Below are positions 1-64,000 of a stretch of 64,000 nucleotides of DNA, piece after piece. A model generated the notes under the pieces. It was not told the origin of the DNA and ran no database searches. It worked only from the letters and a program-made list of their open reading frames with translations. Every line of letters begins with the position of its first letter. The first letter of the stretch is position 1. This DNA is from Streptomyces sp. Q6 (GTDB lineage: Bacteria; Actinomycetota; Actinomycetes; Streptomycetales; Streptomycetaceae): positions 4,030,001 through 4,094,000 of the forward strand of contig NZ_CP146022.1 of assembly GCF_036967205.1 (NCBI RefSeq), in the 5' to 3' direction. Position numbers and translations under genes: made by a program.

Positions 1-621
1 CTGCGCGCGGCCCGCGAGGTCTTCGGCGAGCTGGGGTACGGGGCACCCATGGAGGACGTGGCGCGTCGCGCCCGCGTCGGTGTGGGCACGGTCTACCGGC
101 GCTTCCCCAGCAAGGACGTACTGGTGCGACGGATCGCCGAGGAGGAGACCTCCCGGCTGACCGACCAGGCGCGGACGGCGCTCGGCCAGGAGGACGAGCC
201 GTGGTCGGCGCTCTCGCGCTTCCTGCGGACCTCGGTGGCCTCGGGCGCGGGCCGGCTGCTGCCGCCCCAGGTGCTGCGCGTGGGCGTCGCGGACGAAGGC
301 GCCGAGCGGGACGAGACCAGGGTTCCGCAGCAGCGGGCCGCGGCGGACGGGCCCGAGCTGCGGCTCGTGGAGCAGCGGACGCCGGTGCAGGACGGTGTGC
401 CCGCGGACGACGCGGGGGCGGCGGCGCTGCTCGAGGTCGTGGGGCGGCTCGTGGACCGGGCGCGCGAGGCCGGCGAACTGCGGTCGGACGTGACCGTCTC
501 GGACGTGCTGCTCGTCATCGCGACGGCGGCGCCCTCGCTGCCGGACGCGGCGCAGCAGCAGGCGGCGTCCTCGCGGCTGCTGGACATCCTTCTGGAAGGG
601 CTGCGCTCGCGGCCCGCATAG
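1..621 (+). CDS. TetR-family transcriptional regulator (5' end outside window; possible AtrA orthologue)
   Basis: The frame is open from base 1, so the N-terminus lies upstream. The visible part begins inside the TetR helix-turn-helix: MEDVARRARVGVGTVYRRF followed by PSKDVLVRRIAEEE is the classic recognition-helix and linker pattern. The remaining ~150 residues form an all-helical ligand/dimer domain ending in a leucine-rich helix (RLLDILLEGL). It is followed by a sigma-factor gene and then an AfsR-like gene. From memory this order matches the neighbourhood of atrA, a regulator of antibiotic production in S. coelicolor. Family assignment is firm; the AtrA identity is an inference from context. 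Confidence 0.88.
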   Translation: MRAAREVFGELGYGAPMEDVARRARVGVGTVYRRFPSKDVLVRRIAEEETSRLTDQARTALGQEDEPWSALSRFLRTSVASGAGRLLPPQVLRVGVADEGAERDETRVPQQRAAADGPELRLVEQRTPVQDGVPADDAGAAALLEVVGRLVDRAREAGELRSDVTVSDVLLVIATAAPSLPDAAQQQAASSRLLDILLEGLRSRPA

Positions 622-846
622 CACGTCGGGTGAGGTGACCGCGGGCGGCAGGATCGCGCCGCTCGCGGTCAACTCCCTTACACGGACAGTTCGTTGATCC
701 TTCCCCGTACGGGTGAGCCGTAGTGCTCAGGTCCGGGAAGTCTCCACGGATGAGTGGTTGCCGTGCAGGGACCCGCTCCGCACTCGGCCCGTGTGGCACT
801 CTTTCCCGGTGGTCGGGTCAGAGTGTGGGGTCGGGGGCTTTCCGCG

Positions 847-2733
847 ATGAGCGTTGACGGGCGGGACGAGCAGCGGTCGGACGGTGAGGGGGAGAGCGCC
901 GGGGAACCCGTGGTCCAGCAGGTGCCGAGCCAGGGCGGCCCCGGGCGGGCGTCGGGCGCGGCACGGGCCGGGACCGGGGCCGAGGCGTCCGTCCCGGCGC
1001 AGCGCGAGAGCGGACCGGGTGAACCTCCCTCCTCCGACGCCGACTTGATCGGGCGGATGCGTGGGGGCGACGACACCGCGTACGAGGAGCTGTACCGCAG
1101 GCACGCCGCCGCCGTACGCCGCTACGCCCGCACCTGCTGCCGGGACGGGCACACCGCCGACGACCTGACCGCCGAGGTCTTCGCCCGCATGCTCCAGGCC
1201 GTGCGCGGCGGCAGCGGGCCCGAGCACGCCGTGCGCGCCTATCTGCTGACCACCGTGCGACGCGTCGCCGCGGGGTGGACGAAGTCGGCCAAAAGGGAAC
1301 ATCTGGTAGATGACTTCGCGGTGTTCGCCGCGCAGGCCTCCCGGACGAACGAGGTGTCCGACGACGACACCCTCGACCTCGGCGCCGACGTCCTCGCCAT
1401 GCACGAGGCCGAGCAGTCGATGGCCATGCAGGCCTTCCGCTCACTGCCCGAGCGCTGGCAGGCCGTGCTGTGGCACACCGAGGTCGAGGACGAGTCGCCC
1501 AGTGACGTCGCCACGCTCTTCGGCCTCGACGCCAACGGCACCCGGGTGCTCGCCAAGCGCGCCCGCGAGGGCCTCAAGGAGGCCTACCTCCAGGCGCACG
1601 TCTCGGCCACGCTGACCGAGTCCGAGGAGTGCTCCCGGTACGCGGACCGGCTCGGCGCGTACGCCCGCGGCAGCCTGCGCACCCGGGCCGAGCGCGGCCT
1701 GCGCAAGCACCTGGAGGAGTGCGCCAAGTGCCGCCTCGCGGCCGGGCAGATCAAGGAAGTCGCCAGCGGCATCCCCGGTGTCGTGCCGATCGCGGTCATC
1801 GGCTGGTTCGGTGCCGCCGGGTACGCGAAGGCCGCCGCCCTCATCGGCGGTGGCGCCGCGGGTGCGGCGGGCGCGGGGGCCGCGGGTGCGGCCGCGGCGT
1901 CGGGTGGCTCGTCGGGCGGTGCGGCCGGTGGCGCCGCCGCCTCCGAGGGCTCGGCGCGCCCGCGAAGGCCGGGATCGCGGCCGGTGTGGTGGCGGCCGCG
2001 ACCGCCGCGGCGCTGGCGATCGCGCTCACCGGCGCCGAGCCGAAGAAGGCCGAGCCGGAGGCGAAGCAGGAGAAGCCGCCGGTCTCGCAGCCGATCGTGC
2101 CGCAGAAGCCGTCGCCGGAGCCCGCGAAGCAGCGGCCCGAGCCCCGGCGCCGGAGCCCACCCCGACGCCGACCCCGAAGCCGACGCCCACCCCCACGCCG
2201 AAGCCCAAGCCCACCCCAAGCCGACGCCCCCCAAGCCGAAACCGAAGCCGAAGCCCACCCCGACGCCGACCCCGAAGCCGACTCCCCCGCCGGCGCCCCC
2301 GGCCGTCTACCAGTGGAACCAGCTGGCGTACGGCGCACTCGGCGACGGCACCAAGCCCGAGATGCGGCTCGGCGAGAGCAGCTGGGTGTGGCAGCGCTAC
2401 GGCCTGTCGATCGGCAACAAGCAGTACGCGAACGGGGTCTCGGTGCACGCGCAGTCCTCGGTCACCATCGACCTGAACCGCGGCTGCACGGCGTACGACG
2501 CGGTCGCCGGCGTCGACGACATGACGCTGGGCCTGGGCGCCGTCCGGTTCTCCGTCTACGTCGACGGAGCGCGGGCCTGGCAGTCGCCGGTGGTCCACGG
2601 CCACGACCCGGCGGTGCCGGTGCACGTGAACCTGGCGGGGGCGAAGACGATCAGGCTCGTGGTCGAACCCCACACCCCGTTCGGCTCGGTGGCCCTCGCC
2701 GACTGGGCGGAGTCCCGCTTCACCTGCGGCTGA
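847..2733 (+). CDS. ECF-type sigma factor with zinc finger, TM segment and C-terminal NPCBM-like domain (three frame breaks)
   Basis: Residues ~62-135 form sigma region 2 (DLIGRMRGGDDTAYEELYRR, then DDLTAEVFARMLQAV). Residues ~188-248 form region 4 (SLPERWQAVLWHTEVE). A zinc-binding anti-sigma-like HxxxCxxC motif (HLEECAKC) follows. After it come an Ala/Gly linker, a TM segment (AGIAAGVVAAATAAALAIAL), a long Pro/Lys/Thr spacer and a C-terminal NPCBM-type carbohydrate-binding module (from YQWNQLAYGALGDG). The TM/spacer part is readable only by changing frame near 1955-1965, 2131-2145 and 2213-2220. Each change is a one-base loss, and together they restore the original frame. Start chosen at ATG 847, after a G-rich stretch; an in-frame upstream start at 754 is less likely. 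It overlaps the convergent next gene by 14 bp. ECF families with this architecture are known (ECF53, from memory). Confidence 0.85.
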   Translation: MSVDGRDEQRSDGEGESAGEPVVQQVPSQGGPGRASGAARAGTGAEASVPAQRESGPGEPPSSDADLIGRMRGGDDTAYEELYRRHAAAVRRYARTCCRDGHTADDLTAEVFARMLQAVRGGSGPEHAVRAYLLTTVRRVAAGWTKSAKREHLVDDFAVFAAQASRTNEVSDDDTLDLGADVLAMHEAEQSMAMQAFRSLPERWQAVLWHTEVEDESPSDVATLFGLDANGTRVLAKRAREGLKEAYLQAHVSATLTESEECSRYADRLGAYARGSLRTRAERGLRKHLEECAKCRLAAGQIKEVASGIPGVVPIAVIGWFGAAGYAKAAALIGGGAAGAAGAGAAGAAAASGGSSGGAAGGAAASEGSARPRRPGSRPVWWRPRPPRRWRSRSPAPSRRRPSRRRSRRSRRSRSRSCRRSRRRSPRSSGPSPGAGAHPDADPEADAHPHAEAQAHPKPTPPKPKPKPKPTPTPTPKPTPPPAPPAVYQWNQLAYGALGDGTKPEMRLGESSWVWQRYGLSIGNKQYANGVSVHAQSSVTIDLNRGCTAYDAVAGVDDMTLGLGAVRFSVYVDGARAWQSPVVHGHDPAVPVHVNLAGAKTIRLVVEPHTPFGSVALADWAESRFTCG

Positions 2734-5700
2734 GCTCGGCCAGGACCTCGGGCCTGGTGAGGGCGGCGCCCGCCGCGCACTCGGACAGGTACCGCTCGGC
2801 ACCGAGGGAGGCCCGCACCTCGGCCTCGACGGCGGCGCACTCCTCGCGCTCCGGCATGGGCCGCGGCCGGCCCCCGCGGAGCACCTCCGAGAACGCGAAC
2901 AGGCGTGCCGCGCGCGCCATGTCGCCGCAGCGGGCCAGGAGTTCGGCGCCGACGTCCACCAGGGCCGCGCCGACCGCCTCCGAACAGCGGTCGAGGAGCT
3001 CGTCCGCCAGCGCCTCGGCGAGGAGCGCGAGACCGGCCTGCGGACCCGACTCGGCGGCCGTGGACCGCGCGTCGACCAAGGTGAGCGCCGCGATGAACTG
3101 CGGCGGCGGTGTGCCCTCGCGGGCCACCCTGCGGGAGATCCCGCACAGCTCGCGCGCGCGGGCCACCTGCCCGTCGGAAAGGGCGAGTTGGGCCCGCAGC
3201 AGCGCGGCGAACGCCTCGCTGTCCTTGGTCCCGTACTGCTCCGCCTCCTCGCTCGCCGCGTCGAGGATCCGCTGCGCGTCCTCCCGCTCGCCCGCGCGGA
3301 AGGCGATCTCGGCGAGGCGCGCCATCAGGAACGGCGTCTCGGCGTACGCCCCCACCTCGTAGGCGAGCCGCAGCGCCTCCTCGTACTCGGTCTTCGCCTC
3401 CTGGAAGCGGCCGCGCCCCATGTCGGCCTCGCCCGCGGCGCTGAGTACCTGCGCCCGCATCCAGCGGTCGCCCACCCGCCGGCTGATGTCCCGCAGCTCG
3501 GCGAGGTCCTCGTCCACCCCCCGCATGTTGCCCGGCGCGTCGACCGCCGTGTGCGTACGGAACATGAGGGTGACGCCGACCTCCCAGTCGCCGCCGTAGC
3601 GGCGGCAGTTGGCGACGGCGGAGTCCAGCGCCGCGCGCACGTCCCGCACGTTCTCCGTGAGGAAGAGCGAGAAGGGCCAGATGATCCCCGGGAACCGGGC
3701 GCCCATGCGGCTGGGGGGCGCGAAGGCGGCGCGCACACGGTCCACGTACGCGCGGTCCTCGTCACTGGCGACGGCCTGATGGGGATGCGACTCGGAGATC
3801 AGGAACAGGGCGAGCAGCCGCAGATTCATCCGGGGCCAGTACAGCGGGTCCGCCGGGTCGTCCGGAGCCGTGCGGTCCGGCATCAGCTTGATGACGGCCT
3901 CGACCCACTCCGAGCCCTCGGGGCGGTAGTTGCGCAGCCACCAGAACCAGCCCATGTGCAGCGCCACGGCGATCGCCGTCTCCTCGTCGATCAGGTCGGG
4001 CGAGGACGTGACGCGGTGCAGGGCCGCGCGGATGTTGTCCAGCTCCGTCTCCAGGCGCTGGATCCACGGGAGCTGTTCGGCGGAGCGCACCTTGGGGTCG
4101 GCCTCCGCGACCAGCGCGCGCACGTACGCGAGGTGGCGGCGCTCGGCGTCCCGCTGGAGCCCGGGGGTCTCGGCGGCGCGCTCGGTGGCGTACTCGTGGA
4201 TGGTCTCCAGCATCCGGTAGCGCATGCCGGACGCCCCGCGGGCGGCCGGGGTGGCGATCAGCAGGGACTTGTCCACGAGGGAGCCGACGATGTCGGCGGC
4301 GCCCTGCGGGGAGCAGACCGTCTCGGCCGCCTCCAGGTCCCAGCCGCCCGCGAAGACGGAGAGCTCGCACAGCACGGTGCGCTCGCGCTCGTCGAGCAGC
4401 TCCCAGGACCAGTCGACGACCGCGCGCAGGGTCTGCTGGCGGGGCAGCACGGTGCGGCTGCCGCTGGTCAGCAGGCGGAAGCGGTCGTCGAGGCGGTCCG
4501 CGATCTGGCGGGGCGTGAGCAGCCGGAGCCGGGCGGCCGCCAGCTCGATGGCGAGCGGCAGGCCGTCGAGGCGGCGGCAGATCTCGGCGATGGCCTGTGG
4601 ATCCTGGCTGGGGTCGAAGCCGGGGCTGACCGTGGCGGCCCGCTCGGTGAACAGGCGGTGGGCCGGGTCCGGTGGCAGCGGCTCGACGGGGCGGACGGAC
4701 TCCCCCGGTACGCCGAGGGGTTCGCGGCTGGTGGCGAGGATCGTGAGGCCCGGGCAGTGGGTGAGGAGGGTCTCCGCCAGCTCGGCTGCCGCGTCGATCA
4801 CATGCTCGCAGTTGTCAAGGATCAGGAGCAGGGTGCGCTGGGCGCAGTGCTCGATGAGGAACCGGGTCGGATCGTCGTGCGGCGATACGGACATCTCGCT
4901 CGTGATCAGAGTCGTCTCCCGCAGGTCCAGTGCGCTGACGACCGCGCCCGGGACCGCCCGCGGGTCCTCGAGCGGCGCCAGCTCGACCAGCCAGGCGCCG
5001 GCGGCCGGGAAGGCGGCCTCCTCTGCCAGGCGGGTCTTGCCGGAGCCACCCGGGCCCGTGAGCGTGACCAGGCGTGCTCCTCGCAAGTCGGAACGGATCG
5101 CGTCGAGTTCGGGTTCCCGGCCGACGAAGGAATTCAGGCGGGGGCGCAGGTTGCCGGTCCTGGCCGGGGGCCGTGCGACGGAAGGTCCGGAGGGGGCCCG
5201 GGGTGCGGATGCGGTGTGCGGGGCGGGCGTGGCTCGCGGGGCGGGCTCGGCCAGCAACTCCGCGTGCAGCGCGACGAGTTCGGGTCCGGGGTCGGCGCCG
5301 AGGCCGTCCGCGAGCGTGCGGCGGGCCTCCTCGTACGCGGCGAGCGCGTCGGCGCCCCGGCCCGCGGCGCGCAGGGCGCGGATGAGCAGGGCGTGCAGCG
5401 GCTCGTCGTACGGGTGGGCCGCGGTGAGTTCCCGCAGTTCCGGTACGAGTTCGGCGGCGCGGCCCAGCCGCAGGTCGGCGCTCACGCGCGCGCGGGTGGC
5501 CTCCAGGCGCTGGGCCTCGGGGCGGGTGCCCGCGCTGTGGTCGGGGAGGTCGGCGAGGGCCGGGCCCTGCCACAGGGCGAGGGCTTCGCGCAGGGTGCGG
5601 GCGGCCGTCTCCGGATCGTCCGCGCCGAGGGCCGCGGTGCCTTCCCTGACCAGGCGCTCGAAGACGTACAGGTCGATGTCGTCGCGGGTCGCCGCGAGCC

Positions 5701-5956
5701 GGTAGCCGCCCGCCTGCGAGGTGATCGCGTCCTTGCCGAGCGCCCGGCGCAGCCGCCCGACGAGGGCCTGGAGGGCGGCCGGGGCGTCGGCGGGCGGATC
5801 GTCCGCCCAGACGTCGTCGATGAGGGCGTCGGTCGGCGCGGCGTGCGGGACGTGCAGGGCCAGGGACGCGAGCAGGGCACGCAGCCGCGGCCCCCCTACG
5901 GGTACGGGGGTGCCGTCGTCGTGTGCCTGCGTGGTTCCCAGGATCGTGTACTGCAC
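2720..5956 (-). CDS. AfsR/SARP-like regulator: BTAD, NB-ARC-type ATPase and TPR region
   Basis: A 1078-residue regulator. The N-terminus (~1-90) is an OmpR-like winged-helix domain (GGPRLRALLASLALH, then ALIDDVWAD). It is followed by a bacterial transcriptional activation domain (~95-240; RAAGRGADALAAYEEARRTL). The ATPase has Walker A TGPGGSGKTRL near residue 300 and Walker B LLLILDNCEHVID near 377. The C-terminal ~430 residues are helical TPR-like repeats. The start is GTG (VQYTILG), the usual beginning of this family; the frame continues upstream without homology. Such proteins activate secondary-metabolism or developmental genes in an ATP-modulated way. Its target cannot be read from the window. 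Confidence 0.93.
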   Translation of the reverse strand: MQYTILGTTQAHDDGTPVPVGGPRLRALLASLALHVPHAAPTDALIDDVWADDPPADAPAALQALVGRLRRALGKDAITSQAGGYRLAATRDDIDLYVFERLVREGTAALGADDPETAARTLREALALWQGPALADLPDHSAGTRPEAQRLEATRARVSADLRLGRAAELVPELRELTAAHPYDEPLHALLIRALRAAGRGADALAAYEEARRTLADGLGADPGPELVALHAELLAEPAPRATPAPHTASAPRAPSGPSVARPPARTGNLRPRLNSFVGREPELDAIRSDLRGARLVTLTGPGGSGKTRLAEEAAFPAAGAWLVELAPLEDPRAVPGAVVSALDLRETTLITSEMSVSPHDDPTRFLIEHCAQRTLLLILDNCEHVIDAAAELAETLLTHCPGLTILATSREPLGVPGESVRPVEPLPPDPAHRLFTERAATVSPGFDPSQDPQAIAEICRRLDGLPLAIELAAARLRLLTPRQIADRLDDRFRLLTSGSRTVLPRQQTLRAVVDWSWELLDERERTVLCELSVFAGGWDLEAAETVCSPQGAADIVGSLVDKSLLIATPAARGASGMRYRMLETIHEYATERAAETPGLQRDAERRHLAYVRALVAEADPKVRSAEQLPWIQRLETELDNIRAALHRVTSSPDLIDEETAIAVALHMGWFWWLRNYRPEGSEWVEAVIKLMPDRTAPDDPADPLYWPRMNLRLLALFLISESHPHQAVASDEDRAYVDRVRAAFAPPSRMGARFPGIIWPFSLFLTENVRDVRAALDSAVANCRRYGGDWEVGVTLMFRTHTAVDAPGNMRGVDEDLAELRDISRRVGDRWMRAQVLSAAGEADMGRGRFQEAKTEYEEALRLAYEVGAYAETPFLMARLAEIAFRAGEREDAQRILDAASEEAEQYGTKDSEAFAALLRAQLALSDGQVARARELCGISRRVAREGTPPPQFIAALTLVDARSTAAESGPQAGLALLAEALADELLDRCSEAVGAALVDVGAELLARCGDMARAARLFAFSEVLRGGRPRPMPEREECAAVEAEVRASLGAERYLSECAAGAALTRPEVLAELSRR

Positions 5957-6039
5957 CTGGGCATTGTCGCCGAGGCGGCCCCGGGACACCCGACCTTTTG
6001 AGCGGGCCTCGGGCGGGGCCAGGGGACGGGTCCGCTCCG

Positions 6040-6215
6040 GATGTGCCCTCGGGCGGGGGCCGGGGCCACCGGGTGGGTCCGCCCAGGACGTGGCGGCGGG
6101 CGGGAGCCGATGCCCGGGGCGGGTCCGCCCAGGACGGTCCCTCGGGCGGGACCCGAAGGCGGGACCCCGAGGCGGGACCCGGAGGCAGGCCCCGAAGGCA
6201 GGCCCCGAGGCAGGT
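6040..6215. repeat. Degenerate GC-rich short repeats between two minus-strand genes
   Basis: The 263-bp gap between the asparagine-synthetase-like and AfsR-like genes holds imperfect repeats. One unit is GGGTCCGCCCAGGACG, seen twice (near 6075 and 6119). Another is variants of CCCGAGGCGGGACC / CCCGAAGGCAGGC, repeated five to six times between 6139 and 6215. The spacing is irregular and no hairpin terminator or promoter is obvious. Confidence 0.6.
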
Positions 6216-6219
6216 CCGG

Positions 6220-8312
6220 TCAGGACGTGCCCGCCCCCAAGGCCCTCTCCGGTACGACGCTGCCGGTGGGGACGGCACGCGCGCGGGCCGGGGTGCCGGT
6301 CCAGCAGGTGCCGCGCCGGGACAGGAGGCGGCGCAGCCACAGCTCCAGGGCGACGAGGTCCGCGAGGCCGTCGAGGGGCAGGGGTTCGCCGTCGGCGGCG
6401 GCGCGCAGGGCCTTGCGCACGACGCGGGCCTCGATGAGTCCGGTCTGGGCCAGCAGCGGGGTGTCGAACAGGGCGATGAGGGTGTCCGCCGAGACGCGCA
6501 GGCCGGTGCGGGCCGCCGCCGCGGAGGTGGCGTGGGACGGGGCGCCCCACCCCGGCGGCAGGTCGCTGACGCCGGCGCCTTCCAGGACGGTGCGCAGGAT
6601 CGCCGCGCGGGCGCCGGGCTGGACGCGCAGGGACTCGGGCAGGGCGCGGCAGGCGCGGACCACCTGGTTGTCGAGGAACGGGGCGTGCAGGCGCTGGAAG
6701 CGGACCTCCGCCGCCTGTTCGAGGATGCGCAGGTCGGACGCGTGCCGGGCGAGGGCGGCGCGGGCCCGGAACTCTCCGGGCCGCTGCCCCGGGCCGCCCC
6801 TGGCCGCGTCGTCCCCTCCTGTAGGCGAACCGATACTTCAGCCAGGGCCTCACCGGTCAGCCAGCGCGCGGCGGGCCCGGGTCTGGCCCACGCGAGCGCG
6901 GCGAGGGACGCGCCGACGGCACCGCCCGGCTCGTCGAAGCGGCGGTGCAGCAGGCGGTCGGCGAGACCGTCGAGGCCCGCCTTGTAGGACGTACGGGCGA
7001 GCTTTCTGGCCGCTCCGTAGACGCGGGCCGGAACGGTGAACGAACCGTCCGCCTTCGTGAGCGCCGCGACCGGCCGCAGCATCGAGCGGCGCCGCCGGTC
7101 CATCAACAGGTCGGCCAGGCGCGCCGGATGGGCGTCGAGGACCTGGCGCGCGCCGTAGCCGGTGAAGTGGTCGGCGCTGCCGGAGGCGAGGCGGGCGCGG
7201 TGCCGGGCCGCGGTGACGAGGGCGGAGCTGGGCTCGTCGGTGAGCGGCCCCTCCAGGTCGGCGTAGGGCAGGGCCTCCTCGCCCGCCGCCACCACCACGT
7301 GGTGGAGGCGGGGGTTGGCCGCGATCGCCCCGGCCCGCTCCAGTTCCGCCTCGTGGTGGGACGTCGCGGTCGAGATGTCGTTGAAGGTCACCGCGAGGAG
7401 GCGCTCGCCGGCTCCCGTGCCGTGGCCGAGGACCGTGCCGGGCATGCCGGGCAGCCCCGCCGCGAGCAGCGCGAGGGTGCCGGAGGCCGGGCCGCCGGAG
7501 AGGTCGGCGCCGATGCCGGGCACGGGCATGCCGCGGGCCGCGCGGCGCTCGGCCGGTCCCATGCCGGGCACGGGCCCCGGGTCCAGGTCGGTGCCCGGTA
7601 CGTGCCGGGGTGCGGCGAGCCGGGTCCGTACCGCGTCCACGAGGGCGTCCCTGACGCCGTCCACGGCGCGCTCCGGGTCCCCGGAGGGCGCGGCCACCGC
7701 GAGGGACGCCACGGCCTCGTAGCCGGCGATCTCGCGGGCGCCCGCGCGCAGGACCAGCGCGTGGCCGGGCGGGATGCGGCGCACGCCCTGGTACGGCGTC
7801 GAGTCGTGCAGCGCTTCGGGGACGTCCGGGGCGGCGAGCAGCGCCGCCAGGTGGCCGACGTCCAGGTGGGCCTCGATGAGGTCGGCGAGCGGGAGCGCCG
7901 CCGTCGCGTACGCCGTGCCGCCCGCCCACGGGGTGTAGAACACCGGCCGCGCGCCCGCCAGATCGCCCACCACCATGACGCGGCGGCCCACTTGGACGAC
8001 CGCGGTGTAGCTGCCGGGCCAGGCCGTGAGGTGGCGCAGGGCGCCGCCGCGCGCGGCGAACAGGCCCACGCGCAGTTGTTCGTCGGAGGCGCCGCACACG
8101 CCGAGCACCGCGATCCGGGTCTGGTCGTCGGCCTTCACGATGCGTACTTCGTCGGGGCGCCAGTCGCCGACCGCCCACAGCGGATCCGGGTCGCCCCACA
8201 GGAGTTGGGACCCGACCGGGTGTACCGTCTCGCCCTCCGTGCCGGTGGCCCCCGCGGAGCCGAGGGCGAGCGCCCCGGGGGCGGTACTGCTCCACCCCAC
8301 CAACCACCGCAT
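6220..8312 (-). CDS. Asparagine-synthetase-like (AsnB/macrolactam-cyclase-like) protein, one frame break
   Basis: About 697 residues when read across one break. The first half resembles the N-terminal domain of class-II asparagine synthetases but starts MRWLVGW, so the glutaminase nucleophile Cys2 is absent. The ATP-pyrophosphatase loop, normally SGGxDS, reads SGGPAS here. The frame changes at the C run 6813-6816. One missing base joins VSVRLQEG to DDAARGGPGQRPGEF and the C-terminal part (HAPFLDNQVVRACRALPESL), which matches the family's C-terminal domain. Start ATG 8312 has a GTGGAGG site upstream. Relatives close macrolactam or lasso rings, but no lasso precursor, protease or RiPP-recognition gene is visible. 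Substrate unknown. Confidence 0.72.
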
Positions 8313-8928
8313 CGCCGCCTCCACAAGCTGTGGACAACCAGGAGGTCCCCATGCTGCCACGAAGGAGGCGTCGAAGAGGGGGCAAGTGAGGAGCGCGAAA
8401 TGGCCTCTGCGCTCCCGAATGCGCCCCTTTTGAGCGGTGGTTGAACCGTGGCACTACCCCCGCGACGCAGGACGACGGGGTCGAGATTCGGCCAAATCGG
8501 CCCGTGATGGCCGGAGCTGGACACCCCGCTTCGGCCACAGCGCGCAACGCACAGTCCGGGAGGCGTAGTTCGCCTCCCGGACCGGTCCGCCGCCCGCGGG
8601 GATGTAGGCGGCGGTGTCCCCCAGCCCACTGGATCCAGTACAGCGGGCCGACCCACGCAGGTCTCATGCAAGCGCTCACCGGGGGTCCGGGTAAGAGCGC
8701 ACGCACGGGCGCACGGCACCACGGCCGGAGCACACGGTCACACGGCGTGGCCTGCGCCGTACTTCAGTACGGACAACAATCCCGCCATCCGGAACCACGC
8801 CCTTAACGCTTGGGATGCGGCGAACTACGCTGGGTGTACGAATGCCGCGCGGTTATGCCAGATCGAGTCGGGCTCTTCTTCCGGCGTAGCTGCCTGGCTC
8901 GGCAGCCGTCTGTGTCGAGGGGTGGCGC
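8313..8928. other. 616-bp divergent intergenic region
   Basis: It separates the divergent asparagine-synthetase-like gene and the NsdA/NsdB-like gene, so both promoters must lie here. No convincing gene is seen on either strand. A 14-codon open frame at 8401-8445 behind GAGGAG is noted but not supported. The ~100 bases before 8929 are the likeliest promoter area for the regulator (TACGCTGGGTGTACG near 8826), without a clear -10/-35 pair. Confidence 0.5.
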
Positions 8929-10368
8929 ATGTCCAGGGAGCAACGCGGGCCGAACGAGAAACTCGGCACCGTTCTCGCCCTCGCGGGAATCAGCAACGCA
9001 GGACTCGCACGCCGCGTCAACGACCTTGGCGCCCAACGCGGGTTGACACTTCGCTACGACAAGACGTCGGTGGCGCGCTGGGTGTCGAAGGGCATGGTGC
9101 CGCAGGGCGCTGCCCCGCACCTGATCGCCGCCGCCATCGGCCAGAAGCTCGGCAGGCCGGTGCCGCTGCACGAGATCGGCCTCGCCGACGCGGATCCCGC
9201 GCCCGAGGTGGGTCTCGCGTTCCCGCGCGACGTCCAGGCCGCGGTGCGGTCGGCGACCGAGCTGTACCGGCTCGACCTCGCCGGGCGCCGGGCGGGCAGC
9301 GGCGGGATCTGGCAGTCGCTGGCCGGTTCCTTCGCGGTGAGCGCCTACGCGACCCCCGCCTCCCGGTGGCTGATAACGCCGGCCGACTCGTCGGTCGCGC
9401 GGGAGCCGCACCATGTGGTGGAGGGCGCCGAGGAGGCGCCCCAGAAGGTCCAGAAGGTCGGCCACAGCGATGTGCAGAAGCTGCGCGAGGCCGCCCAGGA
9501 CGCACGGCGCTGGGACTCCAAGTACGGGGGCGGTGACTGGCGTTCGTCGATGGTGCCGGAGTGCCTGCGGGTCGAGGCGGCCCCGCTGCTCCTCGGCTCG
9601 TACTCGGACGACGTCGGCCGTTCGCTCTTCGGGGCGACGGCCGAACTGACGCGGCTCGCGGGCTGGATGGCGTTCGACACCGGGCAGCAGGAGGCCGCGC
9701 AGCGGTACTACATCCAGGCGCTCAGGCTGGCGCGGGCCGCGGCCGACGTGCCGCTCGGCGGCTATGTGCTCGCCTCCATGTCGCTCCAGGCCACCTACCG
9801 CGGGTTCGGGGACGAGGGCGTCGACCTCGCGCAGGCCGCGATCGAGCGCAACCGGGGGCTCGCGACCGCCAGGACCATGAGCTTCTTCCGGCTCATCGAG
9901 GCACGCGCGCACGCACGCGCCGGTGACGCGCACGCGGCGGGTGCGGCGCTGCGGGCCGCCGAGGGCTGGCTGGAGCGGGCACGGGACGGCGACAGCGACC
10001 CCTCCTGGCTCGGCTTCTACTCCTACGACCGCTTCGCGGCGGACGCGGCCGAGTGCTACCGCGACCTGAAGGCACCGCGACAGGTGCGCCGCTTCACCGA
10101 GCAGGCGCTGTCGAAGCCGACGGAGGAGTTCGTGCGCTCGCACGGCCTGCGGCTCGTGGTGTCGGCCGTCGCCGAGCTGGAGTCGGGGAACCTGGACGCG
10201 GCCTGCGAGCAGGGCACCCGGGCGCTGGAGGTGGCCGGACGGATCTCGTCCGCGCGGACCACGGAGTACGTACGGGACCTGCTGCACCGCCTGGAGCCGT
10301 ACGGGGACGAGCCGCGGGTGGTGGAGCTGCGCGAGCGGGCGCGGCCCCTGCTGATGGCTCCGGCGTAG
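8929..10368 (+). CDS. NsdA/NsdB-like sporulation-associated regulator (TPR-rich)
   Basis: A 479-residue protein. The first ~60 residues are a helix-turn-helix-like segment ([16 protein letters not shown], then [15 protein letters not shown]) typical of the Streptomyces NsdA/NsdB group of developmental regulators. The rest is a TPR-like helical scaffold ([20 protein letters not shown], then [20 protein letters not shown]). Family members act as negative or modulating regulators of sporulation and antibiotic production. Start ATG 8929 follows a G-rich stretch (gaggggtggcgc). From memory SCO4114, annotated sporulation-associated, belongs to this group; the direct target is unknown. Confidence 0.85.
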
Positions 10369-10442
10369 GTACTGCGATGCGGGCGTCCCGGTTGGATTGT
10401 CAGTGGCGTCGGGCAAGATGCAGGGCGTGGAGGTGAGGCCTG

Positions 10443-11642
10443 GTGGGGACGGCTGCGTATGACGGGGACGTGCTGGTGGTCGGCGGGGGGATCGTCGGGC
10501 TCTCCACCGCCTATGCCGTCTCGCGGGCCGCGCCGGGGACGCGGGTCGTCGTCCTGGAGAAGGAGGCCGGGCCCGCCCGGCACCAGACCGGGCGCAACAG
10601 CGGTGTGATCCACAGCGGGATCTACTACCGGCCCGGGTCGCTCAAGGCGCGGTTCGCGGTGCGCGGAGCGGCCGAGATGGTCAAGTTCTGCGCCGAGTAC
10701 GGGGTGCCGCACGAGGTCACGGGGAAGCTGATCGTCGCCACCGGGCGCGACGAGCTGCCGCGCCTGCACGCCCTCGTCCAGCGCGGCAGGGAGAACGGTA
10801 TTCCGGTGCGGGAGCTGGGCCCCGCGCAGATCCAGGAGTACGAGCCCGAGGTGCGCGGGCTCGCCGCCATCCATGTCGGCACGACCGGTATCGCGGACTA
10901 TCGCGCCGTCGCCGAGCGGCTCGCCGAGTCGTCCGGGGCGGACATCCGCTACGGGGCCGACGTGGTGCAGATCGACCGGCGGGCCGGGCTCGGCGTGGCC
11001 GTGCGGACGGCTGCCGGGGAGATCGTCCGGGGCCGGGTCCTGGTGAACTGCGCCGGGTTGCAGTGCGACCGGGTCGCGCGCCTGACCGGGGACGACCCGA
11101 AGATGCGGATCGTTCCGTTCCGGGGCGAGTACTACGAGCTGGCCCGGCCCGAGCTGGTGCGGGGCCTGGTGTACCCGGTGCCGGACCCGGCGTTCCCCTT
11201 TCTCGGCGTGCACCTCACGCGCGGCATCGACGGCGGCGTCCACGTGGGACCGAACGCGGTACCGGCGCTGGCCCGCGAGGGCTACCGCTGGAGTGTCGTA
11301 CGCCCCGGCGAGCTGGCCGGGACGCTGGCGTGGCCGGGGTCGTGGCGGATAGCGCGGCAGCACTGGCGGTACGGGGCGGGAGAGCTCAGGCGCTCCGCTT
11401 CCAAGCGGGCGTTCACGGACGCGGTGCGCAGGCTGGTGCCGGCGGTCGATCCGCAGGACATGGTCCGCGCCGACGCGGGGGTCAGGGCGCAGGCGGTGCT
11501 CCGGGACGGGACGCTGGTGGACGACTTCCTGATCCGGGAGGGGGAGCGCGCGGTCCATGTGCTGAACGCGCCCTCTCCGGCGGCCACGGCGTCCTTGCCC
11601 ATCGGCCGGGAGGTCGCGCGACGGGCCCTGGCCCTGCTGTGA
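10443..11642 (+). CDS. lhgO: L-2-hydroxyglutarate oxidase LhgO
   Basis: A 399-residue FAD-dependent oxidoreductase of the DAO superfamily. The dinucleotide-binding motif VVGGGIVGLSTAYAV is at the N-terminus, followed by the family signature HQTGRNSGVIHSGIYYRPGS. PFRGEYYEL occurs in the middle and VLNAPSPAATASLPIG closes the FAD fold at the C-terminus. It oxidises L-2-hydroxyglutarate to 2-oxoglutarate, feeding electrons to the respiratory chain. Start GTG 10443 follows GGAGGT (10428-10433). It is 74 bp downstream of the NsdA-like gene and may be co-transcribed. Confidence 0.92.
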   Translation: MGTAAYDGDVLVVGGGIVGLSTAYAVSRAAPGTRVVVLEKEAGPARHQTGRNSGVIHSGIYYRPGSLKARFAVRGAAEMVKFCAEYGVPHEVTGKLIVATGRDELPRLHALVQRGRENGIPVRELGPAQIQEYEPEVRGLAAIHVGTTGIADYRAVAERLAESSGADIRYGADVVQIDRRAGLGVAVRTAAGEIVRGRVLVNCAGLQCDRVARLTGDDPKMRIVPFRGEYYELARPELVRGLVYPVPDPAFPFLGVHLTRGIDGGVHVGPNAVPALAREGYRWSVVRPGELAGTLAWPGSWRIARQHWRYGAGELRRSASKRAFTDAVRRLVPAVDPQDMVRADAGVRAQAVLRDGTLVDDFLIREGERAVHVLNAPSPAATASLPIGREVARRALALL

Positions 11643-12105
11643 ACGTGCGGGCCGTCGCGCCCGGGGCCCAGGGTCTCCGCCCCCGGCCGAAGCCACCGGT
11701 GCGGCCAGGCCGTCGTGGCCGAGGCTCCGCGGCCCCGCCCCGGACCGAGCCACCTAGCGACCCGACCTTCGTCGCCGAAGTTCCAGGACACCACCCCGGA
11801 CCGAAGCCACCGGAGAGGCCCGACCTTCGTCGCCGATGTTCCAGGGCCCCGCCCCGCCCCGGACCGATCGCCGAGGCTCCGGCGCCCCGCCCCGCCCCCG
11901 GACCGATCGCCGATGTTCCAGGACACCGCCCCCGATCCGGAGTCGCCGGAGCGGCCCGGCCCTCGTGGCGCGGTTCCGGCCCTCGGGACGCGGCCCGGCC
12001 CTCGGGACGCGGCCCGGCCCTCGTGGCGCGGTTCCGGCGCTCCGCCCCGGACCGAAGCCACCGGAGAGGCCCGGCCCTCCCGGAGTCCGTAAAATCAGGC
12101 GCACT
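11643..12105. repeat. 463-bp intergenic region of imperfect tandem repeats
   Basis: The gap between lhgO and trmB is mostly degenerate repeats. A unit close to CCCCGGACCGAAGCCACCGG / AGAGGCCCGACCTTCGTCGC / CGATGTTCCAGG recurs in whole or part about six times from 11740 to 12075. An internal 24-26-bp variant (CGGCCCTCGGGACGCGGCC) is repeated from about 11955 to 12035. No gene is seen, and the open frames crossing it are by-products of the bias. The trmB promoter, if separate, must be near its 3' end. Confidence 0.7.
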
Positions 12106-12906
12106 GTGTCTGAGTCGTCTGAAGCCCAAGCCCACGCCGCCGAGCCCGCCGCCGGCCACGGCCCCGTGCCCGTCCGCCCCAATGAGCCCCGGTTCCCCGA
12201 CGGGCCCAAGCCCGATCCCGCCGGGTCGCACTTCGAGCGGCGGATCCGGAGTTTCCAGCCGCGCCGCAGCCGGGTCACCACCGCACAGGCCGACGCGCTG
12301 CAACGGCTGTGGCCCAAGTGGGGCCTGGACATCGACGGGCAGCGGGTCCTCGACCTGCCCGGGATGTTCTCCGGCGTCGAGCGGATCGTCCTGGAGATCG
12401 GCTTCGGCATGGGCGAGGCCACGGTCCAGATGGCGGCCGACGACCCGTCGACCGGCATCCTCGCCGTCGACGTGCACACGCCGGGCCAGGGCAACCTCCT
12501 GAACCTCGCGGACCAGGCCGGCCTCACCAACGTACGGGTGGCGAACGGCGACGCGATCATCCTGCTGCGCGCGATGCTCCCCGATGACAGCCTCGACGGG
12601 CTGCGCGTCTACTTCCCCGACCCCTGGCCCAAGAAGCGCCACGTCAAGCGGCGGCTGATCCAGCCGGAGTTCCTCTCCCTGGTGGCCGGGCCGCTCAAGC
12701 CGGGCGCCCTCGTGCACTGCGCGACGGACTGGGAGGACTACGCCGAGCAGATGCTCGACGTGCTCACCGCCCACCCCGACTACGCGAACACGATCGCCGA
12801 CGGCGGCTACGCGCCCCGCCCCGATTTCCGCCCGCTGACCCGTTTCGAGGGCAAGGGTCTGGACAAGCAGCATGTAGTGCACGACCTGCTGTTCAGGCGC
12901 CGCTGA
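12106..12906 (+). CDS. trmB: tRNA (guanosine(46)-N7)-methyltransferase TrmB
   Basis: A 266-residue SAM-dependent enzyme that makes m7G46 in the tRNA variable loop. Diagnostic motifs are VLEIGFGMGEATVQMA (SAM motif I), LRVYFPDPWPKKRHVKRR (active-site PDPWPKxRHxKRR) and TDWEDYAEQM. The N-terminal ~45 residues are an Ala/Pro-rich, probably disordered tail common in Streptomyces. Start GTG 12106 (VSESSEAQ) is chosen as the first start past the repeat region; no strong ribosome-binding site is visible, so the exact start is less sure. Confidence 0.95.
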   Translation: MSESSEAQAHAAEPAAGHGPVPVRPNEPRFPDGPKPDPAGSHFERRIRSFQPRRSRVTTAQADALQRLWPKWGLDIDGQRVLDLPGMFSGVERIVLEIGFGMGEATVQMAADDPSTGILAVDVHTPGQGNLLNLADQAGLTNVRVANGDAIILLRAMLPDDSLDGLRVYFPDPWPKKRHVKRRLIQPEFLSLVAGPLKPGALVHCATDWEDYAEQMLDVLTAHPDYANTIADGGYAPRPDFRPLTRFEGKGLDKQHVVHDLLFRRR

Positions 12907-12963
12907 GCCGCAGCGTTCCGACGCCCCGTCGCGGCGCTCCGCATCCCTCGTTAGGGTCAATCC

Positions 12964-14259
12964 GTGGACCCGTACCCCGCCTATCCGCACCACCAGGACC
13001 CCGCCCCCGGCGGCGCGGTCCCGCATCCGCGGTGGTGGGAGCGGAAGGGCGTGCGGGTCACCGCGCTCGCGACCCTGCTCGCGCTGTCCGGGGTCGTCAT
13101 CCTCGCCCTCGTACGCGAACAGACCGGCACCGAAGGGTTCCTGGTCGGGCTCGGGCTGGCCGTGCTGCCCGTCCCGCTGCTCATAGCCGCGTTCCGCTGG
13201 CTGGACCGGGTGCGGCCCGGACCCTGGCGGAACGTGATCTTCTCCTTCGCCTGGGGCGCCTGCGCGGCCGCCCTGATAGCGATCGTCGCCAACAGCTTCG
13301 CGACCCGGTGGATCGAGACCGCCACCGCCGACCCGTCCCGCGCCGACACCCTCGGCGCGACCGTCATCGCCCCGATCGTCGAGGAGTCCGCGAAGGCTGC
13401 GGCCGTGCTGCTCGTCTTCCTCTTCCGCAGACGGGACTTCCACGGGATCGTCGACGGGGTCGTCATCGCCGGCGTCACCGCGACCGGCTTCGCGTTCACC
13501 GAGAACATCCTCTATCTCGGCAACGCCTTCGGCACCGACCAGCTCACGGGCACGGGCCCCGGGCTCAGCTCGGTCACCGCCGCGACGTTCTTCGTCCGCA
13601 TCGTCATGTCGCCGTTCGCGCACCCGCTGTTCACGGTGCTCACCGGTATCGGCTTCGGCATCGCGTCCGTCATGGCGCCCGACCGCGGCCGGGCCCGCCG
13701 CCTGCTGCTCCCGCTCGGCGGGCTGCTGGCCGCGATGGGCATGCACGCCTTCTGGAACGGCTCGTCGTCGCTCGGCGAGTACGGATTCTTCGCCGTGTAC
13801 GCGGCCTTCATGGTGCCGGTGTTCGGCCTGCTGACCTGGCTCGCGGTCTTCGTCCGCCAGCGCGAACTGCGCGCCGTGCGGCAGGAGCTGCCCGCGTACG
13901 TCGCGGCGGGCTGGCTGGCACCGCCCGAGCCGTTCGCCCTCGGCTCGCTCAAGGCGCGGCGCCTGGCGCGGGAGTACGCCGCGCACTACGGCGGCCGGAC
14001 GGCGGCCGCGGCGGTCGCCGAGTACGAGTCGTACGCGACGACGCTCGCGCTGCTCCGCCACCGCGGCCGCAGGGGCCGGGCCGGCGCCGACTACGTCGTA
14101 CGGGAACGGCAGTTGCTGGACGCGCTGTGGGAGCGGCGCGGCTACGCGCGGGCCGCGCTCGCGTACGGGTCACGGGCGGCGGCCCCGGTGTGGCTGCCGC
14201 CGGTGTACGCGGGCCCGGCGCTGACGCACGGCCCCGCGTACAACCCGTACCGGTACTGA
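12964..14259 (+). CDS. PrsW-family intramembrane metalloprotease
   Basis: A 431-residue multi-pass membrane protein of the CAAX-protease/PrsW superfamily. The catalytic EE pair is in VEESAKAAAVLL. Further motifs ENILYLGNAF and GMHAFWNGSS supply the other conserved Glu/Asn and His. Eight to nine hydrophobic segments lie between residues ~30 and 300. The C-terminal ~130 residues are a soluble Ala/Arg/Tyr-rich tail. Relatives cleave anti-sigma factors or other membrane proteins at site 1. Start GTG 12964, 57 bp after trmB. No partner anti-sigma gene is adjacent; the zinc-finger sigma factor at 847 is the only candidate in the window, and a link is speculative. Confidence 0.85.
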   Translation: MDPYPAYPHHQDPAPGGAVPHPRWWERKGVRVTALATLLALSGVVILALVREQTGTEGFLVGLGLAVLPVPLLIAAFRWLDRVRPGPWRNVIFSFAWGACAAALIAIVANSFATRWIETATADPSRADTLGATVIAPIVEESAKAAAVLLVFLFRRRDFHGIVDGVVIAGVTATGFAFTENILYLGNAFGTDQLTGTGPGLSSVTAATFFVRIVMSPFAHPLFTVLTGIGFGIASVMAPDRGRARRLLLPLGGLLAAMGMHAFWNGSSSLGEYGFFAVYAAFMVPVFGLLTWLAVFVRQRELRAVRQELPAYVAAGWLAPPEPFALGSLKARRLAREYAAHYGGRTAAAAVAEYESYATTLALLRHRGRRGRAGADYVVRERQLLDALWERRGYARAALAYGSRAAAPVWLPPVYAGPALTHGPAYNPYRY

Positions 14260-14270
14260 GGACCCGCGAC

Positions 14271-15218
14271 CTACGCGGAAGCCGCCGTCAGCGACCGGAC
14301 CTCGGCGTCGGTCAGCTCCAGGTCCGCGACCGCGAGCAGCGCGGGGAGCTGCTCCACGACGCGGGCCGAGGCGATCGGCGCGGCCACGGTGGGCTGCGCG
14401 GCGAGCCAGGCCAGGGCGACCGTGGCGATCTCGGCGCCGTGGGCCTGCGCGACCTCGTCGAGGGCGGCGAGCACCTTGCGGCCGCGCTCGGTCTCCAGGT
14501 GCTGGCCGGCACCGGCGGCCCGCGCGCTGTCGACGGTGGCGCCCGGACGGTACTTGCCGGTCAGGAAGCCCGACGCGAGCGCGTAGTACGGGACGGCGCC
14601 GAGGCCGGCGCGCGAGGCGATGTCCTGGCGGGCGCCCTCGTACGTGTCGCGCGAGACGAGGTTGTAGTGCGGCTGGATGGCGACGTAGCGGGCGACGCCC
14701 TCGCGGTCGGAGAAGTCGAGGGACTCCTGGAGCCGCGCGGGCGAGATGTTGGAAGCGGCGATGTTGCGCACCTTGCCCGCCTTCACCAGCTCGTCGAGCG
14801 CGCCGATGATCTCCTCGACGGGGATCGTCTCGTCGTCGTCGAAGTGCGTGTAGTACAGGTCGATGTGGTCGGTGCCCAGGCGCTTGAGGGAGGCGTCGGC
14901 GGCGGCCTTGATGTTCGCGCCGCGCAGGCCCTTGAAGTCGGGGTGGCGGGCGACCTTGGTCGCGACGACGAGGTCGTCGCGGTGGCCGCGGGAGGCGAGC
15001 CACTTGCCGATGATGGTCTCCGACTCGCCGCCCTCGTTGCCGTCGACCCAGGCCGAGTACGAGTCCGCGGTGTCGATGAAGTTGCCGCCCCCGGCGACGT
15101 ACGCGTCGAGCACCGCGAACGAGGTGGCCTCGTCGGCGGTCCAGCCGAAGACGTTGCCGCCGAGGGAGAGGGGGAAGACCTCGAGGTCCGAGGAGCCGAG
15201 CTTGCGAAGAGAAGTCAT
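14271..15218 (-). CDS. Aldo/keto reductase
   Basis: A 315-residue NADPH-dependent aldo/keto reductase. The catalytic tetrad is visible: Asp and Tyr in NFIDTADSYSAW, Lys in LVVATKVARH and His in DLYYTHFDDD. The cofactor region includes NIAASNISPARLQ and the TIM-barrel end ALAWLAAQPTVAAPIASAR. The substrate is unknown; the family reduces aldehydes and ketones. Start ATG 15218 (MTSLRKLG) is preferred over an in-frame codon five residues upstream. It faces prsW convergently with only 11 bp between the stops. Confidence 0.9.
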   Translation of the reverse strand: MTSLRKLGSSDLEVFPLSLGGNVFGWTADEATSFAVLDAYVAGGGNFIDTADSYSAWVDGNEGGESETIIGKWLASRGHRDDLVVATKVARHPDFKGLRGANIKAAADASLKRLGTDHIDLYYTHFDDDETIPVEEIIGALDELVKAGKVRNIAASNISPARLQESLDFSDREGVARYVAIQPHYNLVSRDTYEGARQDIASRAGLGAVPYYALASGFLTGKYRPGATVDSARAAGAGQHLETERGRKVLAALDEVAQAHGAEIATVALAWLAAQPTVAAPIASARVVEQLPALLAVADLELTDAEVRSLTAASA

Positions 15219-15347
15219 GTGTCGGCTCAACACCCGGACAGAATGCGATATTCCGTAGACGCCGAGGTCAGCCCCCGGGCACGGGGGAACCGGCAGCCCT
15301 GACGTCGGGGGGTTGCCGCCAGGACCGCCGGAGATCGGGGGCGGACG

Positions 15348-16394
15348 TCAGAGGGTGAGGCCCTTGCCGCGCAGCCAGGCGGCCGGATCGATGCCGGTGG
15401 CCTGCCCGCCGGGGTGGACCTCCAGGTGCAGGTGGGGCCCGGTGACATTGCCGGTGGCGCCCACGCGGCCGATGACGTCGCCGGTGGTGACCTTCTGGCC
15501 CACCGTGACGTTCATCGACGACTGGTGGCAGAACCACAGCTCGGTGCCGTCGTCGAGGGTGAGGACCGTGCGGTAGCCGTACGCGGTGTTCCAGCCGGCC
15601 TCGGTGATGGTGCCGGAGTGGATGGCGTAGATCGGGGTACCTGTGGGAGCGGCGAAGTCCAGACCCGTGTGGTAGCCGGAGGACCACATGGCGCCGGGCT
15701 GCCCGAACGTGCCGGTGAGCGTGTAGGAGGCGACAGGGATCTTGTAGCTCTTGGCGAGCTTGGCGAGGCGCTCGGCCTCGGCCTTCTTGCGCGCCTCCTC
15801 CTCGGCCGCCTTCTTCTCGGCGGCGGCCTTGGTCTCGGCGGCCTTCTGCTTCTCGGCGGCTTCCTCGGCGGCCTGCCGCGCGGCGGCCTCTTCGGCGGCC
15901 TGCTTCTGGGCGGCGTCGGCGGCGTCCTGCTGCGTCTCGGCCTGCTGCATGATGCGGGCGCGCAGCGTCTCGCCGGCGTCCGACTGTCCGCTGCCGGTGC
16001 CCATGGTGGTGAGCGGGGCGGCCGCGGCGGCCGGGGTGGTGTCGGAGTCGTCGGATATCAGCGCGCCCACGCCGGGCAGCGACTTGGCCTCCGGCAGCGA
16101 GTCCTTGACGGCCGAGAGGTCGGGCATGGAGATCTGGACCGCGGGCTTGCCGCCCTGCGCGGTGGCGATGCCGCCCGCGCCGACAGCGGCGATCACGCCG
16201 ACGCCGAGGACCGTGGAGCTGCGGGCGAGTCCGCCGCGCTGCCGTGCGACGCGGTGCTTGCCGCGGACGGGGCGGACGGACTCCTCGGTGGGGTTCCACT
16301 CCTCCCAGCTCTCCTGCTCGACGCCGAAAGCGGGTGCTTCGGCGGAGCCGTAGGAGAACGTGGGGGCCTCGGGGGCAGGCCGGTTCGACGCCAC
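15348..16394 (-). CDS. M23-family cell-wall peptidase under c-di-AMP riboswitch
   Basis: About 348 residues. The N-terminal part is cytoplasmic and acidic, followed by a basic stretch and a TM/signal segment (STVLGVGVIAAVGAGGIATA). A ~70-residue Ala/Glu/Lys coiled coil (AADAAQKQAAEEAAARQAAE onward) leads to a C-terminal LytM/M23 zinc peptidase. Zinc motifs: GYHTGLDFAAPTGTPIYA (HxxxD) and GPHLHLEVHPGG (HxH). It should cut peptidoglycan cross-bridges or activate other hydrolases outside the membrane. The start is GTG 16394 (VASNRPAPEA), 9 nt after AGGAG. Longer starts at 16472/16481 would lie inside the riboswitch. Confidence 0.9.
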   Translation of the reverse strand: MASNRPAPEAPTFSYGSAEAPAFGVEQESWEEWNPTEESVRPVRGKHRVARQRGGLARSSTVLGVGVIAAVGAGGIATAQGGKPAVQISMPDLSAVKDSLPEAKSLPGVGALISDDSDTTPAAAAAPLTTMGTGSGQSDAGETLRARIMQQAETQQDAADAAQKQAAEEAAARQAAEEAAEKQKAAETKAAAEKKAAEEEARKKAEAERLAKLAKSYKIPVASYTLTGTFGQPGAMWSSGYHTGLDFAAPTGTPIYAIHSGTITEAGWNTAYGYRTVLTLDDGTELWFCHQSSMNVTVGQKVTTGDVIGRVGATGNVTGPHLHLEVHPGGQATGIDPAAWLRGKGLTL

Positions 16395-16404
16395 GGGGGC
16401 GCTC

Positions 16405-16600
16405 TCCTTTCCTTCCTTCTCGCCTACCGGGTTAGCTGACGGGTTCGGAGCAGGAAGGTCTCCTACCGACATCGCCGACACATCAACGATGTCCGATTCA
16501 CCCCAAGTTGGTGGTTCCCCGGCTCCCTTGCGGGATTAAGCGTGTGCGCACGGAGCCATCTCTTGTGACGGCTGGGACGACCGCGCTGCGTTATCGAACG
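16405..16600 (-). ncRNA. c-di-AMP riboswitch (ydaO/yuaA type)
   Basis: Minus-strand leader of the M23 peptidase gene. It shows the conserved ydaO blocks in order: CGCTTAATCCCGCAAGGGAG with CCGGGGAACC (about 16548-16512), TTGGGGTGAATCGG (about 16508-16493), then CCGAACCCGTCAGCTAACCC with GGTAGGCGA (about 16448-16420), ending just before the ribosome-binding site. In actinobacteria this riboswitch shuts off cell-wall hydrolase genes when c-di-AMP is high. Boundaries, especially the 5' end, are approximate. Confidence 0.9.
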
Positions 16601-16756
16601 TTAATAGACAGCCGACACTAATTCCAAGCCGTTCCCACTGATCGTTCACGTCTTTGGCCAGGACTTAACAGGCCAAGATCGGGCGGAACGGGTCGACTTG
16701 GCCGAGCACTCGAACCGGCCGCAATCCTGACGGTGCGTCAATTGTTATGCGGAGAG

Positions 16757-17869
16757 TCACGGCCGGCGTACGGCGAGCAGCGCCATGTCGTCGGTCGCGG
16801 CGCCCCCGGTGTGGGCGTGCACCTCGACCGCGAGCGCCGCGAGGAGTTCGTCGGGTCCGGGGAAGAGGCGCCCGCCGAGCCGGGTCGCGGGATCGTAGAA
16901 GACACCGTCCGCGTCCCGCGCCTCGGAGAGCCCGTCCGTGTAGAGCAGCAGGGTGGCCCCGGCGGGGAAGTCCGTCACGGTGGACCGGTCGGGCCGGCTG
17001 CCGAGTTCGCTCAGGCCGAGCGGCAGCGCCGCCTCGTCGGGTCCGACGACGCGTACGGTGCCGTCGCCGAGCAGCACGATGGGTTCGGGGTGGCCGCGGT
17101 TGAGGACGCGGACGACCGTGTCGCCGTGCGGGATCTCGGCGAGCACGGCGGTGGTGAACCCCTCGAAGTCGTCGATGCCGCTGCGCCGGGTGCCCTCGCG
17201 GGCGAGCGCCCGCTCCAGCCGCTGGGCGACCGCCTCCAGACTGCCCTCCTGCTCGGCGGCCTCCCGGAACGCGCCGATGACCACGGCGACGGCGGCGACC
17301 GCGCCCATGCCCTTGCCGCGTACGTCACCGACGACGACCCGGACGCCGTGCGGGGTGTCCTGCACCGCGTACAGGTCCCCGCCGATGAACGCCCCCGCCT
17401 GCGCCGCCTCGTAGCGCGCGGCGACGGCCAGCCCGCCGATCCGCCCGGCCGGCACGGGCAGCACGGCGAACTGCGCGGCCTCGGCGATCTGCCGCGCGGA
17501 CGCGAGCTGTTCGTCGTTGCGCCGCACGATCCGGTTGATGAAGCAGGCCAGCGCGCACACGGTCGCCACGGTGAGGATCTCCGTGATGACGTCGGAGCCG
17601 AACTCCCCCGTGTACCTGCGGTGCACGGCGATGATCAGGACGATCGACAGGACCCCGGTCCAGAGCGTGCCGCGCAGCAGGAAGAAGGGGGCGGCGACCA
17701 GCGGCGCGGCGCTGAACAGGGGTGCCCCGGAGAATCCGGCCGGGGTGAAGTACTCGTAGAGCGCGCCGCAGAGGACGAGCAGGAGCGGCAGCAGCCGGAG
17801 GAAGGTGCGGGTGGCGCCGGTGTCCGACCTGTGGCGATGCTTGTTCCGGCTCCCTCCTCGCTGCCCCAC
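16757..17869 (-). CDS. Membrane-anchored PP2C-type (SpoIIE-domain) serine phosphatase
   Basis: A 370-residue protein. After a basic N-terminus there are three to four TM segments (LRLLPLLLVLCGALYEYF, then LFSAAPLVAAPFFLL, SIVLIIAVHRR and EILTVATVCALACFI). A cytoplasmic SpoIIE/PP2C domain follows from ~residue 140. Metal-site motifs are AFIGGDLYAVQ (usually GGDxYD, here A at the last position), VVVGDVRGKGMGAV, LLYTDGLSEARD and DDMALLAVRRP. Such phosphatases usually dephosphorylate anti-anti-sigma factors; none is encoded next to it. Start GTG 17869 follows GGCGGGAGA. Confidence 0.9.
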   Translation of the reverse strand: MGQRGGSRNKHRHRSDTGATRTFLRLLPLLLVLCGALYEYFTPAGFSGAPLFSAAPLVAAPFFLLRGTLWTGVLSIVLIIAVHRRYTGEFGSDVITEILTVATVCALACFINRIVRRNDEQLASARQIAEAAQFAVLPVPAGRIGGLAVAARYEAAQAGAFIGGDLYAVQDTPHGVRVVVGDVRGKGMGAVAAVAVVIGAFREAAEQEGSLEAVAQRLERALAREGTRRSGIDDFEGFTTAVLAEIPHGDTVVRVLNRGHPEPIVLLGDGTVRVVGPDEAALPLGLSELGSRPDRSTVTDFPAGATLLLYTDGLSEARDADGVFYDPATRLGGRLFPGPDELLAALAVEVHAHTGGAATDDMALLAVRRP

Positions 17870-17964
17870 CGCTCGTCTCCCGCCAGGTCCGCGCCCGCTG
17901 TCCGGGCGTCTCACCAAGGGTTCCCGGCGACCGGGACGGCTGCGAGCAGGGTGGGCCGTACGGG

Positions 17965-19197
17965 TTACCCCGGCGGGCCCGCGGCGCTCGCCGCCACAGC
18001 GGTCCGCGACGCCCCGATCCGGTGCAGCGCCACCGCCCCGAGACCGCCCACCCCGGCCAGCGCCCACCACACGCCGTCGGACTCCATCAGCGCCCCGACG
18101 GCCAGGTTCCCGACGGTGATGCCGACCCCGCACACCGTGTTGTAGAGCCCGTAGTGCGTGGCGACCCAGCGCCCCCGCGCGAGCGAGACGACCGTGTCCA
18201 TCTCGAACGGGTAGAGCACGGCCGTCGCCGTAGCGAGCCCCGCCGCGCACAGCAGCAGACCGGCGATCCCGACCCACCCCGTGCCGCCCGCCGCCGGCAC
18301 CAGGAACGCCGCGCCCATCAGCGCGAGCCCCGCCACCAGGCACTGCTCCCGGCTCCAGGTCCGCCGGCACCGGTCGGTGATCCGCAGCTGCCCGGCGAGC
18401 GCCACCACCCCCGACACCACGAACAGCGCGCTGGTCGCGACCTGCCCGGCCGTCCCGTCGCCGACCAGCCGTTCCACGGTGAGCGGCAGCGCGAGGTAGA
18501 TCTGGAAGGACAGGACGTACGAGCAGGTCATCGCCAGCGAGAACAGCCAGAAGGCGCGGTTGCCGAGGACGCTCGCCCACTGCCCCCGGCCGTCGTCCCC
18601 GGACACGTCCGTACGCCGCCGCGCGGGCAGCCGGACCGTCTGCACGACGGAGAGCACCGCGAACAGGGTGGCCGACACCGCGCACGTCAGCCGGAAGTCG
18701 ACGCCGGTCAGGGCGAGCCCGACGAGCGGCCCGAGCAGGATCCCCGCCTGGTAGTAGACGTTGAACAGGGCGAACGCCTCGACCCTGCGCTCCTCCCCCG
18801 CCTCCCCGGCGACGTACGCGCGCACCGCCGGATTGAACAGCGCCCCCGCGAGCCCGGTCGCGACCGACGCCCCGATGAGCACCGGCAGCGTGTCGGCGAC
18901 GGCGAGCGCCCCGAACCCGGCCGTCCGCAGCGCGCATCCCGCGACGATCATCGGCTTGAACCCGAGCCGGTCCGCGAGCGCCCCGCCGACCAGGAACATC
19001 CCCTGCTGCGACAGGTTCCGTACGCCGAGCACGAGCCCCACGGCCCAGGCGGCGAGCGAGAGCCGGCCCGACAGATGCGCCGCGAGATACGGCATCAGCA
19101 TGTAGAAGCCGAGGTTGATGGAGAACTGGTTGACGAAGAGGAGCCGCACGGCGGGGTCGAACCGCCGTGTCCGGGCCATGAGTCGGGCGGCGGCCAT
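17965..19197 (-). CDS. MFS transporter
   Basis: A 410-residue major-facilitator protein with about 12 hydrophobic segments. The typical loop 2-3 sequence GGALADRLGFKPM and the TM4-5 region FNPAVRAYVAGEAG are present. Its ATG overlaps the TGA of the PLP-synthase gene by one base (TGATG at 19199-19195), so translation is coupled and the two products probably act together, for example exporting the amino acid made by the synthase. Substrate unknown. Confidence 0.9.
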   Translation of the reverse strand: MAAARLMARTRRFDPAVRLLFVNQFSINLGFYMLMPYLAAHLSGRLSLAAWAVGLVLGVRNLSQQGMFLVGGALADRLGFKPMIVAGCALRTAGFGALAVADTLPVLIGASVATGLAGALFNPAVRAYVAGEAGEERRVEAFALFNVYYQAGILLGPLVGLALTGVDFRLTCAVSATLFAVLSVVQTVRLPARRRTDVSGDDGRGQWASVLGNRAFWLFSLAMTCSYVLSFQIYLALPLTVERLVGDGTAGQVATSALFVVSGVVALAGQLRITDRCRRTWSREQCLVAGLALMGAAFLVPAAGGTGWVGIAGLLLCAAGLATATAVLYPFEMDTVVSLARGRWVATHYGLYNTVCGVGITVGNLAVGALMESDGVWWALAGVGGLGAVALHRIGASRTAVAASAAGPPG

Positions 19198-20228
19198 CAC
19201 CGCACCCCCGCCCGGCGGCGCGCCGTGTACGACCAGCCGGTGATCCCCGGCTCGGGGCCGGCGACCTCCCGCGGCGCGTGCGGCACCGCCGCGCCGAGCA
19301 GCCCGTGCCGCGCGCAGTACTCGTCGCTGAAGACGGTGTCGAAGTAGCGCTGCGGCCCGTCGGGGAACACGGCGACGATCCGCGTCCCCGCCGCCCGGGT
19401 CCGCGCCAGCCACCCGGCGACGAGCGCCACCGCCCCCACGCTCCAGCCGCCGGTCGCGAACTGCCGCCCGGCCAGCTCCCGCGCGCTGCGCACCGCTTCG
19501 GCCGGGCCGACCCAGTGGACCTCGTCGAAGGCGGCGTGGTCGACGTTCGAGGGGTGGATGGACGAGCCGAGCCCCCGCATCAGCCGGGGCCCCGCGGGCA
19601 GCCCGAAGATCGTCGAGGCGACGGAGTCGACGCCGACCAGCTCCAGGTCCGGCATCCGGTACCGCCCCCGCAGCGCCCGCGCGATCCCCGCCGAATGCCC
19701 GCCGGTCCCCACCGCGCACACGAGCACGTCGAACTCCCCCACCTGTTCGGCGAGTTCGGCCGCGAGACCGGTGTACGCGGCCGGGTTGTCGGGGTTGTGG
19801 TACTGGTTCGGGCACCAGGACCCGGGCAGTTCCGCCATGAGTTCGGCGACCCGCTCGACCCGCGCCTGCTGCCAGCCGCCCACCGGGTGCGGCGCGGCGA
19901 CGACGTGGACGCGGGCGCCGTGCGCGGCCAGCATGCGCTCCACGAGGGGTTCGAGCCCGGGGTCGGTGACGACGTGCACGGGGTGCCCGTAGTGCACCCC
20001 GGCCAGCGCGAGTCCGAGCCCGAGCGTGCCGGAGGTCGACTCGACGACGGCGCCGCCCGGCCGCAACTCCCCGCGTTCGCGGGCCCGTTCGACCATGTAC
20101 AGCGCGGCGCGGTCCTTGATGCCGCCGAAGTTGAAGCCTTCGAGTTTGGCCCAGTAGCCGTCGATCGCGAGCACGGGCGTGTTTCCCACGGCGGCCGGGG
20201 CGGCCGTGGGCTGAAGCTTTCCGAGCAT
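19197..20228 (-). CDS. PLP-dependent cysteine-synthase-family enzyme
   Basis: A 343-residue fold-type-II PLP enzyme. The PLP lysine is in [14 protein letters not shown] (family pattern GSxKDR). The cofactor phosphate loop is [15 protein letters not shown] and the substrate loop is [15 protein letters not shown]. It is related to cysteine synthase, cystathionine beta-synthase and specialised enzymes such as 2,3-diaminopropionate synthases. The replacement of the usual NPxGS by NFGGI argues against a housekeeping cysteine synthase. Translationally coupled to the MFS gene downstream. Confidence 0.85.
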
Positions 20229-20291
20229 GGGGTGGTGGTGGCCCTTCGGGTGTTCTGATCCGTCCTTCGGAGGTGCTGAGGCGGGCGGGCC

Positions 20292-20629
20292 TCAGTTCCG
20301 GTCGACGCCGAGGGCGATGAGCAGCCGGTGTCCCGCGGGAGGCGGCGGCGCGCGGCGCGGGCGGGGAGCCGTGGCGTACGCCACCGGCGACCAGGGGCGC
20401 CGCCGTGCCGGGCGGCCTGGGGTCCACCAGGACCGTCGGGCCGCTCCCGGTCGCCGGGCTGCGCGGCGGCGACGTGCTGCTCGGCGGGGGCGCACTGGTG
20501 GTGGTCGTGATGGGCGACGGCGCCGGTGTCGTACCCCTCGTGGCAGGAGCCGGAGAGGAACAGCGCGCACAGGGCGAGCAGCACGGTCAGCGCCGCCGCT
20601 CTCGTCCACCCTCGCCGCACGTCACTCAT
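20292..20629 (-). CDS. Small exported His-rich protein, probable frame break
   Basis: The N-terminus (MSDVRRGWTRAAALTVLLAL onward) is a signal peptide ending near SGSCHEGYD, followed by a histidine run (VAHHDHHQCAPAEQ). In the initial frame the end is unnatural and runs on into the next gene. Shifting back one base between about 20390 and 20480 gives a natural end, PAGHRLLIALGVDRN, with a stop at 20292. One lost base would explain this. Function unknown; the signal peptide and metal-like His cluster are the only readable traits. Confidence 0.55.
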
Positions 20630-20673
20630 CGTCCGGACGAGACTACGACGCGTGACGGAACAACGGCAAAAAC

Positions 20674-20713
20674 GAACCGGGCCCGGAATCTCGAAAGATT
20701 CCGGGCCCGGTTC
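20674..20713 (-). terminator. Rho-independent terminator after tRNA-fMet
   Basis: A perfect 18-bp inverted repeat (GAACCGGGCCCGGAATCT) with a CGAA loop. On the minus strand it is followed within four bases by a run of five T (complement of 20668-20672). It lies 5 bp past the tRNA 3' end. Confidence 0.9.
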
Positions 20714-20718
20714 TTCAG

Positions 20719-20792
20719 TAGCGGGGACAGGATTTGAACCTGCGACCTCTGGGTTATGAGCCCAGCGAGCTACCGAGCTGCTCCACCCCGCG
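20719..20792 (-). tRNA. tRNA-fMet (CAT), initiator
   Basis: 74 nt with a full cloverleaf and anticodon CAT in CTCATAA. Two initiator marks are visible: three consecutive G:C pairs at the base of the anticodon loop (CTGGG / CCCAG) and an unpaired 1:72 position (C opposite T). No encoded CCA. Confidence 0.95.
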
Positions 20793-20848
20793 CCGTTGAA
20801 TGCAACTCTACGCCATCAGGAGCAGTGAGGCGAATCCGTTCAGACGGG

Positions 20849-22078
20849 TCAGGCGGACTGCGCGTGGGTGAGGGTCTCCCAGGCGACGAACAGGTCGTCC
20901 GTGCCCTCGGGCCGCTGCTTGCGGGTGAGCGCCTGCGTCTGCGGGAGATCCATCTTCAGCCGCCCCTGGAGGTGGCTGAGCCCCACCTCCGTGTCGGGGC
21001 CCATGTCCCGCTGCACCTTCCCGCCGCACAGCCACGCGGGGGCGGCGGCGCCCAGCTGGTACTTGGAGTGGAATTCGAGGGCGGCCGCGAGCCGGTCCTT
21101 CACCTCTCCGTACAGGTCGACGCCCTGGTGCCAGGCGGTCTCGGCGATGTGCGAGGTCGCGGCGAGGGAGTAGCTGGCGTGCTTGAAGTTGCGGCAGGTC
21201 TCCTGGGCGAGGCCGTTCTTGAAGGTGGACTGCCCGAACCAGTACGTCCGCAGCTCCGCCGGGGTGTCGATGTCGCTGCCGGCCGGCTTCACCGGCAGCG
21301 CCCCGTCCGACTCCAGGTAGAAGTAGGCGGGCACCCGCGTACGGAAGTGTCCGACGGCCTTGTCGAAGGCGGCCTGGTCGTTCAGGTAGACGGCCATGCT
21401 CATGGTCGCGTCGGCCATGACCAGGTCCCAGTTGCCGTTGAAGTCGGCGGAGCCCGTCTCGACCACCGGCAGGTAGGCCTCCCGCAGCATCCGCTGGAAC
21501 TTGAGCTCCTCGCCGTCCGGCCAGCCGTCGTACGTGTACTGCATCAGCTCGCCGGCCTTCGCCCAGGAGGTGGCGGCCCAGGCGGTCTGGAGTCCGGCGT
21601 TGCCCTCGGTGTGCTCCTTCACGGTGCCCGCCCAGGCGTCCATGATCTGCACGGCCTTGTCCGCGTGGGCCTTCTCGCCGGTGATGTTCCACAGGAGTGC
21701 CTGCGTGTAGGCGGCGATGGCGTCCTCGCGCTCCTCGACGCAGCCCTGTCCCGGGCGGGTGTCGGGCGGGCACTCCACCACGTCGTACGGCTTCGCCCTG
21801 TAGTCGAGGTCGGCGTACTTGCTGCCGCTCATCTCCTTGTACGCCGACAGCCACGGCTCTTCCTCGCGGGCCACGTGGTCGCGGGCCGAGGTGAGCTGCG
21901 CCTTGTCGACCAGGACACCGGGGTGGGCGAAGGGAGCGCCGGAGGGGCGGGGGTCGGGGTGCGCGGCGACGTCCGCGCCGACGGACCCCGCCGACGAGCC
22001 GCAGGCGGTCGCCGCCCAGGCGAGGACGGGGACGAGGGTCCCCAGAAGAACGCGTCGCGTCCGCGGGCCCGCTGCCAT
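20849..22078 (-). CDS. Secreted alginate-lyase-family lipoprotein
   Basis: A 409-residue protein. The N-terminus is a signal peptide with a possible lipobox (AWAATACGSS). The mature part is all-helical and fits the alginate lyase (PL5-like, PF05426) toroid. Conserved-looking stretches are NGNWDLVMADATMSMAVYL and NFKHASYSLAATSHIAETAW, containing the Asn/His/Tyr residues expected in the catalytic cleft. Probable role: cleavage of an acidic extracellular polysaccharide by beta-elimination. Substrate not established. It follows tRNA-fMet in the downstream direction on the opposite side and stands alone. Confidence 0.82.
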   Translation of the reverse strand: MAAGPRTRRVLLGTLVPVLAWAATACGSSAGSVGADVAAHPDPRPSGAPFAHPGVLVDKAQLTSARDHVAREEEPWLSAYKEMSGSKYADLDYRAKPYDVVECPPDTRPGQGCVEEREDAIAAYTQALLWNITGEKAHADKAVQIMDAWAGTVKEHTEGNAGLQTAWAATSWAKAGELMQYTYDGWPDGEELKFQRMLREAYLPVVETGSADFNGNWDLVMADATMSMAVYLNDQAAFDKAVGHFRTRVPAYFYLESDGALPVKPAGSDIDTPAELRTYWFGQSTFKNGLAQETCRNFKHASYSLAATSHIAETAWHQGVDLYGEVKDRLAAALEFHSKYQLGAAAPAWLCGGKVQRDMGPDTEVGLSHLQGRLKMDLPQTQALTRKQRPEGTDDLFVAWETLTHAQSA

Positions 22079-22225
22079 GCAACACCTCCGGTTCGGTCAC
22101 TGGAAGCCTGACCTGTGCGGACGGTGGCCGCAGGATCTGTTGCGCCGGTCGGGAGCGGTGCTCGCGTCAAGATTGCTTAAAGCGCCGGTCGTGCGCGGGG
22201 CGCCGGGGCGGCTCGGGAGCCGCTC

Positions 22226-22273
22226 GGGTCGGCGCGCGGGGTGACATACGGGTCGGCGCGCGGGGTGACGTGC
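22226..22273. repeat. 24-bp direct tandem duplication
   Basis: Two adjacent near-identical copies of GGGTCGGCGCGCGGGGTGAC plus four bases (tail ATAC in the first copy, GTGC in the second), just past the stop of the TauE/SafE gene. No function suggested. Confidence 0.7.
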
Positions 22274-22276
22274 GGG

Positions 22277-23007
22277 CTACAGCCCCCACAGTCCTTTGGC
22301 CACGGCCACGCAGCCGCCGACCAGCGCGAGGCCGAGCACCATGCCGCGCAGACCGCGGTCCGGGACCCGGCCGGACAGGCCCCACCCGGCGAGCCCGCCC
22401 ACGACCAGGGCGCCGCCCGCAGCCCACCACGTCCCGCGGTCGAGGCCGGGCAGCCCGCCCGCCGCGATCGAGACGACGTTCACCACGACCCCGTAGAACT
22501 GCGCGTTCGGCACGAACTCCCGCATGGACCAGCCCGCGTTGACGCCGTACAGCGACATCGGCGGCCCGCCCACACCGGCCGCCGCGTTCATGAAGCCGCC
22601 CGCTCCCCGGCGGCGACCGCGCCGCCGGTGCCGCCGAGCGCGGGCAGCCGCAGGCCGCGGGCGACCAGGGCCACGGCGAGGCACACCAGCGCGCCGAGGA
22701 CGATCATCAGGACGGGTTCCGGCAGCCGGGCCGCCGCCCACGTCCCGACCGGAACCGTGCACACGGACGCCGCGACGAACGGCAGCATCGCCCGCAGCCG
22801 CACCCGCTGCCAGCTGCCGACCAGGCCCGCGCAACTCGCCAGCCCCGCACCGCAGTTGGCGAGGAGCACCCCGTCGGTCGGGCCGAGGAGCAGCACCAGG
22901 GCGGGCGCGGCGATCAGCGCGAACCCCATGCCGGTCAGCCACTGGGCGCACCCGGCGACCGCCACCAGCACGGCCAGCGCCAGCTCGCCCGCCCCGCCCA
23001 TGCGCAC
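22277..23007 (-). CDS. TauE/SafE-family sulfite exporter-like permease, one frame break
   Basis: About 243 residues across one break. The N-terminal half has repeated hydrophobic helices (LVAVAGCAQWLTGMGFALIA, then ALVLLLGPTDGVLLANCGAG). The second half starts at GFMNAAAGVGGPPMSLYG, the diagnostic second repeat of this family. The first frame stops at TGA around 22589. Restoring one base near 22595-22598 joins GERA to GFMNAAAG. The family exports sulfite or sulfonates across the membrane. Start GTG 23007 or ATG 23001. Confidence 0.8.
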
Positions 23008-23023
23008 GCACCCCTGTCGCCGA

Positions 23024-23399
23024 TCACCGTCCGGCGGAGCGTACGTCGGTCATCACGTCGACGAACAGGGCGCCGCCCGACAGGGCGGCGAGCCCCGGCC
23101 TGTACGTGACGCAGCCCGTGCGGTCCCGCGGCGTACAGCGGGCCCGTGCCTCGCCGCGCGCGCCGGCCGCGCCGCGACCGTAGGGCGCCCTCGGTCTCCT
23201 CGGGTCCGGGCTCAGCCGGCGGATCGCGAGCCGTTCCTCCCGCGGCCGGCACCCGAAGTCCAGGACGACGTCCGTCCCCAGGCGCGGTGCTCCAGGGCGA
23301 GCCGCAGCGGCCGTCCTTCGCGGACGTCCCGCTTCCCGCACGGGCCCGGGTCGTCCTCCCGGCCCCCGGCAGGCCGACCATCGGGAACAGCGTCGTCAT
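23024..23399 (-). pseudogene. Decayed P-loop NTPase/kinase-like gene
   Basis: Fragments of an AAA-type small kinase lie in three frames. MTTLFPMVGLPGAGRTTRAR carries a Walker A with the catalytic Lys changed to Arg. GKRDVREGRPLRLALEHRA follows in a second frame and LGTDVVLDFGCRPREERLAI in a third. About 25 residues expected between the first two pieces are missing, and the C-terminal half is not recognisable. Two frame slips plus an internal deletion and a lost Walker lysine suggest true decay rather than only sequencing error. Confidence 0.65.
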
Positions 23400-23440
23400 C
23401 CGCTGAATCGTTCAGGCAACGCGGGCGGCGGGCAACCGTG

Positions 23441-25126
23441 TCACCGGACCGCCGCCGCCTTCCTGACGTGCAGCACATGCCCTTCCAGCGGCAGCGGCGA
23501 GCGCCCCGCCAGTTCGAGGCCCGCGTCCGCGAACAGCCGCGCGTAGTGGGCGGCCTGGCGCTCGCGGCCGCCGACGTTGCACATCATGTGGAGGTCCCAC
23601 GCGGTGGCCAGCGAGGGCGATCCGTCGGTGGGCAGGACGCGTTCGACGACGAGCAGGTCGGCGTGGTCGGGCATCGCGCGGGCGCAGTGCCGCAGGATCT
23701 CGCGGCAGCGGTCGTCGTCCCAGTCGTGCAGGACACGGGACAGTACGTAGATGTCGCCGCCTTCGGGTACGTCGGCGAAGTCACCGGCGCGGAAGGCGCA
23801 CCGGTCGGCGTGCCCCGCCTGCGCCATCCGGTGGCGGGCCGCTTCGACGGCGTGCGGGCGTTCGAGGAGGATCCCGTTCAGGCGCGGGTGCGCGGTGAGA
23901 ACCCGGCCGAGGAGTTCGCCGTTGCCGCCCGCGATGTCGACCACGGTCGCCCCGTCGGCCGCGGCGGTGAACGCCGGATGCGCGGGGACCGGGTCGAACA
24001 TGGCGGCCCCCGCGGCCATCGATTGGTCGAACAGCGCGGCGAGTTCGGGGTCCCGCGCGAAGTGGTCGAAGTGGTTCTCGCCGAAGTGGTGCTCGAACGC
24101 GACCTCTCCCGTCCGCACGGTGTGCCCGAGCCCCGCGAACGACTGGTAGAACGGTCCGCCGTACATCAGCGCCAGCGCCCGCATCGACCCCGCGGCGCCC
24201 GTCCGCAGCAGCCCGCCGATCTCGGTGAGCCGGAACCCGTCGTGCGTCTCGGCCACCGCGCCCACCATCGCGAGATAGCGCAGCAGCGTCGCCAGGTTCC
24301 GGGGCCGCGCCCCGACCGCCGCCGCGATCTCCTCGACGCCCGTCCCCCGCTCGGTGTCCAGGGCGTCGGCGACCCCGAGCCGCGCGAACGCGGCCAGCGC
24401 CTGCGTCGTCCACGCCCCGGTCAGCAGCCGCAGCAGCGCCTCCGAGGGCTGCCGGGCCCGGTGCGCGTCGAGGTGGGCGGCGAGGATGTCCCGGTAGTCG
24501 CCGGGGGCGTACAGCTCCACGCGCCCGTACCCGGCCTTGGCCTCGGCGGACGTGGCGAAGTAGAAGACCGTGCCGTTCTCGTGCGGGTTGTAGCCGCCGC
24601 CGTCGGGCACGGCCCCGTACCGTCCGAACGCCGCGCACAGACCGCGCAGCACCAGCGGGTCAGGGACCGACACGTCGAAGGCGACGTGCGCCTCGTGCTG
24701 CCGCTCCCGCTCGTACGCCGCGACCTCCTCAAGGCCCGACCCCGGCGGCACGGCGAGCGCGAACACCTCGACGACCCGCTTCGCGCCGTCGGCCCCGGTC
24801 ACGGCGGGCCGCAGGATGCCGACGTCCAGTTCGGCGACCGGCCGCCGGTGCCGCGCCGCGAGCCGCTCCCGTACGACGACGCTCGGCCACGGCGGGGCGT
24901 CCGCGACGAGCCCGCAGCCGGCCAGCAGCTCCGTCAGCTCCGTCTCGTCCGAGGGGAAGACGAGCAGCGCCGCGTGCGAGAACCGGCAGCGCTCCACGAG
25001 CGCCCGCAGCTCCGGACCGTCGAGTCCGGGCAGCAGCAGCGGCAGGAGCGTGGTGGTGTCCTGCTCCTTGACGAAGTCGACCGCCGCGCGCAGGCGGGAC
25101 GTGTCACCGGACAACGTCGTGATCAT
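23441..25126 (-). CDS. SAM-dependent O-methyltransferase with ~240-residue N-terminal extension
   Basis: A 561-residue protein. The C-terminal ~330 residues are a class-I O-methyltransferase of the plant-COMT/polyketide type. They start with a dimerisation winged helix (LLTGAWTTQALAAFARLGVA). The SAM motif VVDIAGGNGELLGRVL and the catalytic-region motif VLSRVLHDWDDDRCREIL follow. The N-terminal ~240 residues are an unassigned alpha/beta region (SHAALLVFPSDETELTELLA, then HVAFDVSVPDPLVLRGL). It ends 41 bp downstream of the flavin hydroxylase gene, so the two likely modify one aromatic substrate in sequence. Start ATG 25126 follows GAGGGAACC. Confidence 0.83.
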   Translation of the reverse strand: MITTLSGDTSRLRAAVDFVKEQDTTTLLPLLLPGLDGPELRALVERCRFSHAALLVFPSDETELTELLAGCGLVADAPPWPSVVVRERLAARHRRPVAELDVGILRPAVTGADGAKRVVEVFALAVPPGSGLEEVAAYERERQHEAHVAFDVSVPDPLVLRGLCAAFGRYGAVPDGGGYNPHENGTVFYFATSAEAKAGYGRVELYAPGDYRDILAAHLDAHRARQPSEALLRLLTGAWTTQALAAFARLGVADALDTERGTGVEEIAAAVGARPRNLATLLRYLAMVGAVAETHDGFRLTEIGGLLRTGAAGSMRALALMYGGPFYQSFAGLGHTVRTGEVAFEHHFGENHFDHFARDPELAALFDQSMAAGAAMFDPVPAHPAFTAAADGATVVDIAGGNGELLGRVLTAHPRLNGILLERPHAVEAARHRMAQAGHADRCAFRAGDFADVPEGGDIYVLSRVLHDWDDDRCREILRHCARAMPDHADLLVVERVLPTDGSPSLATAWDLHMMCNVGGRERQAAHYARLFADAGLELAGRSPLPLEGHVLHVRKAAAVR

Positions 25127-25167
25127 GACGAGGGAACCCTCTTTCGGGGCGTACGAGGAGATGGAGT

Positions 25168-26367
25168 TCAGACGCCGACGTAGTGCTCGGCGAACCAGTC
25201 CTGCTGGCTGCGCGACGTCCGCAGCGAGGCGAGTCGCGAGCGCCGCAGGGAGTTGTGGAACAGGGCCTCGCCGTCGGAGCCGGCCGGGCCGTGCAGCAGC
25301 CCGACCATCCAGTGCGAGAACTCCTGGGCCCGCCAGATGCGGGCGAGGCACCGCGCGGAGTACGCGCCGATCCCGGCGCTGTCACCGCGCCGGAGGTCGT
25401 CGGTGAGGGCACGGGCGAGGAGCTCCGCCTCGAGGACCGCGAGATTGGCGCCCTTCGCGGCGGACGGGCTGATCAGGCTCGCGGCGTCGCCCACCAGGAA
25501 CAGCGCACCGTGGCGCAGCGGTTCGAGGACGTCGGACTCCAGGTCGACGACGGTCCGCTGGACGACGGGGCCGCGCAGCAGCGCCCCGTACTTCTCCTCG
25601 CCCATCCGCAGCGCCAGCTCGTCCCAGATCCGGTCCTCGGACCAGGCGTCGGCCGGAGTGCCCCGCTCGCACTGGAGGTAGTAGCGGGTGATCTCGCTGG
25701 TGCGCGCCATGTGCCCGGCGAAGCCCCGCTCGTGCACGGCGTACCCGACGGCGTCCAGGCTGGGCGGCGCCTCGGCCAGCAGCCCGAGCCAGGTCACCCC
25801 GTGGTCGCGCTGGTGGCGACGGACCGATCCGTCCGGGAGCGAGCGCCGGGCCGCACCGTGGCGCCCGTCGCAGCCGGCCACGTACCGCGCCCGCCAGGTC
25901 CCGGGCCGCCCGTCGGCCGCCCGTACGGAGACCGAGGGGCGGCGCGTGTCGGCGTCGCGCACGGCCAGGGCCTCCACCCCGAACTCGACCCGCCCGCCGC
26001 GCTGTTCGAACCGCGCCAGCAGATCGCCGACCAGCTCCTGCTGCGGATACACCGTGTGCCGCTCGCGCCGCCCGAGCCCGCTGTAGTCGAGCCGGAACCG
26101 CCCGTCCGCGGACCGGAACTCGCAGGTGCTGTGCGGCTGCCCGCGCAGCGCGATGCCCTCGGCGAGCCCGTTGCGTTCGAGGACCCGCACGGTGTGGGCG
26201 GCCAGGAATCCGGCCCGCGCCCGCGCGTGCAGCCGGGCACGCTCCGCCCGCTCAAGGACGACGCAGTCGATCCCGCTGTCCTGAAGAAGATTGCCGAGCA
26301 CGAGCCCGGCCGGTCCGGCGCCGAGGATGACCACTTCGGCAACTGCCGGCATCTGCCCGTCTGTCAC
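25168..26367 (-). CDS. FAD-dependent aromatic hydroxylase (PobA-like)
   Basis: 399 residues of the p-hydroxybenzoate-hydroxylase class. Motifs: EVVILGAGPAGLVLGN (FAD Rossmann), CDGRHGAARRSLP (the DG motif) and LVGDAASLISPSAAKGANLA (the FAD/ribityl GD motif). Overall length matches PobA. The likely reaction is NADPH- and O2-dependent ortho-hydroxylation of a phenolic acid. Start GTG 26367 is taken because a TAGTAT box lies nine bases upstream, implying a leaderless transcript; ATG 26352 is the alternative. Forms a two-gene unit with the methyltransferase downstream. Confidence 0.85.
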   Translation of the reverse strand: MTDGQMPAVAEVVILGAGPAGLVLGNLLQDSGIDCVVLERAERARLHARARAGFLAAHTVRVLERNGLAEGIALRGQPHSTCEFRSADGRFRLDYSGLGRRERHTVYPQQELVGDLLARFEQRGGRVEFGVEALAVRDADTRRPSVSVRAADGRPGTWRARYVAGCDGRHGAARRSLPDGSVRRHQRDHGVTWLGLLAEAPPSLDAVGYAVHERGFAGHMARTSEITRYYLQCERGTPADAWSEDRIWDELALRMGEEKYGALLRGPVVQRTVVDLESDVLEPLRHGALFLVGDAASLISPSAAKGANLAVLEAELLARALTDDLRRGDSAGIGAYSARCLARIWRAQEFSHWMVGLLHGPAGSDGEALFHNSLRRSRLASLRTSRSQQDWFAEHYVGV

Positions 26368-26375
26368 GAGACCGG

Positions 26376-26427
26376 ATACTAAGTGGGCCAAAGTGCCTAG
26401 CTGATCAGAAATCACCTGAATGATCAG
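26376..26427 (-). promoter_or_regulatory. Candidate leaderless promoter and palindromic operator of the hydroxylase gene
   Basis: TAGTAT (minus strand, 26381-26376) is a good -10 box placed about nine bases before the GTG start. Upstream lies a perfect 7-bp inverted repeat CTGATCA (26401-26407) and TGATCAG (26421-26427), 13 bp apart and overlapping the expected -35 position. This is the geometry of a repressor operator of the TetR/MarR kind. No cognate regulator gene is adjacent. Confidence 0.5.
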
Positions 26428-26540
26428 ATAGCGGTCAGAGGAAACAAAGAGGGGCCCGGCCCGCCCACCGCTTTAGACCTGACGGGTGGGTGCCTTTCCT
26501 CTCCCGTATCTGCCCGGACTCGGCGGCCGTTGTACCCGGC

Positions 26541-26831
26541 ATGACCTCAACTCGACGAGCCATCACCGCGGTCCTGCTCGCAGTCGGAGCCACCGCGATC
26601 GCCATGCCGACCGCCGGGGCCGCTCCGCTCCCGCTGACCGGTGAGGGCAGCGACGCCATCTCCCCCGTCGCGACGCTTGACTCGGTGTCCACCATGGCGA
26701 TCCCCGCCGAGCACCGCGGCGACCTGCCCACCACGGCCGGCCAGCTCTCCGGGCTCGACCGGCTGAACGAACTGCACCAGCTCACGGACCTGGTGGCCCC
26801 GGTCACCAACATGGTCCCGTCGGTCCAGTAG
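26541..26831 (+). CDS. Small secreted protein, unknown function
   Basis: 96 residues: a signal peptide (RRAITAVLLAVGATAIAMPT) with probable cleavage after AGA, then a short Ser/Leu-rich mature part (DSVSTMAIPAEHRGDLPTTA, ending LVAPVTNMVPSVQ). No recognised domain and no Cys. It faces the rodlin gene convergently, with a shared hairpin between them. Similar short exported proteins occur next to chaplins elsewhere in this window, so a surface role is possible but unproven. Confidence 0.7.
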   Translation: MTSTRRAITAVLLAVGATAIAMPTAGAAPLPLTGEGSDAISPVATLDSVSTMAIPAEHRGDLPTTAGQLSGLDRLNELHQLTDLVAPVTNMVPSVQ

Positions 26832-26849
26832 AGACCCACCAGGCACACG

Positions 26850-26888
26850 GGAAGGGCGGCGGATCGCACGCGATCCGCCGCCCCTTCC
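26850..26888. terminator. Bidirectional hairpin between convergent genes
   Basis: GGAAGGGCGGCGGATCG and its complement (one bulged C) around a CACG loop, lying between the small secreted protein and the rodlin stop codons. No strong T-run on either side. Confidence 0.75.
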
Positions 26889-26894
26889 GGTTGT

Positions 26895-27305
26895 TCAGTG
26901 GTTCTCGATGCCGTTGCCCGAGAGGACCGGGATGTCGTCCAGGACGTGCGACAGCGGCTCGTCGCCCTTGGCCTGGGTCGAGTTCTCGGTGCACTGCTGG
27001 TTCTGCGGCGCCGACAGGATCGGGATGTCCTGGACGGCGATCGGCACGACGCCGACGAGGGAACCGGCGTTGAGCTTGGCCGGCAGGCCGACACAGGGCT
27101 TGTTCAGCGAGCCCTGGACGAGACCGAGCTGCGGGCTCATGTCACCGTGCGTCGCCGAGTTCCCGTACGCCTGCTGCGCCCCGTTGCCGCTGTTGGACGT
27201 CGTGCCGCCGTCGTCGCCGATGGCCAGGGCCTGGGGGGCAGCGACCGCCGACATGCCGGCGACGGAAGCAGCGATCGTTGCGGTTGCCCACAGCTTCTTG
27301 TTCAT
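26895..27305 (-). CDS. Rodlin (Rdl), first copy
   Basis: 136 residues. A signal peptide ([20 protein letters not shown]) is cleaved near ALA, followed by the rodlin domain: [53 protein letters not shown] and a C-terminal [11 protein letters not shown]. Two Cys are conserved among the three copies here. Rodlins organise chaplin fibrils into the rodlet layer of aerial hyphae and spores. Start ATG 27305 follows an AAGGGAATTCCT leader. It is separated from the next rodlin by an LCP gene. Confidence 0.95.
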
Positions 27306-27412
27306 AGGAATTCCCTTCACTGAAACGAACTCCGATTGCGGAGTCACGTCTGATCAACTGGTCAGAAAACAGACGGTTGCGGACCGAGACCCGTTCGGCC
27401 CAGCGCCACGCG

Positions 27413-28492
27413 TCACGCGCAGTCCAACGTGTCGCCGTGCACGAACGTCTGGACGTTCAGGCGCGGCGGATCCTGGGGCTCGTCGTGCGAGCCGGGGGGT
27501 GTGACGGGACGGTCTTCCCGGAGGTCGGAGAAGAGGTGCGCGGCGCGCTCCTGGTCCCAGCGCAGCGTCGAACCCACGTTCTCGATCAGCGGATTGAAGC
27601 CGCCGATGGGCACCGTCCCGAATTCCGTCCGCGACAGCGGGACGGCCCGAAGATCCCGAGCCATGGACAGCAGGTCGTCCAGGCTGAATCCCTGGTCCAC
27701 CGACATCGAACCGAGCACGGTCCGGGCCAGTTCCGCGGACCTGCGGGGGTCGGCGAGGATCGACTTCAGACCGGCGTTCCGCAGGACGTTGACCAGGAAT
27801 CGCTGCTGCCGCTGCACGCGTCCCAGATCCGCGCTCGCGTCCACATGGCGTGAGCGCACGTACTGGAGCGCGGGACCTCCGGCGAGACGGTGCCGCCCCG
27901 GGCGCAGGTCGAGCTTGGTGGCCGAGTCCGAGAGCCGGCGCGTGGTGCAGACATCCACTCCCTTCACGGCGTCGACGCTGTCGATGAACCGGCGGAAGTC
28001 GATCTGCAGGAAGTGGTCGATACGCACACCGGTCATCGACTCGACCGTCTGCACCGCGAGCGGCGCCCCACCCTCCGCGTACGCGGCGTTGATCTTGGCC
28101 GGGTGCTGCTCCCTCAACGACCCGTCGGCAGCGCGGTGTTCGGGGATCTCCGCGTACGAGTCCCGCGGCAGGCTCACCACGCTGACCCGGTCGCGGTCCT
28201 CCGACAGGTGCACCAGCATCATGGTGTCGCTGCAATTGCAGGCGACACCACCGGCGTGGAAACGTTCCTTCTCCGCACGCGTGATGGTGTTCCGGCCGTC
28301 CGTGCCCAGCAGAAGAATGTTGGTACCCGCCCCGCCGTCGGGCCGGGACGCCAATCCGTTGAATGCGTCCACGCGGCCCGGAAGGGCTCCCGCGACCTGT
28401 CCGAACCCGGCGGTCGAGAATGCCAGGAAGCCAAGCGCCAACGCTCCGAGAGCAATACCTCCACGGCCGCCCCGGAGGAGTCTTTTCCTCAT
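27413..28492 (-). CDS. LytR-CpsA-Psr (LCP) family glycopolymer ligase
   Basis: A 359-residue membrane-anchored protein: one N-terminal TM (GIALGALALGFLAFSTAGF), then the LCP domain. Motifs: TNILLLGTDGRNTITRAEKE, VSVVSLPRDSYAEIPEH, KINAAYAEGGAPLAV, IDFRRFIDSVDAVKGVDVC and ALQYVRSRHVD. The conserved Asp/Arg residues that bind the polyprenyl-pyrophosphate donor are present. LCP proteins attach teichoic acids or other glycans to peptidoglycan. Its place between two rodlins, and within 20 kb of a polysaccharide operon, suggests it may fix that polymer to the wall. Confidence 0.92.
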   Translation of the reverse strand: MRKRLLRGGRGGIALGALALGFLAFSTAGFGQVAGALPGRVDAFNGLASRPDGGAGTNILLLGTDGRNTITRAEKERFHAGGVACNCSDTMMLVHLSEDRDRVSVVSLPRDSYAEIPEHRAADGSLREQHPAKINAAYAEGGAPLAVQTVESMTGVRIDHFLQIDFRRFIDSVDAVKGVDVCTTRRLSDSATKLDLRPGRHRLAGGPALQYVRSRHVDASADLGRVQRQQRFLVNVLRNAGLKSILADPRRSAELARTVLGSMSVDQGFSLDDLLSMARDLRAVPLSRTEFGTVPIGGFNPLIENVGSTLRWDQERAAHLFSDLREDRPVTPPGSHDEPQDPPRLNVQTFVHGDTLDCA

Positions 28493-28672
28493 CCTGACAC
28501 TCCACTGAGAAGGGATAGGTGCGAGATGAGGATAGGCAGATCACGTTTTCTCATCAGGCGGCTCGCGCCGCGTCGGGCGAAAGTAACCCTTTCGCCGCAC
28601 GGCGCGATTCGCCTCCTGGCCGGCGGCGGTATGGAACACACAACTGACCGCTAGACAGCAAAGGTCGATGAC

Positions 28673-28870
28673 ATGGGAGTCCCCCACGAGCGTTGGCGAC
28701 GACAAGGGTTGATCCCCACCAGCAGAACGTCACCCGACACCCCGTGCGCAGCACCCATCTACTCGTCCCTGATGGACGAATGGCGCGCGGAAGGAAAAAC
28801 ACTTCCGGACCGCTTCGACGCGGAGTGGACCGATCTCGTCTCCCGCGATTTCTGGCCCGGGTCGGAATAA
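28673..28870 (+). CDS. Small acidic protein of unknown function (paralogue at 54950)
   Basis: 65 residues, no signal peptide. The C-terminal half (AAPIYSSLMDEWRAEGKTLP, then DRFDAEWTDLVSRDFW) is a helical motif. The pattern PIYxxxxxxWxAxGKxxP is also found in the short gene at 54950, so the two are likely paralogues. It begins with ATG 28673 in the gap between the divergent LCP gene and the convergent second rodlin, and ends just before a hairpin. A role at the coat locus is possible; no function is known to me. Confidence 0.6.
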   Translation: MGVPHERWRRQGLIPTSRTSPDTPCAAPIYSSLMDEWRAEGKTLPDRFDAEWTDLVSRDFWPGSE

Positions 28871-28875
28871 AAAAA

Positions 28876-28903
28876 GTTGGGCCGCCATGACTGGCGGCCC
28901 AAC
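28876..28903 (-). terminator. Rho-independent terminator of second rodlin
   Basis: Perfect 12-bp stem GTTGGGCCGCCA with a 4-base loop. On the minus strand it is followed by seven consecutive T (complement of 28869-28875). It can also end the small convergent gene. Confidence 0.92.
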
Positions 28904-28919
28904 CGAACTACGCGCTCCG

Positions 28920-29330
28920 TCAGTGGTTGCCGGCGCCGTTGCCCGACAGGACCGGGATGTCGTCCAGGACGTGCGACAGCGGCTCGTCGCCCTTCGCCTG
29001 GGTCGAGTTCTCGGTGCACTGCTGGTTCTGCGGGGCGGACAGGACGGGGATGTCCTGGACCGACACCGGGACGACGCCGACGAGCGACCCGAGGTTGGCC
29101 TTGGCCGGCAGGCCGACACAGGGCTTGTTGAGCGAGCCCTGGATGAGCGCCATCTGCGGGCTCATGTTGCCGTACGTGGCGGAGTTGCCGTACGCCTGCT
29201 CGGCGTTGTTGCCGCTCTCGGAGGTCGTCCCGCCGTCGTTGCCGACGGCCAGGGCCTGCGGAGCCGCCGCCGCCGCAAGACCCACGAGCGACGCGGTGAC
29301 AGCCGCGGCAGCCACAGCCTTCTTCATCAT
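28920..29330 (-). CDS. Rodlin (Rdl), second copy
   Basis: 136 residues with a signal peptide (MMKKAVAAAAVTASLVGLAA) and a full rodlin domain: [53 protein letters not shown] and [14 protein letters not shown]. It diverges from the third rodlin (29563) across a 232-bp region rich in inverted repeats, the rdlA/rdlB-like arrangement. Start ATG 29330; GAGAGG lies just upstream. Confidence 0.95.
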   Translation of the reverse strand: MMKKAVAAAAVTASLVGLAAAAAPQALAVGNDGGTTSESGNNAEQAYGNSATYGNMSPQMALIQGSLNKPCVGLPAKANLGSLVGVVPVSVQDIPVLSAPQNQQCTENSTQAKGDEPLSHVLDDIPVLSGNGAGNH

Positions 29331-29399
29331 GAGAGGTTCCCCTTCATTTGCTTGATCGGAGCACCGGGTTCAACTTCGTTCTTCTGGATCGGTTGTCCT

Positions 29400-29489
29400 G
29401 GTTCACCCGGATGGGGAGTACCTCTCATACTCTTTACCCGAAGAGTATGACAATCGCGTGAGCATATCCGCTGGCCATCCGGGTGAACC
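29400..29489. promoter_or_regulatory. Nested inverted repeats in the divergent rodlin promoter region
   Basis: An outer perfect 15-bp inverted repeat, GGTTCACCCGGATGG (29400-29414) and its complement (29475-29489), encloses an inner perfect 10-bp repeat, TCATACTCTT (29425-29434) and AAGAGTATGA (29441-29450, spacer TACCCG). They lie about midway between the two divergent starts. They are too far from both genes to be their terminators, so protein-binding sites or a cruciform/regulatory structure are likelier. Rodlin promoters are known to be developmentally controlled (BldN in S. coelicolor). Confidence 0.65.
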
Positions 29490-29562
29490 CGCAGAACTAT
29501 TCCCGCCGTGACGAAGTTGTTTCCTTCGCAGTAACCGGTGCCTGTCAGAAAAGGAAAAAACA

Positions 29563-29973
29563 ATGCTGAAGAAGGTTATGGCTGCCGCGGCAGTCGCCGT
29601 TTCGGTCGTCGGTGTCTCGGCTGCGGCCGCCCCGCAGGCGCTCGCCCTCGGCGACGACGGCGGTACCACCTCGTCCAGCGGCAACGGCGCCCAGCAGGCT
29701 TTCGGCAACTCCATGACCGAAGGTGACATGAGCCCGCAGCTCGGCCTGGTCCAGGGTTCGCTCAACAAGCCCTGCATCGGCCTGCCGGCCAAGGCCAACG
29801 CCGGTTCCCTGGTCGGCCTCGTGCCGATCGCCGTCCAGGACATCCCCGTCCTGTCGGCCCCGCAGAACCAGCAGTGCACCGAGAACTCGACCCAGGCCAA
29901 GGGCGACGAGCCGCTGTCGCACATCCTGAGCGACATCCCGGTCCTCTCCGGCAACGGTGTGCAGAACGGCTGA
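29563..29973 (+). CDS. Rodlin (Rdl), third copy
   Basis: 136 residues: a signal peptide ([20 protein letters not shown]) and a rodlin domain ([65 protein letters not shown]). Residue identity with the other two copies is high throughout the mature part. Start ATG 29563 follows AAAAGGAAAAAAC. Followed by a strong terminator, so it is monocistronic. Confidence 0.95.
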
Positions 29974-29988
29974 TCAGCCGCTGCGCAG

Positions 29989-30031
29989 AAAGCCCGGGTC
30001 GCCACCTCCAACCGGTGGCGACCCGGGCTTT
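29989..30031 (+). terminator. Rho-independent terminator of third rodlin
   Basis: An 18-bp perfect stem starting AAAGCCCGGGTCGCCACC, seven-base loop, followed on the plus strand by a T-run (CTTTTTG). Confidence 0.93.
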
Positions 30032-30238
30032 TTGTCGCCATGGGCTTTAAAGCTTTAGCCGGATCAGCATTCCGCCGATTGCGTACGCAACTTCATCGGA
30101 GTGAATCTGTGCGGCAGGCGGGGTTTCACAGTTTCCTCACCCAATGGTGACTCGTTTGCATTCCACAGGAGCCGGTTGGGGCGGACGACCCGTCCCGAAA
30201 GGCATCTGAGTCATCTTTTTCGATAAAAGGAGAGAAAC

Positions 30239-30472
30239 ATGTCCCTGAAGAAGACCGCCACGATCATGGCCGGCGCGATCATGGCTCTCGGCATGGCCGC
30301 CCCCGCCTTCGCCGACTCCGGCGCCGAGGCCGTCGCCGCCGGTTCCCCGGGTGTCCTGTCCGGCAACGTCGTGCAGGTCCCCGTCCACGTGCCGGTGAAC
30401 GTCTGCGGCAACAGCGTCAACGTCATCGCGCTGCTGAACCCGGCCTTCGGCAACACCTGCGTCAACGACTGA
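30239..30472 (+). CDS. Short chaplin
   Basis: 77 residues: a signal peptide (KKTATIMAGAIMALGMAAPA, cleavage near AFA) and one chaplin domain (SPGVLSGNVVQVPVHVPVNV, then CGNSVNVIALLNPAFGNTC). Both conserved Cys are present, as in ChpD and ChpF-H type chaplins. It is an amyloid-forming surfactant coat protein of aerial hyphae. Start ATG 30239 with AGGAGAG upstream. Followed by its own hairpin, then the long chaplin. Confidence 0.95.
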   Translation: MSLKKTATIMAGAIMALGMAAPAFADSGAEAVAAGSPGVLSGNVVQVPVHVPVNVCGNSVNVIALLNPAFGNTCVND

Positions 30473-30497
30473 CACCGATACGGCAGTCCGCCTCCCG

Positions 30498-30532
30498 GCC
30501 GACCCTGGACGCCTTCGCGATCCAGGGTCGGC
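30498..30532 (+). terminator. Hairpin after short chaplin
   Basis: Stem CCGACCCTGGA / TCCAGGGTCGG (12 bp with the flanking pair), 11-base loop, followed by TTCAGTTT. Confidence 0.8.
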
Positions 30533-30560
30533 TTCAGTTTCGAGCACGAAGGGAAATGCA

Positions 30561-31337
30561 TTGAGGCAGGCACTGAGGATCGGTGTCATGGCGGCCGCGG
30601 CGGCGACGGGCATGCTGTCCATGCCCGGAGCGAGCGCCTCCGCCCTGACCGGTGACCAGGAGCAGCCGAGCGGTTCGGCCGGCGTGCTGTCGGGCAACTC
30701 GGTCGAGGTTCCGGTGGCGGTTCCCGTGAACCTCTGTGGCGACACCATCGACGTATTGGCTGCGGCGAACCCTGCCTCGGGCAACGACTGCGCCGGCGAA
30801 GCGGACGCGACCGCTGTCGCCTCTTCGGGCGGCGACGAGGCGGACGAGACCAGCGGGTACGACGAGGAAGAGGCCGACCACGGCACGCAGTCCGGGGGGT
30901 TCCTGTCGGGGAACTCGGTGCAGGCCCCGGTGAGCATCGGCCTGAATCTGTGCGGCGACACCGTCGACGTGGTGGGTGCGGCCAATCCCGCGACGGGCAA
31001 TTCCTGCGCGAGCTCGGCGGAGTCGGTCGCGATCTCGGCCCCGCCCACCGGCGAACTCCCCCCGGCGGAGACGGTGACCCCGCCCACGCCGCCGACGACC
31101 CGGGGACTTCCGCAGCCCGTTCAGGTCTCCGTACCGAAGCCGACGGTGCGGCAGGAGGGGCTGCCCACCTACGAGACGCCGGTCGCTCCGCCCGCTCCCG
31201 CGGCGCCTCCGGTGGCGCACGACCAGCTCGCGGACACGGGCGTCGACCAGAACCTCCTGGCGGCCGCGGCCACCAGCGCCGGTCTTCTCGTGGGAGGCGG
31301 AATCCTGTACCGCAGGGCACGTGCCGCGGGACGCTGA
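30561..31337 (+). CDS. Long chaplin: two chaplin domains and sortase signal
   Basis: 258 residues. A signal peptide precedes two chaplin domains: SAGVLSGNSVEVPVAVPVNL through NPASGNDC and GGFLSGNSVQAPVSIGLNLC through NPATGNSC. A Pro/Thr-rich spacer leads to an LADTG sortase motif, a TM segment (LLAAAATSAGLLVGGGILY) and a basic tail (RRARAAGR). This is the ChpA-C layout: covalent linkage to peptidoglycan by a class-E sortase. The start is TTG 30561, with GAAGGG upstream; the nearby ATG at 30556 runs into a stop after two codons. Confidence 0.93.
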   Translation: MRQALRIGVMAAAAATGMLSMPGASASALTGDQEQPSGSAGVLSGNSVEVPVAVPVNLCGDTIDVLAAANPASGNDCAGEADATAVASSGGDEADETSGYDEEEADHGTQSGGFLSGNSVQAPVSIGLNLCGDTVDVVGAANPATGNSCASSAESVAISAPPTGELPPAETVTPPTPPTTRGLPQPVQVSVPKPTVRQEGLPTYETPVAPPAPAAPPVAHDQLADTGVDQNLLAAAATSAGLLVGGGILYRRARAAGR

Positions 31338-31343
31338 CCGTCA

Positions 31344-31377
31344 GGTCGGGAAGAGCTGTGCGCAGCTCTTCCCGACC
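31344..31377 (+). terminator. Hairpin after long chaplin
   Basis: Perfect 15-bp stem GGTCGGGAAGAGCTG with loop TGCG, 6 bp after the stop codon. No T-run, as often in Streptomyces. Confidence 0.85.
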
Positions 31378-31581
31378 CACAGAGGATGCCGCGGATGGAG
31401 ACTGCCGTCCCACGGCACGAAGCCGACGGCTGGGGAGGAGGGCAGCGCGGCCATTCTCATGACAGGGCCCAGTGGACCACCGGCGTTCCCGCCCCGAGGA
31501 ACCGGTTCACCCGTTCGCCCGCGAAGTCACCCCAACGGGTCCCGGCGCGCACACAAGTCCCGTGTCCCGAAAGGCACTTGA

Positions 31582-32856
31582 TCAGCCGTCGGACGGGACC
31601 GTCACCGATTCCCGTGCGTGCTTCCTGCCCGGCGGAACCACCCCGCCGCCCGGCCGTGGCCGGCGCCTCAGATGCCGCTCGACTCCGTCGACCAGCGTCG
31701 GCGCGGTGTACGAGGCCCCGTGGACGAACCGCATGGCGGGCCCGAAGTCGGCCGCTGTCACCAGGCCCGCGAGAAAGAGGCCCGGGTAGGCGGATTCGAA
31801 GCCCCGCCGCGCGCGCGGGGTGCCGTCGGCGGAGCGCGCGAGCACGCCTCTCACGCGCGGCGCGAGCACCGTCATCCGCGCGCAGCTCGCCCGGAAGCCC
31901 GTGGCCGCGATGACGTGATCGGTCTCGAAGACCTCCGCGCCCGCCGACGCACCGGCCGTGTGCACCTGAAGCCGCCCGGACGACAGCCGCGCCTCCACGA
32001 TCTGCCGCCCCATCCGGATGTCGATGTCCCCGGCCGCCACCCGGTCCCTGACCCACCAGGCGCCTGCGGGCCCCAGCGCGGTCGCGCTGATCCCGGCGCG
32101 CACGTGCTCGGGCAGTCTGCTGAACGCCCCCGGCCGCTCCGCGTAGAACCAGTTGCGCCAGCCGCAGCCGAGGCCGCTGTGCGGGGCGCGCAGGCTCTGC
32201 CACCAGGGGCGCTTCCACGGCGGGGGGACGCTGTTCCAGGCCAGTTCCGGCGAGCGCGCCACGATGCGTACGCGCGTGCCCTGTTCGGCCAGGAGCGCCG
32301 CGGTCTCCAGCGCCGCCTGGCCGCCGCCCACGACCGTGACGTCCGCTTCCCTGAAACGGGCCAGGTCGCTGTGCCGACTGCTGTGCGTCACATGCTCCTC
32401 GGTCAGATCCCGCAGGGCTTCCGGGAGGTTCATGTACGGCAGCACTCCGGTGGCCAGGGCGACCGCCCGGCCGCGCAGGACCTCTCCGTCCTCGGTCTCC
32501 AGCGTGAATCCGTCGGGGGCCGCGTCGATGCGCTCGATCATCCGCTCGTCCAGCCGCGGCACGGCCTGGCGGGCGAACCACAGGCCGTAGGACGCGAACA
32601 TGTCGACGGGGATGGGGTGGCCGTGCTCGGCGGTCACGCCACGGCCGGCGCAGTACTGGTCCAGGCGGAATCGGGAGCCGGGCGCGGACAGGTTGGAGGC
32701 CCAGGGCTCCGACTTGAGGAACATGCCGCGGGGCATGTGGTGGCGCCACGACTCCATCGGCCGGCCGAAGACCCGGGTGTCGAGTCCTCGGGCTGCGGCG
32801 TGCGCGGCGATGGACAGGCCGTAGGGACCGGCCCCCACGATCAGCAGGTCGTACAT
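31582..32856 (-). CDS. FAD/NAD(P)-dependent monooxygenase-like oxidoreductase
   Basis: 424 residues. Motifs: YDLLIVGAGPYGLSIAAHAA (FAD Rossmann at the N-terminus), VTVVGGGQAALETAALLAEQ (NADPH Rossmann, ~residue 170) and HVIAATGFR (the ATG motif of flavin monooxygenases). It resembles L-lysine/ornithine N-hydroxylase-like or Baeyer-Villiger-type enzymes; the substrate is unknown. Its ATG overlaps the TGA of the ATP-grasp gene (TGATG at 32858-32854), so the pair is translationally coupled. Located between the chaplins and the polysaccharide operon. Confidence 0.83.
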   Translation of the reverse strand: MYDLLIVGAGPYGLSIAAHAAARGLDTRVFGRPMESWRHHMPRGMFLKSEPWASNLSAPGSRFRLDQYCAGRGVTAEHGHPIPVDMFASYGLWFARQAVPRLDERMIERIDAAPDGFTLETEDGEVLRGRAVALATGVLPYMNLPEALRDLTEEHVTHSSRHSDLARFREADVTVVGGGQAALETAALLAEQGTRVRIVARSPELAWNSVPPPWKRPWWQSLRAPHSGLGCGWRNWFYAERPGAFSRLPEHVRAGISATALGPAGAWWVRDRVAAGDIDIRMGRQIVEARLSSGRLQVHTAGASAGAEVFETDHVIAATGFRASCARMTVLAPRVRGVLARSADGTPRARRGFESAYPGLFLAGLVTAADFGPAMRFVHGASYTAPTLVDGVERHLRRRPRPGGGVVPPGRKHARESVTVPSDG

Positions 32857-34145
32857 CAACAGCTCATCTTTCGTTCGGCCGGGGCGGTCGGGGCGGTCGG
32901 GGCGGCGATCACGGGTTCGGTGCTGCCAGGGGGCGGGCCCCCGGCCGCCGGGCGGGCCCGGCGGAGCAGTCGGCGGGCCGCGTGTTGCGACCACTCGGCG
33001 GCCATGCTCCGGCCGGGCGCGGGGTCGTCCTGGGCGTGCCAGGCGAATTCGCGTGCGGCCGCGCCGCGTTGGGCGGGCAGCGCGGAGGTCATCAGGGCCC
33101 GCAGCGCGGAGAGCGGCGCGTAGTTCTCGACGACGAAGGTGCGTCCCGGCAGGGCGTGCCCGGCGGGGAGCGGCTGGTGCGTCAGGTCGAGGTACTGGGC
33201 GCGGACGACGTCCAGGCCGTTGCCGTCCGCGAACAGCCGGAACTGCGCTCCCGGACGGGGGTTGAAGTCCAGCAGGCAGTACCGGCCCGAGTCGACGTCC
33301 ACCCGGAAGTCGATGTCGAAGATGCCCCGGTACTCCAGGGCCGCGACGAGCCGCTCGACCATGGTGCGCAGCTCCGGTACGTGGGCCCAGCGGCCCACCG
33401 CGGTCAACCCCGCGCCTCGGGGCCACGCCCGGTCCTTGCTGCCGGCGCCGCCGCCGTGCAGCTGCCCGTGCCGGTCGGCGTACCCGTGGCAGAACCAGTC
33501 GCCGCCGCGCCCCGCCGGCAGGTACTTCTGGAGCAGGAGTTCGCTGCCCGTGCCCAGGCCCCGCCGGTAGAGGCTCCGCGCCTCGGCCGGGGAGCTCACC
33601 AGGCTCGTACTGCGCAACCCGGAGCCCTGGGGCAGGAGCCACGGGCGGCTCCACTTGGCGACGGCGGGACGGCCCAGGCCGGCGATCGCGGCGTACGCCT
33701 CGTGCTCGTCGCGCGGCCGCACGGTGACCGGGTGGCCGATGCCGACGGAGCGGCAGAGTTCCGGCAGCCGCGCCTTGTCGGCGACGCGCTCGGCGAGGTG
33801 TCCGGGCTGCTCCGGCAGGAGGAAGGTCCCGGCGAGCGCCTCACGCGAACGGCTCACCGCGATGGCTCCGGCGTCGTCCATCGGGATCAGTACGGCCGGT
33901 CGGGTGATCCGGGCCGCCGTCCGCCGCAGCACTTCGACCACCTCGTCCGGGGACGCTCCCGGGGGCGGCGGCAGGTGCATCCGGTTGACGAAGCGCGAGC
34001 GGGCGACCGGGCTGCCCTCGGCCTCCGCGGCCACATGGACCTCCACGCCGCAGCGTCCCAGGGAGCGGACCGCCCCCAGCGTTCCGTGGTGAAAGGGGTT
34101 GGGGTCGATCCGCAGCAGCACGACCGGGACACAGGGGTCGAGCAT
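32856..34145 (-). CDS. ATP-grasp-domain ligase-like protein
   Basis: 429 residues. The first ~110 residues form a pre-ATP-grasp Rossmann-like domain (PVVLLRIDPNPFHHGTLGAV). The ATP-grasp part follows, with KARLPELCRSVGIGHPVTV, GRPAVAKWSRPWLL, the lysine-containing loop ELLLQKYLPAGRGGDWFCHG and metal-binding DIDFRVDVDSGRYCLLDFNP plus RPGAQ. Such enzymes join a carboxylate to an amine or thiol through an acyl phosphate. The Pro-rich C-terminus (~residues 395-429) looks disordered. It is the first gene of the two-gene unit with the flavoprotein. Partner substrates unknown. Confidence 0.85.
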   Translation of the reverse strand: MLDPCVPVVLLRIDPNPFHHGTLGAVRSLGRCGVEVHVAAEAEGSPVARSRFVNRMHLPPPPGASPDEVVEVLRRTAARITRPAVLIPMDDAGAIAVSRSREALAGTFLLPEQPGHLAERVADKARLPELCRSVGIGHPVTVRPRDEHEAYAAIAGLGRPAVAKWSRPWLLPQGSGLRSTSLVSSPAEARSLYRRGLGTGSELLLQKYLPAGRGGDWFCHGYADRHGQLHGGGAGSKDRAWPRGAGLTAVGRWAHVPELRTMVERLVAALEYRGIFDIDFRVDVDSGRYCLLDFNPRPGAQFRLFADGNGLDVVRAQYLDLTHQPLPAGHALPGRTFVVENYAPLSALRALMTSALPAQRGAAAREFAWHAQDDPAPGRSMAAEWSQHAARRLLRRARPAAGGPPPGSTEPVIAAPTAPTAPAERKMSC

Positions 34146-34277
34146 GTGTCGATTCCTTTCCAGGAACTAGCCCGTGAGGGTGACGAAGGGCAGCCATCGG
34201 CTGCTCCACGATTGGCGCCATAAGCATTCATATGACTGAGTGTCAGAAATGGAGCGAGAGCGGCATGAGGAGCAGGC

Positions 34278-35591
34278 ATGGTCGGAGAACGCCGATGGGC
34301 GAAGCGCAGAAAACTCCCACTGATCGCGGCGGGAGCCCTGATCTCCCTGGTGGTGGCGTCAGGATCCGTGTCCATCGAGCGCGCGGACGCGAGCCCACGG
34401 AGCGAGCCGACCCCGCCCGCCCCGACCCGCCCCATCCCGTGGTGGCCGTCCGACACGGGCGATCCGACTCCCACGGAACCGGCGAGCACCCAGCCCTCCA
34501 CGCTGCCGAGCACGTCACCGAGCGCGTCACCGAGCCCGGATCCGACCCCGTCCGCGACGGCGTCGCCCGATCCGGACACGACACCCGCGGCGGACAGGTT
34601 CCCCGCGTTCGGGGCCTACCTGGACTTCGGCCCGCGCGGCGTGACCCGGATGGCGAAGCTGTCGCAGTGGCTCGGGGGAGCCGATCTGCGCGTCGGGCAC
34701 ACCTATCTTCCCGGTGACCGGTGGAGCAACATCGAGGGCTCCCCGTCGTTCCTCGACAGTTGGGCCAAGTGGCGCCGCGAGCGCGACGACCGGCTCTTCG
34801 TCCTCAACGTGCCCATGCTGGAGCGCAACGAGGAGGGCGTCCCGGACGCCCAGGTGCGCGGCCTGCTCCAGCAGGGCGCGGCGGGCGACTTCGACGAGCA
34901 CTTCCGGACGCTGGCCGAGCGCCTGGTCGATCTGGACGTGCCGGACACCGTCGTGGTGCTCGGCTGGGAGATGAACGGCATCACCTACACACACCGCTGT
35001 GGACCCGATCCGGCGGCGTGGAAGAAGTACTGGACCCGGATCGTCACGGTGATGCGGTCCGTGCCGGGGCAGAAGTTCCGCTTCGACTTCACGCCCAGCC
35101 GCGGCCGGGACGCCGTGCCGTGGACCGAGTGCTACCCGGGCGACGACGTCGTGGACATCGTCGGCATGGACTCGTACGACCAGCCGGAGGGCAAGTCCTT
35201 CGACGAACAGGTCTCCGAGCCCTACGGACTTCAGGCCCAGGTCGACTTCGCGGCGAAGCACGACAAGCCGATCTCCTACCCGGAGTGGGGGCTGTTCCGT
35301 AACGGGGACAACGCCGAGTACATGCGGCGGATGCTCGGGTGGATGGACGAGCACAAGCCGCTCTACAACACGCTCACGGACTACTGCCCGCACGGCGTGT
35401 GGCAGTGCGACGAGAACCCGAAGGCCGCGGAGATCTACCGGGCCGCGCTGACCGGACGCGACAAGCCGACCGAGCCCACGCCTCCGGTCCAGCCTCCGCA
35501 GTGTTCCCCGGTCGACCTGGGCGACTGGGTCGAGCACTGGCTCGGCGGCAAGCTCTGCCTGCGGTTCGACTGGTGGGAGCGGAACTCCTGA
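34278..35591 (+). CDS. Secreted GH26-like glycoside hydrolase
   Basis: 437 residues: basic N-terminus and signal peptide/TM (KLPLIAAGALISLVVASGSV), a Pro/Thr/Ser linker (~45-110), then a beta/alpha-barrel resembling GH26 (mannanase-like, clan GH-A). The putative acid/base is the Glu in VVVLGWEMNGI and the nucleophile is the Glu in ISYPEWGLFR. Other features are VDIVGMDSYDQ and a Cys-containing C-terminal tail. It converges on the polysaccharide operon, as is common for hydrolases that trim or release the polymer made by the neighbouring genes. Substrate inferred only by family. Confidence 0.82.
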   Translation: MVGERRWAKRRKLPLIAAGALISLVVASGSVSIERADASPRSEPTPPAPTRPIPWWPSDTGDPTPTEPASTQPSTLPSTSPSASPSPDPTPSATASPDPDTTPAADRFPAFGAYLDFGPRGVTRMAKLSQWLGGADLRVGHTYLPGDRWSNIEGSPSFLDSWAKWRRERDDRLFVLNVPMLERNEEGVPDAQVRGLLQQGAAGDFDEHFRTLAERLVDLDVPDTVVVLGWEMNGITYTHRCGPDPAAWKKYWTRIVTVMRSVPGQKFRFDFTPSRGRDAVPWTECYPGDDVVDIVGMDSYDQPEGKSFDEQVSEPYGLQAQVDFAAKHDKPISYPEWGLFRNGDNAEYMRRMLGWMDEHKPLYNTLTDYCPHGVWQCDENPKAAEIYRAALTGRDKPTEPTPPVQPPQCSPVDLGDWVEHWLGGKLCLRFDWWERNS

Positions 35592-35628
35592 ACCGGCGTC
35601 ACCGGTCCACCGGGTGGCGGCCCGAGCA

Positions 35629-36753
35629 CTAGGCCGGGCCGTCACCGCGCTCCTTCCAGGCGCGTCGGGCCCGCTTCGCCACGGACCGGGCACGGACGTC
35701 CGCGAGGAGCGCGCCCAGCTGGGGCGCGGAGCTGCGGCGCGCGAGCAGGAACCGCTGGTTCACCAGGCGCTCGGGGCGCCAGTGCATCTTGTACGGCTCC
35801 GTACCGCGCAACAGGCTCAGGACCTGGGCCTGGGAGCCGTCCTGGAGGTGCTGCGCGCACGAGCGGAGCAGCATCGTGGCGACGTCGATCTTGCGTTCCC
35901 GCAGCTGCGGGTGGGCGCCGTACAGGTATCCGCCCGCCAGCCGGGGGGACACGAAGGTCAGATCGGCGGCGACCACGGTGCCGTCCAGCGTGAACTCCGT
36001 GACGACGGCGTCCCCCGTCTCCGCCATGAGGGTGACCGAGCGGGTCAGGTGCTCGGCGAAGCGCGGCTTGACGTGCTCGGTCGTCACCTTCCGCTCCTGC
36101 CACTGCAATCGGTGCAGGTCGAGGAGGCGCCGTACCGAGGAACCGACCTCGTCCGCGGGCACGACCCGGCGCTCGATGCCCGTCGCGTCCAGCTTCCGCA
36201 TCTTGGCCCGCGCCCGCTGCGCCCGCGGGCGCGGCAGCCGTTGCACCAGATCGTCCATCGGCAGCGCCGGCAGTTCGAGGCACGCCGAGTCGTCGAGACG
36301 GCGGCGCGGGCCCGGCCACCGGTCGTGCAGGGTCTCCACCACGCTGCCCGGCCGCACCTCGCGGAAGTCGATCACGGCTCCGCGGGCCAGCTTCCACAGC
36401 CCGGCGCCCAGCGCGTCGACGGCCCGGTCGGCCGTTCCGGCGGAGCGCTGGTCGACGAGGACGTCGCTGAAGTCGGAGATCTCCGCGCCCAGCGGCCTCA
36501 GGGTCGGGAAGGGCCGGGTCTGCCGCATCAGCGGGGCGGCCGCGACGAGTCGGCCCTCCTGGCGTACGAGGACGACGCGCAGCCGGCGCGCGCCGCCGTA
36601 GGAGAGCCACCAGGAGTGGAGCCAGGCGTGGCTCTGGAACGGTGTCGCGGTCGCCGACGACCGGTGCAGGCGGTTCCACTCCTCGCGCAGCGCAGCGAAC
36701 TCGGCCGGGTCCGTGCACACCGTGACGACAGGCGCGGACACGACGCTCGGCAT
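35629..36753 (-). CDS. CelD/BcsL-type GNAT acyltransferase
   Basis: 374 residues with the double-GNAT layout of the BioF2/CelD family: an N-terminal half (TDPAEFAALREEWNRLHRSS, then FQSHAWLHSWWLSYG) and a C-terminal acetyltransferase half (LTFVSPRLAGGYLYGAHPQL, then SLLRGTEPYKMHWRP). These proteins are typical of exopolysaccharide clusters, where they probably acylate sugars. Last gene of the operon; its ATG overlaps the TGA of the Wzz-like gene (TGATG at 36755-36751). Confidence 0.88.
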   Translation of the reverse strand: MPSVVSAPVVTVCTDPAEFAALREEWNRLHRSSATATPFQSHAWLHSWWLSYGGARRLRVVLVRQEGRLVAAAPLMRQTRPFPTLRPLGAEISDFSDVLVDQRSAGTADRAVDALGAGLWKLARGAVIDFREVRPGSVVETLHDRWPGPRRRLDDSACLELPALPMDDLVQRLPRPRAQRARAKMRKLDATGIERRVVPADEVGSSVRRLLDLHRLQWQERKVTTEHVKPRFAEHLTRSVTLMAETGDAVVTEFTLDGTVVAADLTFVSPRLAGGYLYGAHPQLRERKIDVATMLLRSCAQHLQDGSQAQVLSLLRGTEPYKMHWRPERLVNQRFLLARRSSAPQLGALLADVRARSVAKRARRAWKERGDGPA

Positions 36754-37414
36754 CAGGCGCCGCCCCGCAGCGCGGCCGCGTGCGCGGGGCCGGAACCGTC
36801 GCCGTGGCCGGTTCCGACTCGCGGCGCGGGCGGATCAGCAGGGCGAGGCCACCGAGCAGCCCGCCCGCGCACGCGCCGACGAGGGTGGTCAGCGCGGCCG
36901 AGGCCGTCGACGGCTCGGTGGGCTTGACGGCCCGCGTGAACCGCAGGAGCTCCACATGGGTGTCGTCCTTGGTGTGGCTGGCGTTCGTGGTGAGCGCGCG
37001 GGCGACGGCGTTGGCCATCTCCATGGCCTGGGCCGGTTCGGCCGACGACGCCGAGATCGCGACCATGGGCGCGTCGGGCGACGTCTCCGCGCGGACGTTC
37101 GCCTGGAGGGTCTCGACCGGCACACCGGCCGCCACCTGGGCGTCGCTCAGTACGGCGACCTGCGTCGCCACGCGGCTGTACGCCTGGGCGAAGCCGAGCG
37201 CCGACATCGGGTCGGACTTCTCCGTCGGTACGGCGATCACGTAGCTCGTGGCCGTGTACTGGGGCGTGCTGACCGCGCCGTACAGGCCGCCGCCGAGCGC
37301 GCCGAGCAGGATGCCCGCGGGCAGCGGCCACCACCGCGGCAGCCTCCTCGGGCGGGTGCCGGTCCGGGCGAACGGGGCGCGCGGGGTTCCGCTGTCCTGG
37401 GCTGCTTCGGTCAT
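36753..37414 (-). CDS. Wzz/YveK-like chain-length regulator, one frame break near the end
   Basis: About 220 residues. An N-terminal TM (PLPAGILLGALGGGLYGAVS) precedes the Wzz-type motif STPQYTATSYVIAVP, a periplasmic helical region and a second TM (TLVGACAGGLLGGLALLI). There is no C-terminal tyrosine kinase, so it is a stand-alone chain-length/co-polymerase protein. The frame read from the start misses the expected stop and runs through the whole next gene. Restoring one base near 36784-36792 gives the end AHAAALRGGA and a TGA that overlaps the next ATG. Start ATG 37414 overlaps the stop of the upstream gene. Confidence 0.8.
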
Positions 37415-38577
37415 CACGTACTCATTCCTGACGTCGGTGCGCCCATGGCCGTCGCGTACACGTCCTCGTGCAGGGCGGCGCTGCGGGCGATGCTGTAGTG
37501 GAGGGCAGCCTCCGACGGCGTTCTGGGGCCGCCTGACTCCTCGCGGGAGCTGTGGGCTGCACGGATTTCACGACGGATTTCACGGACGAACGAGGCGGCG
37601 TCGCACGGGACACGGACGGCGCGGGCGCGTGTCCCCGCGGGCAGGTCGTCGACCGCGGGGCAGGTCACGTAGAGCACCGGCAGTCCGCTGGCCTGCGCCT
37701 CGACCACGGCCAGGCCGAACGCCTCGTCGACGGACGGCGCGGCGAGCACGTCCATGGCGGACATCAGGGCGGGCAGGTCGACCGTGGCGCCCGCAGGGCC
37801 CGGCGCCGTGTGCGGGCGCTCCCCGGCGAAGACGACACGGTCGAGCACGCCGGACTCCCGGGCCGCCCGGCGCAGGGCCTCCTCCTCGGGGCCCGTGCCG
37901 ACCAGGAGGAGGCGGACGTCGTCGGGGAGGTCGCGCAGCGCGGCGACCAGTACGTCGAACCGCTTGCCCGCCACCAGGCGCCCCACGCCGCCGACGACGA
38001 AGGCTCCGGGCGGCAGGCCGAGGGCGAGCCGGGTCGCGGCGCGGGCCGCGGGGTCGAAGGCGAAGCGCGGGACGTCGACGCCGTTCGGGACGACGGCCAC
38101 ACGGTGCGGGGCCACGCCCCACAGGCGCAGCCGGTCCGCGACCGCCGGGGACACCGCGATGGTCGTCCGGCCGAGCTTCTCGCCCGCCAGGTAGAGGGCA
38201 CGCACGCCGCGGGTCAGCGGCCGCCCCTCGATCTGGGCGTCGCCCAGCGAGTGCTCCGTGGCGACGACCGCCCGCACGCCGGCCATCCGTGCGGCGATCC
38301 GGCCGTACAGGCAGGCGCGGTAGAGGTGCGTGTGGACGACGTCGTACCGCCCGCCGCGGATGAGCCGCGCCAGGCGGGGCACGGCGCGTGCGTCCCGGTT
38401 GCCGGCCATGCCCAGGTGGGCGACGCGCACCCCGTCGCCGCGCAGCCCCTCGGCGACCTGCCCCGGGTTCGTCAGCGTCACGACGTCGTGCGGTCCCGGC
38501 AGGTGGCGTACGAGCAGGCGCAGTTGCTGTTCCGCGCCGCCCGCTCCCAGGCCGGTGATGACGTGCAGGACCTTCAC
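37414..38577 (-). CDS. GT4-family glycosyltransferase
   Basis: 387 residues of GT-B fold. The N-terminal donor loop is HVITGLGAGGAEQQLRLLVR. The mid domain contains VVPNGVDVPRF, then VGRLVAGKRFDVLVAALRDL. The C-terminal EX7E region is FGLAVVEAQASGLPVLYV (slightly modified, with the Glu in VDEAFGLAVVEA). It transfers an activated sugar to a growing lipid-linked glycan in the cytoplasm. Start GTG 38577 overlaps the deacetylase stop by three bases (GTGA). The C-terminal 50 residues are hydrophilic. Confidence 0.92.
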   Translation of the reverse strand: MKVLHVITGLGAGGAEQQLRLLVRHLPGPHDVVTLTNPGQVAEGLRGDGVRVAHLGMAGNRDARAVPRLARLIRGGRYDVVHTHLYRACLYGRIAARMAGVRAVVATEHSLGDAQIEGRPLTRGVRALYLAGEKLGRTTIAVSPAVADRLRLWGVAPHRVAVVPNGVDVPRFAFDPAARAATRLALGLPPGAFVVGGVGRLVAGKRFDVLVAALRDLPDDVRLLLVGTGPEEEALRRAARESGVLDRVVFAGERPHTAPGPAGATVDLPALMSAMDVLAAPSVDEAFGLAVVEAQASGLPVLYVTCPAVDDLPAGTRARAVRVPCDAASFVREIRREIRAAHSSREESGGPRTPSEAALHYSIARSAALHEDVYATAMGAPTSGMST

Positions 38578-39356
38578 CGGGCGTCCTCCCCGATCCGCCA
38601 GGCGCGTCTTCGGACCCGGTGGACGCGGCGCTTGAGTTCGAGCCGCCAGAAGGTGTCCCGCTGGCCGACGAACACCCGCGGCATCGCGTACACGCTGGTC
38701 AGGGGGCCCGGGGAGATGGCGCAGCCGTAGCGGTAGCCGGCGCGGCGGACGGCCTGCGCGGTCGCCGCGTCGACGTGCCCGTACGGGTAGCAGAAGCCGT
38801 GCACCGTCCGGCCGGTGATCTCTTCGAGCTGTGCCTTGCTCCGCCGGATCTCGGCGTGCAGCGCCTCCTCGTCGAGGCGGGTGAGGTCGACGTGCATCAG
38901 GCCGTGGGAGCCGATCTCCATACCGGCGGCCGCGGCCTGCCTGATGCCCTGCGCGGTCAGCAGGGGCTTGCGCGGGCCCTCTTCGTCCCACGCGTTCTCC
39001 CCGCCGAGGCGGCCGGAGAGGACGAAGACCGTGGCGGAGCATTCGTAGTGCCTGAGCAGGGGCAGCGCGTTCTCGACGAAGTCCCCGTACCCGTCGTCGA
39101 AGGTGAGTCCGACGAGACCGCGGTCGGCGCCCTGGCTCCTGGCGTCGAGGAGTTCGGCCACGCTGACGCCGCGCAGTCCGCGCGAGCGCAGCCAGCGCAG
39201 CTGCTCCCGCAGGCGGTCGGGGGTGACGGTGACGTTGTACGGGTCGTCGGTGCAGTCGTCCACCGAGTGGTACATCGCCACCCACGGGGGGCGCCCGGGC
39301 AGCAGTTCCCTCGTTCTGGGGCCGGAGGGTTCCTGGAGTGCTGTGTCAGCGGGCAT
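38574..39356 (-). CDS. Polysaccharide deacetylase (NodB/CE4)
   Basis: 260 residues. CE4 motif 1 is VGLTFDDGYGDF with the catalytic and metal-binding Asp pair. Motif 2 is GSHGLMHVDLT with both zinc His. Motif 3 is CYPYGHVD. No signal peptide is visible at the N-terminus, which suggests a cytoplasmic or membrane-face enzyme, or an undetected start. The likely role is N-deacetylation of a sugar in the operon's polymer. It overlaps the flippase gene by 11 bp upstream and the GT4 gene downstream. Confidence 0.9.
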   Translation of the reverse strand: MPADTALQEPSGPRTRELLPGRPPWVAMYHSVDDCTDDPYNVTVTPDRLREQLRWLRSRGLRGVSVAELLDARSQGADRGLVGLTFDDGYGDFVENALPLLRHYECSATVFVLSGRLGGENAWDEEGPRKPLLTAQGIRQAAAAGMEIGSHGLMHVDLTRLDEEALHAEIRRSKAQLEEITGRTVHGFCYPYGHVDAATAQAVRRAGYRYGCAISPGPLTSVYAMPRVFVGQRDTFWRLELKRRVHRVRRRAWRIGEDAR

Positions 39357-41025
39357 TGCGGTGCTTTCTGGTCACGATGCGGACGGCGGGCAGGAATGCC
39401 TGGACCTTCAGGGCCCACAGGAGGAGGCCGAAGACGGCGCCGATGGCCAGGCAGCCGACGGCGAGGGAGCCCAGCGGCTGCGCGACCCGGGCCGCGCACG
39501 CCATCCCCGCGGCGGTGGCGGCCACCGCCGCGAGCAGCGTCTTGCCGAGTTCGAGCAGCACCACGGGGATGCGGACAGGGACGCTGCGCTTGTCCATCGC
39601 CGTCAGGAGCAGCACCGCGGTGAACGTGATGCCCAGGGCGTTGGCCGCGGCGATGCCGCCGACCCCCCAGGCGTGGACCGCCCAGGTGCCCGCCCCGGCC
39701 GTGAGCGTCATGCCCGCGGCCATCGAGGCCACCGGGTACCAGGTGGGCCGCCCGGCGGAGAAGTAGGAGCGGACCAGCGCGCCGACGAGACAGTGCCCGA
39801 GCAGCCCCAGCGAGTAGACCCGCATGATGTCCGCGGTGGCGGCGGTGTCCTCGTACGTGAACGCCCCGCGCTGGAAGAGAAGGTGGACGATCTGCGGGGC
39901 GCAGGCGAACACCACGGCCGCGCCCGACAGGACGATGCAGGCCGCGAGCGCGACATCACGCTCGACCCGGTCCCGGGCCCGCTCGGTGTCGCCGCGCGCC
40001 AGCGCCTTCGCCACCACGGGGAAGGTCACCGTGCACAGCATCAGCGACAGCACCATCGGCAACTGCGCGACTTTCTGCGCGTAGTTGAGGTGCGAGATGG
40101 CGCCCGACGGCAGCGAGGAGGCGAGGAAGCGCTCGATGAAGACCTGCGACTGCCGGCACAGCGCGAAGAGCAGCACGGTCGCGATCAGCGCCATGTTCAT
40201 CGACTGCTTCTTCGACGCCTTCGCCTCACCTCCGTCCACCCGGGCCGCAGGCGCGGTGCTCCTGAGCCTGCGGCGCAGGGACGGCGCCTGCACCAGCACC
40301 ATCAGACAGCCGCCCACCGCCACTCCCGCGGCGGCGGCCCGCACACCCCAGCGGTCGGCGAGCAGCAACAGGGTGACGATGATGCCCGTGTTGTACGCGA
40401 CATAGATGGCGGCCGGGGCGAGATAGCTGCTGTGGGCGCGCAGCGCGGCGCTGCAGTACCCGGTGAGCCCGAAGGTCAGGACGCAGGTGGCGGTCAACCG
40501 CGTGCAGTCGACGGCGAGTTGGGGGTCGGGGAGCCCCGGGGCGAGCAGCGCGACCAGGTGCGGCGCGCTGATCATCAGGAGCACCGCGCAGGCCACGAAC
40601 GCCAGGGCGAGGCGCGGCAGCGAGGTCGCCACCAGGGCCCGTACCGGGTCCTGGTGGCCCTGGCCCGACGCCGCCGAGGCGCCGCGCGCGGCGATGGCCG
40701 CGCTGAAGGCGGGCACCAGCATGAACGCGAGCCCGTCCTCGATGAGCAGCGTCGAGGCCACCTCGGGCACGGTCCAGGCCACCAGGAAGGCGTCCGTCTC
40801 GCTGCCCGCCCCGAAGAGATGGGCCAGCGCCTGGTCCCGGCCGAGGCCGAGGAGCGACCCGGCGGCGGACAGCGAGGCGGTCAGCAGCGCGGCCCTGACC
40901 AGGAAGGTGTTCGACGTACGGTGCTGCTCCTGAGCCGTGTCGACGGCGGCCGGAGCGGGTTGCTGCGGGGGAACGGCCGGGGCCAGCAGGGTCTCGTCCC
41001 CGTCGGCGGGAAGGGTCGGTTTCAT
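39346..41025 (-). CDS. MurJ/MviN-type lipid-linked glycan flippase
   Basis: 559 residues with about 14 TM segments of the MOP superfamily. Family traits: ASLSAAGSLLGLGRDQALAH in TM1 and its loop, FGAGSETDAFLVAWTVPEVA, EDGLAFMLVPAFS, and VHLLFQRGAFTYEDTAATAD in the middle (the RGAF motif of MurJ). In an exopolysaccharide operon it probably flips the lipid-linked repeat unit (Wzx role) rather than lipid II, although sequence alone cannot separate these. ATG 41025 overlaps the TGA of the ligase/polymerase gene (ATGA). Confidence 0.9.
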   Translation of the reverse strand: MKPTLPADGDETLLAPAVPPQQPAPAAVDTAQEQHRTSNTFLVRAALLTASLSAAGSLLGLGRDQALAHLFGAGSETDAFLVAWTVPEVASTLLIEDGLAFMLVPAFSAAIAARGASAASGQGHQDPVRALVATSLPRLALAFVACAVLLMISAPHLVALLAPGLPDPQLAVDCTRLTATCVLTFGLTGYCSAALRAHSSYLAPAAIYVAYNTGIIVTLLLLADRWGVRAAAAGVAVGGCLMVLVQAPSLRRRLRSTAPAARVDGGEAKASKKQSMNMALIATVLLFALCRQSQVFIERFLASSLPSGAISHLNYAQKVAQLPMVLSLMLCTVTFPVVAKALARGDTERARDRVERDVALAACIVLSGAAVVFACAPQIVHLLFQRGAFTYEDTAATADIMRVYSLGLLGHCLVGALVRSYFSAGRPTWYPVASMAAGMTLTAGAGTWAVHAWGVGGIAAANALGITFTAVLLLTAMDKRSVPVRIPVVLLELGKTLLAAVAATAAGMACAARVAQPLGSLAVGCLAIGAVFGLLLWALKVQAFLPAVRIVTRKHRNAR

Positions 41026-42377
41026 CGTTCGGTCGACGCCTCGCAGACCGCCGCCGGCGCCAGGGCCCACCAGACGACCAGGCCGAACACGACGGCGGTG
41101 AGCACCGTCGAGGGGCCGCCGATGTCCGCGTAGACGAAGTCGATCATCTGCCAGGTGAGCAGTCCGCAGGCGATGAGCGCGCAGTCGAGGCCGCGGGCCT
41201 CGCGGTGCGCCGTGGCGAGCCTGCGCACGCCCAGCACGAGCAGCGCCGCCCAGGCCCCCACGATGGCGCACAGGCCGAGCAGCCCCTGCTCACTGAGGAC
41301 CAGCAGATACATGTTGTGCGGCGACAGCAGCGGCTGCCTGCGGAACTCCGCGCCCGCACCGGCCACGTCGCTGCCCGCGGACAGCGCGATCGAGGCGTGG
41401 CTGTCGCGGTAGGCGGGGAAGTTCTTGAGCCCCACCCCGGTGGCGGGGTGCTCCTCCCACATGTCCACGGCCGCCGCCCACATCGTGTACCGGTCCGTCA
41501 CGGACTGGTCCGGCGCGGCCGTGACCTGCGTGATGCTGCTCAGCCGCTCCTGGAGCATCGACGTCCCCACGCCGAACCCACCGACGAGGACGACGGCCGC
41601 GGCGGCGCCGACCGCCAGCAGGCGTGCGGCCCGGCGCAGTCCGGCGAGCACGATCTGCGCCACGCAGACCACGGCCGTCGCGATCCACGCGCCACGGCTG
41701 AAGGAGAGCGCCAGGGGCACCAGGAGACCGAGCGCGCAGAGCAGCGCGACGAGCCGCCCGCGCGCGGTGCCGCCCCCGAGGGCCAGCGCCACCGCGCAGA
41801 CCAGCCCGTACGCGACCACGGTGGACATGCCCATCACGTCCGTGGCCCCGAACGTGCCGACGGCCCGGATGTCCTCCCCGGCGTACGAGGCGCCCGTACC
41901 GGTCAGGTACTGGTAGACGCCGATGGCCCCCTGCCACAGGCCCAGCGCGACCAGCGCCCAGCCGACGAGCCGGAAGTCGCGCCGGTCGCGGACGAGCAGC
42001 AGCACGGCCGCCGGGACGAGCACCAGGATCTGGTAGTAACGCACCAGCCCCTCAAGGGCGTTGGGCAGCGAGTCCGCGCCGAGCGCGGCGACCGCGACGG
42101 CGACGACGGGCAGCCCCAGCACGACGTAGGCGGTGCGCGTCAGCGTGCGCTGTCCGAGCCGCACGGCACGGACGGCGCAGAAGAGCACGACCAGACCGGA
42201 GACGGCGTCGGCGAGGGTCCCGCCGCTGCCCTCCTGGTCACTGCCCGCGCCCAGGGGCAGCGCCAGCATGGCGACCAGCAGCAGTACGGGGATCACGGGT
42301 CCGGCCCGGCGCACGGCACCGCGGACCGAAGCCGCGGGTCCGGCGGGCGGGGCGGCGAGGACAGGGAGAACCGTCAC
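41022..42377 (-). CDS. O-antigen ligase/polymerase-like membrane protein (Wzy_C)
   Basis: 451 residues, ten or more TM segments. The Wzy_C region includes PLALSFSRGAWIATAVVCVA, then a large extracellular loop (DRYTMWAAAVDMWEEHPATG with VGLKNFPAYRD) and SPHNMYLLVLSEQGLLGL, which holds the typical HN motif. The protein would polymerise or ligate polyprenyl-linked repeat units on the outer face. Start GTG 42377, only 4 bp after the sugar-transferase stop. Confidence 0.9.
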   Translation of the reverse strand: MTVLPVLAAPPAGPAASVRGAVRRAGPVIPVLLLVAMLALPLGAGSDQEGSGGTLADAVSGLVVLFCAVRAVRLGQRTLTRTAYVVLGLPVVAVAVAALGADSLPNALEGLVRYYQILVLVPAAVLLLVRDRRDFRLVGWALVALGLWQGAIGVYQYLTGTGASYAGEDIRAVGTFGATDVMGMSTVVAYGLVCAVALALGGGTARGRLVALLCALGLLVPLALSFSRGAWIATAVVCVAQIVLAGLRRAARLLAVGAAAAVVLVGGFGVGTSMLQERLSSITQVTAAPDQSVTDRYTMWAAAVDMWEEHPATGVGLKNFPAYRDSHASIALSAGSDVAGAGAEFRRQPLLSPHNMYLLVLSEQGLLGLCAIVGAWAALLVLGVRRLATAHREARGLDCALIACGLLTWQMIDFVYADIGGPSTVLTAVVFGLVVWWALAPAAVCEASTER

Positions 42378-42381
42378 GTCG

Positions 42382-43854
42382 TCAACTTCCCGTCGGACGG
42401 AAGAACTCGGTCGCCGTGCGCATCAGAATGCTGATGTCCCGCCACAGCGACCACCCGTCGATGTACGCGTTGTCGAACCGGCAGCGGTCCTCGATGGAGG
42501 TGTCACCGCGCAGCCCGTTGATCTGCGCGAGGCCGGTGATGCCGGTCGGCATACGGTGACGCTCGCTGTAGCCGGGGTGCAGCTCGCTGAACTTCACGAC
42601 GAAGTACGGGCGTTCGGGGCGCGGGCCGACCAGGCTCATGTCGCCGCGGAAGACGTTCCACAGCTGGAGCAGCTCGTCGAGCGAGGTGCGGCGCAGGAAG
42701 CTGCAGAACCACGGCATCTGGTGCTCGTTGGCCACGCTCCAGCGCGTCGCGGACTCCATCGGGTCGGCGGGGCGGTGCGTGCGGAACTTGAGCAGCGTGA
42801 AGGGCCGGCCGTCCTTCCCGATCCGCTCCTGCCGGAAGACGACACCGGGCCCCTCGCTGAGCCGGAGCCACACGGCGCAGGTCAGGAGCACCGGGCTGAA
42901 CAGCACCAGCAGCAGCGAGGAGATCACCAGGTCCAGGGCGCGCTTGCCCGGGTGCGGCGGGAAGGGCGGCCCCACGACCGGCCGGCAGCGGAACCCCGCC
43001 AGGTGCTGGAGCCGCTCGCGGCCCTCGGGGACGTACGCCGACGGGTCCGGGTCCAACTCCCATACCTCGCAGCGCAGTTCGCTGAGGCTGCGCAGGCAGG
43101 GAAGGTACTCCGGAGCGTTCGACCTGCCCAGGACGATGGCCCGCCGCACGTCGTTCTGGATCACCGCGCGCCGCATGTCCCCGACGCTCGTCAGCACCGG
43201 CAGGGCCGCGCCGCTCTTCCGCTGCTCCTGCTCCGCCGCACCGTCGCTGACGATGCCCACCAGGCGGATCCCGTTGCGCGGACACCGCTGGAGGGCGGCG
43301 GCGACCCGCGCGGCCGCGGGCTCCGGGCCCACCAGGAGCGTCGTGCAGGGCCGCCGGACCATGGCCACCCGCCGCCGCCAGTGGACGAGCGCGCGGCCCA
43401 TCAGGGTGAGGACGCAGTGGACGGCGCACCCCGACAGCACCGACGTCACGGGAATCGGCCGCATCACGGGCAGGCTCGCCGAGACGGCCGTCAGCACACA
43501 CCACGCGAGGGCGATACGGCCCACGACGGCAGGGCAGTCGTCGAGCATGTACCGCTTGCCGAACAGGCCGTACAGGCCCGCGTTGCGGTACAGGCCGAGG
43601 ACGAGGACGAGGAATCCCGCCACCAGCAGCGGGTGGCGCTGGAGCGGAGAGAGGGCGACGGTGCCGAGCAGCGCGGCCGTGCTGTCCATCGCGAGCAGGA
43701 AGGCGCGGGAGGAGTGGTCCTGCTCCGGGCCGCCGACCAGCGTGGTCCTGTTGCCGTCGGCGGTCCGCTGCGCGATGACCGTGGCGAAGGCGCCTGCCTC
43801 CTCCACGGCACGCTGCTGTTCGGTGGACGAGGCGACGGTTCGTTCCGGGGTCAT
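42382..43854 (-). CDS. Polyprenyl-phosphate priming sugar transferase (WcaJ/CpsE type)
   Basis: 490 residues. The N-terminal half has four TM segments and a CoA-binding-like Rossmann region (TTLLVGPEPAAARVAAALQR). The C-terminal bacterial sugar-transferase domain has a membrane hairpin (KRALDLVISSLLLVLFSPVL), FRQERIGKDGRPFTLLKFRT and NVFRGDMSLVGPRPERP. It transfers a hexose-1-phosphate to undecaprenyl phosphate and so starts the repeat unit. Start ATG 43854 overlaps the upstream GT4 stop (ATGA). Confidence 0.94.
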   Translation of the reverse strand: MTPERTVASSTEQQRAVEEAGAFATVIAQRTADGNRTTLVGGPEQDHSSRAFLLAMDSTAALLGTVALSPLQRHPLLVAGFLVLVLGLYRNAGLYGLFGKRYMLDDCPAVVGRIALAWCVLTAVSASLPVMRPIPVTSVLSGCAVHCVLTLMGRALVHWRRRVAMVRRPCTTLLVGPEPAAARVAAALQRCPRNGIRLVGIVSDGAAEQEQRKSGAALPVLTSVGDMRRAVIQNDVRRAIVLGRSNAPEYLPCLRSLSELRCEVWELDPDPSAYVPEGRERLQHLAGFRCRPVVGPPFPPHPGKRALDLVISSLLLVLFSPVLLTCAVWLRLSEGPGVVFRQERIGKDGRPFTLLKFRTHRPADPMESATRWSVANEHQMPWFCSFLRRTSLDELLQLWNVFRGDMSLVGPRPERPYFVVKFSELHPGYSERHRMPTGITGLAQINGLRGDTSIEDRCRFDNAYIDGWSLWRDISILMRTATEFFRPTGS

Positions 43855-45002
43855 GTCGTGACCGGCTCTCTGCACTTGATGGTCTCCAGACCCAGAAGTT
43901 CGCCATACACATCCGCGACCGCTGCTGCCGTGCGCCGGACGTCGTGGTGTGCGTGCACATGGCGGTGGGCGTCACGGCCCAGCGTGCGAAGGTCTTCGGC
44001 GTCGCTCAGCAGACCGACCAGCGCCCGGGTCAGGGCAGCGGGGTCTTCCGGCGGGGCCAGGCACTTGGGTGCCAGAGGGGGCGGCAGGCTCTCGCGGGCC
44101 CCGTTCACGTCCGTGACGAGAACCGGGCTCCCGCAGGCCATGGCCTCCAGGGGGGCGAGCGCCATGCCCTCCCACCGCGAGGGCAGCACGACCAGGTCGG
44201 CCGCCCGGTACCAGGGAGCCGGATCGTCGACGCTCCCCGCGAAGGTGACGGACGGGGGAGCGGCGGCCCGCAGCTCCGCCAGGTCCGGCCCGTCCCCCAC
44301 CAGGACCAGGTGCGCCCCGGGCCGTTCGCGGAGCACGCCCCGCCACGCCTCGACGAGCACGTCCTGGCCCTTCTGACGGCACAGCCGGCCCACGCACACG
44401 ACGAGCGGGCCCGTCGCGGGAAGGCCGAATCGCCCCGCCGCGGACGGCCCCGCGGGACTGAACCGCTCCAGATCCACGCCGTTGGGCACGAGTCGCCACT
44501 CCGCGGCGATCCCGTGGGCGGTGCCCGTGTCCCGCTCGGCCCGGCTGACGCAGATCAGCCGGGAGGCCCAGCGCGCCCCCCGCCGTTCCCAGGTGAGGGC
44601 CATCCGCGCCCCGAGCCCTTCGACGGCCTCGAAGGACCAGGCGTGCGGCTGGAAGACCGTGGGGATGCGCCCCCGGACGACGAGCCGGGTGACCAGTCCC
44701 GCCTTGGCGCTGTGGGCGTGGATGACATCGGGGCGGACCCGGTCCACCACCTCGGCGAGCCGGCGCGCCTCGCCCAGGACGCTGCGGCCCGGAGACCGCG
44801 ATGCCTCCCAGGCCAGGACCTCGCATCCGAGGTCGGTCAGGTGGCCGGGGAGGCTGCCGGAGGGCGGACATGCCACCCGTACGCTCATCCCGGCGGCACG
44901 CTGCATGCGCACGAGGTCGGCCACTACGCGCGCCACTCCGCCGTCGACCGGCTGCGTCACGTGGAGCACGCGTAGCGGCAAGGGTGCGGACGTCACATGC
45001 AT
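43851..45002 (-). CDS. GT4-family glycosyltransferase (second)
   Basis: 383 residues, GT-B fold. N-terminal VLHVTQPVDGGVARVVADLV (donor/acceptor loop), RLVPNGVDLERFSP, VCVGRLCRQKGQDVLVEAWR and the EX7E motif in SRWEGMALAPLEAMACGSP. Start ATG 45002 (MHVTSAP) is chosen because GGAAGAGG lies just upstream; ATG 45014 is an alternative. It is 32 bp after the DUF3344-like gene and probably in the same transcript. Confidence 0.92.
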   Translation of the reverse strand: MHVTSAPLPLRVLHVTQPVDGGVARVVADLVRMQRAAGMSVRVACPPSGSLPGHLTDLGCEVLAWEASRSPGRSVLGEARRLAEVVDRVRPDVIHAHSAKAGLVTRLVVRGRIPTVFQPHAWSFEAVEGLGARMALTWERRGARWASRLICVSRAERDTGTAHGIAAEWRLVPNGVDLERFSPAGPSAAGRFGLPATGPLVVCVGRLCRQKGQDVLVEAWRGVLRERPGAHLVLVGDGPDLAELRAAAPPSVTFAGSVDDPAPWYRAADLVVLPSRWEGMALAPLEAMACGSPVLVTDVNGARESLPPPLAPKCLAPPEDPAALTRALVGLLSDAEDLRTLGRDAHRHVHAHHDVRRTAAAVADVYGELLGLETIKCREPVTT

Positions 45003-45034
45003 CGCCTCTTCCATGGGTGCACTGAAGAAAGCGG

Positions 45035-46132
45035 CTAGGACCGGACGTCGACCGCTCCGAAGAGCGCTCCGATCCACGCCGTGTCCTCGGCCGAGTCCAG
45101 CCGGAAGTCCAGCGACCTGCCGCCCCGGGCCACGGCCTTGTCCAGCGAGAACACGTCGGAGTCGTAGCCGAGGGTGTTCGCGTGGGCCGGGACCCGCTCC
45201 GGCTGCCGCTCGCCCGGCTGGCTGATGGTCGAGTTGAGGACGTCGTCCGCGGGGTTGGCCCGGTCGGACAGCGCCACGGGGCCGCCCCGCCCGGTCGAGA
45301 CGGTCAGCGAGTCACCGCCCCTGCCGCGATCGCCGTTGTAGGCGACGAGCCCGGCAGAGCCGCTCGCCCCTTCGGCGAGCGGCATCGTCATGCGGAAGGT
45401 CCTGCTGGGCTGCTGCCGCGTGAAGGTGTCGAACCCGTCCCGGACGAACAGCCGCCGCAGCGGCTCGGACGGATTCTCGTACGCGGCCACGAGCGTCCAG
45501 CCGCCCCAGGCGCCGGCGGCGGTACGCCCCATGGCGACGTTCAGCTGCGCCACGGTGTACAGGCCGGCGCCGCTGGAGCGCACCAGCTCGGTGACGTCCG
45601 CGGAGGCCTGGTAGGCGTCCGCGCCGTTGGCGACCCGGTGCCCGACCACGGTGTCGGCGAGCACCTGCTTGTACGCGCCGCCGGGCTCGGCGACCAGCAC
45701 CCGCCCGTTGTCCCGCGGCGGCTTCTGCTCGCCGACCCGGAGATTTCCACCCCAGTACAAACGTGCGTATGTCACGCGAGATCCCGCGGGAATGCGGACC
45801 TCGGCACTCGAAGAGTTGTACGTGTTCGGGTCGTCGTCGATGTCCGTATAGAACATGTCGAAATCGCCATTGCTTGCGATAGCGCCCGAACGGGCCTCGG
45901 CGCACCCCACTCTTTTGAGTGGGTCGGCACCGCGGCACGTGATGGCGGCATTCGCCGCACGGACGATTCCGCCATGGAGCTCGGCGTCGTACCGCGTGGT
46001 GAACGGGATGCTGGGCTTCTCGGTACTCGGCTCCGTCGCCGTCGCCGCTGCCTGGCAGGGCAGGGACGCCGCCGCCAGCGACAGCAGGCCCACCGTCATG
46101 CGGCGCAGGAAACAGCCTTTGAAATTACGCAC
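45035..46132 (-). CDS. Secreted DUF3344-like protein
   Basis: 365 residues. Signal peptide (RRMTVGLLSLAAASLPCQAA). The mature part is beta-rich: RYDAELHGGIVRAANAAITC, then FYTDIDDDPNTYNSSSAEV, VTYARLYWGGNLR and WTLVAAYENPSEPLRRLFV. This is the pattern of secreted DUF3344-type adhesin-like proteins (from memory, medium certainty). Start GTG 46132 follows AAAGGGA. It is the apparent first gene of the polysaccharide operon, transcribed from the 264-bp gap it shares with a divergent chaplin. Function unknown; a wall- or polymer-associated role is inferred from position. Confidence 0.7.
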   Translation of the reverse strand: MRNFKGCFLRRMTVGLLSLAAASLPCQAAATATEPSTEKPSIPFTTRYDAELHGGIVRAANAAITCRGADPLKRVGCAEARSGAIASNGDFDMFYTDIDDDPNTYNSSSAEVRIPAGSRVTYARLYWGGNLRVGEQKPPRDNGRVLVAEPGGAYKQVLADTVVGHRVANGADAYQASADVTELVRSSGAGLYTVAQLNVAMGRTAAGAWGGWTLVAAYENPSEPLRRLFVRDGFDTFTRQQPSRTFRMTMPLAEGASGSAGLVAYNGDRGRGGDSLTVSTGRGGPVALSDRANPADDVLNSTISQPGERQPERVPAHANTLGYDSDVFSLDKAVARGGRSLDFRLDSAEDTAWIGALFGAVDVRS

Positions 46133-46462
46133 GGCCGGCGTCCCTTTCAGGAATGAGCAGACGCTCTGCAGCACCAGGCAAGTAGATAGGAAAGTCACAC
46201 TTATCTGTCGATCCCCCGCAGCACCTACCGCCCGAACGGGGAGCGGCCAACAGTAGCGGCCAGAAAGTCAGTTTCACTTGATACACGATGTGTGTTGGAG
46301 TTGTGAAATTCCCGGCTCCCGTGCGTCAACTCTCCGCAGCGCACTGCAATGACCTAAAGGCCATTCACTCGTTCGGAGCCGCAACCCCGTGCGGTGCCGC
46401 TCCGTTGCACCACCCGCCGGGCGCCTGTCCCGGCCGTACAGAACGACCCAAGGAGCATGTTC

Positions 46463-46702
46463 ATGTCGCGTACCGCGAAGGCAGTCGTCTTCTCCGCCAT
46501 GGCCGCCGCCGCCATGGCCGGCACCGCCGGCATCGCCGCCGCCGACAGCGGCGCGCAGGGTGCCGCCACCGACTCCCCCGGAGTCGTCTCGGGCAACGTC
46601 GTCCAGGTGCCCGTGCACGTGCCGGTCAACGCCTGCGGCAACACCGTGAACGTCATCGGCCTGCTGAACCCGGCCTTCGGCAACAGCTGCGTCAACAGCT
46701 GA
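46463..46702 (+). CDS. Short chaplin
   Basis: 79 residues: a signal peptide (RTAKAVVFSAMAAAAMAGTA, cleavage near AAA) and one chaplin domain (DSPGVVSGNVVQVPVHVPVN, then ACGNTVNVIGLLNPAFGNSC). Both Cys are present. Start ATG 46463 is seven bases after AAGGAG; ATG 46457 would be too close to that site. Divergent from the polysaccharide operon and its upstream gene. Confidence 0.95.
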   Translation: MSRTAKAVVFSAMAAAAMAGTAGIAAADSGAQGAATDSPGVVSGNVVQVPVHVPVNACGNTVNVIGLLNPAFGNSCVNS

Positions 46703-46724
46703 CCCGCGCAGCCTGACTCTTCCT

Positions 46725-46751
46725 CAGCCGCCCCTGTTCCAGGGGCGGCTG
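46725..46751 (+). terminator. Rho-independent terminator after chaplin
   Basis: 11-bp stem CAGCCGCCCCT / AGGGGCGGCTG, five-base loop, then CTTTTG. Confidence 0.93.
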
Positions 46752-46953
46752 CTTTTGTGCGCCTTCACCCGTCCGCGCCCGTGTGCCTCGTATGGAGGTG
46801 GGCGGCCGACAGGCCGTCATACAGGCCCCCACCAGGGAGAACGACGAGGACGAAGGCGCTGACCGGACACGGAGAGCGGTCGCTCGGTTGCAAGTTGTAG
46901 TAGGGCATCTCACGGTGAACTCAAGCACCAACACGCCCTCGAAAGGGAAAATC

Positions 46954-47775
46954 ATGCCCGCTCTGCCCGTACGGCGCCTTGCGACCTCCGCTCTCTGCGC
47001 GTCCTTCCTGATCGGTGCGGCAGCTCCGGTCTTCGCCGCGGACTCCGCCGATGAGCGCGTCAGCCGCACGGTTGTGTCATCCGCCCCGGTCCCCGACGCC
47101 AGTGCCCTGCTCGGTCAGGTCAAGACCCTGAAGGACACCGGCGGGGTCCTGACGCCGGTCACCGACCTCCTCGACGCCGTCCTCAAGACGAAGGACGGGA
47201 AGCTGCCCGCCGACGAAGCCCAGAAGCACGCCGACGCGGTCAAGACCGCCATCGACGCGGCGAAGGAACCGGCGGCCGCGGTCCCGGTGCCGAAGGCCCC
47301 CGACGCGGCGGTTCCTGACGACGCGAAAGCGCTGTTCGACGTGAAGGGCGACGCGCTGACCGCGCTGCAGTCCGCGGTCGACGCCCTCGTGAAGGCCGCG
47401 ACGGCCGGCGACGTCACCGCCGTCGCCACCCAGGCCCCCGTCGTCGTGACCGGACTGGTCAACTTCGTCGCGGCCACGCTGCTCAGCGGCGGGCTCCCGG
47501 CGCCCGACCTGCCCGGCCTCCCCGCGCTCCCGCAGCTGCCGACGTCCAGCGTGCCGGTCCCGCCCACGCCCGCCGTGCCCGAGACCCCCGCGCTACCGCA
47601 GACCCCGACCCTGCCCCAGACACCGGCCGTCCCGCAGACACCGGCCCTCCCCAGACCCCCTCACCTCCTAGCCGCCTCGCGCCTGCGGCGAAGCAGGCGC
47701 CCGAGCCCGCCGAGGGCAGCCGCACCGCTGCCCCCGGCGGGCTCTCGGCATGCCCGCGCACTTTCATATGTATGA
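46954..47775 (+). CDS. Secreted protein with PQTP repeats, C-terminus uncertain
   Basis: A signal peptide (RRLATSALCASFLIGAAAPV, cleaved near AFA) is followed by a ~165-residue helical mature domain (LLGQVKTLKDTGGVLTPVTD, LPADEAQKHADAVKTAIDAA). A Pro-rich tail holds repeated PQTP units (VPETPALPQTPTLPQTPAVP). The open frame continues to 47775 but is unlikely past ~47650. There the repeat PALPQTP becomes PALPRPP, consistent with one lost base. A strong hairpin at 47703-47744 also lies inside the nominal coding sequence, so the true stop is probably near 47660-47700. Start ATG 46954 with GAAAGGGA upstream. Function unknown. Confidence 0.7.
   Translation: MPALPVRRLATSALCASFLIGAAAPVFAADSADERVSRTVVSSAPVPDASALLGQVKTLKDTGGVLTPVTDLLDAVLKTKDGKLPADEAQKHADAVKTAIDAAKEPAAAVPVPKAPDAAVPDDAKALFDVKGDALTALQSAVDALVKAATAGDVTAVATQAPVVVTGLVNFVAATLLSGGLPAPDLPGLPALPQLPTSSVPVPPTPAVPETPALPQTPTLPQTPAVPQTPALPRPPHLLAASRLRRSRRPSPPRAAAPLPPAGSRHARALSYV
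47703..47744 (+). terminator. Long hairpin overlapping the nominal end of the PQTP gene
   Basis: GAGCCCGCCG-A-GGGCAGC pairs with GCTGCCC-C-CGGCGGGCTC, six-base loop. Its position inside the open frame argues that the gene ends before it. Confidence 0.8.
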
Positions 47776-47943
47776 CCGCCGCACCGTTCTTTCGAGTGGG
47801 ATCAACAAATCGAGGCGCACCGGAGTTTCCGTCGGCGAACACCGTCGTTAAGCAGGGAGAAGCGATACATCAGGCATTCCCAATGCCTCGAACGGTGAAT
47901 ATGCCACGCCGATGGCGATAAGCCATCGAAGAAAGGATAAATA

Positions 47944-48228
47944 ATGAAGGCTCTGAAGGCCGCTGCCGTTGTCGCCGGTTCCATGGTGATCGCCGGAGCC
48001 GCTGCGCCCGCCTTTGCCTCGGACCTCACTCCGACGAGCCTCAACGGCGCCCTTGACACCATCGCCAGCCAGCCGACGCTCGACGTGCAGCCGCTGGACA
48101 GCAACCTTCTCGACCCGAAGGGCAACGGTGTCGTCGACACCGTCACGGGTGCCGCCGACGGCCTGAACCCGGCCGACGCCGCGGGCGCCCCCACCGACCT
48201 GCTCGGTGGCCTCCCCCTCGCGAAGTAG
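47944..48228 (+). CDS. Small secreted protein, unknown function
   Basis: 94 residues: a signal peptide (KALKAAAVVAGSMVIAGAAA, cleaved near AFA) and a ~69-residue mature part (LTPTSLNGALDTIASQPTLD, then NLLDPKGNGVVDTVTGAADG). No Cys and no known domain. GAAAGGATAAATA precedes ATG 47944. It lies between the PQTP protein and a chaplin, and looks like one of several small exported coat-region proteins. Confidence 0.8.
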   Translation: MKALKAAAVVAGSMVIAGAAAPAFASDLTPTSLNGALDTIASQPTLDVQPLDSNLLDPKGNGVVDTVTGAADGLNPADAAGAPTDLLGGLPLAK

Positions 48229-48346
48229 TCCCCTTCCCGCTCATTGGCCCGAATGAGCGAAGGGTTTATGAGGGTGTGTCTTTACGGCTGACCGTGCAGA
48301 CCGCCCCCATACGATCCACGAAAACCCCCGAAGGAAGGTTCTGAAA

Positions 48347-48592
48347 ATGAACACTGCCAAGAAGGCCGCTCTCGTCATTGCCACGGCCGGCCTCGCGGCG
48401 GGTGCCGCGTCGGGCGCCGCTTTCGCCGATGGTGGCGCCAGCGCCGAGGGTGCCGCCGTGAACTCCCCCGGTGTCGCCTCGGGCAACGTCGGCCAGCTCC
48501 CGGTGCACGTTCCGGTCAACGTCTCCGGCAACACCGTCAACGGCATCGCGGGCCTCAACCCGGCCTTCGGCAACAGCGCCGTCAACGACTGA
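48347..48592 (+). CDS. Short chaplin lacking both cysteines (ChpE-like)
   Basis: 81 residues. Signal peptide (KKAALVIATAGLAAGAASGA) and a chaplin domain (NSPGVASGNVGQLPVHVPVN, then VSGNTVNGIAGLNPAFGNSA). The two Cys found in the other chaplins here are replaced by Ser (CGN to SGN) and Ala (NSC to NSA). ChpE of S. coelicolor is the known Cys-free short chaplin, so this is its probable counterpart. AAGGAAGG lies 9-16 bases before ATG 48347. Confidence 0.93.
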   Translation: MNTAKKAALVIATAGLAAGAASGAAFADGGASAEGAAVNSPGVASGNVGQLPVHVPVNVSGNTVNGIAGLNPAFGNSAVND

Positions 48593-48630
48593 CACAGCGC
48601 GGCGCTCCACTCCGCACGCTGGTCCCCGCA

Positions 48631-48663
48631 CGAAGGCTGGTTCGGAAATCGAACCAGCCTTCG
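48631..48663 (+). terminator. Terminator after Cys-free chaplin
   Basis: Perfect 14-bp stem CGAAGGCTGGTTCG, five-base loop, followed by GCGTTTT. Confidence 0.92.
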
Positions 48664-48794
48664 GCGTTTTCACCCCTGAATTCGTACGTGCGGGTCAAAT
48701 ACACGGTCCCGCGCTCCTCGTTCGAGTGTGCTTCATTGGCCCGATCGAGTGACGGTGCGACAAGGGTCCCCGACCGCTTGGCTAGGCTCCCCAG

Positions 48795-49298
48795 GTGACT
48801 TCAACGTCGAGTATTGACACCACGTTTCGGGCCGCAGATCTGGGAACTCTCGCCGTCATCGCCTGGAGTGGAGAACACGCGGAGGAAGAAGGCGCCACGC
48901 CTTTCCTTCTCGCCTACTCCATGGGTGATTCCCCGGCGGGCCCCGAGGCCTCGGAGGCCGCCGTGCGGGCCCTCCTGAGCAACAACGGGCTGACCATCGG
49001 CACCACCGTCCACGACGGGTCGCGCCATCCGAGCTTCCCCGTCTCCCTGCTCGTGGAGGCAGGCCAGGCCGTCGTCTCGATGCCCCTGCTGAACGCCCAG
49101 TGCCCGGTACCGCCGGAGTGGCTGGAGGCCGCGGAGGAGACGGGGACCGCGTACTTCCTCTTCACCGCCCGCCCCTGGCCCACCGCCACTCCCGGGCAGC
49201 CCGTCACCGAGAGCGAGTTGCAGAAGTTCGCCGGCGACGAGGAGACCCTCAACGCCGCCGCGCACTGCCTTCTGCCCATCCGCCGCATCCGCACGTGA
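48795..49298 (+). CDS. DUF5949-like protein, unknown function
   Basis: 167 residues, no signal peptide or TM. Conserved-looking segments: RAADLGTLAVIAWSGEH, LLVEAGQAVVSMPLLNAQCP and WLEAAEETGTAYFLFTARPW. It matches my memory of the Streptomyces DUF5949 family; no role is known. Start GTG 48795 follows a weak CCCAGGT. It is ended by a strong hairpin, so it is a single-gene unit. Confidence 0.72.
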   Translation: MTSTSSIDTTFRAADLGTLAVIAWSGEHAEEEGATPFLLAYSMGDSPAGPEASEAAVRALLSNNGLTIGTTVHDGSRHPSFPVSLLVEAGQAVVSMPLLNAQCPVPPEWLEAAEETGTAYFLFTARPWPTATPGQPVTESELQKFAGDEETLNAAAHCLLPIRRIRT

Positions 49299-49305
49299 CA
49301 CACGC

Positions 49306-49343
49306 GATCGTGGTGCGGAGCCGGCCGACTCCGCACCACGATC
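49306..49343. terminator. Bidirectional hairpin
   Basis: Perfect 15-bp stem GATCGTGGTGCGGAG with an eight-base loop, lying between the convergent DUF5949-like gene and the small secreted protein gene. Confidence 0.88.
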
Positions 49344-49363
49344 GATGACCTCTACGCGCTGTC

Positions 49364-49573
49364 TCAGCCGAGCGAGACGCCCAGACCCAGACCGAGGTCC
49401 AGGCCGTGGTGGTGCCAGTGGTGCCAGCACTCCCAGTCGCCACCGCACGGGTGGGAGGCCACGGACTGGGCGGGTGCCTGGGGCGTGGCGGCCTGAGCCA
49501 CACCGGTGAGGGGCAGGATCGCGGCTACGGCGAACAGGGCGGCCACAGAGGTCCGCCGGGCTATCTGCTTCAC
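49364..49573 (-). CDS. Small secreted His/Trp-rich protein
   Basis: About 69 residues. Signal peptide (RRTSVAALFAVAAILPLTGV, cleavage near AQA) and a ~44-residue mature part with two Cys and a His/Trp cluster (HPCGGDWECWHHWHHHGLDL), ending in a Gly/Leu repeat. The CxxxxxC plus HHWHHH pattern could bind a metal such as copper; the tyrosinase genes lie 1.5 kb away. Start GTG 49573 is tentative; ATG 49609 in frame is the alternative. Confidence 0.65.
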   Translation of the reverse strand: MKQIARRTSVAALFAVAAILPLTGVAQAATPQAPAQSVASHPCGGDWECWHHWHHHGLDLGLGLGVSLG

Positions 49574-49706
49574 GGGAGAAGTCCTATCTAGCCGGTTTTT
49601 TGGGGACATGAGCGACGCTAGTCCCCCCTCCGGCACTTGTCGCGCCGAGAGTCACCGTCCGTGACCCTCCGCGATCGACCCTGCTCGTCACCGCCAGGAG
49701 GGCTCC

Positions 49707-50366
49707 ATGAGCACCGACGTCCAGAGGGCCGCCGCGCCTGTTCGGCCCGCGGCCGACCGTCAGCCCGTACGGAGCGAGGAAGCGGCGCCCCCTGCCGAGC
49801 GGCACCTCGGGTTCGCGCTGGTCCTCGTCCTCACCGGAGTCGCCGGGCTGCTCGCCTCCTGGGTCATCACCCTCGACAAGTTCAAGCTCCTCGAAGACCC
49901 GAACTTCACCCCCGGGTGCAGCCTGAACCCCGTGGTGTCCTGCGGGAACATCATGAAGAGCGCACAGGCGGCCGCCTTCGGGTTCCCCAACCCGATGCTC
50001 GGGCTCATCGCCTACGGAGTGGTGGTCGCCGCCGGGGCGGGCCTCCTGGCCCGCGCGCGGTTCCCCCGCTGGTACTGGCTGACCTTCCAGGCGGGGTGCC
50101 TCTTCGGGGTCGGCTTCGTGTCGTGGTTGCAGTTCCAGTCGCTCTACCGGATCCACTCGCTGTGCCTGTGGTGCTGCCTCGCCTGGGTGGCCACGATCGT
50201 CATGTTCTGGAGCCTGGCCGCATTCAACGTCCGCAACGGATTTCTGCCCGCGGGACGCGCGGTGCGCACCTTCTTCACCGAGTTCTCCTGGGTTCCGCCC
50301 ACGCTGCACATCGGCGCCGTAGGAATGCTGATCCTGACCCGCTGGTGGGATTTCTGGACGAGCTGA
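49707..50366 (+). CDS. Vitamin K epoxide reductase (VKOR) family protein
   Basis: 219 residues with four to five TM segments. The shuttle Cys region is CSLNPVVSCGNIM, and the active-site pair is in HSLCLWCCLAWV (CxxC form CLWC). VKOR homologues in actinobacteria reoxidise DsbA-like proteins using quinones and so drive disulfide bonds in exported proteins. In this window the chaplins and rodlins are Cys-containing exported proteins, so they are natural clients; no DsbA-like gene is visible. Start ATG 49707 follows AGGAGGG. Confidence 0.92.
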   Translation: MSTDVQRAAAPVRPAADRQPVRSEEAAPPAERHLGFALVLVLTGVAGLLASWVITLDKFKLLEDPNFTPGCSLNPVVSCGNIMKSAQAAAFGFPNPMLGLIAYGVVVAAGAGLLARARFPRWYWLTFQAGCLFGVGFVSWLQFQSLYRIHSLCLWCCLAWVATIVMFWSLAAFNVRNGFLPAGRAVRTFFTEFSWVPPTLHIGAVGMLILTRWWDFWTS

Positions 50367-50517
50367 GAACTGGGCGGTCATTTGTCCGGCAAAGCGACCG
50401 CACGGGAAGCCAAAAATCTACGGATTAGTCCCGCAGAGGGAATTCTGCACTGATGCCACGGAAAGGGTCGTTACCCCTGTTGCGTCATCATCCTGAGCTG
50501 AAGGGGACCCACCCAGA

Positions 50518-51024
50518 ATGAGCATCACACTACGAGGAACGATCGCCGTGCTCGCGGGCTGCATCGCCGCGGCCGCCGGCTCCAGCGCCCCGGCCGTCGC
50601 CTCGGGGAACGTACCCATCGAGGTGCCCCTCGGCGGCGTGGAGAACGCGCTGCACATCGACGCACCCCGGCTGAGCACGGAGGCGCCCATCCCGATCCCC
50701 GGCACTCCCGAGGGACCTCGGTACGCGAAGGACCATGTCCTGCCCGAGCACGCGGTGCCGCGGCTTCCCCTCAGCAGCGAACTGCCCGCCACCGACGCCG
50801 AGGTGCCGCTGCCTCAGCTCCTGGCGACCGACGACGTCGACCGCCTGGGACTCACGACCGAGGAGTCCGCCGTCCGGACCCTCACGCCGGGAGCCTCCGT
50901 GAATCCCCCGCTGAGCGGTCCGCGGCCCCACTTGTTCGGGTTGCCGGACGTGTCGGCCCCGCAGGCCGCCGTCGGCACCCCCGACGTACAGGCGCAGCCG
51001 GGGGCGGACCTGGCACTCGGCTAG
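50518..51024 (+). CDS. Secreted protein of unknown function
   Basis: 168 residues. A signal peptide (LRGTIAVLAGCIAAAAGSSA, cleavage near AVA) is followed by a Pro-rich, low-complexity mature part (VPIEVPLGGVENALHIDAPR, then LPATDAEVPLPQLLATDDVD). No Cys in the mature part and no recognised domain. Start ATG 50518 is close to AAGGGGACC. It is 100 bp upstream of the tyrosinase operon, on the same strand, and may be co-transcribed or simply belong to the exported-protein cluster. Confidence 0.75.
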   Translation: MSITLRGTIAVLAGCIAAAAGSSAPAVASGNVPIEVPLGGVENALHIDAPRLSTEAPIPIPGTPEGPRYAKDHVLPEHAVPRLPLSSELPATDAEVPLPQLLATDDVDRLGLTTEESAVRTLTPGASVNPPLSGPRPHLFGLPDVSAPQAAVGTPDVQAQPGADLALG

Positions 51025-51124
51025 AAGCGCCGGGTGGGCCGGCCCATGAGCCCGTCCTGGCCCACCCGACTCACCGGCGTTCCCCGGCGGTGGGCGGGCT
51101 CCAGACCCGCAGGAGGAGATGCAC

Positions 51125-51574
51125 GTGAATCCCCAGGTGTCGTCGATCGACGAGCGTGCGGCGCGGAGCGCGACCGCGCCCGCCGCCACGGAGCCCGGAG
51201 CGCGCGCGAGACCGTTGCTGACCCGGCGCAGCGCGTGCCTGATCCTGCTGGGCGCGGCCGGCACCGCCACCGCCGTCCTGCGGATCCGGCCGCTCGGGCG
51301 CGAGGAGCCGAAGGCCGTGCCCGAGGCGTTCGACGAGACGTACCGCGGGCGGCGGATCACCGGCACGCGACTCCCCGACACGGCGGGAACCGCGGGTGCG
51401 TGGCAGGTCAGCGTCGACGGGCGCCCGCTGCACCTCATGCGCCGGGCCGACGGCTCGTATCTGAGCATGGTCGATCACTACGAGTCGTACCCCACCCCGC
51501 TCGCCGCGGCGCGAGGCGCCGTGGCGGAGCTCGGCGGCCAGGCCTTGCAGTCGTCCCCCGACCGAACGGTGTGA
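51125..51574 (+). CDS. melC1: Tyrosinase cofactor MelC1
   Basis: 149 residues. A twin-arginine signal (LTRRSACLILLGAAGTATAV) is followed by the caddie domain (FDETYRGRRITGTRLPDTAG, then WQVSVDGRPLHLMRRADGSY and MVDHYESYPTPLAAARGAV). MelC1 escorts apo-tyrosinase, delivers copper and allows its Tat export. The start is GTG 51125, about eight bases after AGGAGG; ATG 51119 is too close to that site. The stop is 6 bp from melC2. Confidence 0.93.
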   Translation: MNPQVSSIDERAARSATAPAATEPGARARPLLTRRSACLILLGAAGTATAVLRIRPLGREEPKAVPEAFDETYRGRRITGTRLPDTAGTAGAWQVSVDGRPLHLMRRADGSYLSMVDHYESYPTPLAAARGAVAELGGQALQSSPDRTV

Positions 51575-51580
51575 TGCCCG

Positions 51581-52450
51581 ATGGCTCACGTGCGTCAGAA
51601 CCAGAGCGCGCTCAGCAAGACCCAGAAGCGGCGCTTCGTGGAGGCCGTGCTGACCCTCAAGGCCAAGGGCCGGTACGACGAGTTCGTGCGGATGCACATC
51701 GACTTCTACATGGGGGACGGCGACGGCGGCCTGCGGGTGGCGCACATGACCCCGTCGTTCTTCCCGTGGCACCGCAAGTTCCTGCTCGAGTTCGAACGGG
51801 CCTTGCAGCGGGTGGATCCGGGCGTCTCGGTTCCCTACTGGGACTGGACCGTGGACCGTACGGCGGGCGCTTCCTTGTGGAGCGACGGCTTCCTCGGGGG
51901 CAACGGCCGCCGGTCCGACCGCCAGGTGATGTCCGGGCCCTTCGCCCGCCGAAGCGGCCGATGGACCGTCACCGAGGCCGTGACGGACGGCGACTTCCTC
52001 ATGCGGGACTTCGGCCGGCCGCAGGCCCCTGTCGAACTGCCGAGCAAGGAAGAGCTCGACCGGGCCATGGGCGAGTCCACGTACGACGTGGAGCCGTGGA
52101 ACTCGCTCTCCCCCAAGGGCTTTCGCAACCGGCTCGAAGGCTGGCCCACCCGCCGCGGGGACCGCACCTGGTTCAACCACAACCGGGTGCACCGCTGGGT
52201 GAGCGGGCACATGCTCGGCGCCGGTTCGGTGAACGACCCCATCTTCTGGCTCCACCACGCCTTCGTCGATCTGTGCTGGTCGCGGTGGCGGCAGCGGCAT
52301 CAGGGGGCGGCTCCCTACCTGCCGGTGGAAGCGCCGCCGCTGGGCCATGCCCAGCACGGCCGGGTGCTGGTCGCGGGCGACACCATGCCGCCGTGGGACA
52401 CGCCCCTGCGCGACATGCTCGACCACACGTCGCTGTACCGCTACGAGTGA
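51581..52450 (+). CDS. melC2: Tyrosinase MelC2
   Basis: 289 residues, slightly longer than typical MelC2 (~273). Copper A ligands are H39 (VRMHIDFYM), H55 (AHMTPSFFPW) and H64 (FPWHRKFLLEFE). Copper B ligands are H200, H204 (NHNRVHRW) and H226 (LHHAFVDLCW). No signal peptide, as expected for a protein exported with MelC1. It oxidises mono- and diphenols to quinones, giving melanin. Encoded 6 bp after melC1 and followed by a strong hairpin. Confidence 0.96.
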   Translation: MAHVRQNQSALSKTQKRRFVEAVLTLKAKGRYDEFVRMHIDFYMGDGDGGLRVAHMTPSFFPWHRKFLLEFERALQRVDPGVSVPYWDWTVDRTAGASLWSDGFLGGNGRRSDRQVMSGPFARRSGRWTVTEAVTDGDFLMRDFGRPQAPVELPSKEELDRAMGESTYDVEPWNSLSPKGFRNRLEGWPTRRGDRTWFNHNRVHRWVSGHMLGAGSVNDPIFWLHHAFVDLCWSRWRQRHQGAAPYLPVEAPPLGHAQHGRVLVAGDTMPPWDTPLRDMLDHTSLYRYE

Positions 52451-52463
52451 CCGCCCCGCACGC

Positions 52464-52502
52464 ACGACGTCCCCCGGCACGGTGTGTGCCGGGGGACGTC
52501 GT
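52464..52502 (+). terminator. Terminator of the tyrosinase operon
   Basis: A 17-bp perfect stem ACGACGTCCCCCGGCAC with a five-base loop, 13 bp after the melC2 stop. No T-run. Confidence 0.88.
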
Positions 52503-52560
52503 CAGGGCTCAGCGCGTGGAACCGGTCCCGTCGGCCGTGTTCCCCGTGGGTACGGAGGTG

Positions 52561-52827
52561 TCAGCCGCCGTAACCGGAGTCGCCACCGTCGCTGTTGACG
52601 CACGTGTTGCCGAACGCGGGGTTCAGCACGCCGATGACGTCGACGGTGTTGCCGCAGACGTTGACCGGGACGTGAATCGGAGCCTGGAGCAGGTTGCCCG
52701 ACAGGACACCCGGCGAGTTGGTGGCTTCGCCCTGGGCGCCTGCGTCGGCCATGGCCAGACCGGCGCCGCTGAGCACCACAGCACCCGTGCCGAAAGCGAC
52801 AGCGGCTGCCTTCGCGATGCGAGACAT
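52561..52827 (-). CDS. Short chaplin with Gly-rich tail
   Basis: 88 residues: a signal peptide (RIAKAAAVAFGTGAVVLSGA, cleavage near AMA) and one chaplin domain (NSPGVLSGNLLQAPIHVPVN, then VCGNTVDVIGVLNPAFGNTC) with both Cys. The C-terminus extends with SDGGDSGYGG, which most short chaplins lack. Start ATG 52827 has AAAAGGAGAACG upstream. Convergent with the tyrosinase operon. Confidence 0.93.
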   Translation of the reverse strand: MSRIAKAAAVAFGTGAVVLSGAGLAMADAGAQGEATNSPGVLSGNLLQAPIHVPVNVCGNTVDVIGVLNPAFGNTCVNSDGGDSGYGG

Positions 52828-52985
52828 CACGTTCTCCTTTTGCTTGGCAGGTGCGGCCGCGTCGTCGCAGCCGTCGGCCTGTTCAACGGAATGCGGCACG
52901 GGGAGTAACGGCTGATACAGCGATACATCATGAAAAGGGAAGGAATGGGCCCCACCTGGCTCAATTCTTCACCCGTACCCGCTTT

Positions 52986-53381
52986 TCAAAAGGCGGGCGC
53001 CACCGTCTTCCCGTCGTACAGACCGCCCTGACACACCTGCGATCCGCCGCCCGCATCGCCGCCTTCCTCCCAGCTCATGACGCCGCCGCCCACCTGGCAC
53101 TCGGCGGGCGCCAGGTAGTCCAGATCGAAATGCGGTCTGCGGACGAAGGCGAAACCCGGGTCCGATCCCGCGGCGACGGGACCGGCGCCTGCCGCCTCCC
53201 TGACGCACCGATAGGCGTCGCCGCCCCCGTAGAAACGGAACGCGGGCGTACCGCCCTCCGCCCGGCACTCCGCCGCGGTCAGCAGGGGCGGCGGGTCCTC
53301 GCTGTCCGCGCCGGCGGAGGAAGCGGGCAGCCAGGCGAGCGTCACCGCGCCGGCCAGGAGAGCACATCGCGTGAGGAACAT
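52986..53381 (-). CDS. Secreted Cys-containing protein, unknown function
   Basis: 131 residues. Signal peptide (LTRCALLAGAVTLAWLPASS, cleavage near AGA). The mature part has four Cys in two similar half-motifs: LTAAECRAEGGTPAFRF with GGDAYRC, and LAPAECQVGGGVMSW with GGGSQVCQGG. This is an internal duplication of the pattern AxECxxGGG...C. Start ATG 53381 (MFLTRC). No known family recognised; the paired Cys suggest two disulfide-linked lobes. Confidence 0.75.
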   Translation of the reverse strand: MFLTRCALLAGAVTLAWLPASSAGADSEDPPPLLTAAECRAEGGTPAFRFYGGGDAYRCVREAAGAGPVAAGSDPGFAFVRRPHFDLDYLAPAECQVGGGVMSWEEGGDAGGGSQVCQGGLYDGKTVAPAF

Positions 53382-53585
53382 CCCTGTACATGCCTTTCGT
53401 TCGCACCTCCACCGCAGTGGCCGGGTACATCCCAGACTGATCCCCTCCGCGGCCCCGCGCAGGCGGAGGGAACCGAACGGGCACCCCGCCGCGAAGAGCG
53501 GGAACTCCTCAAGAACCCCGCGACCGCCCCGTCGTTTCCTCATTAGTACCAACCGGTACTTTCCGGGCCGCATGAGGGAGCACAC

Positions 53586-54785
53586 ATGAAGGTGGTCTGC
53601 GCCGGTGGAGGACCCGCGTCGCTGTACCTGGCCATCCTCCTGAAACAGCAGGACCGCGGCCGGCACGTCACCGTGTACGAGCGGAACCCCGCGGGAGCGA
53701 CGTACGGCTGGGGCGTCACCTACTGGCCCGACATGCTCGACGCGCTCTCGGCGCACGACGAGGTGTCCGCACGCGCCATCGAGGAGCACTCGGTGCGGTG
53801 GAACGACGGCGTGGCGCACGTCCGCGGACGCACCACGGTCCACCACGGCGACGAGGGCTTCGCGATCGGCCGCCACCGGCTGCTGACGATCCTGGCCGAA
53901 CGAGCGACGTCCCTCGGTGTCGAGGTGCACTTCGGCCACCCGGTCTCGCCCGGCGACCCCGTCCTGGACGGCGACCTGATCGTGGCCGGGGACGGGGCGC
54001 GGAGCGCCCTGCGCGACCAGCACGCGGACCACTTCGGCACGCACGTCGCGCCGGGGCACAACCGGTTCGTCTGGCTCGGTACGACGAAGGTCTTCCGCTC
54101 CTTCACCTTCGCCTTCGTGGAGACCGACCACGGGTGGCTCTGGTGCTACGCGTACGGCTTCGACGGCGAACACAGCACCTGCATCGTCGAGTGCTCCCCC
54201 GCCACCTGGGCGGGGCTCGGCCTCGACGTCATGGTGCGGGACGCCGCCCTGAAGCTCCTTGAGGAACTCTTCGCGGAGCCCCTCGAAGGGCACCCGCTCA
54301 TCGGCCGTACGGATGTCGACGGGCCGTCGCAGTGGCAGCAGTTCGGCACCGTCACCAACCGCGTCTGGTCGCACGGCAATCTGGTGCTGCTCGGGGACGC
54401 CGCCCACACCACGCACTACTCCATCGGCGCCGGCACCACACTGGCCATGCACGACGCCATGGCCCTGGCCGAGGCCCTGCGCGGCCCCGCCCCGCTCGCC
54501 TCGGCCCTCGGCCACTACGAGCGGGTCCGCAGGCGCGAGTTGCTGCCGCTCCAGAGCGCGGCCCGGCACAGCGCCGACTGGTACGAGAACCTGACGCGCT
54601 ACATCCACCTGGAACCGCATCAGATGTTCGCCCTGCTCGGCCAGCGGCACTCGCCGCTGCTCCCGTACATCCCTCCGCAGCTGTACTACCGGGTGGACCG
54701 GGCGGTGGACCGGACGCAGGTGCTCCGTTCGCTGAAGCGTTGGGTCGGACCTCGTCTCGCCCGCTTCCTGCAGAACTCTCCCTGA
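53586..54785 (+). CDS. FAD-dependent monooxygenase (aromatic hydroxylase class)
   Basis: 399 residues. Motifs: VVCAGGGPASLYLAILLKQQ (FAD), LIVAGDGARSALRDQ (DG motif) and LVLLGDAAHTTHYSIGAGTT (GD motif). Closest in style to salicylyl-CoA 5-hydroxylase or indole/tryptophan-type flavin monooxygenases. Start ATG 53586, weak ribosome-binding site (GAGGGAGCAC). No redox partner is adjacent, and it is flanked by a secreted-protein gene and a short tandem repeat. It may act on phenolic compounds, like the tyrosinase nearby, but this is inference. Confidence 0.85.
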   Translation: MKVVCAGGGPASLYLAILLKQQDRGRHVTVYERNPAGATYGWGVTYWPDMLDALSAHDEVSARAIEEHSVRWNDGVAHVRGRTTVHHGDEGFAIGRHRLLTILAERATSLGVEVHFGHPVSPGDPVLDGDLIVAGDGARSALRDQHADHFGTHVAPGHNRFVWLGTTKVFRSFTFAFVETDHGWLWCYAYGFDGEHSTCIVECSPATWAGLGLDVMVRDAALKLLEELFAEPLEGHPLIGRTDVDGPSQWQQFGTVTNRVWSHGNLVLLGDAAHTTHYSIGAGTTLAMHDAMALAEALRGPAPLASALGHYERVRRRELLPLQSAARHSADWYENLTRYIHLEPHQMFALLGQRHSPLLPYIPPQLYYRVDRAVDRTQVLRSLKRWVGPRLARFLQNSP

Positions 54786-54789
54786 CGTG

Positions 54790-54839
54790 TTCTAGACAGC
54801 TCGTTCTAGACAGCTTGCTCTAGACAGCTTGTTCTAGAC
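54790..54839. repeat. Four 14-bp-spaced copies of TCTAGA
   Basis: TTCTAGACAGCTCG, TTCTAGACAGCTTG, CTCTAGACAGCTTG and TTCTAGACC in direct order with exact 14-bp period, starting five bases after the stop codon of the flavin monooxygenase gene. Each unit contains the palindrome TCTAGA. The A/T content is unlike its surroundings. Confidence 0.9.
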
Positions 54840-54949
54840 CGGAACGGAAGAACCGGGTCCCGGGCCCCGCGCCGACCGGGAAGGATGAGAGGACATTTCG
54901 CCCGGATAACAATCGGTCCCCCCGGTCGGCGGAATTCGTTGAGCAGACC

Positions 54950-55129
54950 ATGGAGAAGAAGAGAAACGATCCGACAGTCACGTCACTGCGCACATCGGAT
55001 ACTCCGATCTACGAAACCGTGGTCCGACTGTGGCAGGCGCACGGCAGGGAGATCCCCCGGCAGGGCCGCCCGGGGCGGCCCGCCCGTGGCTGGGTCCGCG
55101 TGGATCAACCGCCGAACAGGCGGCATTGA
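54950..55129 (+). CDS. Small basic protein, paralogue of the 28673 gene
   Basis: 59 residues. The segment DTPIYETVVRLWQAHGREIP matches the pattern PIYxxxxxxWxAxG(K/R)xxP of the 65-residue protein at 28673, followed here by a Pro/Gly/Arg-rich tail (RQGRPGRPARGW). No signal peptide. Start ATG 54950 lacks a strong ribosome-binding site, so expression is uncertain, but the shared motif supports coding. It lies just upstream of a chaplin, as its paralogue lies next to rodlins. Confidence 0.55.
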   Translation: MEKKRNDPTVTSLRTSDTPIYETVVRLWQAHGREIPRQGRPGRPARGWVRVDQPPNRRH

Positions 55130-55223
55130 CGGACACGCCCGCCGACGGCTCAATTCCTCGTCCCGGGTACCGGGCGGCGGTGTGATTGGCGCGTCATATT
55201 CCCTCACCTTTCAGGGAGAACCG

Positions 55224-55475
55224 ATGCGTCTTCGCGCATTCGCAGCCGCCGCGGTACTGGCCGGGACGTCCGTTCTGGGGTCGGCCGCCATGGCCTCCGC
55301 GCTGGACGGCCCCGACGGGGCCCACGCGACCGGGGTCGCCGCGCACAGCCCCGGCGTCCTGTCCGGCAACGTCGTCCAGATCCCGGTCGACGTCCCGGTC
55401 AACGCCTGCGGCAACTCGCTCAACCTCGTGGGGCTGCTCAACCCGGCGTTCGGCAACACCTGCGTGAACGACTAG
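55224..55475 (+). CDS. Short chaplin
   Basis: 83 residues. Signal peptide (LRAFAAAAVLAGTSVLGSAA, cleavage near ASA). Chaplin domain: HSPGVLSGNVVQIPVDVPVN, then ACGNSLNLVGLLNPAFGNTC. Both Cys are present. VPVDVPVN replaces the usual VPVHVPVN. Start ATG 55224 follows AGGGAG. Last coat gene before tRNA-Lys. Confidence 0.95.
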   Translation: MRLRAFAAAAVLAGTSVLGSAAMASALDGPDGAHATGVAAHSPGVLSGNVVQIPVDVPVNACGNSLNLVGLLNPAFGNTCVND

Positions 55476-55485
55476 GGTTCCCCGC

Positions 55486-55523
55486 CGTGTCCGCCGCCGG
55501 TGCTGTCACCGGCGGCGGACACG
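55486..55523 (+). terminator. Hairpin after last chaplin
   Basis: A 17-bp stem (CGTGTCCGCCGCCGGTG) with loop CTGT, 10 bp after the stop codon. Confidence 0.87.
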
Positions 55524-55593
55524 CCGGTCCCGGCCCGGAGACGAAGAAGCGCCCGAGCCGACCGAAGCCGACCCGGGCGCTGCCCCGTACTCG

Positions 55594-55666
55594 TAGACCC
55601 TGTGGGACTCGAACCCACAACCAATGGATTAAAAGTCCACTGCTCTGCCAATTGAGCTAAGGGTCC
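55594..55666 (-). tRNA. tRNA-Lys (TTT)
   Basis: 73 nt, cloverleaf complete: D arm GCTC...GAGC, anticodon loop CTTTTAA with anticodon TTT, T arm TGTGG / CCACA. The first acceptor pair is G:U. No encoded CCA. Confidence 0.95.
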
Positions 55667-55767
55667 ACACGCCGACCGGAGTCGACGCACCCCCGAGCAT
55701 AGCCCGCCGGGCCCCGGTCGCCGATCGGGTATCGGGATCGTAGGGCGGGCGAGTGGTGGCGCGGGGG

Positions 55768-57270
55768 TCAGCGCAGGAACCAGTGGCGGGCCGAGAACGC
55801 CCACCACGCCCCCGCGAACCCCAGGACCACGAGGACCGCGATCGGGGCGTAGTTGAAGGTCTCCCAGGTCACCGGGGAGACCTGCGGCAGCATGAAGAGA
55901 ACGGTGATGACGACCACCCAGGCCACCGCCACGACGCCGATCAGCGTCGACCAGCGGCCGAGGTGCCACGGGCCCCGCTCGAACGAGTCGCCCTTGCGCA
56001 GCCGCAGCAGCGTGGGGATGACATACGCGATGTAGAGGCCGATGACCGCGATCGAGGTGACGGCCGCGTACGCCGTGACGTTGATCAGGTACGGCAGGCC
56101 GAGCGCCAGCGCGCCCGCCGCCGCCAGCCAGACCGCGGCGACAGGGGTCCGGGTGCGCGGGCTGACCGAGCGCCAGACGCGGGAGAAGGGGAGCGCCCCG
56201 TCGCGCGAGAAGGCGTAGATCATGCGGGAGTTGGCGGTCACGGAGGCCATGCCGCAGAAGAGCTGAGCGCCGATGACGACCAGGAGCAGGAGCTTGCCGG
56301 CCGTCGCGCCGAGGGCGTCGAGCAGGATCTGCGCCGGCGGCGCGCCCGTCGCCGAGCCGAGCGCACCGTCGTACGACTGGATCGCGAACGTGAAGCCCAG
56401 GAGGAGGACGAAGCCCGCGATCCACGACGTCCAGATCGAGCGGACGATGCCCTTCGGGCCCGCCGTCGACGCGTCGTGGGTCTCCTCCGTCATATGGGCG
56501 GAGGCGTCGTAGCCGGTGAAGGTGTACTGCGCCATCAGGAGCCCGATCAGGACGACGTACGCGCCGCTGCCCCAGCCGGTGTTGTTGACGAACTCGCCGA
56601 AGACGAACGAGGCCGACTGGTGGTGGTCGGGCACGAAGGCGAGCGCGCCGACGATCACCGCGACGCCCAGCACGTGCCACCACACGCTGACGCTGTTGAG
56701 GACGGCGACGATGCGCACGCCGAAGGTGTTGAGGAGGCCGTGCAGCACCAGGATCCCGGCGAAGAGCAGGATCGTGCGGCCCGGCGTCACCTCGAAGTCG
56801 AACTGAAGGTTCAGGTAGGCGCCCAGGAAGGACGCCGCGCCGAAGTCGATGCCGGCGGTCACCGCGACCTGACCGAGGACGTTGAACCAACCGGTGAACC
56901 AGGCCCACGCGGCCGCCGAGCGCGGCGGCGCAAGGCGGTGCGCCCAGAAGTAGAGGCCCGCCGACGTCGGGTACGCCGAACAGATCTCGGCCATCGACAG
57001 CCCGACGAACAGCGTCATCAGGCCCACCGCGACCCAGCCCCAGGTGATGAGGACCGGCCCGCCGGTGTTCATGCCGAACAAGTACAGCGTCAGACACCCG
57101 GAGAGGACCGAGATGATCGTGAAGGAGACGGCGTAGTTGGAGAACGCCGACATCCGGCGGGCCAGCACCTGCGTGTAGCCGAGCTGGGCGAGCCGCTCCT
57201 CGTCGGACCCGGCCGCGGCGGTCGCCGGGGGCGGATTCCGGTCAGTGGCCTTGCTGGCATCACTTGTCAT
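55768..57270 (-). CDS. APC-superfamily amino acid permease
   Basis: 500 residues with 12 TM segments. The N-terminal signature SFTIISVLSGCLTLYLFGMN and SMAEICSAYPTSAGLYFWAH is typical of the APC/GABA-permease group. GYDASAHMTEETHDAS in the middle is the conserved loop of this family. The N-terminus has a ~45-residue hydrophilic tail. Likely substrate: an amino acid or GABA-like compound. It stands alone on the minus strand between tRNA-Lys and the helicase. Confidence 0.9.
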   Translation of the reverse strand: MTSDASKATDRNPPPATAAAGSDEERLAQLGYTQVLARRMSAFSNYAVSFTIISVLSGCLTLYLFGMNTGGPVLITWGWVAVGLMTLFVGLSMAEICSAYPTSAGLYFWAHRLAPPRSAAAWAWFTGWFNVLGQVAVTAGIDFGAASFLGAYLNLQFDFEVTPGRTILLFAGILVLHGLLNTFGVRIVAVLNSVSVWWHVLGVAVIVGALAFVPDHHQSASFVFGEFVNNTGWGSGAYVVLIGLLMAQYTFTGYDASAHMTEETHDASTAGPKGIVRSIWTSWIAGFVLLLGFTFAIQSYDGALGSATGAPPAQILLDALGATAGKLLLLVVIGAQLFCGMASVTANSRMIYAFSRDGALPFSRVWRSVSPRTRTPVAAVWLAAAGALALGLPYLINVTAYAAVTSIAVIGLYIAYVIPTLLRLRKGDSFERGPWHLGRWSTLIGVVAVAWVVVITVLFMLPQVSPVTWETFNYAPIAVLVVLGFAGAWWAFSARHWFLR

Positions 57271-57337
57271 GCCCCCAGCGATTCCCTTGCCGGGGGCACG
57301 GCAAGCTCCTGATCAAGGGGCAAGTCCCCGTACGACA

Positions 57338-57371
57338 AAGCGGGCCCACCCCGTGAGGAGTGGGCCCGCTT
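57338..57371 (-). terminator. Hairpin after DEAD-box helicase gene
   Basis: 12-bp stem AAGCGGGCCCAC/GTGGGCCCGCTT on the plus strand; it lies 20 bp after the helicase stop. Confidence 0.85.
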
Positions 57372-57391
57372 CAGCGTGCTGTGGTCAGACG

Positions 57392-59638
57392 TCAGCCGTT
57401 GCGCTTCCAGCGCGGCTTGTCGTCACGGCGGCCGAAGGAGGACGAACCCGAGCCGGAGGCCGAGCCGGTGCCGCGGTGGTCGTCGCGACGGCCGTAGGGG
57501 CGGTGGCCGCCGGTCGCCGGACGGTCGTCGCGGCGGTCGCGGTTGAACGGGCGGTCGCTGCCCCGGTGACCGCCGGCGGGGCGGTCGTCGCGACGGAAGC
57601 CGCCGCGGTCACCGGACGGACGGTCGTCACGGCGGAAGCCACCACGGTCACCCGAGGGACGGTCGTCACGGCGGAAGCCACCACGGTCACCCGAGGGACG
57701 GTCGTCACGGCGGAAGCCACCACGGTCACCCGAGGGACGGTCGTCACGGCGGAAGCCACCACGGTCACCGGACGGACGGTCGTCGCGACGGAAGCCACCA
57801 CGGTCACCCGAGGGACGGTCGTCACGGCGGAAGCCGCCACGGTCGTTGTCACGACGCTCGAAAGAACGCCCGCCGCGGTCGCCACCGCGGTCGTCACGGC
57901 GGAAGCCGCCGCGGTCGCCGCCACGGTCGTTGTCACGACGCTCGAAGGAACGCCCGCCACGGTCGCCGCCGCGGAAGCCACCGCGGTCGCCGCCACGGTC
58001 GTTGTCACGACGGTCGAAACCGCCGCCGCGGTTGTCACGACGCTCGTAGTTGCCGCGGTCGTCACGACGCTGACGCGGCTGCTCGGTGTACTCGGAGCGC
58101 TCCGGCTCCTGCGCCGCGACGGCCTGGGCGACCTGCTCGGCGGCGGCCTCGGCTGCGGCGGCGACGGCCGCGGCCACGCCCTCCTCGTCCTCGCCACGGT
58201 CACGGGCGGCACGGGCGGTGAGGCGGTCGGCCTGCTCGCGCAGCTCGGCGGCGCGACGGGTCGCGCGCTCCAGCTGCTTGGTCAGGCTGGAGACCTCGCG
58301 CTCGGCCTGCTGCGCGGCGTTGCCCGCGGACTCGGCCTCGACCTCGGTCATGGACCGGGCACCGGTGATCTCCGCGACCTCGGGGTCGAACGCGGCGCCG
58401 CCCTGGATGATGTGACGCCCGGCGTCGACGCCCGCGTCCTCCATGAGGCGGAAGATCTGGCGGCGCTGGTGCGGCAGGGAGAGGGACACGACCGTGCCCG
58501 TACGCCCGGCACGCGCCGTGCGGCCCGCGCGGTGCAGGTAGTCCTTGTGGTCGCCGGCCGGGTCCACGTTCAGGACCAGGTCGATGCCGTCGACGTGGAT
58601 GCCGCGCGCGGCGACGTCGGTGGCGACGAGGGCGTTGACGTAGCCCTTCTTGAAGTCTTCGAGGACGCGGGTACGGGCGCCCTGCGTCATGCCGCCGTGC
58701 AGCGCGTCGGCCTTCACACCGGCGTCGCAGAGCTGCTCGGCGATGCGGTCGGCGCCCAGCTGGGTGCGGACGAAGATGATCGTGCGGCCCTTGCGGGAGG
58801 CGATGGCGGCCGTGACCGGCGCCTTGTCCTTGGGCTTCACGATGAGGATGTGGTGCGACATCGTCGTGACGTTGCCCTGGGCGCTGTCGACCTCGTGGCT
58901 GACCGGGTTGTTCAGGTAGCGCGAGACCAGGGTCTTGATCTCGTTCTCCATCGTGGCGGAGAACAGCATGCGCTGGCCGCCGGCCGGGACCTGGTCGAGC
59001 AGCTCGGTGACCTCGGGCAGGAAGCCCAGGTCGGACATCTGGTCGGCCTCGTCGAGGACGGCGACCTCGATGTTGCTCAGGTCACAGGCGCCGCGGTTGA
59101 TGAGGTCGCGCAGGCGGCCCGGGGTGGCGACGAGGATGTCGACGCCGCGCTCCAGGGCGTAGATCTGGTTGCCCATCGACGTACCGCCGCAGACGACCTT
59201 CATCTTGAGGCCGACCTGGTCGCCGTAGGGCTGGAGCGCGTCCGCGACCTGCATCGCGAGCTCACGCGTCGGCGTGAGGATGATGGCGCGCGGCTTGTGC
59301 TTCTCGCTGCGGCCGCCGGACAGGCGGGACAGCACGGGCAGACCGAACGAGAGGGTCTTGCCGGAGCCGGTGCGGCCACGGCCGAGGATGTCCTTGCCGG
59401 CCAGGGCGTCCGGGATGGTCGCGGCCTGGATGGGGAACGGGGTCGTCACGCCGTTCTGCGCGAGCTTGCGCACGACGGCCTCGGGCAGGCCGAGGTCCTC
59501 GAAGGTGAGGGTGGGCTCGGCGGCCTCGCCGACGGCCACGGTGTCGGTCGTCTCGTCGACGGCGACGGCCTGTACGGCGTCGACGGCGTCCTGGTCGTTC
59601 TCGGGCATGACGGCCTGGTCAGAGCTGGAAATAGACAT
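57392..59638 (-). CDS. DEAD-box RNA helicase with repetitive RGG-like C-terminus
   Basis: 748 residues. Q-motif region LTFEDLGLPEAVVRKLAQNG. Walker A GRGRTGSGKTLSFGLP (AxxGxGKT form GRTGSGKT), motif Ia TPTRELA, DEAD box VAVLDEADQMSDLGF, SAT motif LFSATMENEIKTL and motif VI HRAGRTARAGRTG. The ~210-residue C-terminus is Arg/Gly/Asp-rich with six 13-residue tandem repeats (DDRPSGDRGGFRR). It unwinds structured RNA and is often cold-induced. Start ATG 59638; an in-frame 5' extension to 59782 lacks family similarity. Confidence 0.95.
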   Translation of the reverse strand: MSISSSDQAVMPENDQDAVDAVQAVAVDETTDTVAVGEAAEPTLTFEDLGLPEAVVRKLAQNGVTTPFPIQAATIPDALAGKDILGRGRTGSGKTLSFGLPVLSRLSGGRSEKHKPRAIILTPTRELAMQVADALQPYGDQVGLKMKVVCGGTSMGNQIYALERGVDILVATPGRLRDLINRGACDLSNIEVAVLDEADQMSDLGFLPEVTELLDQVPAGGQRMLFSATMENEIKTLVSRYLNNPVSHEVDSAQGNVTTMSHHILIVKPKDKAPVTAAIASRKGRTIIFVRTQLGADRIAEQLCDAGVKADALHGGMTQGARTRVLEDFKKGYVNALVATDVAARGIHVDGIDLVLNVDPAGDHKDYLHRAGRTARAGRTGTVVSLSLPHQRRQIFRLMEDAGVDAGRHIIQGGAAFDPEVAEITGARSMTEVEAESAGNAAQQAEREVSSLTKQLERATRRAAELREQADRLTARAARDRGEDEEGVAAAVAAAAEAAAEQVAQAVAAQEPERSEYTEQPRQRRDDRGNYERRDNRGGGFDRRDNDRGGDRGGFRGGDRGGRSFERRDNDRGGDRGGFRRDDRGGDRGGRSFERRDNDRGGFRRDDRPSGDRGGFRRDDRPSGDRGGFRRDDRPSGDRGGFRRDDRPSGDRGGFRRDDRPSGDRGGFRRDDRPSGDRGGFRRDDRPAGGHRGSDRPFNRDRRDDRPATGGHRPYGRRDDHRGTGSASGSGSSSFGRRDDKPRWKRNG
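57585..57825 (-). repeat. 39-bp tandem repeats within the helicase gene
   Basis: Six in-frame copies of a 39-bp unit encode DDRPSGDRGGFRR. Neighbouring copies alternate between CCGGACGGA and CCCGAGGGA at one position. It is a coding repeat, so copy number could vary between strains without breaking the frame. Confidence 0.92.
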
Positions 59639-59888
59639 GCGAAATGCGAAACCTTCCGGAGTTTCGGCACGCGCCCGCAACTCCGTGTATTCGCAATCCT
59701 GCAAATCGACCGCCTCAATGCGGTCCAGCCACGGCAAGGGAGAGTACGCGCCACGCGGCGCTCTCTTAACGGCGCCGGGCAAATGGGATCAAACGATCTA
59801 CCACCATACGCACCCGACACCCCCCAAGGCAAACCGCCCCCCTGAGACGCGCCTCACATCAGCCCCCTTCGGCCCTGCGGAGGGCTCC

Positions 59889-60413
59889 TCAGACCGGCTG
59901 TCCGGCCTGTGGCTCCGGCTCGGCGGCCAGCTGCGGGGCGGTCTGCTGCTCGTGCGCGGAGGACGAGGGCTCGGCGGTCGTCGGAGACGGCTCGGGCGGC
60001 GTCGGCGTGGGCGGTGCCTTCGTCGGCGGCGGCGAGGAGGGCGTGTCGCGCGGCGTGCTCGGCCGCGTGGACGGGGTGCCCCGGACGGGCGTCGCCGCTT
60101 TCGAGGGCGCGGCGCTGCGCGAGGCGGCCGCCGACGCGGACGCCGAGGCCGCGGCGGAGGCGGACCCGCTCGGGTCGGCCGACGCGCCCTCGGCCCGCGC
60201 TCCGGGCCCGCCCGCGCCGCCGCCGCGCACCACCGCTGCGCCGTCGGGCGCGGCGTCCCCGCCGCGCTCCGGTGCGGAGTGCGAGGGCGTGGCGGGACGC
60301 CCGTCGTCGGCCACGCTCATGCACCCGGCGGCCGCGGCGACCGCCATGGTGGTCACCGCGAGGCGGCCGAGGCGCAGAACGCGGGACGGGGGCGATACGG
60401 ACAGCTGGCGCAC
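59889..60413 (-). CDS. Putative lipoprotein, Ala/Pro/Ser-rich, unknown function
   Basis: 174 residues. A signal peptide (LGRLAVTTMAVAAAAGC) with lipobox AAAGC gives a Cys-anchored protein. The rest is low-complexity (DPSGSASAAASASASAAASR, then a Pro/Thr stalk). Start GTG 60413 is chosen because GGAGGT sits eight bases upstream; ATG 60446 has no such site. No catalytic domain is seen, so it may be a wall spacer or a much-diverged peptide-binding protein. The gene is 98 bp downstream of the zincin gene. Confidence 0.7.
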   Translation of the reverse strand: MRQLSVSPPSRVLRLGRLAVTTMAVAAAAGCMSVADDGRPATPSHSAPERGGDAAPDGAAVVRGGGAGGPGARAEGASADPSGSASAAASASASAAASRSAAPSKAATPVRGTPSTRPSTPRDTPSSPPPTKAPPTPTPPEPSPTTAEPSSSAHEQQTAPQLAAEPEPQAGQPV

Positions 60414-60511
60414 GGGCGAGCACCTCCGGGCACGTGACAGGGTCATCGTTCCCAACTCCCGTGCGCCACAGGAGGACACGCGCCACACAAAGCCCGCACA
60501 AACAGCGACGG

Positions 60512-60862
60512 TCAGCCGTATCCGAGGGCGTGCAGCCGGGCGTCGTCGATCCCGAAGTGGTGGGCGATCTCGTGGACCACGGTGATCTCGGTCTCCGCGA
60601 CGACCTCCTCGCGCGTCGCGCACATCCGCAGCGTCGGCCCCCGGTAGATCGTGATCCGGTCCGGCAGCACACCGGCGTACCACTCGCCCCGGTCGGTCAG
60701 CGGAGTGCCTTCGTAGAGCCCGAGCAGTTCGGGATCGTCGGCAGGCGGCTCGTCCTCCACGAACACCGCGACGTTGTCCATCAGTCGCGTCAACTCGGGC
60801 GGAATCCGGTCGAGCGCCTCGGCGACCAGTTCCTCGAACTCCTCACGCGTCATCTCCAGCAC
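60512..60862 (-). CDS. Metallopeptidase-like zincin (PF06262 type)
   Basis: 116 residues. The zinc motif is VVHEIAHHFGIDD (HExxHxxGxxD). Family start EMTREEFEELVAEALDRIPP and mid segment NVAVFVEDEPP are typical of this minimal-zincin family, whose function is not well defined. Start GTG 60862 (VLEMTREEF) is the form seen in homologues. Divergent from the metallophosphoesterase gene with about 58 bp between starts. Confidence 0.88.
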   Translation of the reverse strand: MLEMTREEFEELVAEALDRIPPELTRLMDNVAVFVEDEPPADDPELLGLYEGTPLTDRGEWYAGVLPDRITIYRGPTLRMCATREEVVAETEITVVHEIAHHFGIDDARLHALGYG

Positions 60863-60920
60863 ACGGCCATTGTCCGGTACAACCCGCATATCGACCCGCC
60901 CACTTGGGCATACGGGAGCA

Positions 60921-62510
60921 ATGGCCCGCCCTCCCGCTGTCGCCATACGCCGAGCCCTCCACCGGCTACGGGGTGTCCGCACCGCCCCGTCGGCCCTCCT
61001 GCGGCACTACCGCGCACGGCATCCGCGTCCGGTGGTGGAGCTCGTCCATCCGCCCCATCCGTACGTACGCGCCCTCGGTCTGGTGGCGGTGGTGCTGCTC
61101 GGCGCCTGGCTCGGGCTGCTGATCGTCGGTGGGGTCCGGGCGCCGGTGGGTCCGATGGACACGCGGATGACGCTGCGCCCCTCGCTCTCCGGCGGCACGA
61201 AGATCAATGTGTCTCCGCTGGGCGCCCTGGAACTGCGCTCCCACACGGCGCCGATCCGTCTCGACGTCGATGTCGACCAGCTCGACCCGGTCCGCGCCCA
61301 GGCGCTCGTCGACCATCCCGAGCGGCTGTCCGGGCTCCAGGACGAGGTGGCCCGCGACGTCGAGCACGGCACGCTCGACCTGGCCGTGCGCTCCTGCGTG
61401 GCGGTGGTGGCCGGCGCGACGACGCTGGGGCTCGTGGCCTACCGCCGTCCGCGCCGCGCCCTGGCGGCCGGCGGCCTCGCGCTCGCGCTCCTGACGGCGT
61501 CGGGAGTGACGGCGTACGCGACCTGGAACCCCAAGTCGGTCCTGGAGCCGAAGTTCTCCGGGCTCCTCTCCTCGGCCCCGTCGGTGGTCGGCAACGCGCG
61601 CTCGATCGTCACCGAGTTCGACGTCTACCAGAAGGAGTTGGCGCGGCTGGTCACGAACGTCACCAAGCTCTACGACGTGACGTCCACGCTGCCCACGTAC
61701 CAGCCGGACCCGTCCACGATCCGCGTGCTGCACGTCTCGGACATCCATCTCAACCCGGCGTCCTGGAAGATCATCGCGTCGCTCGTGGACCAGTACAGGA
61801 TCTCCGTGATCGTCGACACGGGCGACACGATGGACCACGGTTCGGCGGCCGAGAACGCGTTCCTGGACCCCATCAAGGACCTGGACGCGCCCTACGTGTG
61901 GATCCGCGGCAACCACGACTCGAAGGCGGAGACGCAGAAGTACCTCTCCGACCGGGGGCGCTTCAAGAACGTGCACGTCCTCGACGACGGACGGGCGGTC
62001 ACGGTCGCCGGCCTGCGCTTCGCCGGCACGGGCGACCCGCAGTACACCCCGGACCGCTCGACGAAGGCCCAGGGCGACCCCGCCGAGCGCATGGCGGGCC
62101 TGCGTCTCGCCTCGGCCCTGCGGGACCAGAAGGCGGCGGGCACCCCCGTCGACATCGCCCTCGCGCACGAGCCGGTCGCGGCGAAGGAGGTGGACGGCAC
62201 GGTCCCGCTCGTCCTGGCCGGGCACGTGCACCACCAGGAGATGGAGATCCTCCCGCTGGGCACCCGGCTGCGCATCGAGGGATCGACGGGCGGCAGCGGG
62301 CTGCGCGCGGTCGACAACGACGACAGCGACCCCGACCCGGTCGAGGCGTCCGTCCTCTACCTGGACCGCGTCACCAAGCGCCTCCAGGCCTGGGACGAGA
62401 TCAGGCTCGGTGGTCTGGGTCTGACGAAGGCCGAGGTCAGCCGCCATCTGCCGAAGGAGAACCAGCCCGGCGCGACCCCGTCCCCGAGCGCGCCGGAGGG
62501 GACCCCGTAA
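60921..62510 (+). CDS. Membrane-bound metallophosphoesterase
   Basis: 529 residues: an N-terminal basic region and two TM segments (RALGLVAVVLLGAWLGLLIV, and later ALAAGGLALALLTASGVTAY), then a calcineurin-like phosphoesterase. Metal motifs in order: HVSDIHLNP, DTGDTMDHGS, RGNHDSKAE, LAHEP and LAGHVHHQEM. The catalytic half faces outside if the second TM exits. Substrate unknown; such enzymes can hydrolyse lipid or nucleotide phosphates. Start ATG 60921 follows GGGAG. Confidence 0.9.
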   Translation: MARPPAVAIRRALHRLRGVRTAPSALLRHYRARHPRPVVELVHPPHPYVRALGLVAVVLLGAWLGLLIVGGVRAPVGPMDTRMTLRPSLSGGTKINVSPLGALELRSHTAPIRLDVDVDQLDPVRAQALVDHPERLSGLQDEVARDVEHGTLDLAVRSCVAVVAGATTLGLVAYRRPRRALAAGGLALALLTASGVTAYATWNPKSVLEPKFSGLLSSAPSVVGNARSIVTEFDVYQKELARLVTNVTKLYDVTSTLPTYQPDPSTIRVLHVSDIHLNPASWKIIASLVDQYRISVIVDTGDTMDHGSAAENAFLDPIKDLDAPYVWIRGNHDSKAETQKYLSDRGRFKNVHVLDDGRAVTVAGLRFAGTGDPQYTPDRSTKAQGDPAERMAGLRLASALRDQKAAGTPVDIALAHEPVAAKEVDGTVPLVLAGHVHHQEMEILPLGTRLRIEGSTGGSGLRAVDNDDSDPDPVEASVLYLDRVTKRLQAWDEIRLGGLGLTKAEVSRHLPKENQPGATPSPSAPEGTP

Positions 62511-62590
62511 ACCGTTTTGGCGATAGCTCCCCGCATCCCATATGCTTCTCACGTCCCCGACGCGCTGCAAAGCGCGCAGGCGGGCCGATA

Positions 62591-62663
62591 GCCCTCATCG
62601 TCTAGCGGCCTAGGACGCCGCCCTTTCAAGGCGGTAGCACGGGTTCGAATCCCGTTGGGGGCA
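62591..62663 (+). tRNA. tRNA-Glu (TTC)
   Basis: 73 nt. Acceptor GCCCTCA / TGGGGGC (one T:G pair), D arm present, anticodon loop CTTTCAA with anticodon TTC, T arm CGGGTTCGAATCCCG. No encoded CCA. Confidence 0.97.
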
Positions 62664-62701
62664 CGCAAGTCCGTGTGCGACACTGTTGCACGCAACAGCT
62701 T

Positions 62702-62776
62702 GGTCCTGTGGAGCAGTTTGGAGTGCTCGCCACCCTGTCAAGGTGGAGGCCGCGGGTTCAAATCCCGTCAGGACCG
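62702..62776 (+). tRNA. tRNA-Asp (GTC)
   Basis: 75 nt. Acceptor GGTCCTG / CAGGACC, anticodon loop CTGTCAA with anticodon GTC, T arm GCGGGTTCAAATCCCGT. Confidence 0.97.
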
Positions 62777-62799
62777 CTGAAGTTCCTCGTGAACTTCGT

Positions 62800-62873
62800 G
62801 GCTGGGTAGCTCAGTTGGTACGAGCGATCGCCTGAAAAGCGATAGGTCGCCGGTTCGACCCCGGCCCCAGCCA
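62800..62873 (+). tRNA. tRNA-Phe (GAA)
   Basis: 74 nt. Acceptor GGCTGGG / CCCAGCC, anticodon loop CTGAAAA with anticodon GAA, T arm CCGGTTCGACCCCGG. Confidence 0.97.
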
Positions 62874-62878
62874 CAGCG

Positions 62879-62904
62879 GCCCCTCCTGATTCGTCAGGAG
62901 GGGC
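62879..62904 (+). terminator. Rho-independent terminator of the tRNA cluster
   Basis: 11-bp stem GCCCCTCCTGA, loop TTCG, then six T. Ends the Glu-Asp-Phe tRNA transcript. Confidence 0.95.
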
Positions 62905-62987
62905 TTTTTTCTGTCCTCTTCCGCTTCCCGTCTCCCCGCCGGTCCGCAGCCGTTACGCTCCTGATCTTCGGACCGTGGAGGGGGACC

Positions 62988-63329
62988 ATGGAACACATCG
63001 CGGGGCGCGGGCGCCGGCTCTGGACGGTCGCCGCACTGCTTCTGATCGCCGTCGCCCTGTCGGTCGGCGGGTTCCTCGTCGGCCGGGCCGGTGCCGAACC
63101 CCGGCAGCGGAGTGCCGGTGTCGGCACCGAGGACTGCGCGAAGCTCCAGGACTCGGCCGCCCGTCTCCAGGCCGCTTCGGACGCGAAGAGGGGCGACTCG
63201 GGGCAGGACGAGAACGCCTGGCTGACGCCGCTGCTCACCCGGGCGCATCTGGTCGAGCGGGACTCCCGGTGCTTCACCGCGCTGGAGCGCGCGGCCGCCC
63301 GCACCGACCTGGACCTGTACGCGAACTGA
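62988..63329 (+). CDS. Small membrane-anchored protein, unknown function
   Basis: 113 residues: one N-terminal TM/signal anchor (LWTVAALLLIAVALSVGGFL) and a hydrophilic extracytoplasmic part (EDCAKLQDSAARLQAASDAK, then RAHLVERDSRCFTALERAAA) with two Cys. No domain recognised. Start ATG 62988 with GGAGGGGGACC upstream. It converges on the DUF3533-like gene, with only six bases between their ends. Confidence 0.75.
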   Translation: MEHIAGRGRRLWTVAALLLIAVALSVGGFLVGRAGAEPRQRSAGVGTEDCAKLQDSAARLQAASDAKRGDSGQDENAWLTPLLTRAHLVERDSRCFTALERAAARTDLDLYAN

Positions 63330-63335
63330 CCGCGT

Positions 63336-64000
63336 TCACACCGCCGCCGCGTGCAGCGGCCGTGTGCCCCGGCCGCCCGGGTGCCGATGCCGCCAGAACC
63401 AGAACAGGCCGCACGAGAGCAGCGACCAGCCGGCGAGGACCAGGAACGGGAACGCGTGCTGGTCGCCCTGGAAGTACACCGCCGTGTGCTGGGCGTTGAC
63501 CGAGGCGCCGGGCGGGAGCCACTGGCCGATGCGGCCGATGACGGTGGGCAGGAGCGGCGGCGCCACCGCGCCGCCGGACGCCGGGTTGCCGAGCAGCACC
63601 AGCAGGCCCCACGTCGGGATCATCGCCCAGCGGTGGAAGAACGTGTTGAACATCGTGAAGACCATGCCGCAGGTGAACATCGTCAGCGCGAGGATCAGCC
63701 AGGACTCCACGAACGGCAGGTCGACCGCGCCGAGCAGCCAGTCCGCGACCGCCGCCACCGCGAACCCGCCGAGCAGCGCGTACGCGACGGTGAAGGCGAT
63801 CCGCTCGGCCGGGTTCAGGCCCCGCGCGTGCACGCTGAGCTGGATCGCGCCGACGAAGCCGATGATCACGGCGGCGAGCGAGATGTAGAAGATCGTCAGG
63901 CCGCGCGGGTCCCCGCTCTGCAACGGGCGCACGTCCTTGACCGCCACCGGGATGCCGGTCGCCCGGCTCACGGCGGGCCCGGCCTCCGTGAAGACCTGCG
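63336..64000 (-). CDS. DUF3533-like multi-pass membrane protein (N-terminus outside window)
   Basis: The frame is open to the window edge, so at least 221 residues and an unknown N-terminal part. Five or six TM segments, for example LTIFYISLAAVIIGFVGAIQ, ERIAFTVAYALLGGFAVAAV and WLILALTMFTCGMVF, and the loop GNPASGGAVAPPLLPTVIGR. The layout fits the DUF3533/ABC-2-like membrane family, whose transported substrate is unknown. An internal GTG at 63971 could be misread as the start. Confidence 0.75.
   Translation of the reverse strand, partial: QVFTEAGPAVSRATGIPVAVKDVRPLQSGDPRGLTIFYISLAAVIIGFVGAIQLSVHARGLNPAERIAFTVAYALLGGFAVAAVADWLLGAVDLPFVESWLILALTMFTCGMVFTMFNTFFHRWAMIPTWGLLVLLGNPASGGAVAPPLLPTVIGRIGQWLPPGASVNAQHTAVYFQGDQHAFPFLVLAGWSLLSCGLFWFWRHRHPGGRGTRPLHAAAV

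Follow-up and report, generated by a model that had tools for sequence, protein, structure and literature searches.

The question raised by this locus is whether a surface polysaccharide and the amyloid proteins of the aerial coat are produced in Streptomyces by one combined system. In the window, i.e. the whole stretch of 64,000 nucleotides analysed from Streptomyces sp. Q6, the sequence-only reading had located a complete polysaccharide operon at positions 35629 to 46132, embedded among chaplin and rodlin genes, and had proposed that a deacetylated glycan made there could fix the hydrophobic layer. The evidence says that the operon is an independent glycan module located beside chaplin genes in Streptomyces and not part of a fixed protein-sugar coat machine; a looser functional link between the operon and the coat genes may nevertheless exist.

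All the genes named in that reading were recovered at these coordinates, as judged from Pfam matches. Its strand, previously unstated, is the minus strand, and the gene order from 46132 down to 35629 is DUF3344, GT4, priming transferase, Wzy, MurJ-family flippase, CE4 deacetylase, GT4, Wzz-like protein and GNAT. The genes had been described as overlapping by a few bases each, which holds at five of the seven measured junctions (-4, -4, -11, -4 and -1) and fails at the other two, where gaps of 20 (DUF3344/GT4) and 4 bases (priming transferase/Wzy) are observed. Scores above the Pfam cut-offs are obtained for Bac_transf, MurJ, Wzy_C, Polysacc_deac_1, Acetyltransf_6 and DUF3344, and GT4 domains are found in two proteins. 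The enzyme set is present, but the term 'complete' is generous because the Pfam matches of the operon include no sugar-nucleotide gene and no kinase.

The first gene (45035..46132, alternative start at 46099) encodes a DUF3344-family protein (PF11824, 37.2 bits) that is probably secreted. Its predicted model (pLDDT 71, pTM 0.75) consists mainly of beta structure and has a helix at the N terminus, and no relative was returned from the PDB at E 1 by sequence search. An ortholog at 53% identity or more occurs in only 21 of 61 genomes, own genome counted; the protein was rejected on this ground as a core part of the operon and is regarded as an accessory carried by about half of the operons. Both the priming step and the polymerase expected of a Wzx/Wzy pathway were found. 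The priming polyprenyl-phosphate sugar-1-phosphate transferase (42382..43854) matches PF02397 with 192.9 bits and TIGR03025 with 321.6, above the cut-off of 295.55, and the Wzy-like polymerase (41022..42377), which carries an O-antigen ligase domain (PF04932, 71.9 bits for a cut-off of 31.7), displays 10 hydrophobic segments by hydropathy. The two GT4 glycosyltransferases are encoded at 43851..45014 (PF13692, 124.6 bits; PF13439, 102.5 bits) and 37414..38577 (PF13439, 86.8 bits; TIGR03088, 129.5, below the cut-off of 409.05). The protein previously called a Wzx-like flippase (39346..41025) is a predicted flippase with 12 hydrophobic segments by hydropathy, but belongs to the MurJ family of the MOP superfamily (PF03023, 204.1 bits; TIGR01695, 221.9, below the cut-off of 235.55), its MatE score of 24.8 bits falling just below the cut-off of 24.9. 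In the CE4 polysaccharide deacetylase (38574..39356; PF01522, 105.5 bits), the TFDDG, SHG and FCYPYG columns are invariant among 14 aligned sequences. The short Wzz-like protein (36753..37414) is a candidate chain-length protein whose position and size fit, but its matches are weak (PF02706, 21.4 bits for a cut-off of 25.5; TIGR01006, 25.1 for a cut-off of 296). It measures 220 residues up to the point where its relatives stop; the open reading frame of the window extends a further 370 codons, entering the next gene in another frame, unlike those of all 37 listed relatives, which end at most 70 codons past the match. The last gene (35629..36753; PF13480, 81.9 bits) encodes a GNAT acyltransferase of a Pfam family described as FemX-like. 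Neither NCBIfam nor the PDB yielded a relative, and the protein is unmatched in G190, a genome of a different family, and for example in loci L052, L056, L129 and L137. The Wzz match below its cut-off and the loci where the GNAT is unmatched count against a glycan assembly route.

The operon is real and widely conserved in Streptomyces. A Wzy ortholog is present in 41 of 61 Streptomyces genomes, and 120 loci yielded 98 holding all eight core genes. The arrangement does not result from chance, since the same eight genes recur in identical order and strand in 97 of these 98 loci. G190 carries the operon as well, and the GH26, ATP-grasp and FAD genes described below hold the same place beside it.

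Downstream of the operon, the plus strand (34278..35591) encodes a GH26-like hydrolase whose N terminus bears a hydrophobic segment. Its PF02156 score of 26.2 exceeds the cut-off of 20.2 over part of the domain only, and GH26 mannanases whose structures are known were matched weakly. The glutamates of GWEMNG and PEWG, which we take to be the GH26 catalytic pair, are invariant in 27 GH26-like sequences. The gene is convergent with the operon and at most 1.5 kb away in 87 of 98 loci. Further on, the minus strand carries an ATP-grasp-like ligase (32856..34145; weak matches to CPSase_L_D2, E 0.089, and PRK12767-like, E 0.0011) whose end is overlapped by the start of a FAD/NAD(P) oxidoreductase gene (31582..32856; PF13738, 73.6 bits). 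Two divergent genes (28920-29330 on the minus strand and 29563-29973 on the plus strand) show no Pfam match at E 0.001 and are called rodlin-like, following the earlier reading; homologs of the second occur in 43 of 60 genomes. A LytR-CpsA-Psr (LCP) ligase (27413..28492, minus strand; PF03816, 151.9 bits) sits between rodlin-like genes.

We consider it reasonably probable that the operon directs the assembly of a cell-surface heteroglycan by a Wzx/Wzy-type route and forms an independent module kept beside the chaplins. The enzyme set, the gene order and their conservation can be read directly from the sequences. The priming transferase would put a sugar phosphate onto the lipid carrier and the two GT4 enzymes would lengthen the lipid-linked unit to at least a trisaccharide. 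The cytosolic CE4 enzyme would strip an N-acetyl group from this unit before export, and the cytosolic GNAT would acylate it ahead of the MurJ-family flippase, which would then export the modified unit. Polymerisation would be performed by Wzy, with the length set by the Wzz-like protein, and the resulting glycan is probably de-N-acetylated and acylated. This reading is supported by the domains scoring above cut-off, by the invariant motif columns, by the gene order kept exactly in 97 of the 98 full loci, by the chaplins present in 32 of 38 surrounding stretches of 20 kb, by the deacetylase and the GNAT each being devoid of hydrophobic segment (hydropathy), by the placing of the GH26, ATP-grasp and FAD genes retained in G190, and by the GH26 gene found beside all seven relocated operon copies discussed below. 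The flippase is nearer to MurJ than to Wzx and a peptidoglycan-related role is therefore possible. The operon's own glycan is the probable substrate of the convergent GH26-like enzyme, which would trim or release it; a modification is probably added by the products of the ATP-grasp and FAD genes, and the LCP protein, where present, may anchor the glycan. The module may plausibly act at the aerial or the spore surface.

On the opposite side, a short chaplin (46457..46702, plus strand; PF03777, 101 bits) is divergent from the operon. A chaplin lies at most 3 kb upstream of the first GT4 gene in 75 of the 98 loci with all eight genes and, in each of these 75, at least one such chaplin is divergent. 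Further away are a VKOR-family protein (49707..50366, plus strand; PF07884, 138.5 bits), a caddie-protein gene with its tyrosinase (51119..52450, plus strand; PF00264, 140.8 bits) and, beside the tyrosinase, a ChpG-like chaplin whose domain and Tyr/Gly tail (SDGGDSGYGG) occupy 52564..52761 on the minus strand. Such a tail is present in 65 of 66 tyrosinase-adjacent chaplin reading frames versus 1 of 144 others. An extracellular location of the tyrosinase is doubtful because its relatives are mostly of the melD type, the typical 17-base overlap being found in 69 of 90 loci and absent in the window, and because, in the available portions of PMC2758597, MelD2 of S. coelicolor is mainly in the membrane fraction and undetected outside, and the MelD2 strain shows no DOPA oxidation.

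Several modes of shared control were considered. The divergent promoter region (46133..46456) contains a BldN-like dyad on the chaplin strand, and relatives carry a different conserved block on the strand of the operon. The strict BldN-like motif is found in none of 115 operon upstream regions, but is insensitive, detecting only 35 of 274 upstream regions of chaplin-domain genes and none of 28 rodlin upstream regions; a loose version matches 4 of 115 operon upstream regions versus 62 of 2000 random pieces. At this sensitivity, the counts give no support to a BldN promoter shared by operon and chaplins. GACAC is common upstream of the operon among 24 aligned relatives; control by WhiA through this sequence was rejected, as the window has AACAC there and GACAC occurs at very high frequency (15,116 times in S. 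venezuelae according to the available text of PMC3781837). Control by bldA was likewise rejected, no conserved TTA codon being found in the operon. Developmental control is indicated neither by such a codon nor by the strict BldN-like motif.

The operon is embedded among chaplin and rodlin-like genes, as previously claimed, in a neighbourhood conserved beyond chance: chaplins occur in 32 of 38 operon-surrounding stretches of 20 kb versus about 2% for random 20 kb, a stable physical linkage to which the proximity at 3 kb described above also testifies, with the caveat that these stretches and loci share ancestry and are not independent samples. That the deacetylated glycan would be the layer fixing chaplins and rodlins during aerial growth, all acting as one functional unit with the operon, is argued for by this conserved adjacency and by the CslA glycan, which reportedly cooperates with chaplins (PMC5972031, available portions). 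The operon has also been relocated in seven copies which left the rodlins behind, and the GH26, the ChpG-like chaplin and the tyrosinase accompany it in all seven; the strongest tie of the operon to its neighbours lies, most tellingly, with the ChpG-like chaplin and tyrosinase pair. The relocation is one event because these copies form one clade. Co-transcription of chaplin and operon in them is less likely, since a BldN-like motif separates the GNAT from the chaplin in six copies and, by eye, a one-base variant does so in the seventh. Against a single coat unit, operon and rodlins are not associated (rodlins in 27 of 40 Wzy-positive versus 16 of 20 Wzy-negative relatives; Fisher p 0.38), and genome G003 keeps chaplins and rodlins although its 20-kb stretch lacks every operon gene, the sole operon-type match in that of G034 being one GT4. 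Chaplins are missing from 6 of the 38 stretches, at four separate places in the tree, although in one of the six (G031) a chaplin lies about 10 kb beyond the stretch, and none was found within 40 kb of the G190 operon. Together with the missing strict BldN-like motif, insensitive as it is, and with a shared chromosomal ancestry able to account for much of the linkage, these data make the combined coat unlikely. The converse explanation, a mere inherited gene order devoid of function, draws on the single relocation event and on the operon standing away from chaplins in G190; it is weakened by the divergent chaplin at all 75 close loci and by the neighbours retained after relocation, and is a possibility to which we give limited credence. 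These explanations overlap and their probabilities need not total one.

A wall glycopolymer joined to peptidoglycan by the LCP protein would agree with the MurJ-type flippase and with LCP genes near rodlins in L185, L191, L192, L086 and L127 as well as in the window; LCP adjoins rodlins in just 3 of 10 further rodlin loci, however, and in none of the 38 stretches, which seldom reach the rodlins, so that this explanation appears distinctly unlikely. CslA/GlxA and MatAB are synthase-type systems. A synthase-type PNAG system (Pga/Ica/MatAB) was rejected, as no GT2 family is found among the operon Pfam matches at E 0.001 and PgaB scores 80.1 versus 321.9 bits. According to the available portions of PMC5972031, CslA/GlxA and MatAB also make surface glycans in Streptomyces, MatB having a deacetylase domain, and attachment is said to involve CslA together with chaplins. 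Adhesion and cohesion of hyphae or spores through a polysaccharide that is acylated and in part deacetylated could also be envisaged, by analogy with the Caulobacter holdfast or the XrtA/PEP-CTERM loci. In the available text of PMC5362036 and PMC8449245, the HfsH deacetylase and the HfsK GNAT, the latter modelled on FemX, act on one adhesive glycan primed by HfsE, and loss of hfsH or hfsK in C. crescentus lowers cohesion and adhesion; unlike the GNAT gene here, hfsK sits outside the hfs locus, and its deletion in Hirschia baltica left the holdfast unaffected in the available text. The modifier pair is of the same types and the NCBIfam matches include PgaB, HfsE, HfsH and several XrtA-system families, but the scores fall far below the cut-offs (HfsE 126.2 versus 750 and HfsH 45.2 versus 400 bits; TIGR03088, TIGR03097 and TIGR03006 for the GT4, Wzy and deacetylase, all below theirs) and the GNAT protein (P0001) has no NCBIfam match, which leaves an adhesive of this kind improbable.

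A precedent is offered by wps-1 and wps-3 of Actinoplanes missouriensis, described in the available portions of PMC13390465 as actinomycete clusters of the Wzx/Wzy type that are transcribed while sporangia form. As at the present locus, wps-1 has a GH26 enzyme, and wps-3 combines a GT4 and a deacetylase with a BioF2-like acetyltransferase and a FAD monooxygenase; compared by gene content, the sets otherwise differ, wps-1 having sulfotransferases, GT2 and GT26. In the same portions, wps-1 is required for normal sporangia. Deletion of wps-3, the nearest cluster in gene content, produced no sporangium phenotype there, an observation that counts against the reading preferred here.

The Tyr/Gly-tailed chaplin and the adjacent tyrosinase both stay with an operon whose glycan is predicted to bear free amines. 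It could be imagined, by analogy with the covalent welding of protein to polysaccharide in insect cuticle, that the tyrosinase makes quinones of the tail tyrosines which couple to the glycan amines, tanning the amyloid protein onto the polysaccharide; we regard this as very improbable.

No published account of this glycan operon was found among the matches listed in a literature text search. The available portions of PMC7541840, PMC6767563, PMC4850268, PMC6428758, PMC10294661 and PMC8549240 hold nothing on the operon; PMC9130861 names SCO2713. Streptomyces serves as the model in which aerial growth and amyloid coats are studied, and the operon allows single-locus deletions with clear read-outs in glycan, rodlets, wetting and adhesion. 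The GH26-like enzyme is the likely cognate hydrolase for freeing the polymer for analysis, and the neighbours of first interest are the ChpG-like chaplin, the tyrosinase and the GH26, rather than the rodlins.

The polysaccharide operon recognized in the sequence-only reading is real and conserved. Its nine genes, coded on the minus strand at 35629-46132 of the window (4030001-4094000 within an 8.95-Mb genome), specify from 46132 downwards a DUF3344 protein, a GT4, a priming transferase, a Wzy_C protein, a MurJ-family flippase, a polysaccharide deacetylase, a second GT4, a short Wzz-like protein and an Acetyltransf_6 (GNAT) protein. The overlaps of a few bases previously described hold in part: six of seven measured junctions are within 11 bases, but the first is a 20-base gap (the seven run from DUF3344 to Wzz). 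The flippase is likewise present, though of MurJ-family type and not simply Wzx-like, and the gene content points to a pathway of a familiar type whose flippase is MurJ-like. Hydrophobic segments were found neither in the deacetylase nor in the GNAT protein; both are probably cytosolic, and deacetylation and GNAT modification should take place there, on the lipid-linked unit. The deacetylase motif columns, which we take to be the catalytic and metal-binding positions of CE4 enzymes, are invariant across 14 aligned sequences. The Wzz-like ORF of the window (36753-37414) lacks the usual stop and continues into the following gene, in a different frame, for 370 codons; a stop occurs within 70 codons past the match in 37/37 listed relatives, so that in the window either the tail has shifted frame or the sequence contains an error.

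With the own genome counted, 41 of the 61 Streptomyces genomes compared have the Wzy ortholog. In a second draw it was detected in 56 of 65 genomes of the genus and in none of 15 belonging to the order's other genera; the two draws share the own genome, G013 and G056. Across the class it occurs in 9/118 genomes, eight of them Streptomyces. The best 80 of 576 confirmed stretches gave 78 named Streptomyces loci with a Wzy relative, the other two being labeled 'Actinobacteria bacterium OK074' and 'Microtetraspora glauca'. All eight core genes (the operon without DUF3344) were matched at 98 of 120 loci, at least seven genomes being counted twice, and order and strand are identical in 97 of these 98, locus L057 being the exception. 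A close deacetylase ortholog is kept in four of 20 Wzy-negative relatives: in G001 and G046 the missing Wzy looks like a contig break, G010 leaves too little room for Wzy plus MurJ, and G008 displays a single deacetylase match with chaplins on either side. At locus L124 the operon matches go no further than Wzy, beyond which LCP and rodlin are matched; part of the operon may have been lost here.

The operon had further been proposed to form, with chaplins and rodlins, a combined protein-glycan coat system. This is possible, but most of the evidence does not favor it. A chaplin is present in 32 of 38 stretches of ~20 kb around Wzy, about 2% of random 20-kb stretches being expected to contain one given ~8.9 chaplin-domain matches per genome among those listed. 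As the loci share ancestry, this excess is conserved gene order and by itself no proof of function. The same stretches, which often stop short of outer genes, contain a GH26-like gene in 32 cases, tyrosinase in 25, ATP-grasp in 19, DUF3344 in 18, FAD in 13 and rodlin in 6. The six chaplin-free stretches occupy four tree positions; in one (G031) a chaplin lies ~10 kb outside, among the matches listed. Genome coordinates, read by hand, place a rodlin within ~25 kb in 16 of 40 Wzy-positive relatives, elsewhere in seven and nowhere in 13, four being unjudgeable at contig ends. Rodlins and Wzy are not associated (27/40 Wzy-positive versus 16/20 Wzy-negative relatives, p 0.38), and reclassing G001, G010 and G046 as operon-positive leaves the outcome unchanged (29/43 versus 14/17). 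Genome G003, where the operon is missing, retains chaplin, tyrosinase, further chaplins and rodlins, and its 20-kb stretch has no match to the operon, GH26, ATP-grasp or FAD genes; in G034, where the operon is also missing, a GT4 is the sole match kept.

The operon-chaplin region presumably corresponds to SCO2699-SCO2719 of S. coelicolor. A dyad resembling the BldN consensus lies upstream of the divergent chaplin (41/71 DUF3344-type upstreams), and the operon strand carries a separate upstream block, conserved in relatives and altered in the window. The strict BldN-like motif was found in 0 of 115 operon, 35 of 274 chaplin-domain and 0 of 28 rodlin upstreams, and in 8 of 2000 random pieces. 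It is specific yet insensitive, so that its absence from operon upstreams counts only as weak to moderate evidence. BldN directs chaplin and rodlin genes, according to PMC4125116; in an argR mutant SCO2704 is reported to be overexpressed and chaplins and rodlins are likewise upregulated (PMC5839063).

Several coat genes of the window deserve mention. A tyrosinase gene is convergent with a chaplin bearing a Tyr/Gly tail (51119-52761). Among 210 distinct chaplin ORFs from the compared loci, this tail occurs in 65/66 located within 800 bases of tyrosinase and in 1/144 others; being largely one orthologous gene at one place, the count shows a stable gene pair, not a reaction. S. coelicolor ChpG has an 11-residue tail (PMC3079736), and the window chaplin appears to be ChpG-like. 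The tyrosinase is of melD type, judged by overlap, at 69 of 90 loci; PMC2758597 reports no MelD2 detected extracellularly in S. coelicolor. A loose, author-defined twin-arginine pattern is found near the start of 80/90 caddie ORFs, and export may occur. The VKOR-family protein encoded among the chaplins (49707-50366) might serve chaplin disulphide formation. A DUF5949 protein (48795-49298, 255.2 bits) adjoins the chaplins, the chaplin ORF at 30561-31337 gives three domain matches by our own scan and two stretches by Pfam, and an LCP glycopolymer ligase gene (27413-28492) lies between rodlin-like genes, as in some relatives. In genome G000, chaplin domains at C1:876819-876986 and C2:46357-46524 have the same scores and frame lengths, which suggests duplication between the two contigs.

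No publication recognizably about this operon was present among the text-search matches listed, and SCO2706 to SCO2711 are not mentioned in the literature searched by text, where SCO2704 and SCO2713 each appear in a single paper. The nearest experimental work found concerns Actinoplanes missouriensis (PMC13390465), where wps-1, which carries a GH26 gene, is required for normal sporangia, whereas sporangia are normal without wps-3, whose gene content is closer to the operon.

Seven genomes have the operon at a new site, with rodlins distant or on a different contig. All seven copies keep the order GNAT, ChpG-like chaplin, tyrosinase, caddie gene, GH26; they form one clade (support 1.0) beside rodlin-linked loci and therefore derive from a single relocation. 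Genome G190, from another family, carries priming transferase, Wzy, MurJ, deacetylase, one GT4, Wzz and a second GT4, and these are followed by convergent GH26, ATP-grasp and FAD genes ordered as in the window; GNAT, chaplin and tyrosinase are unmatched within 40 kb, its chaplin matches being weak and on a different contig. On this one outgroup genome, GH26, ATP-grasp and FAD are therefore assigned to the glycan module, and the position next to chaplins is regarded as particular to Streptomyces; the GH26-like enzyme is likely a dedicated hydrolase for the glycan.
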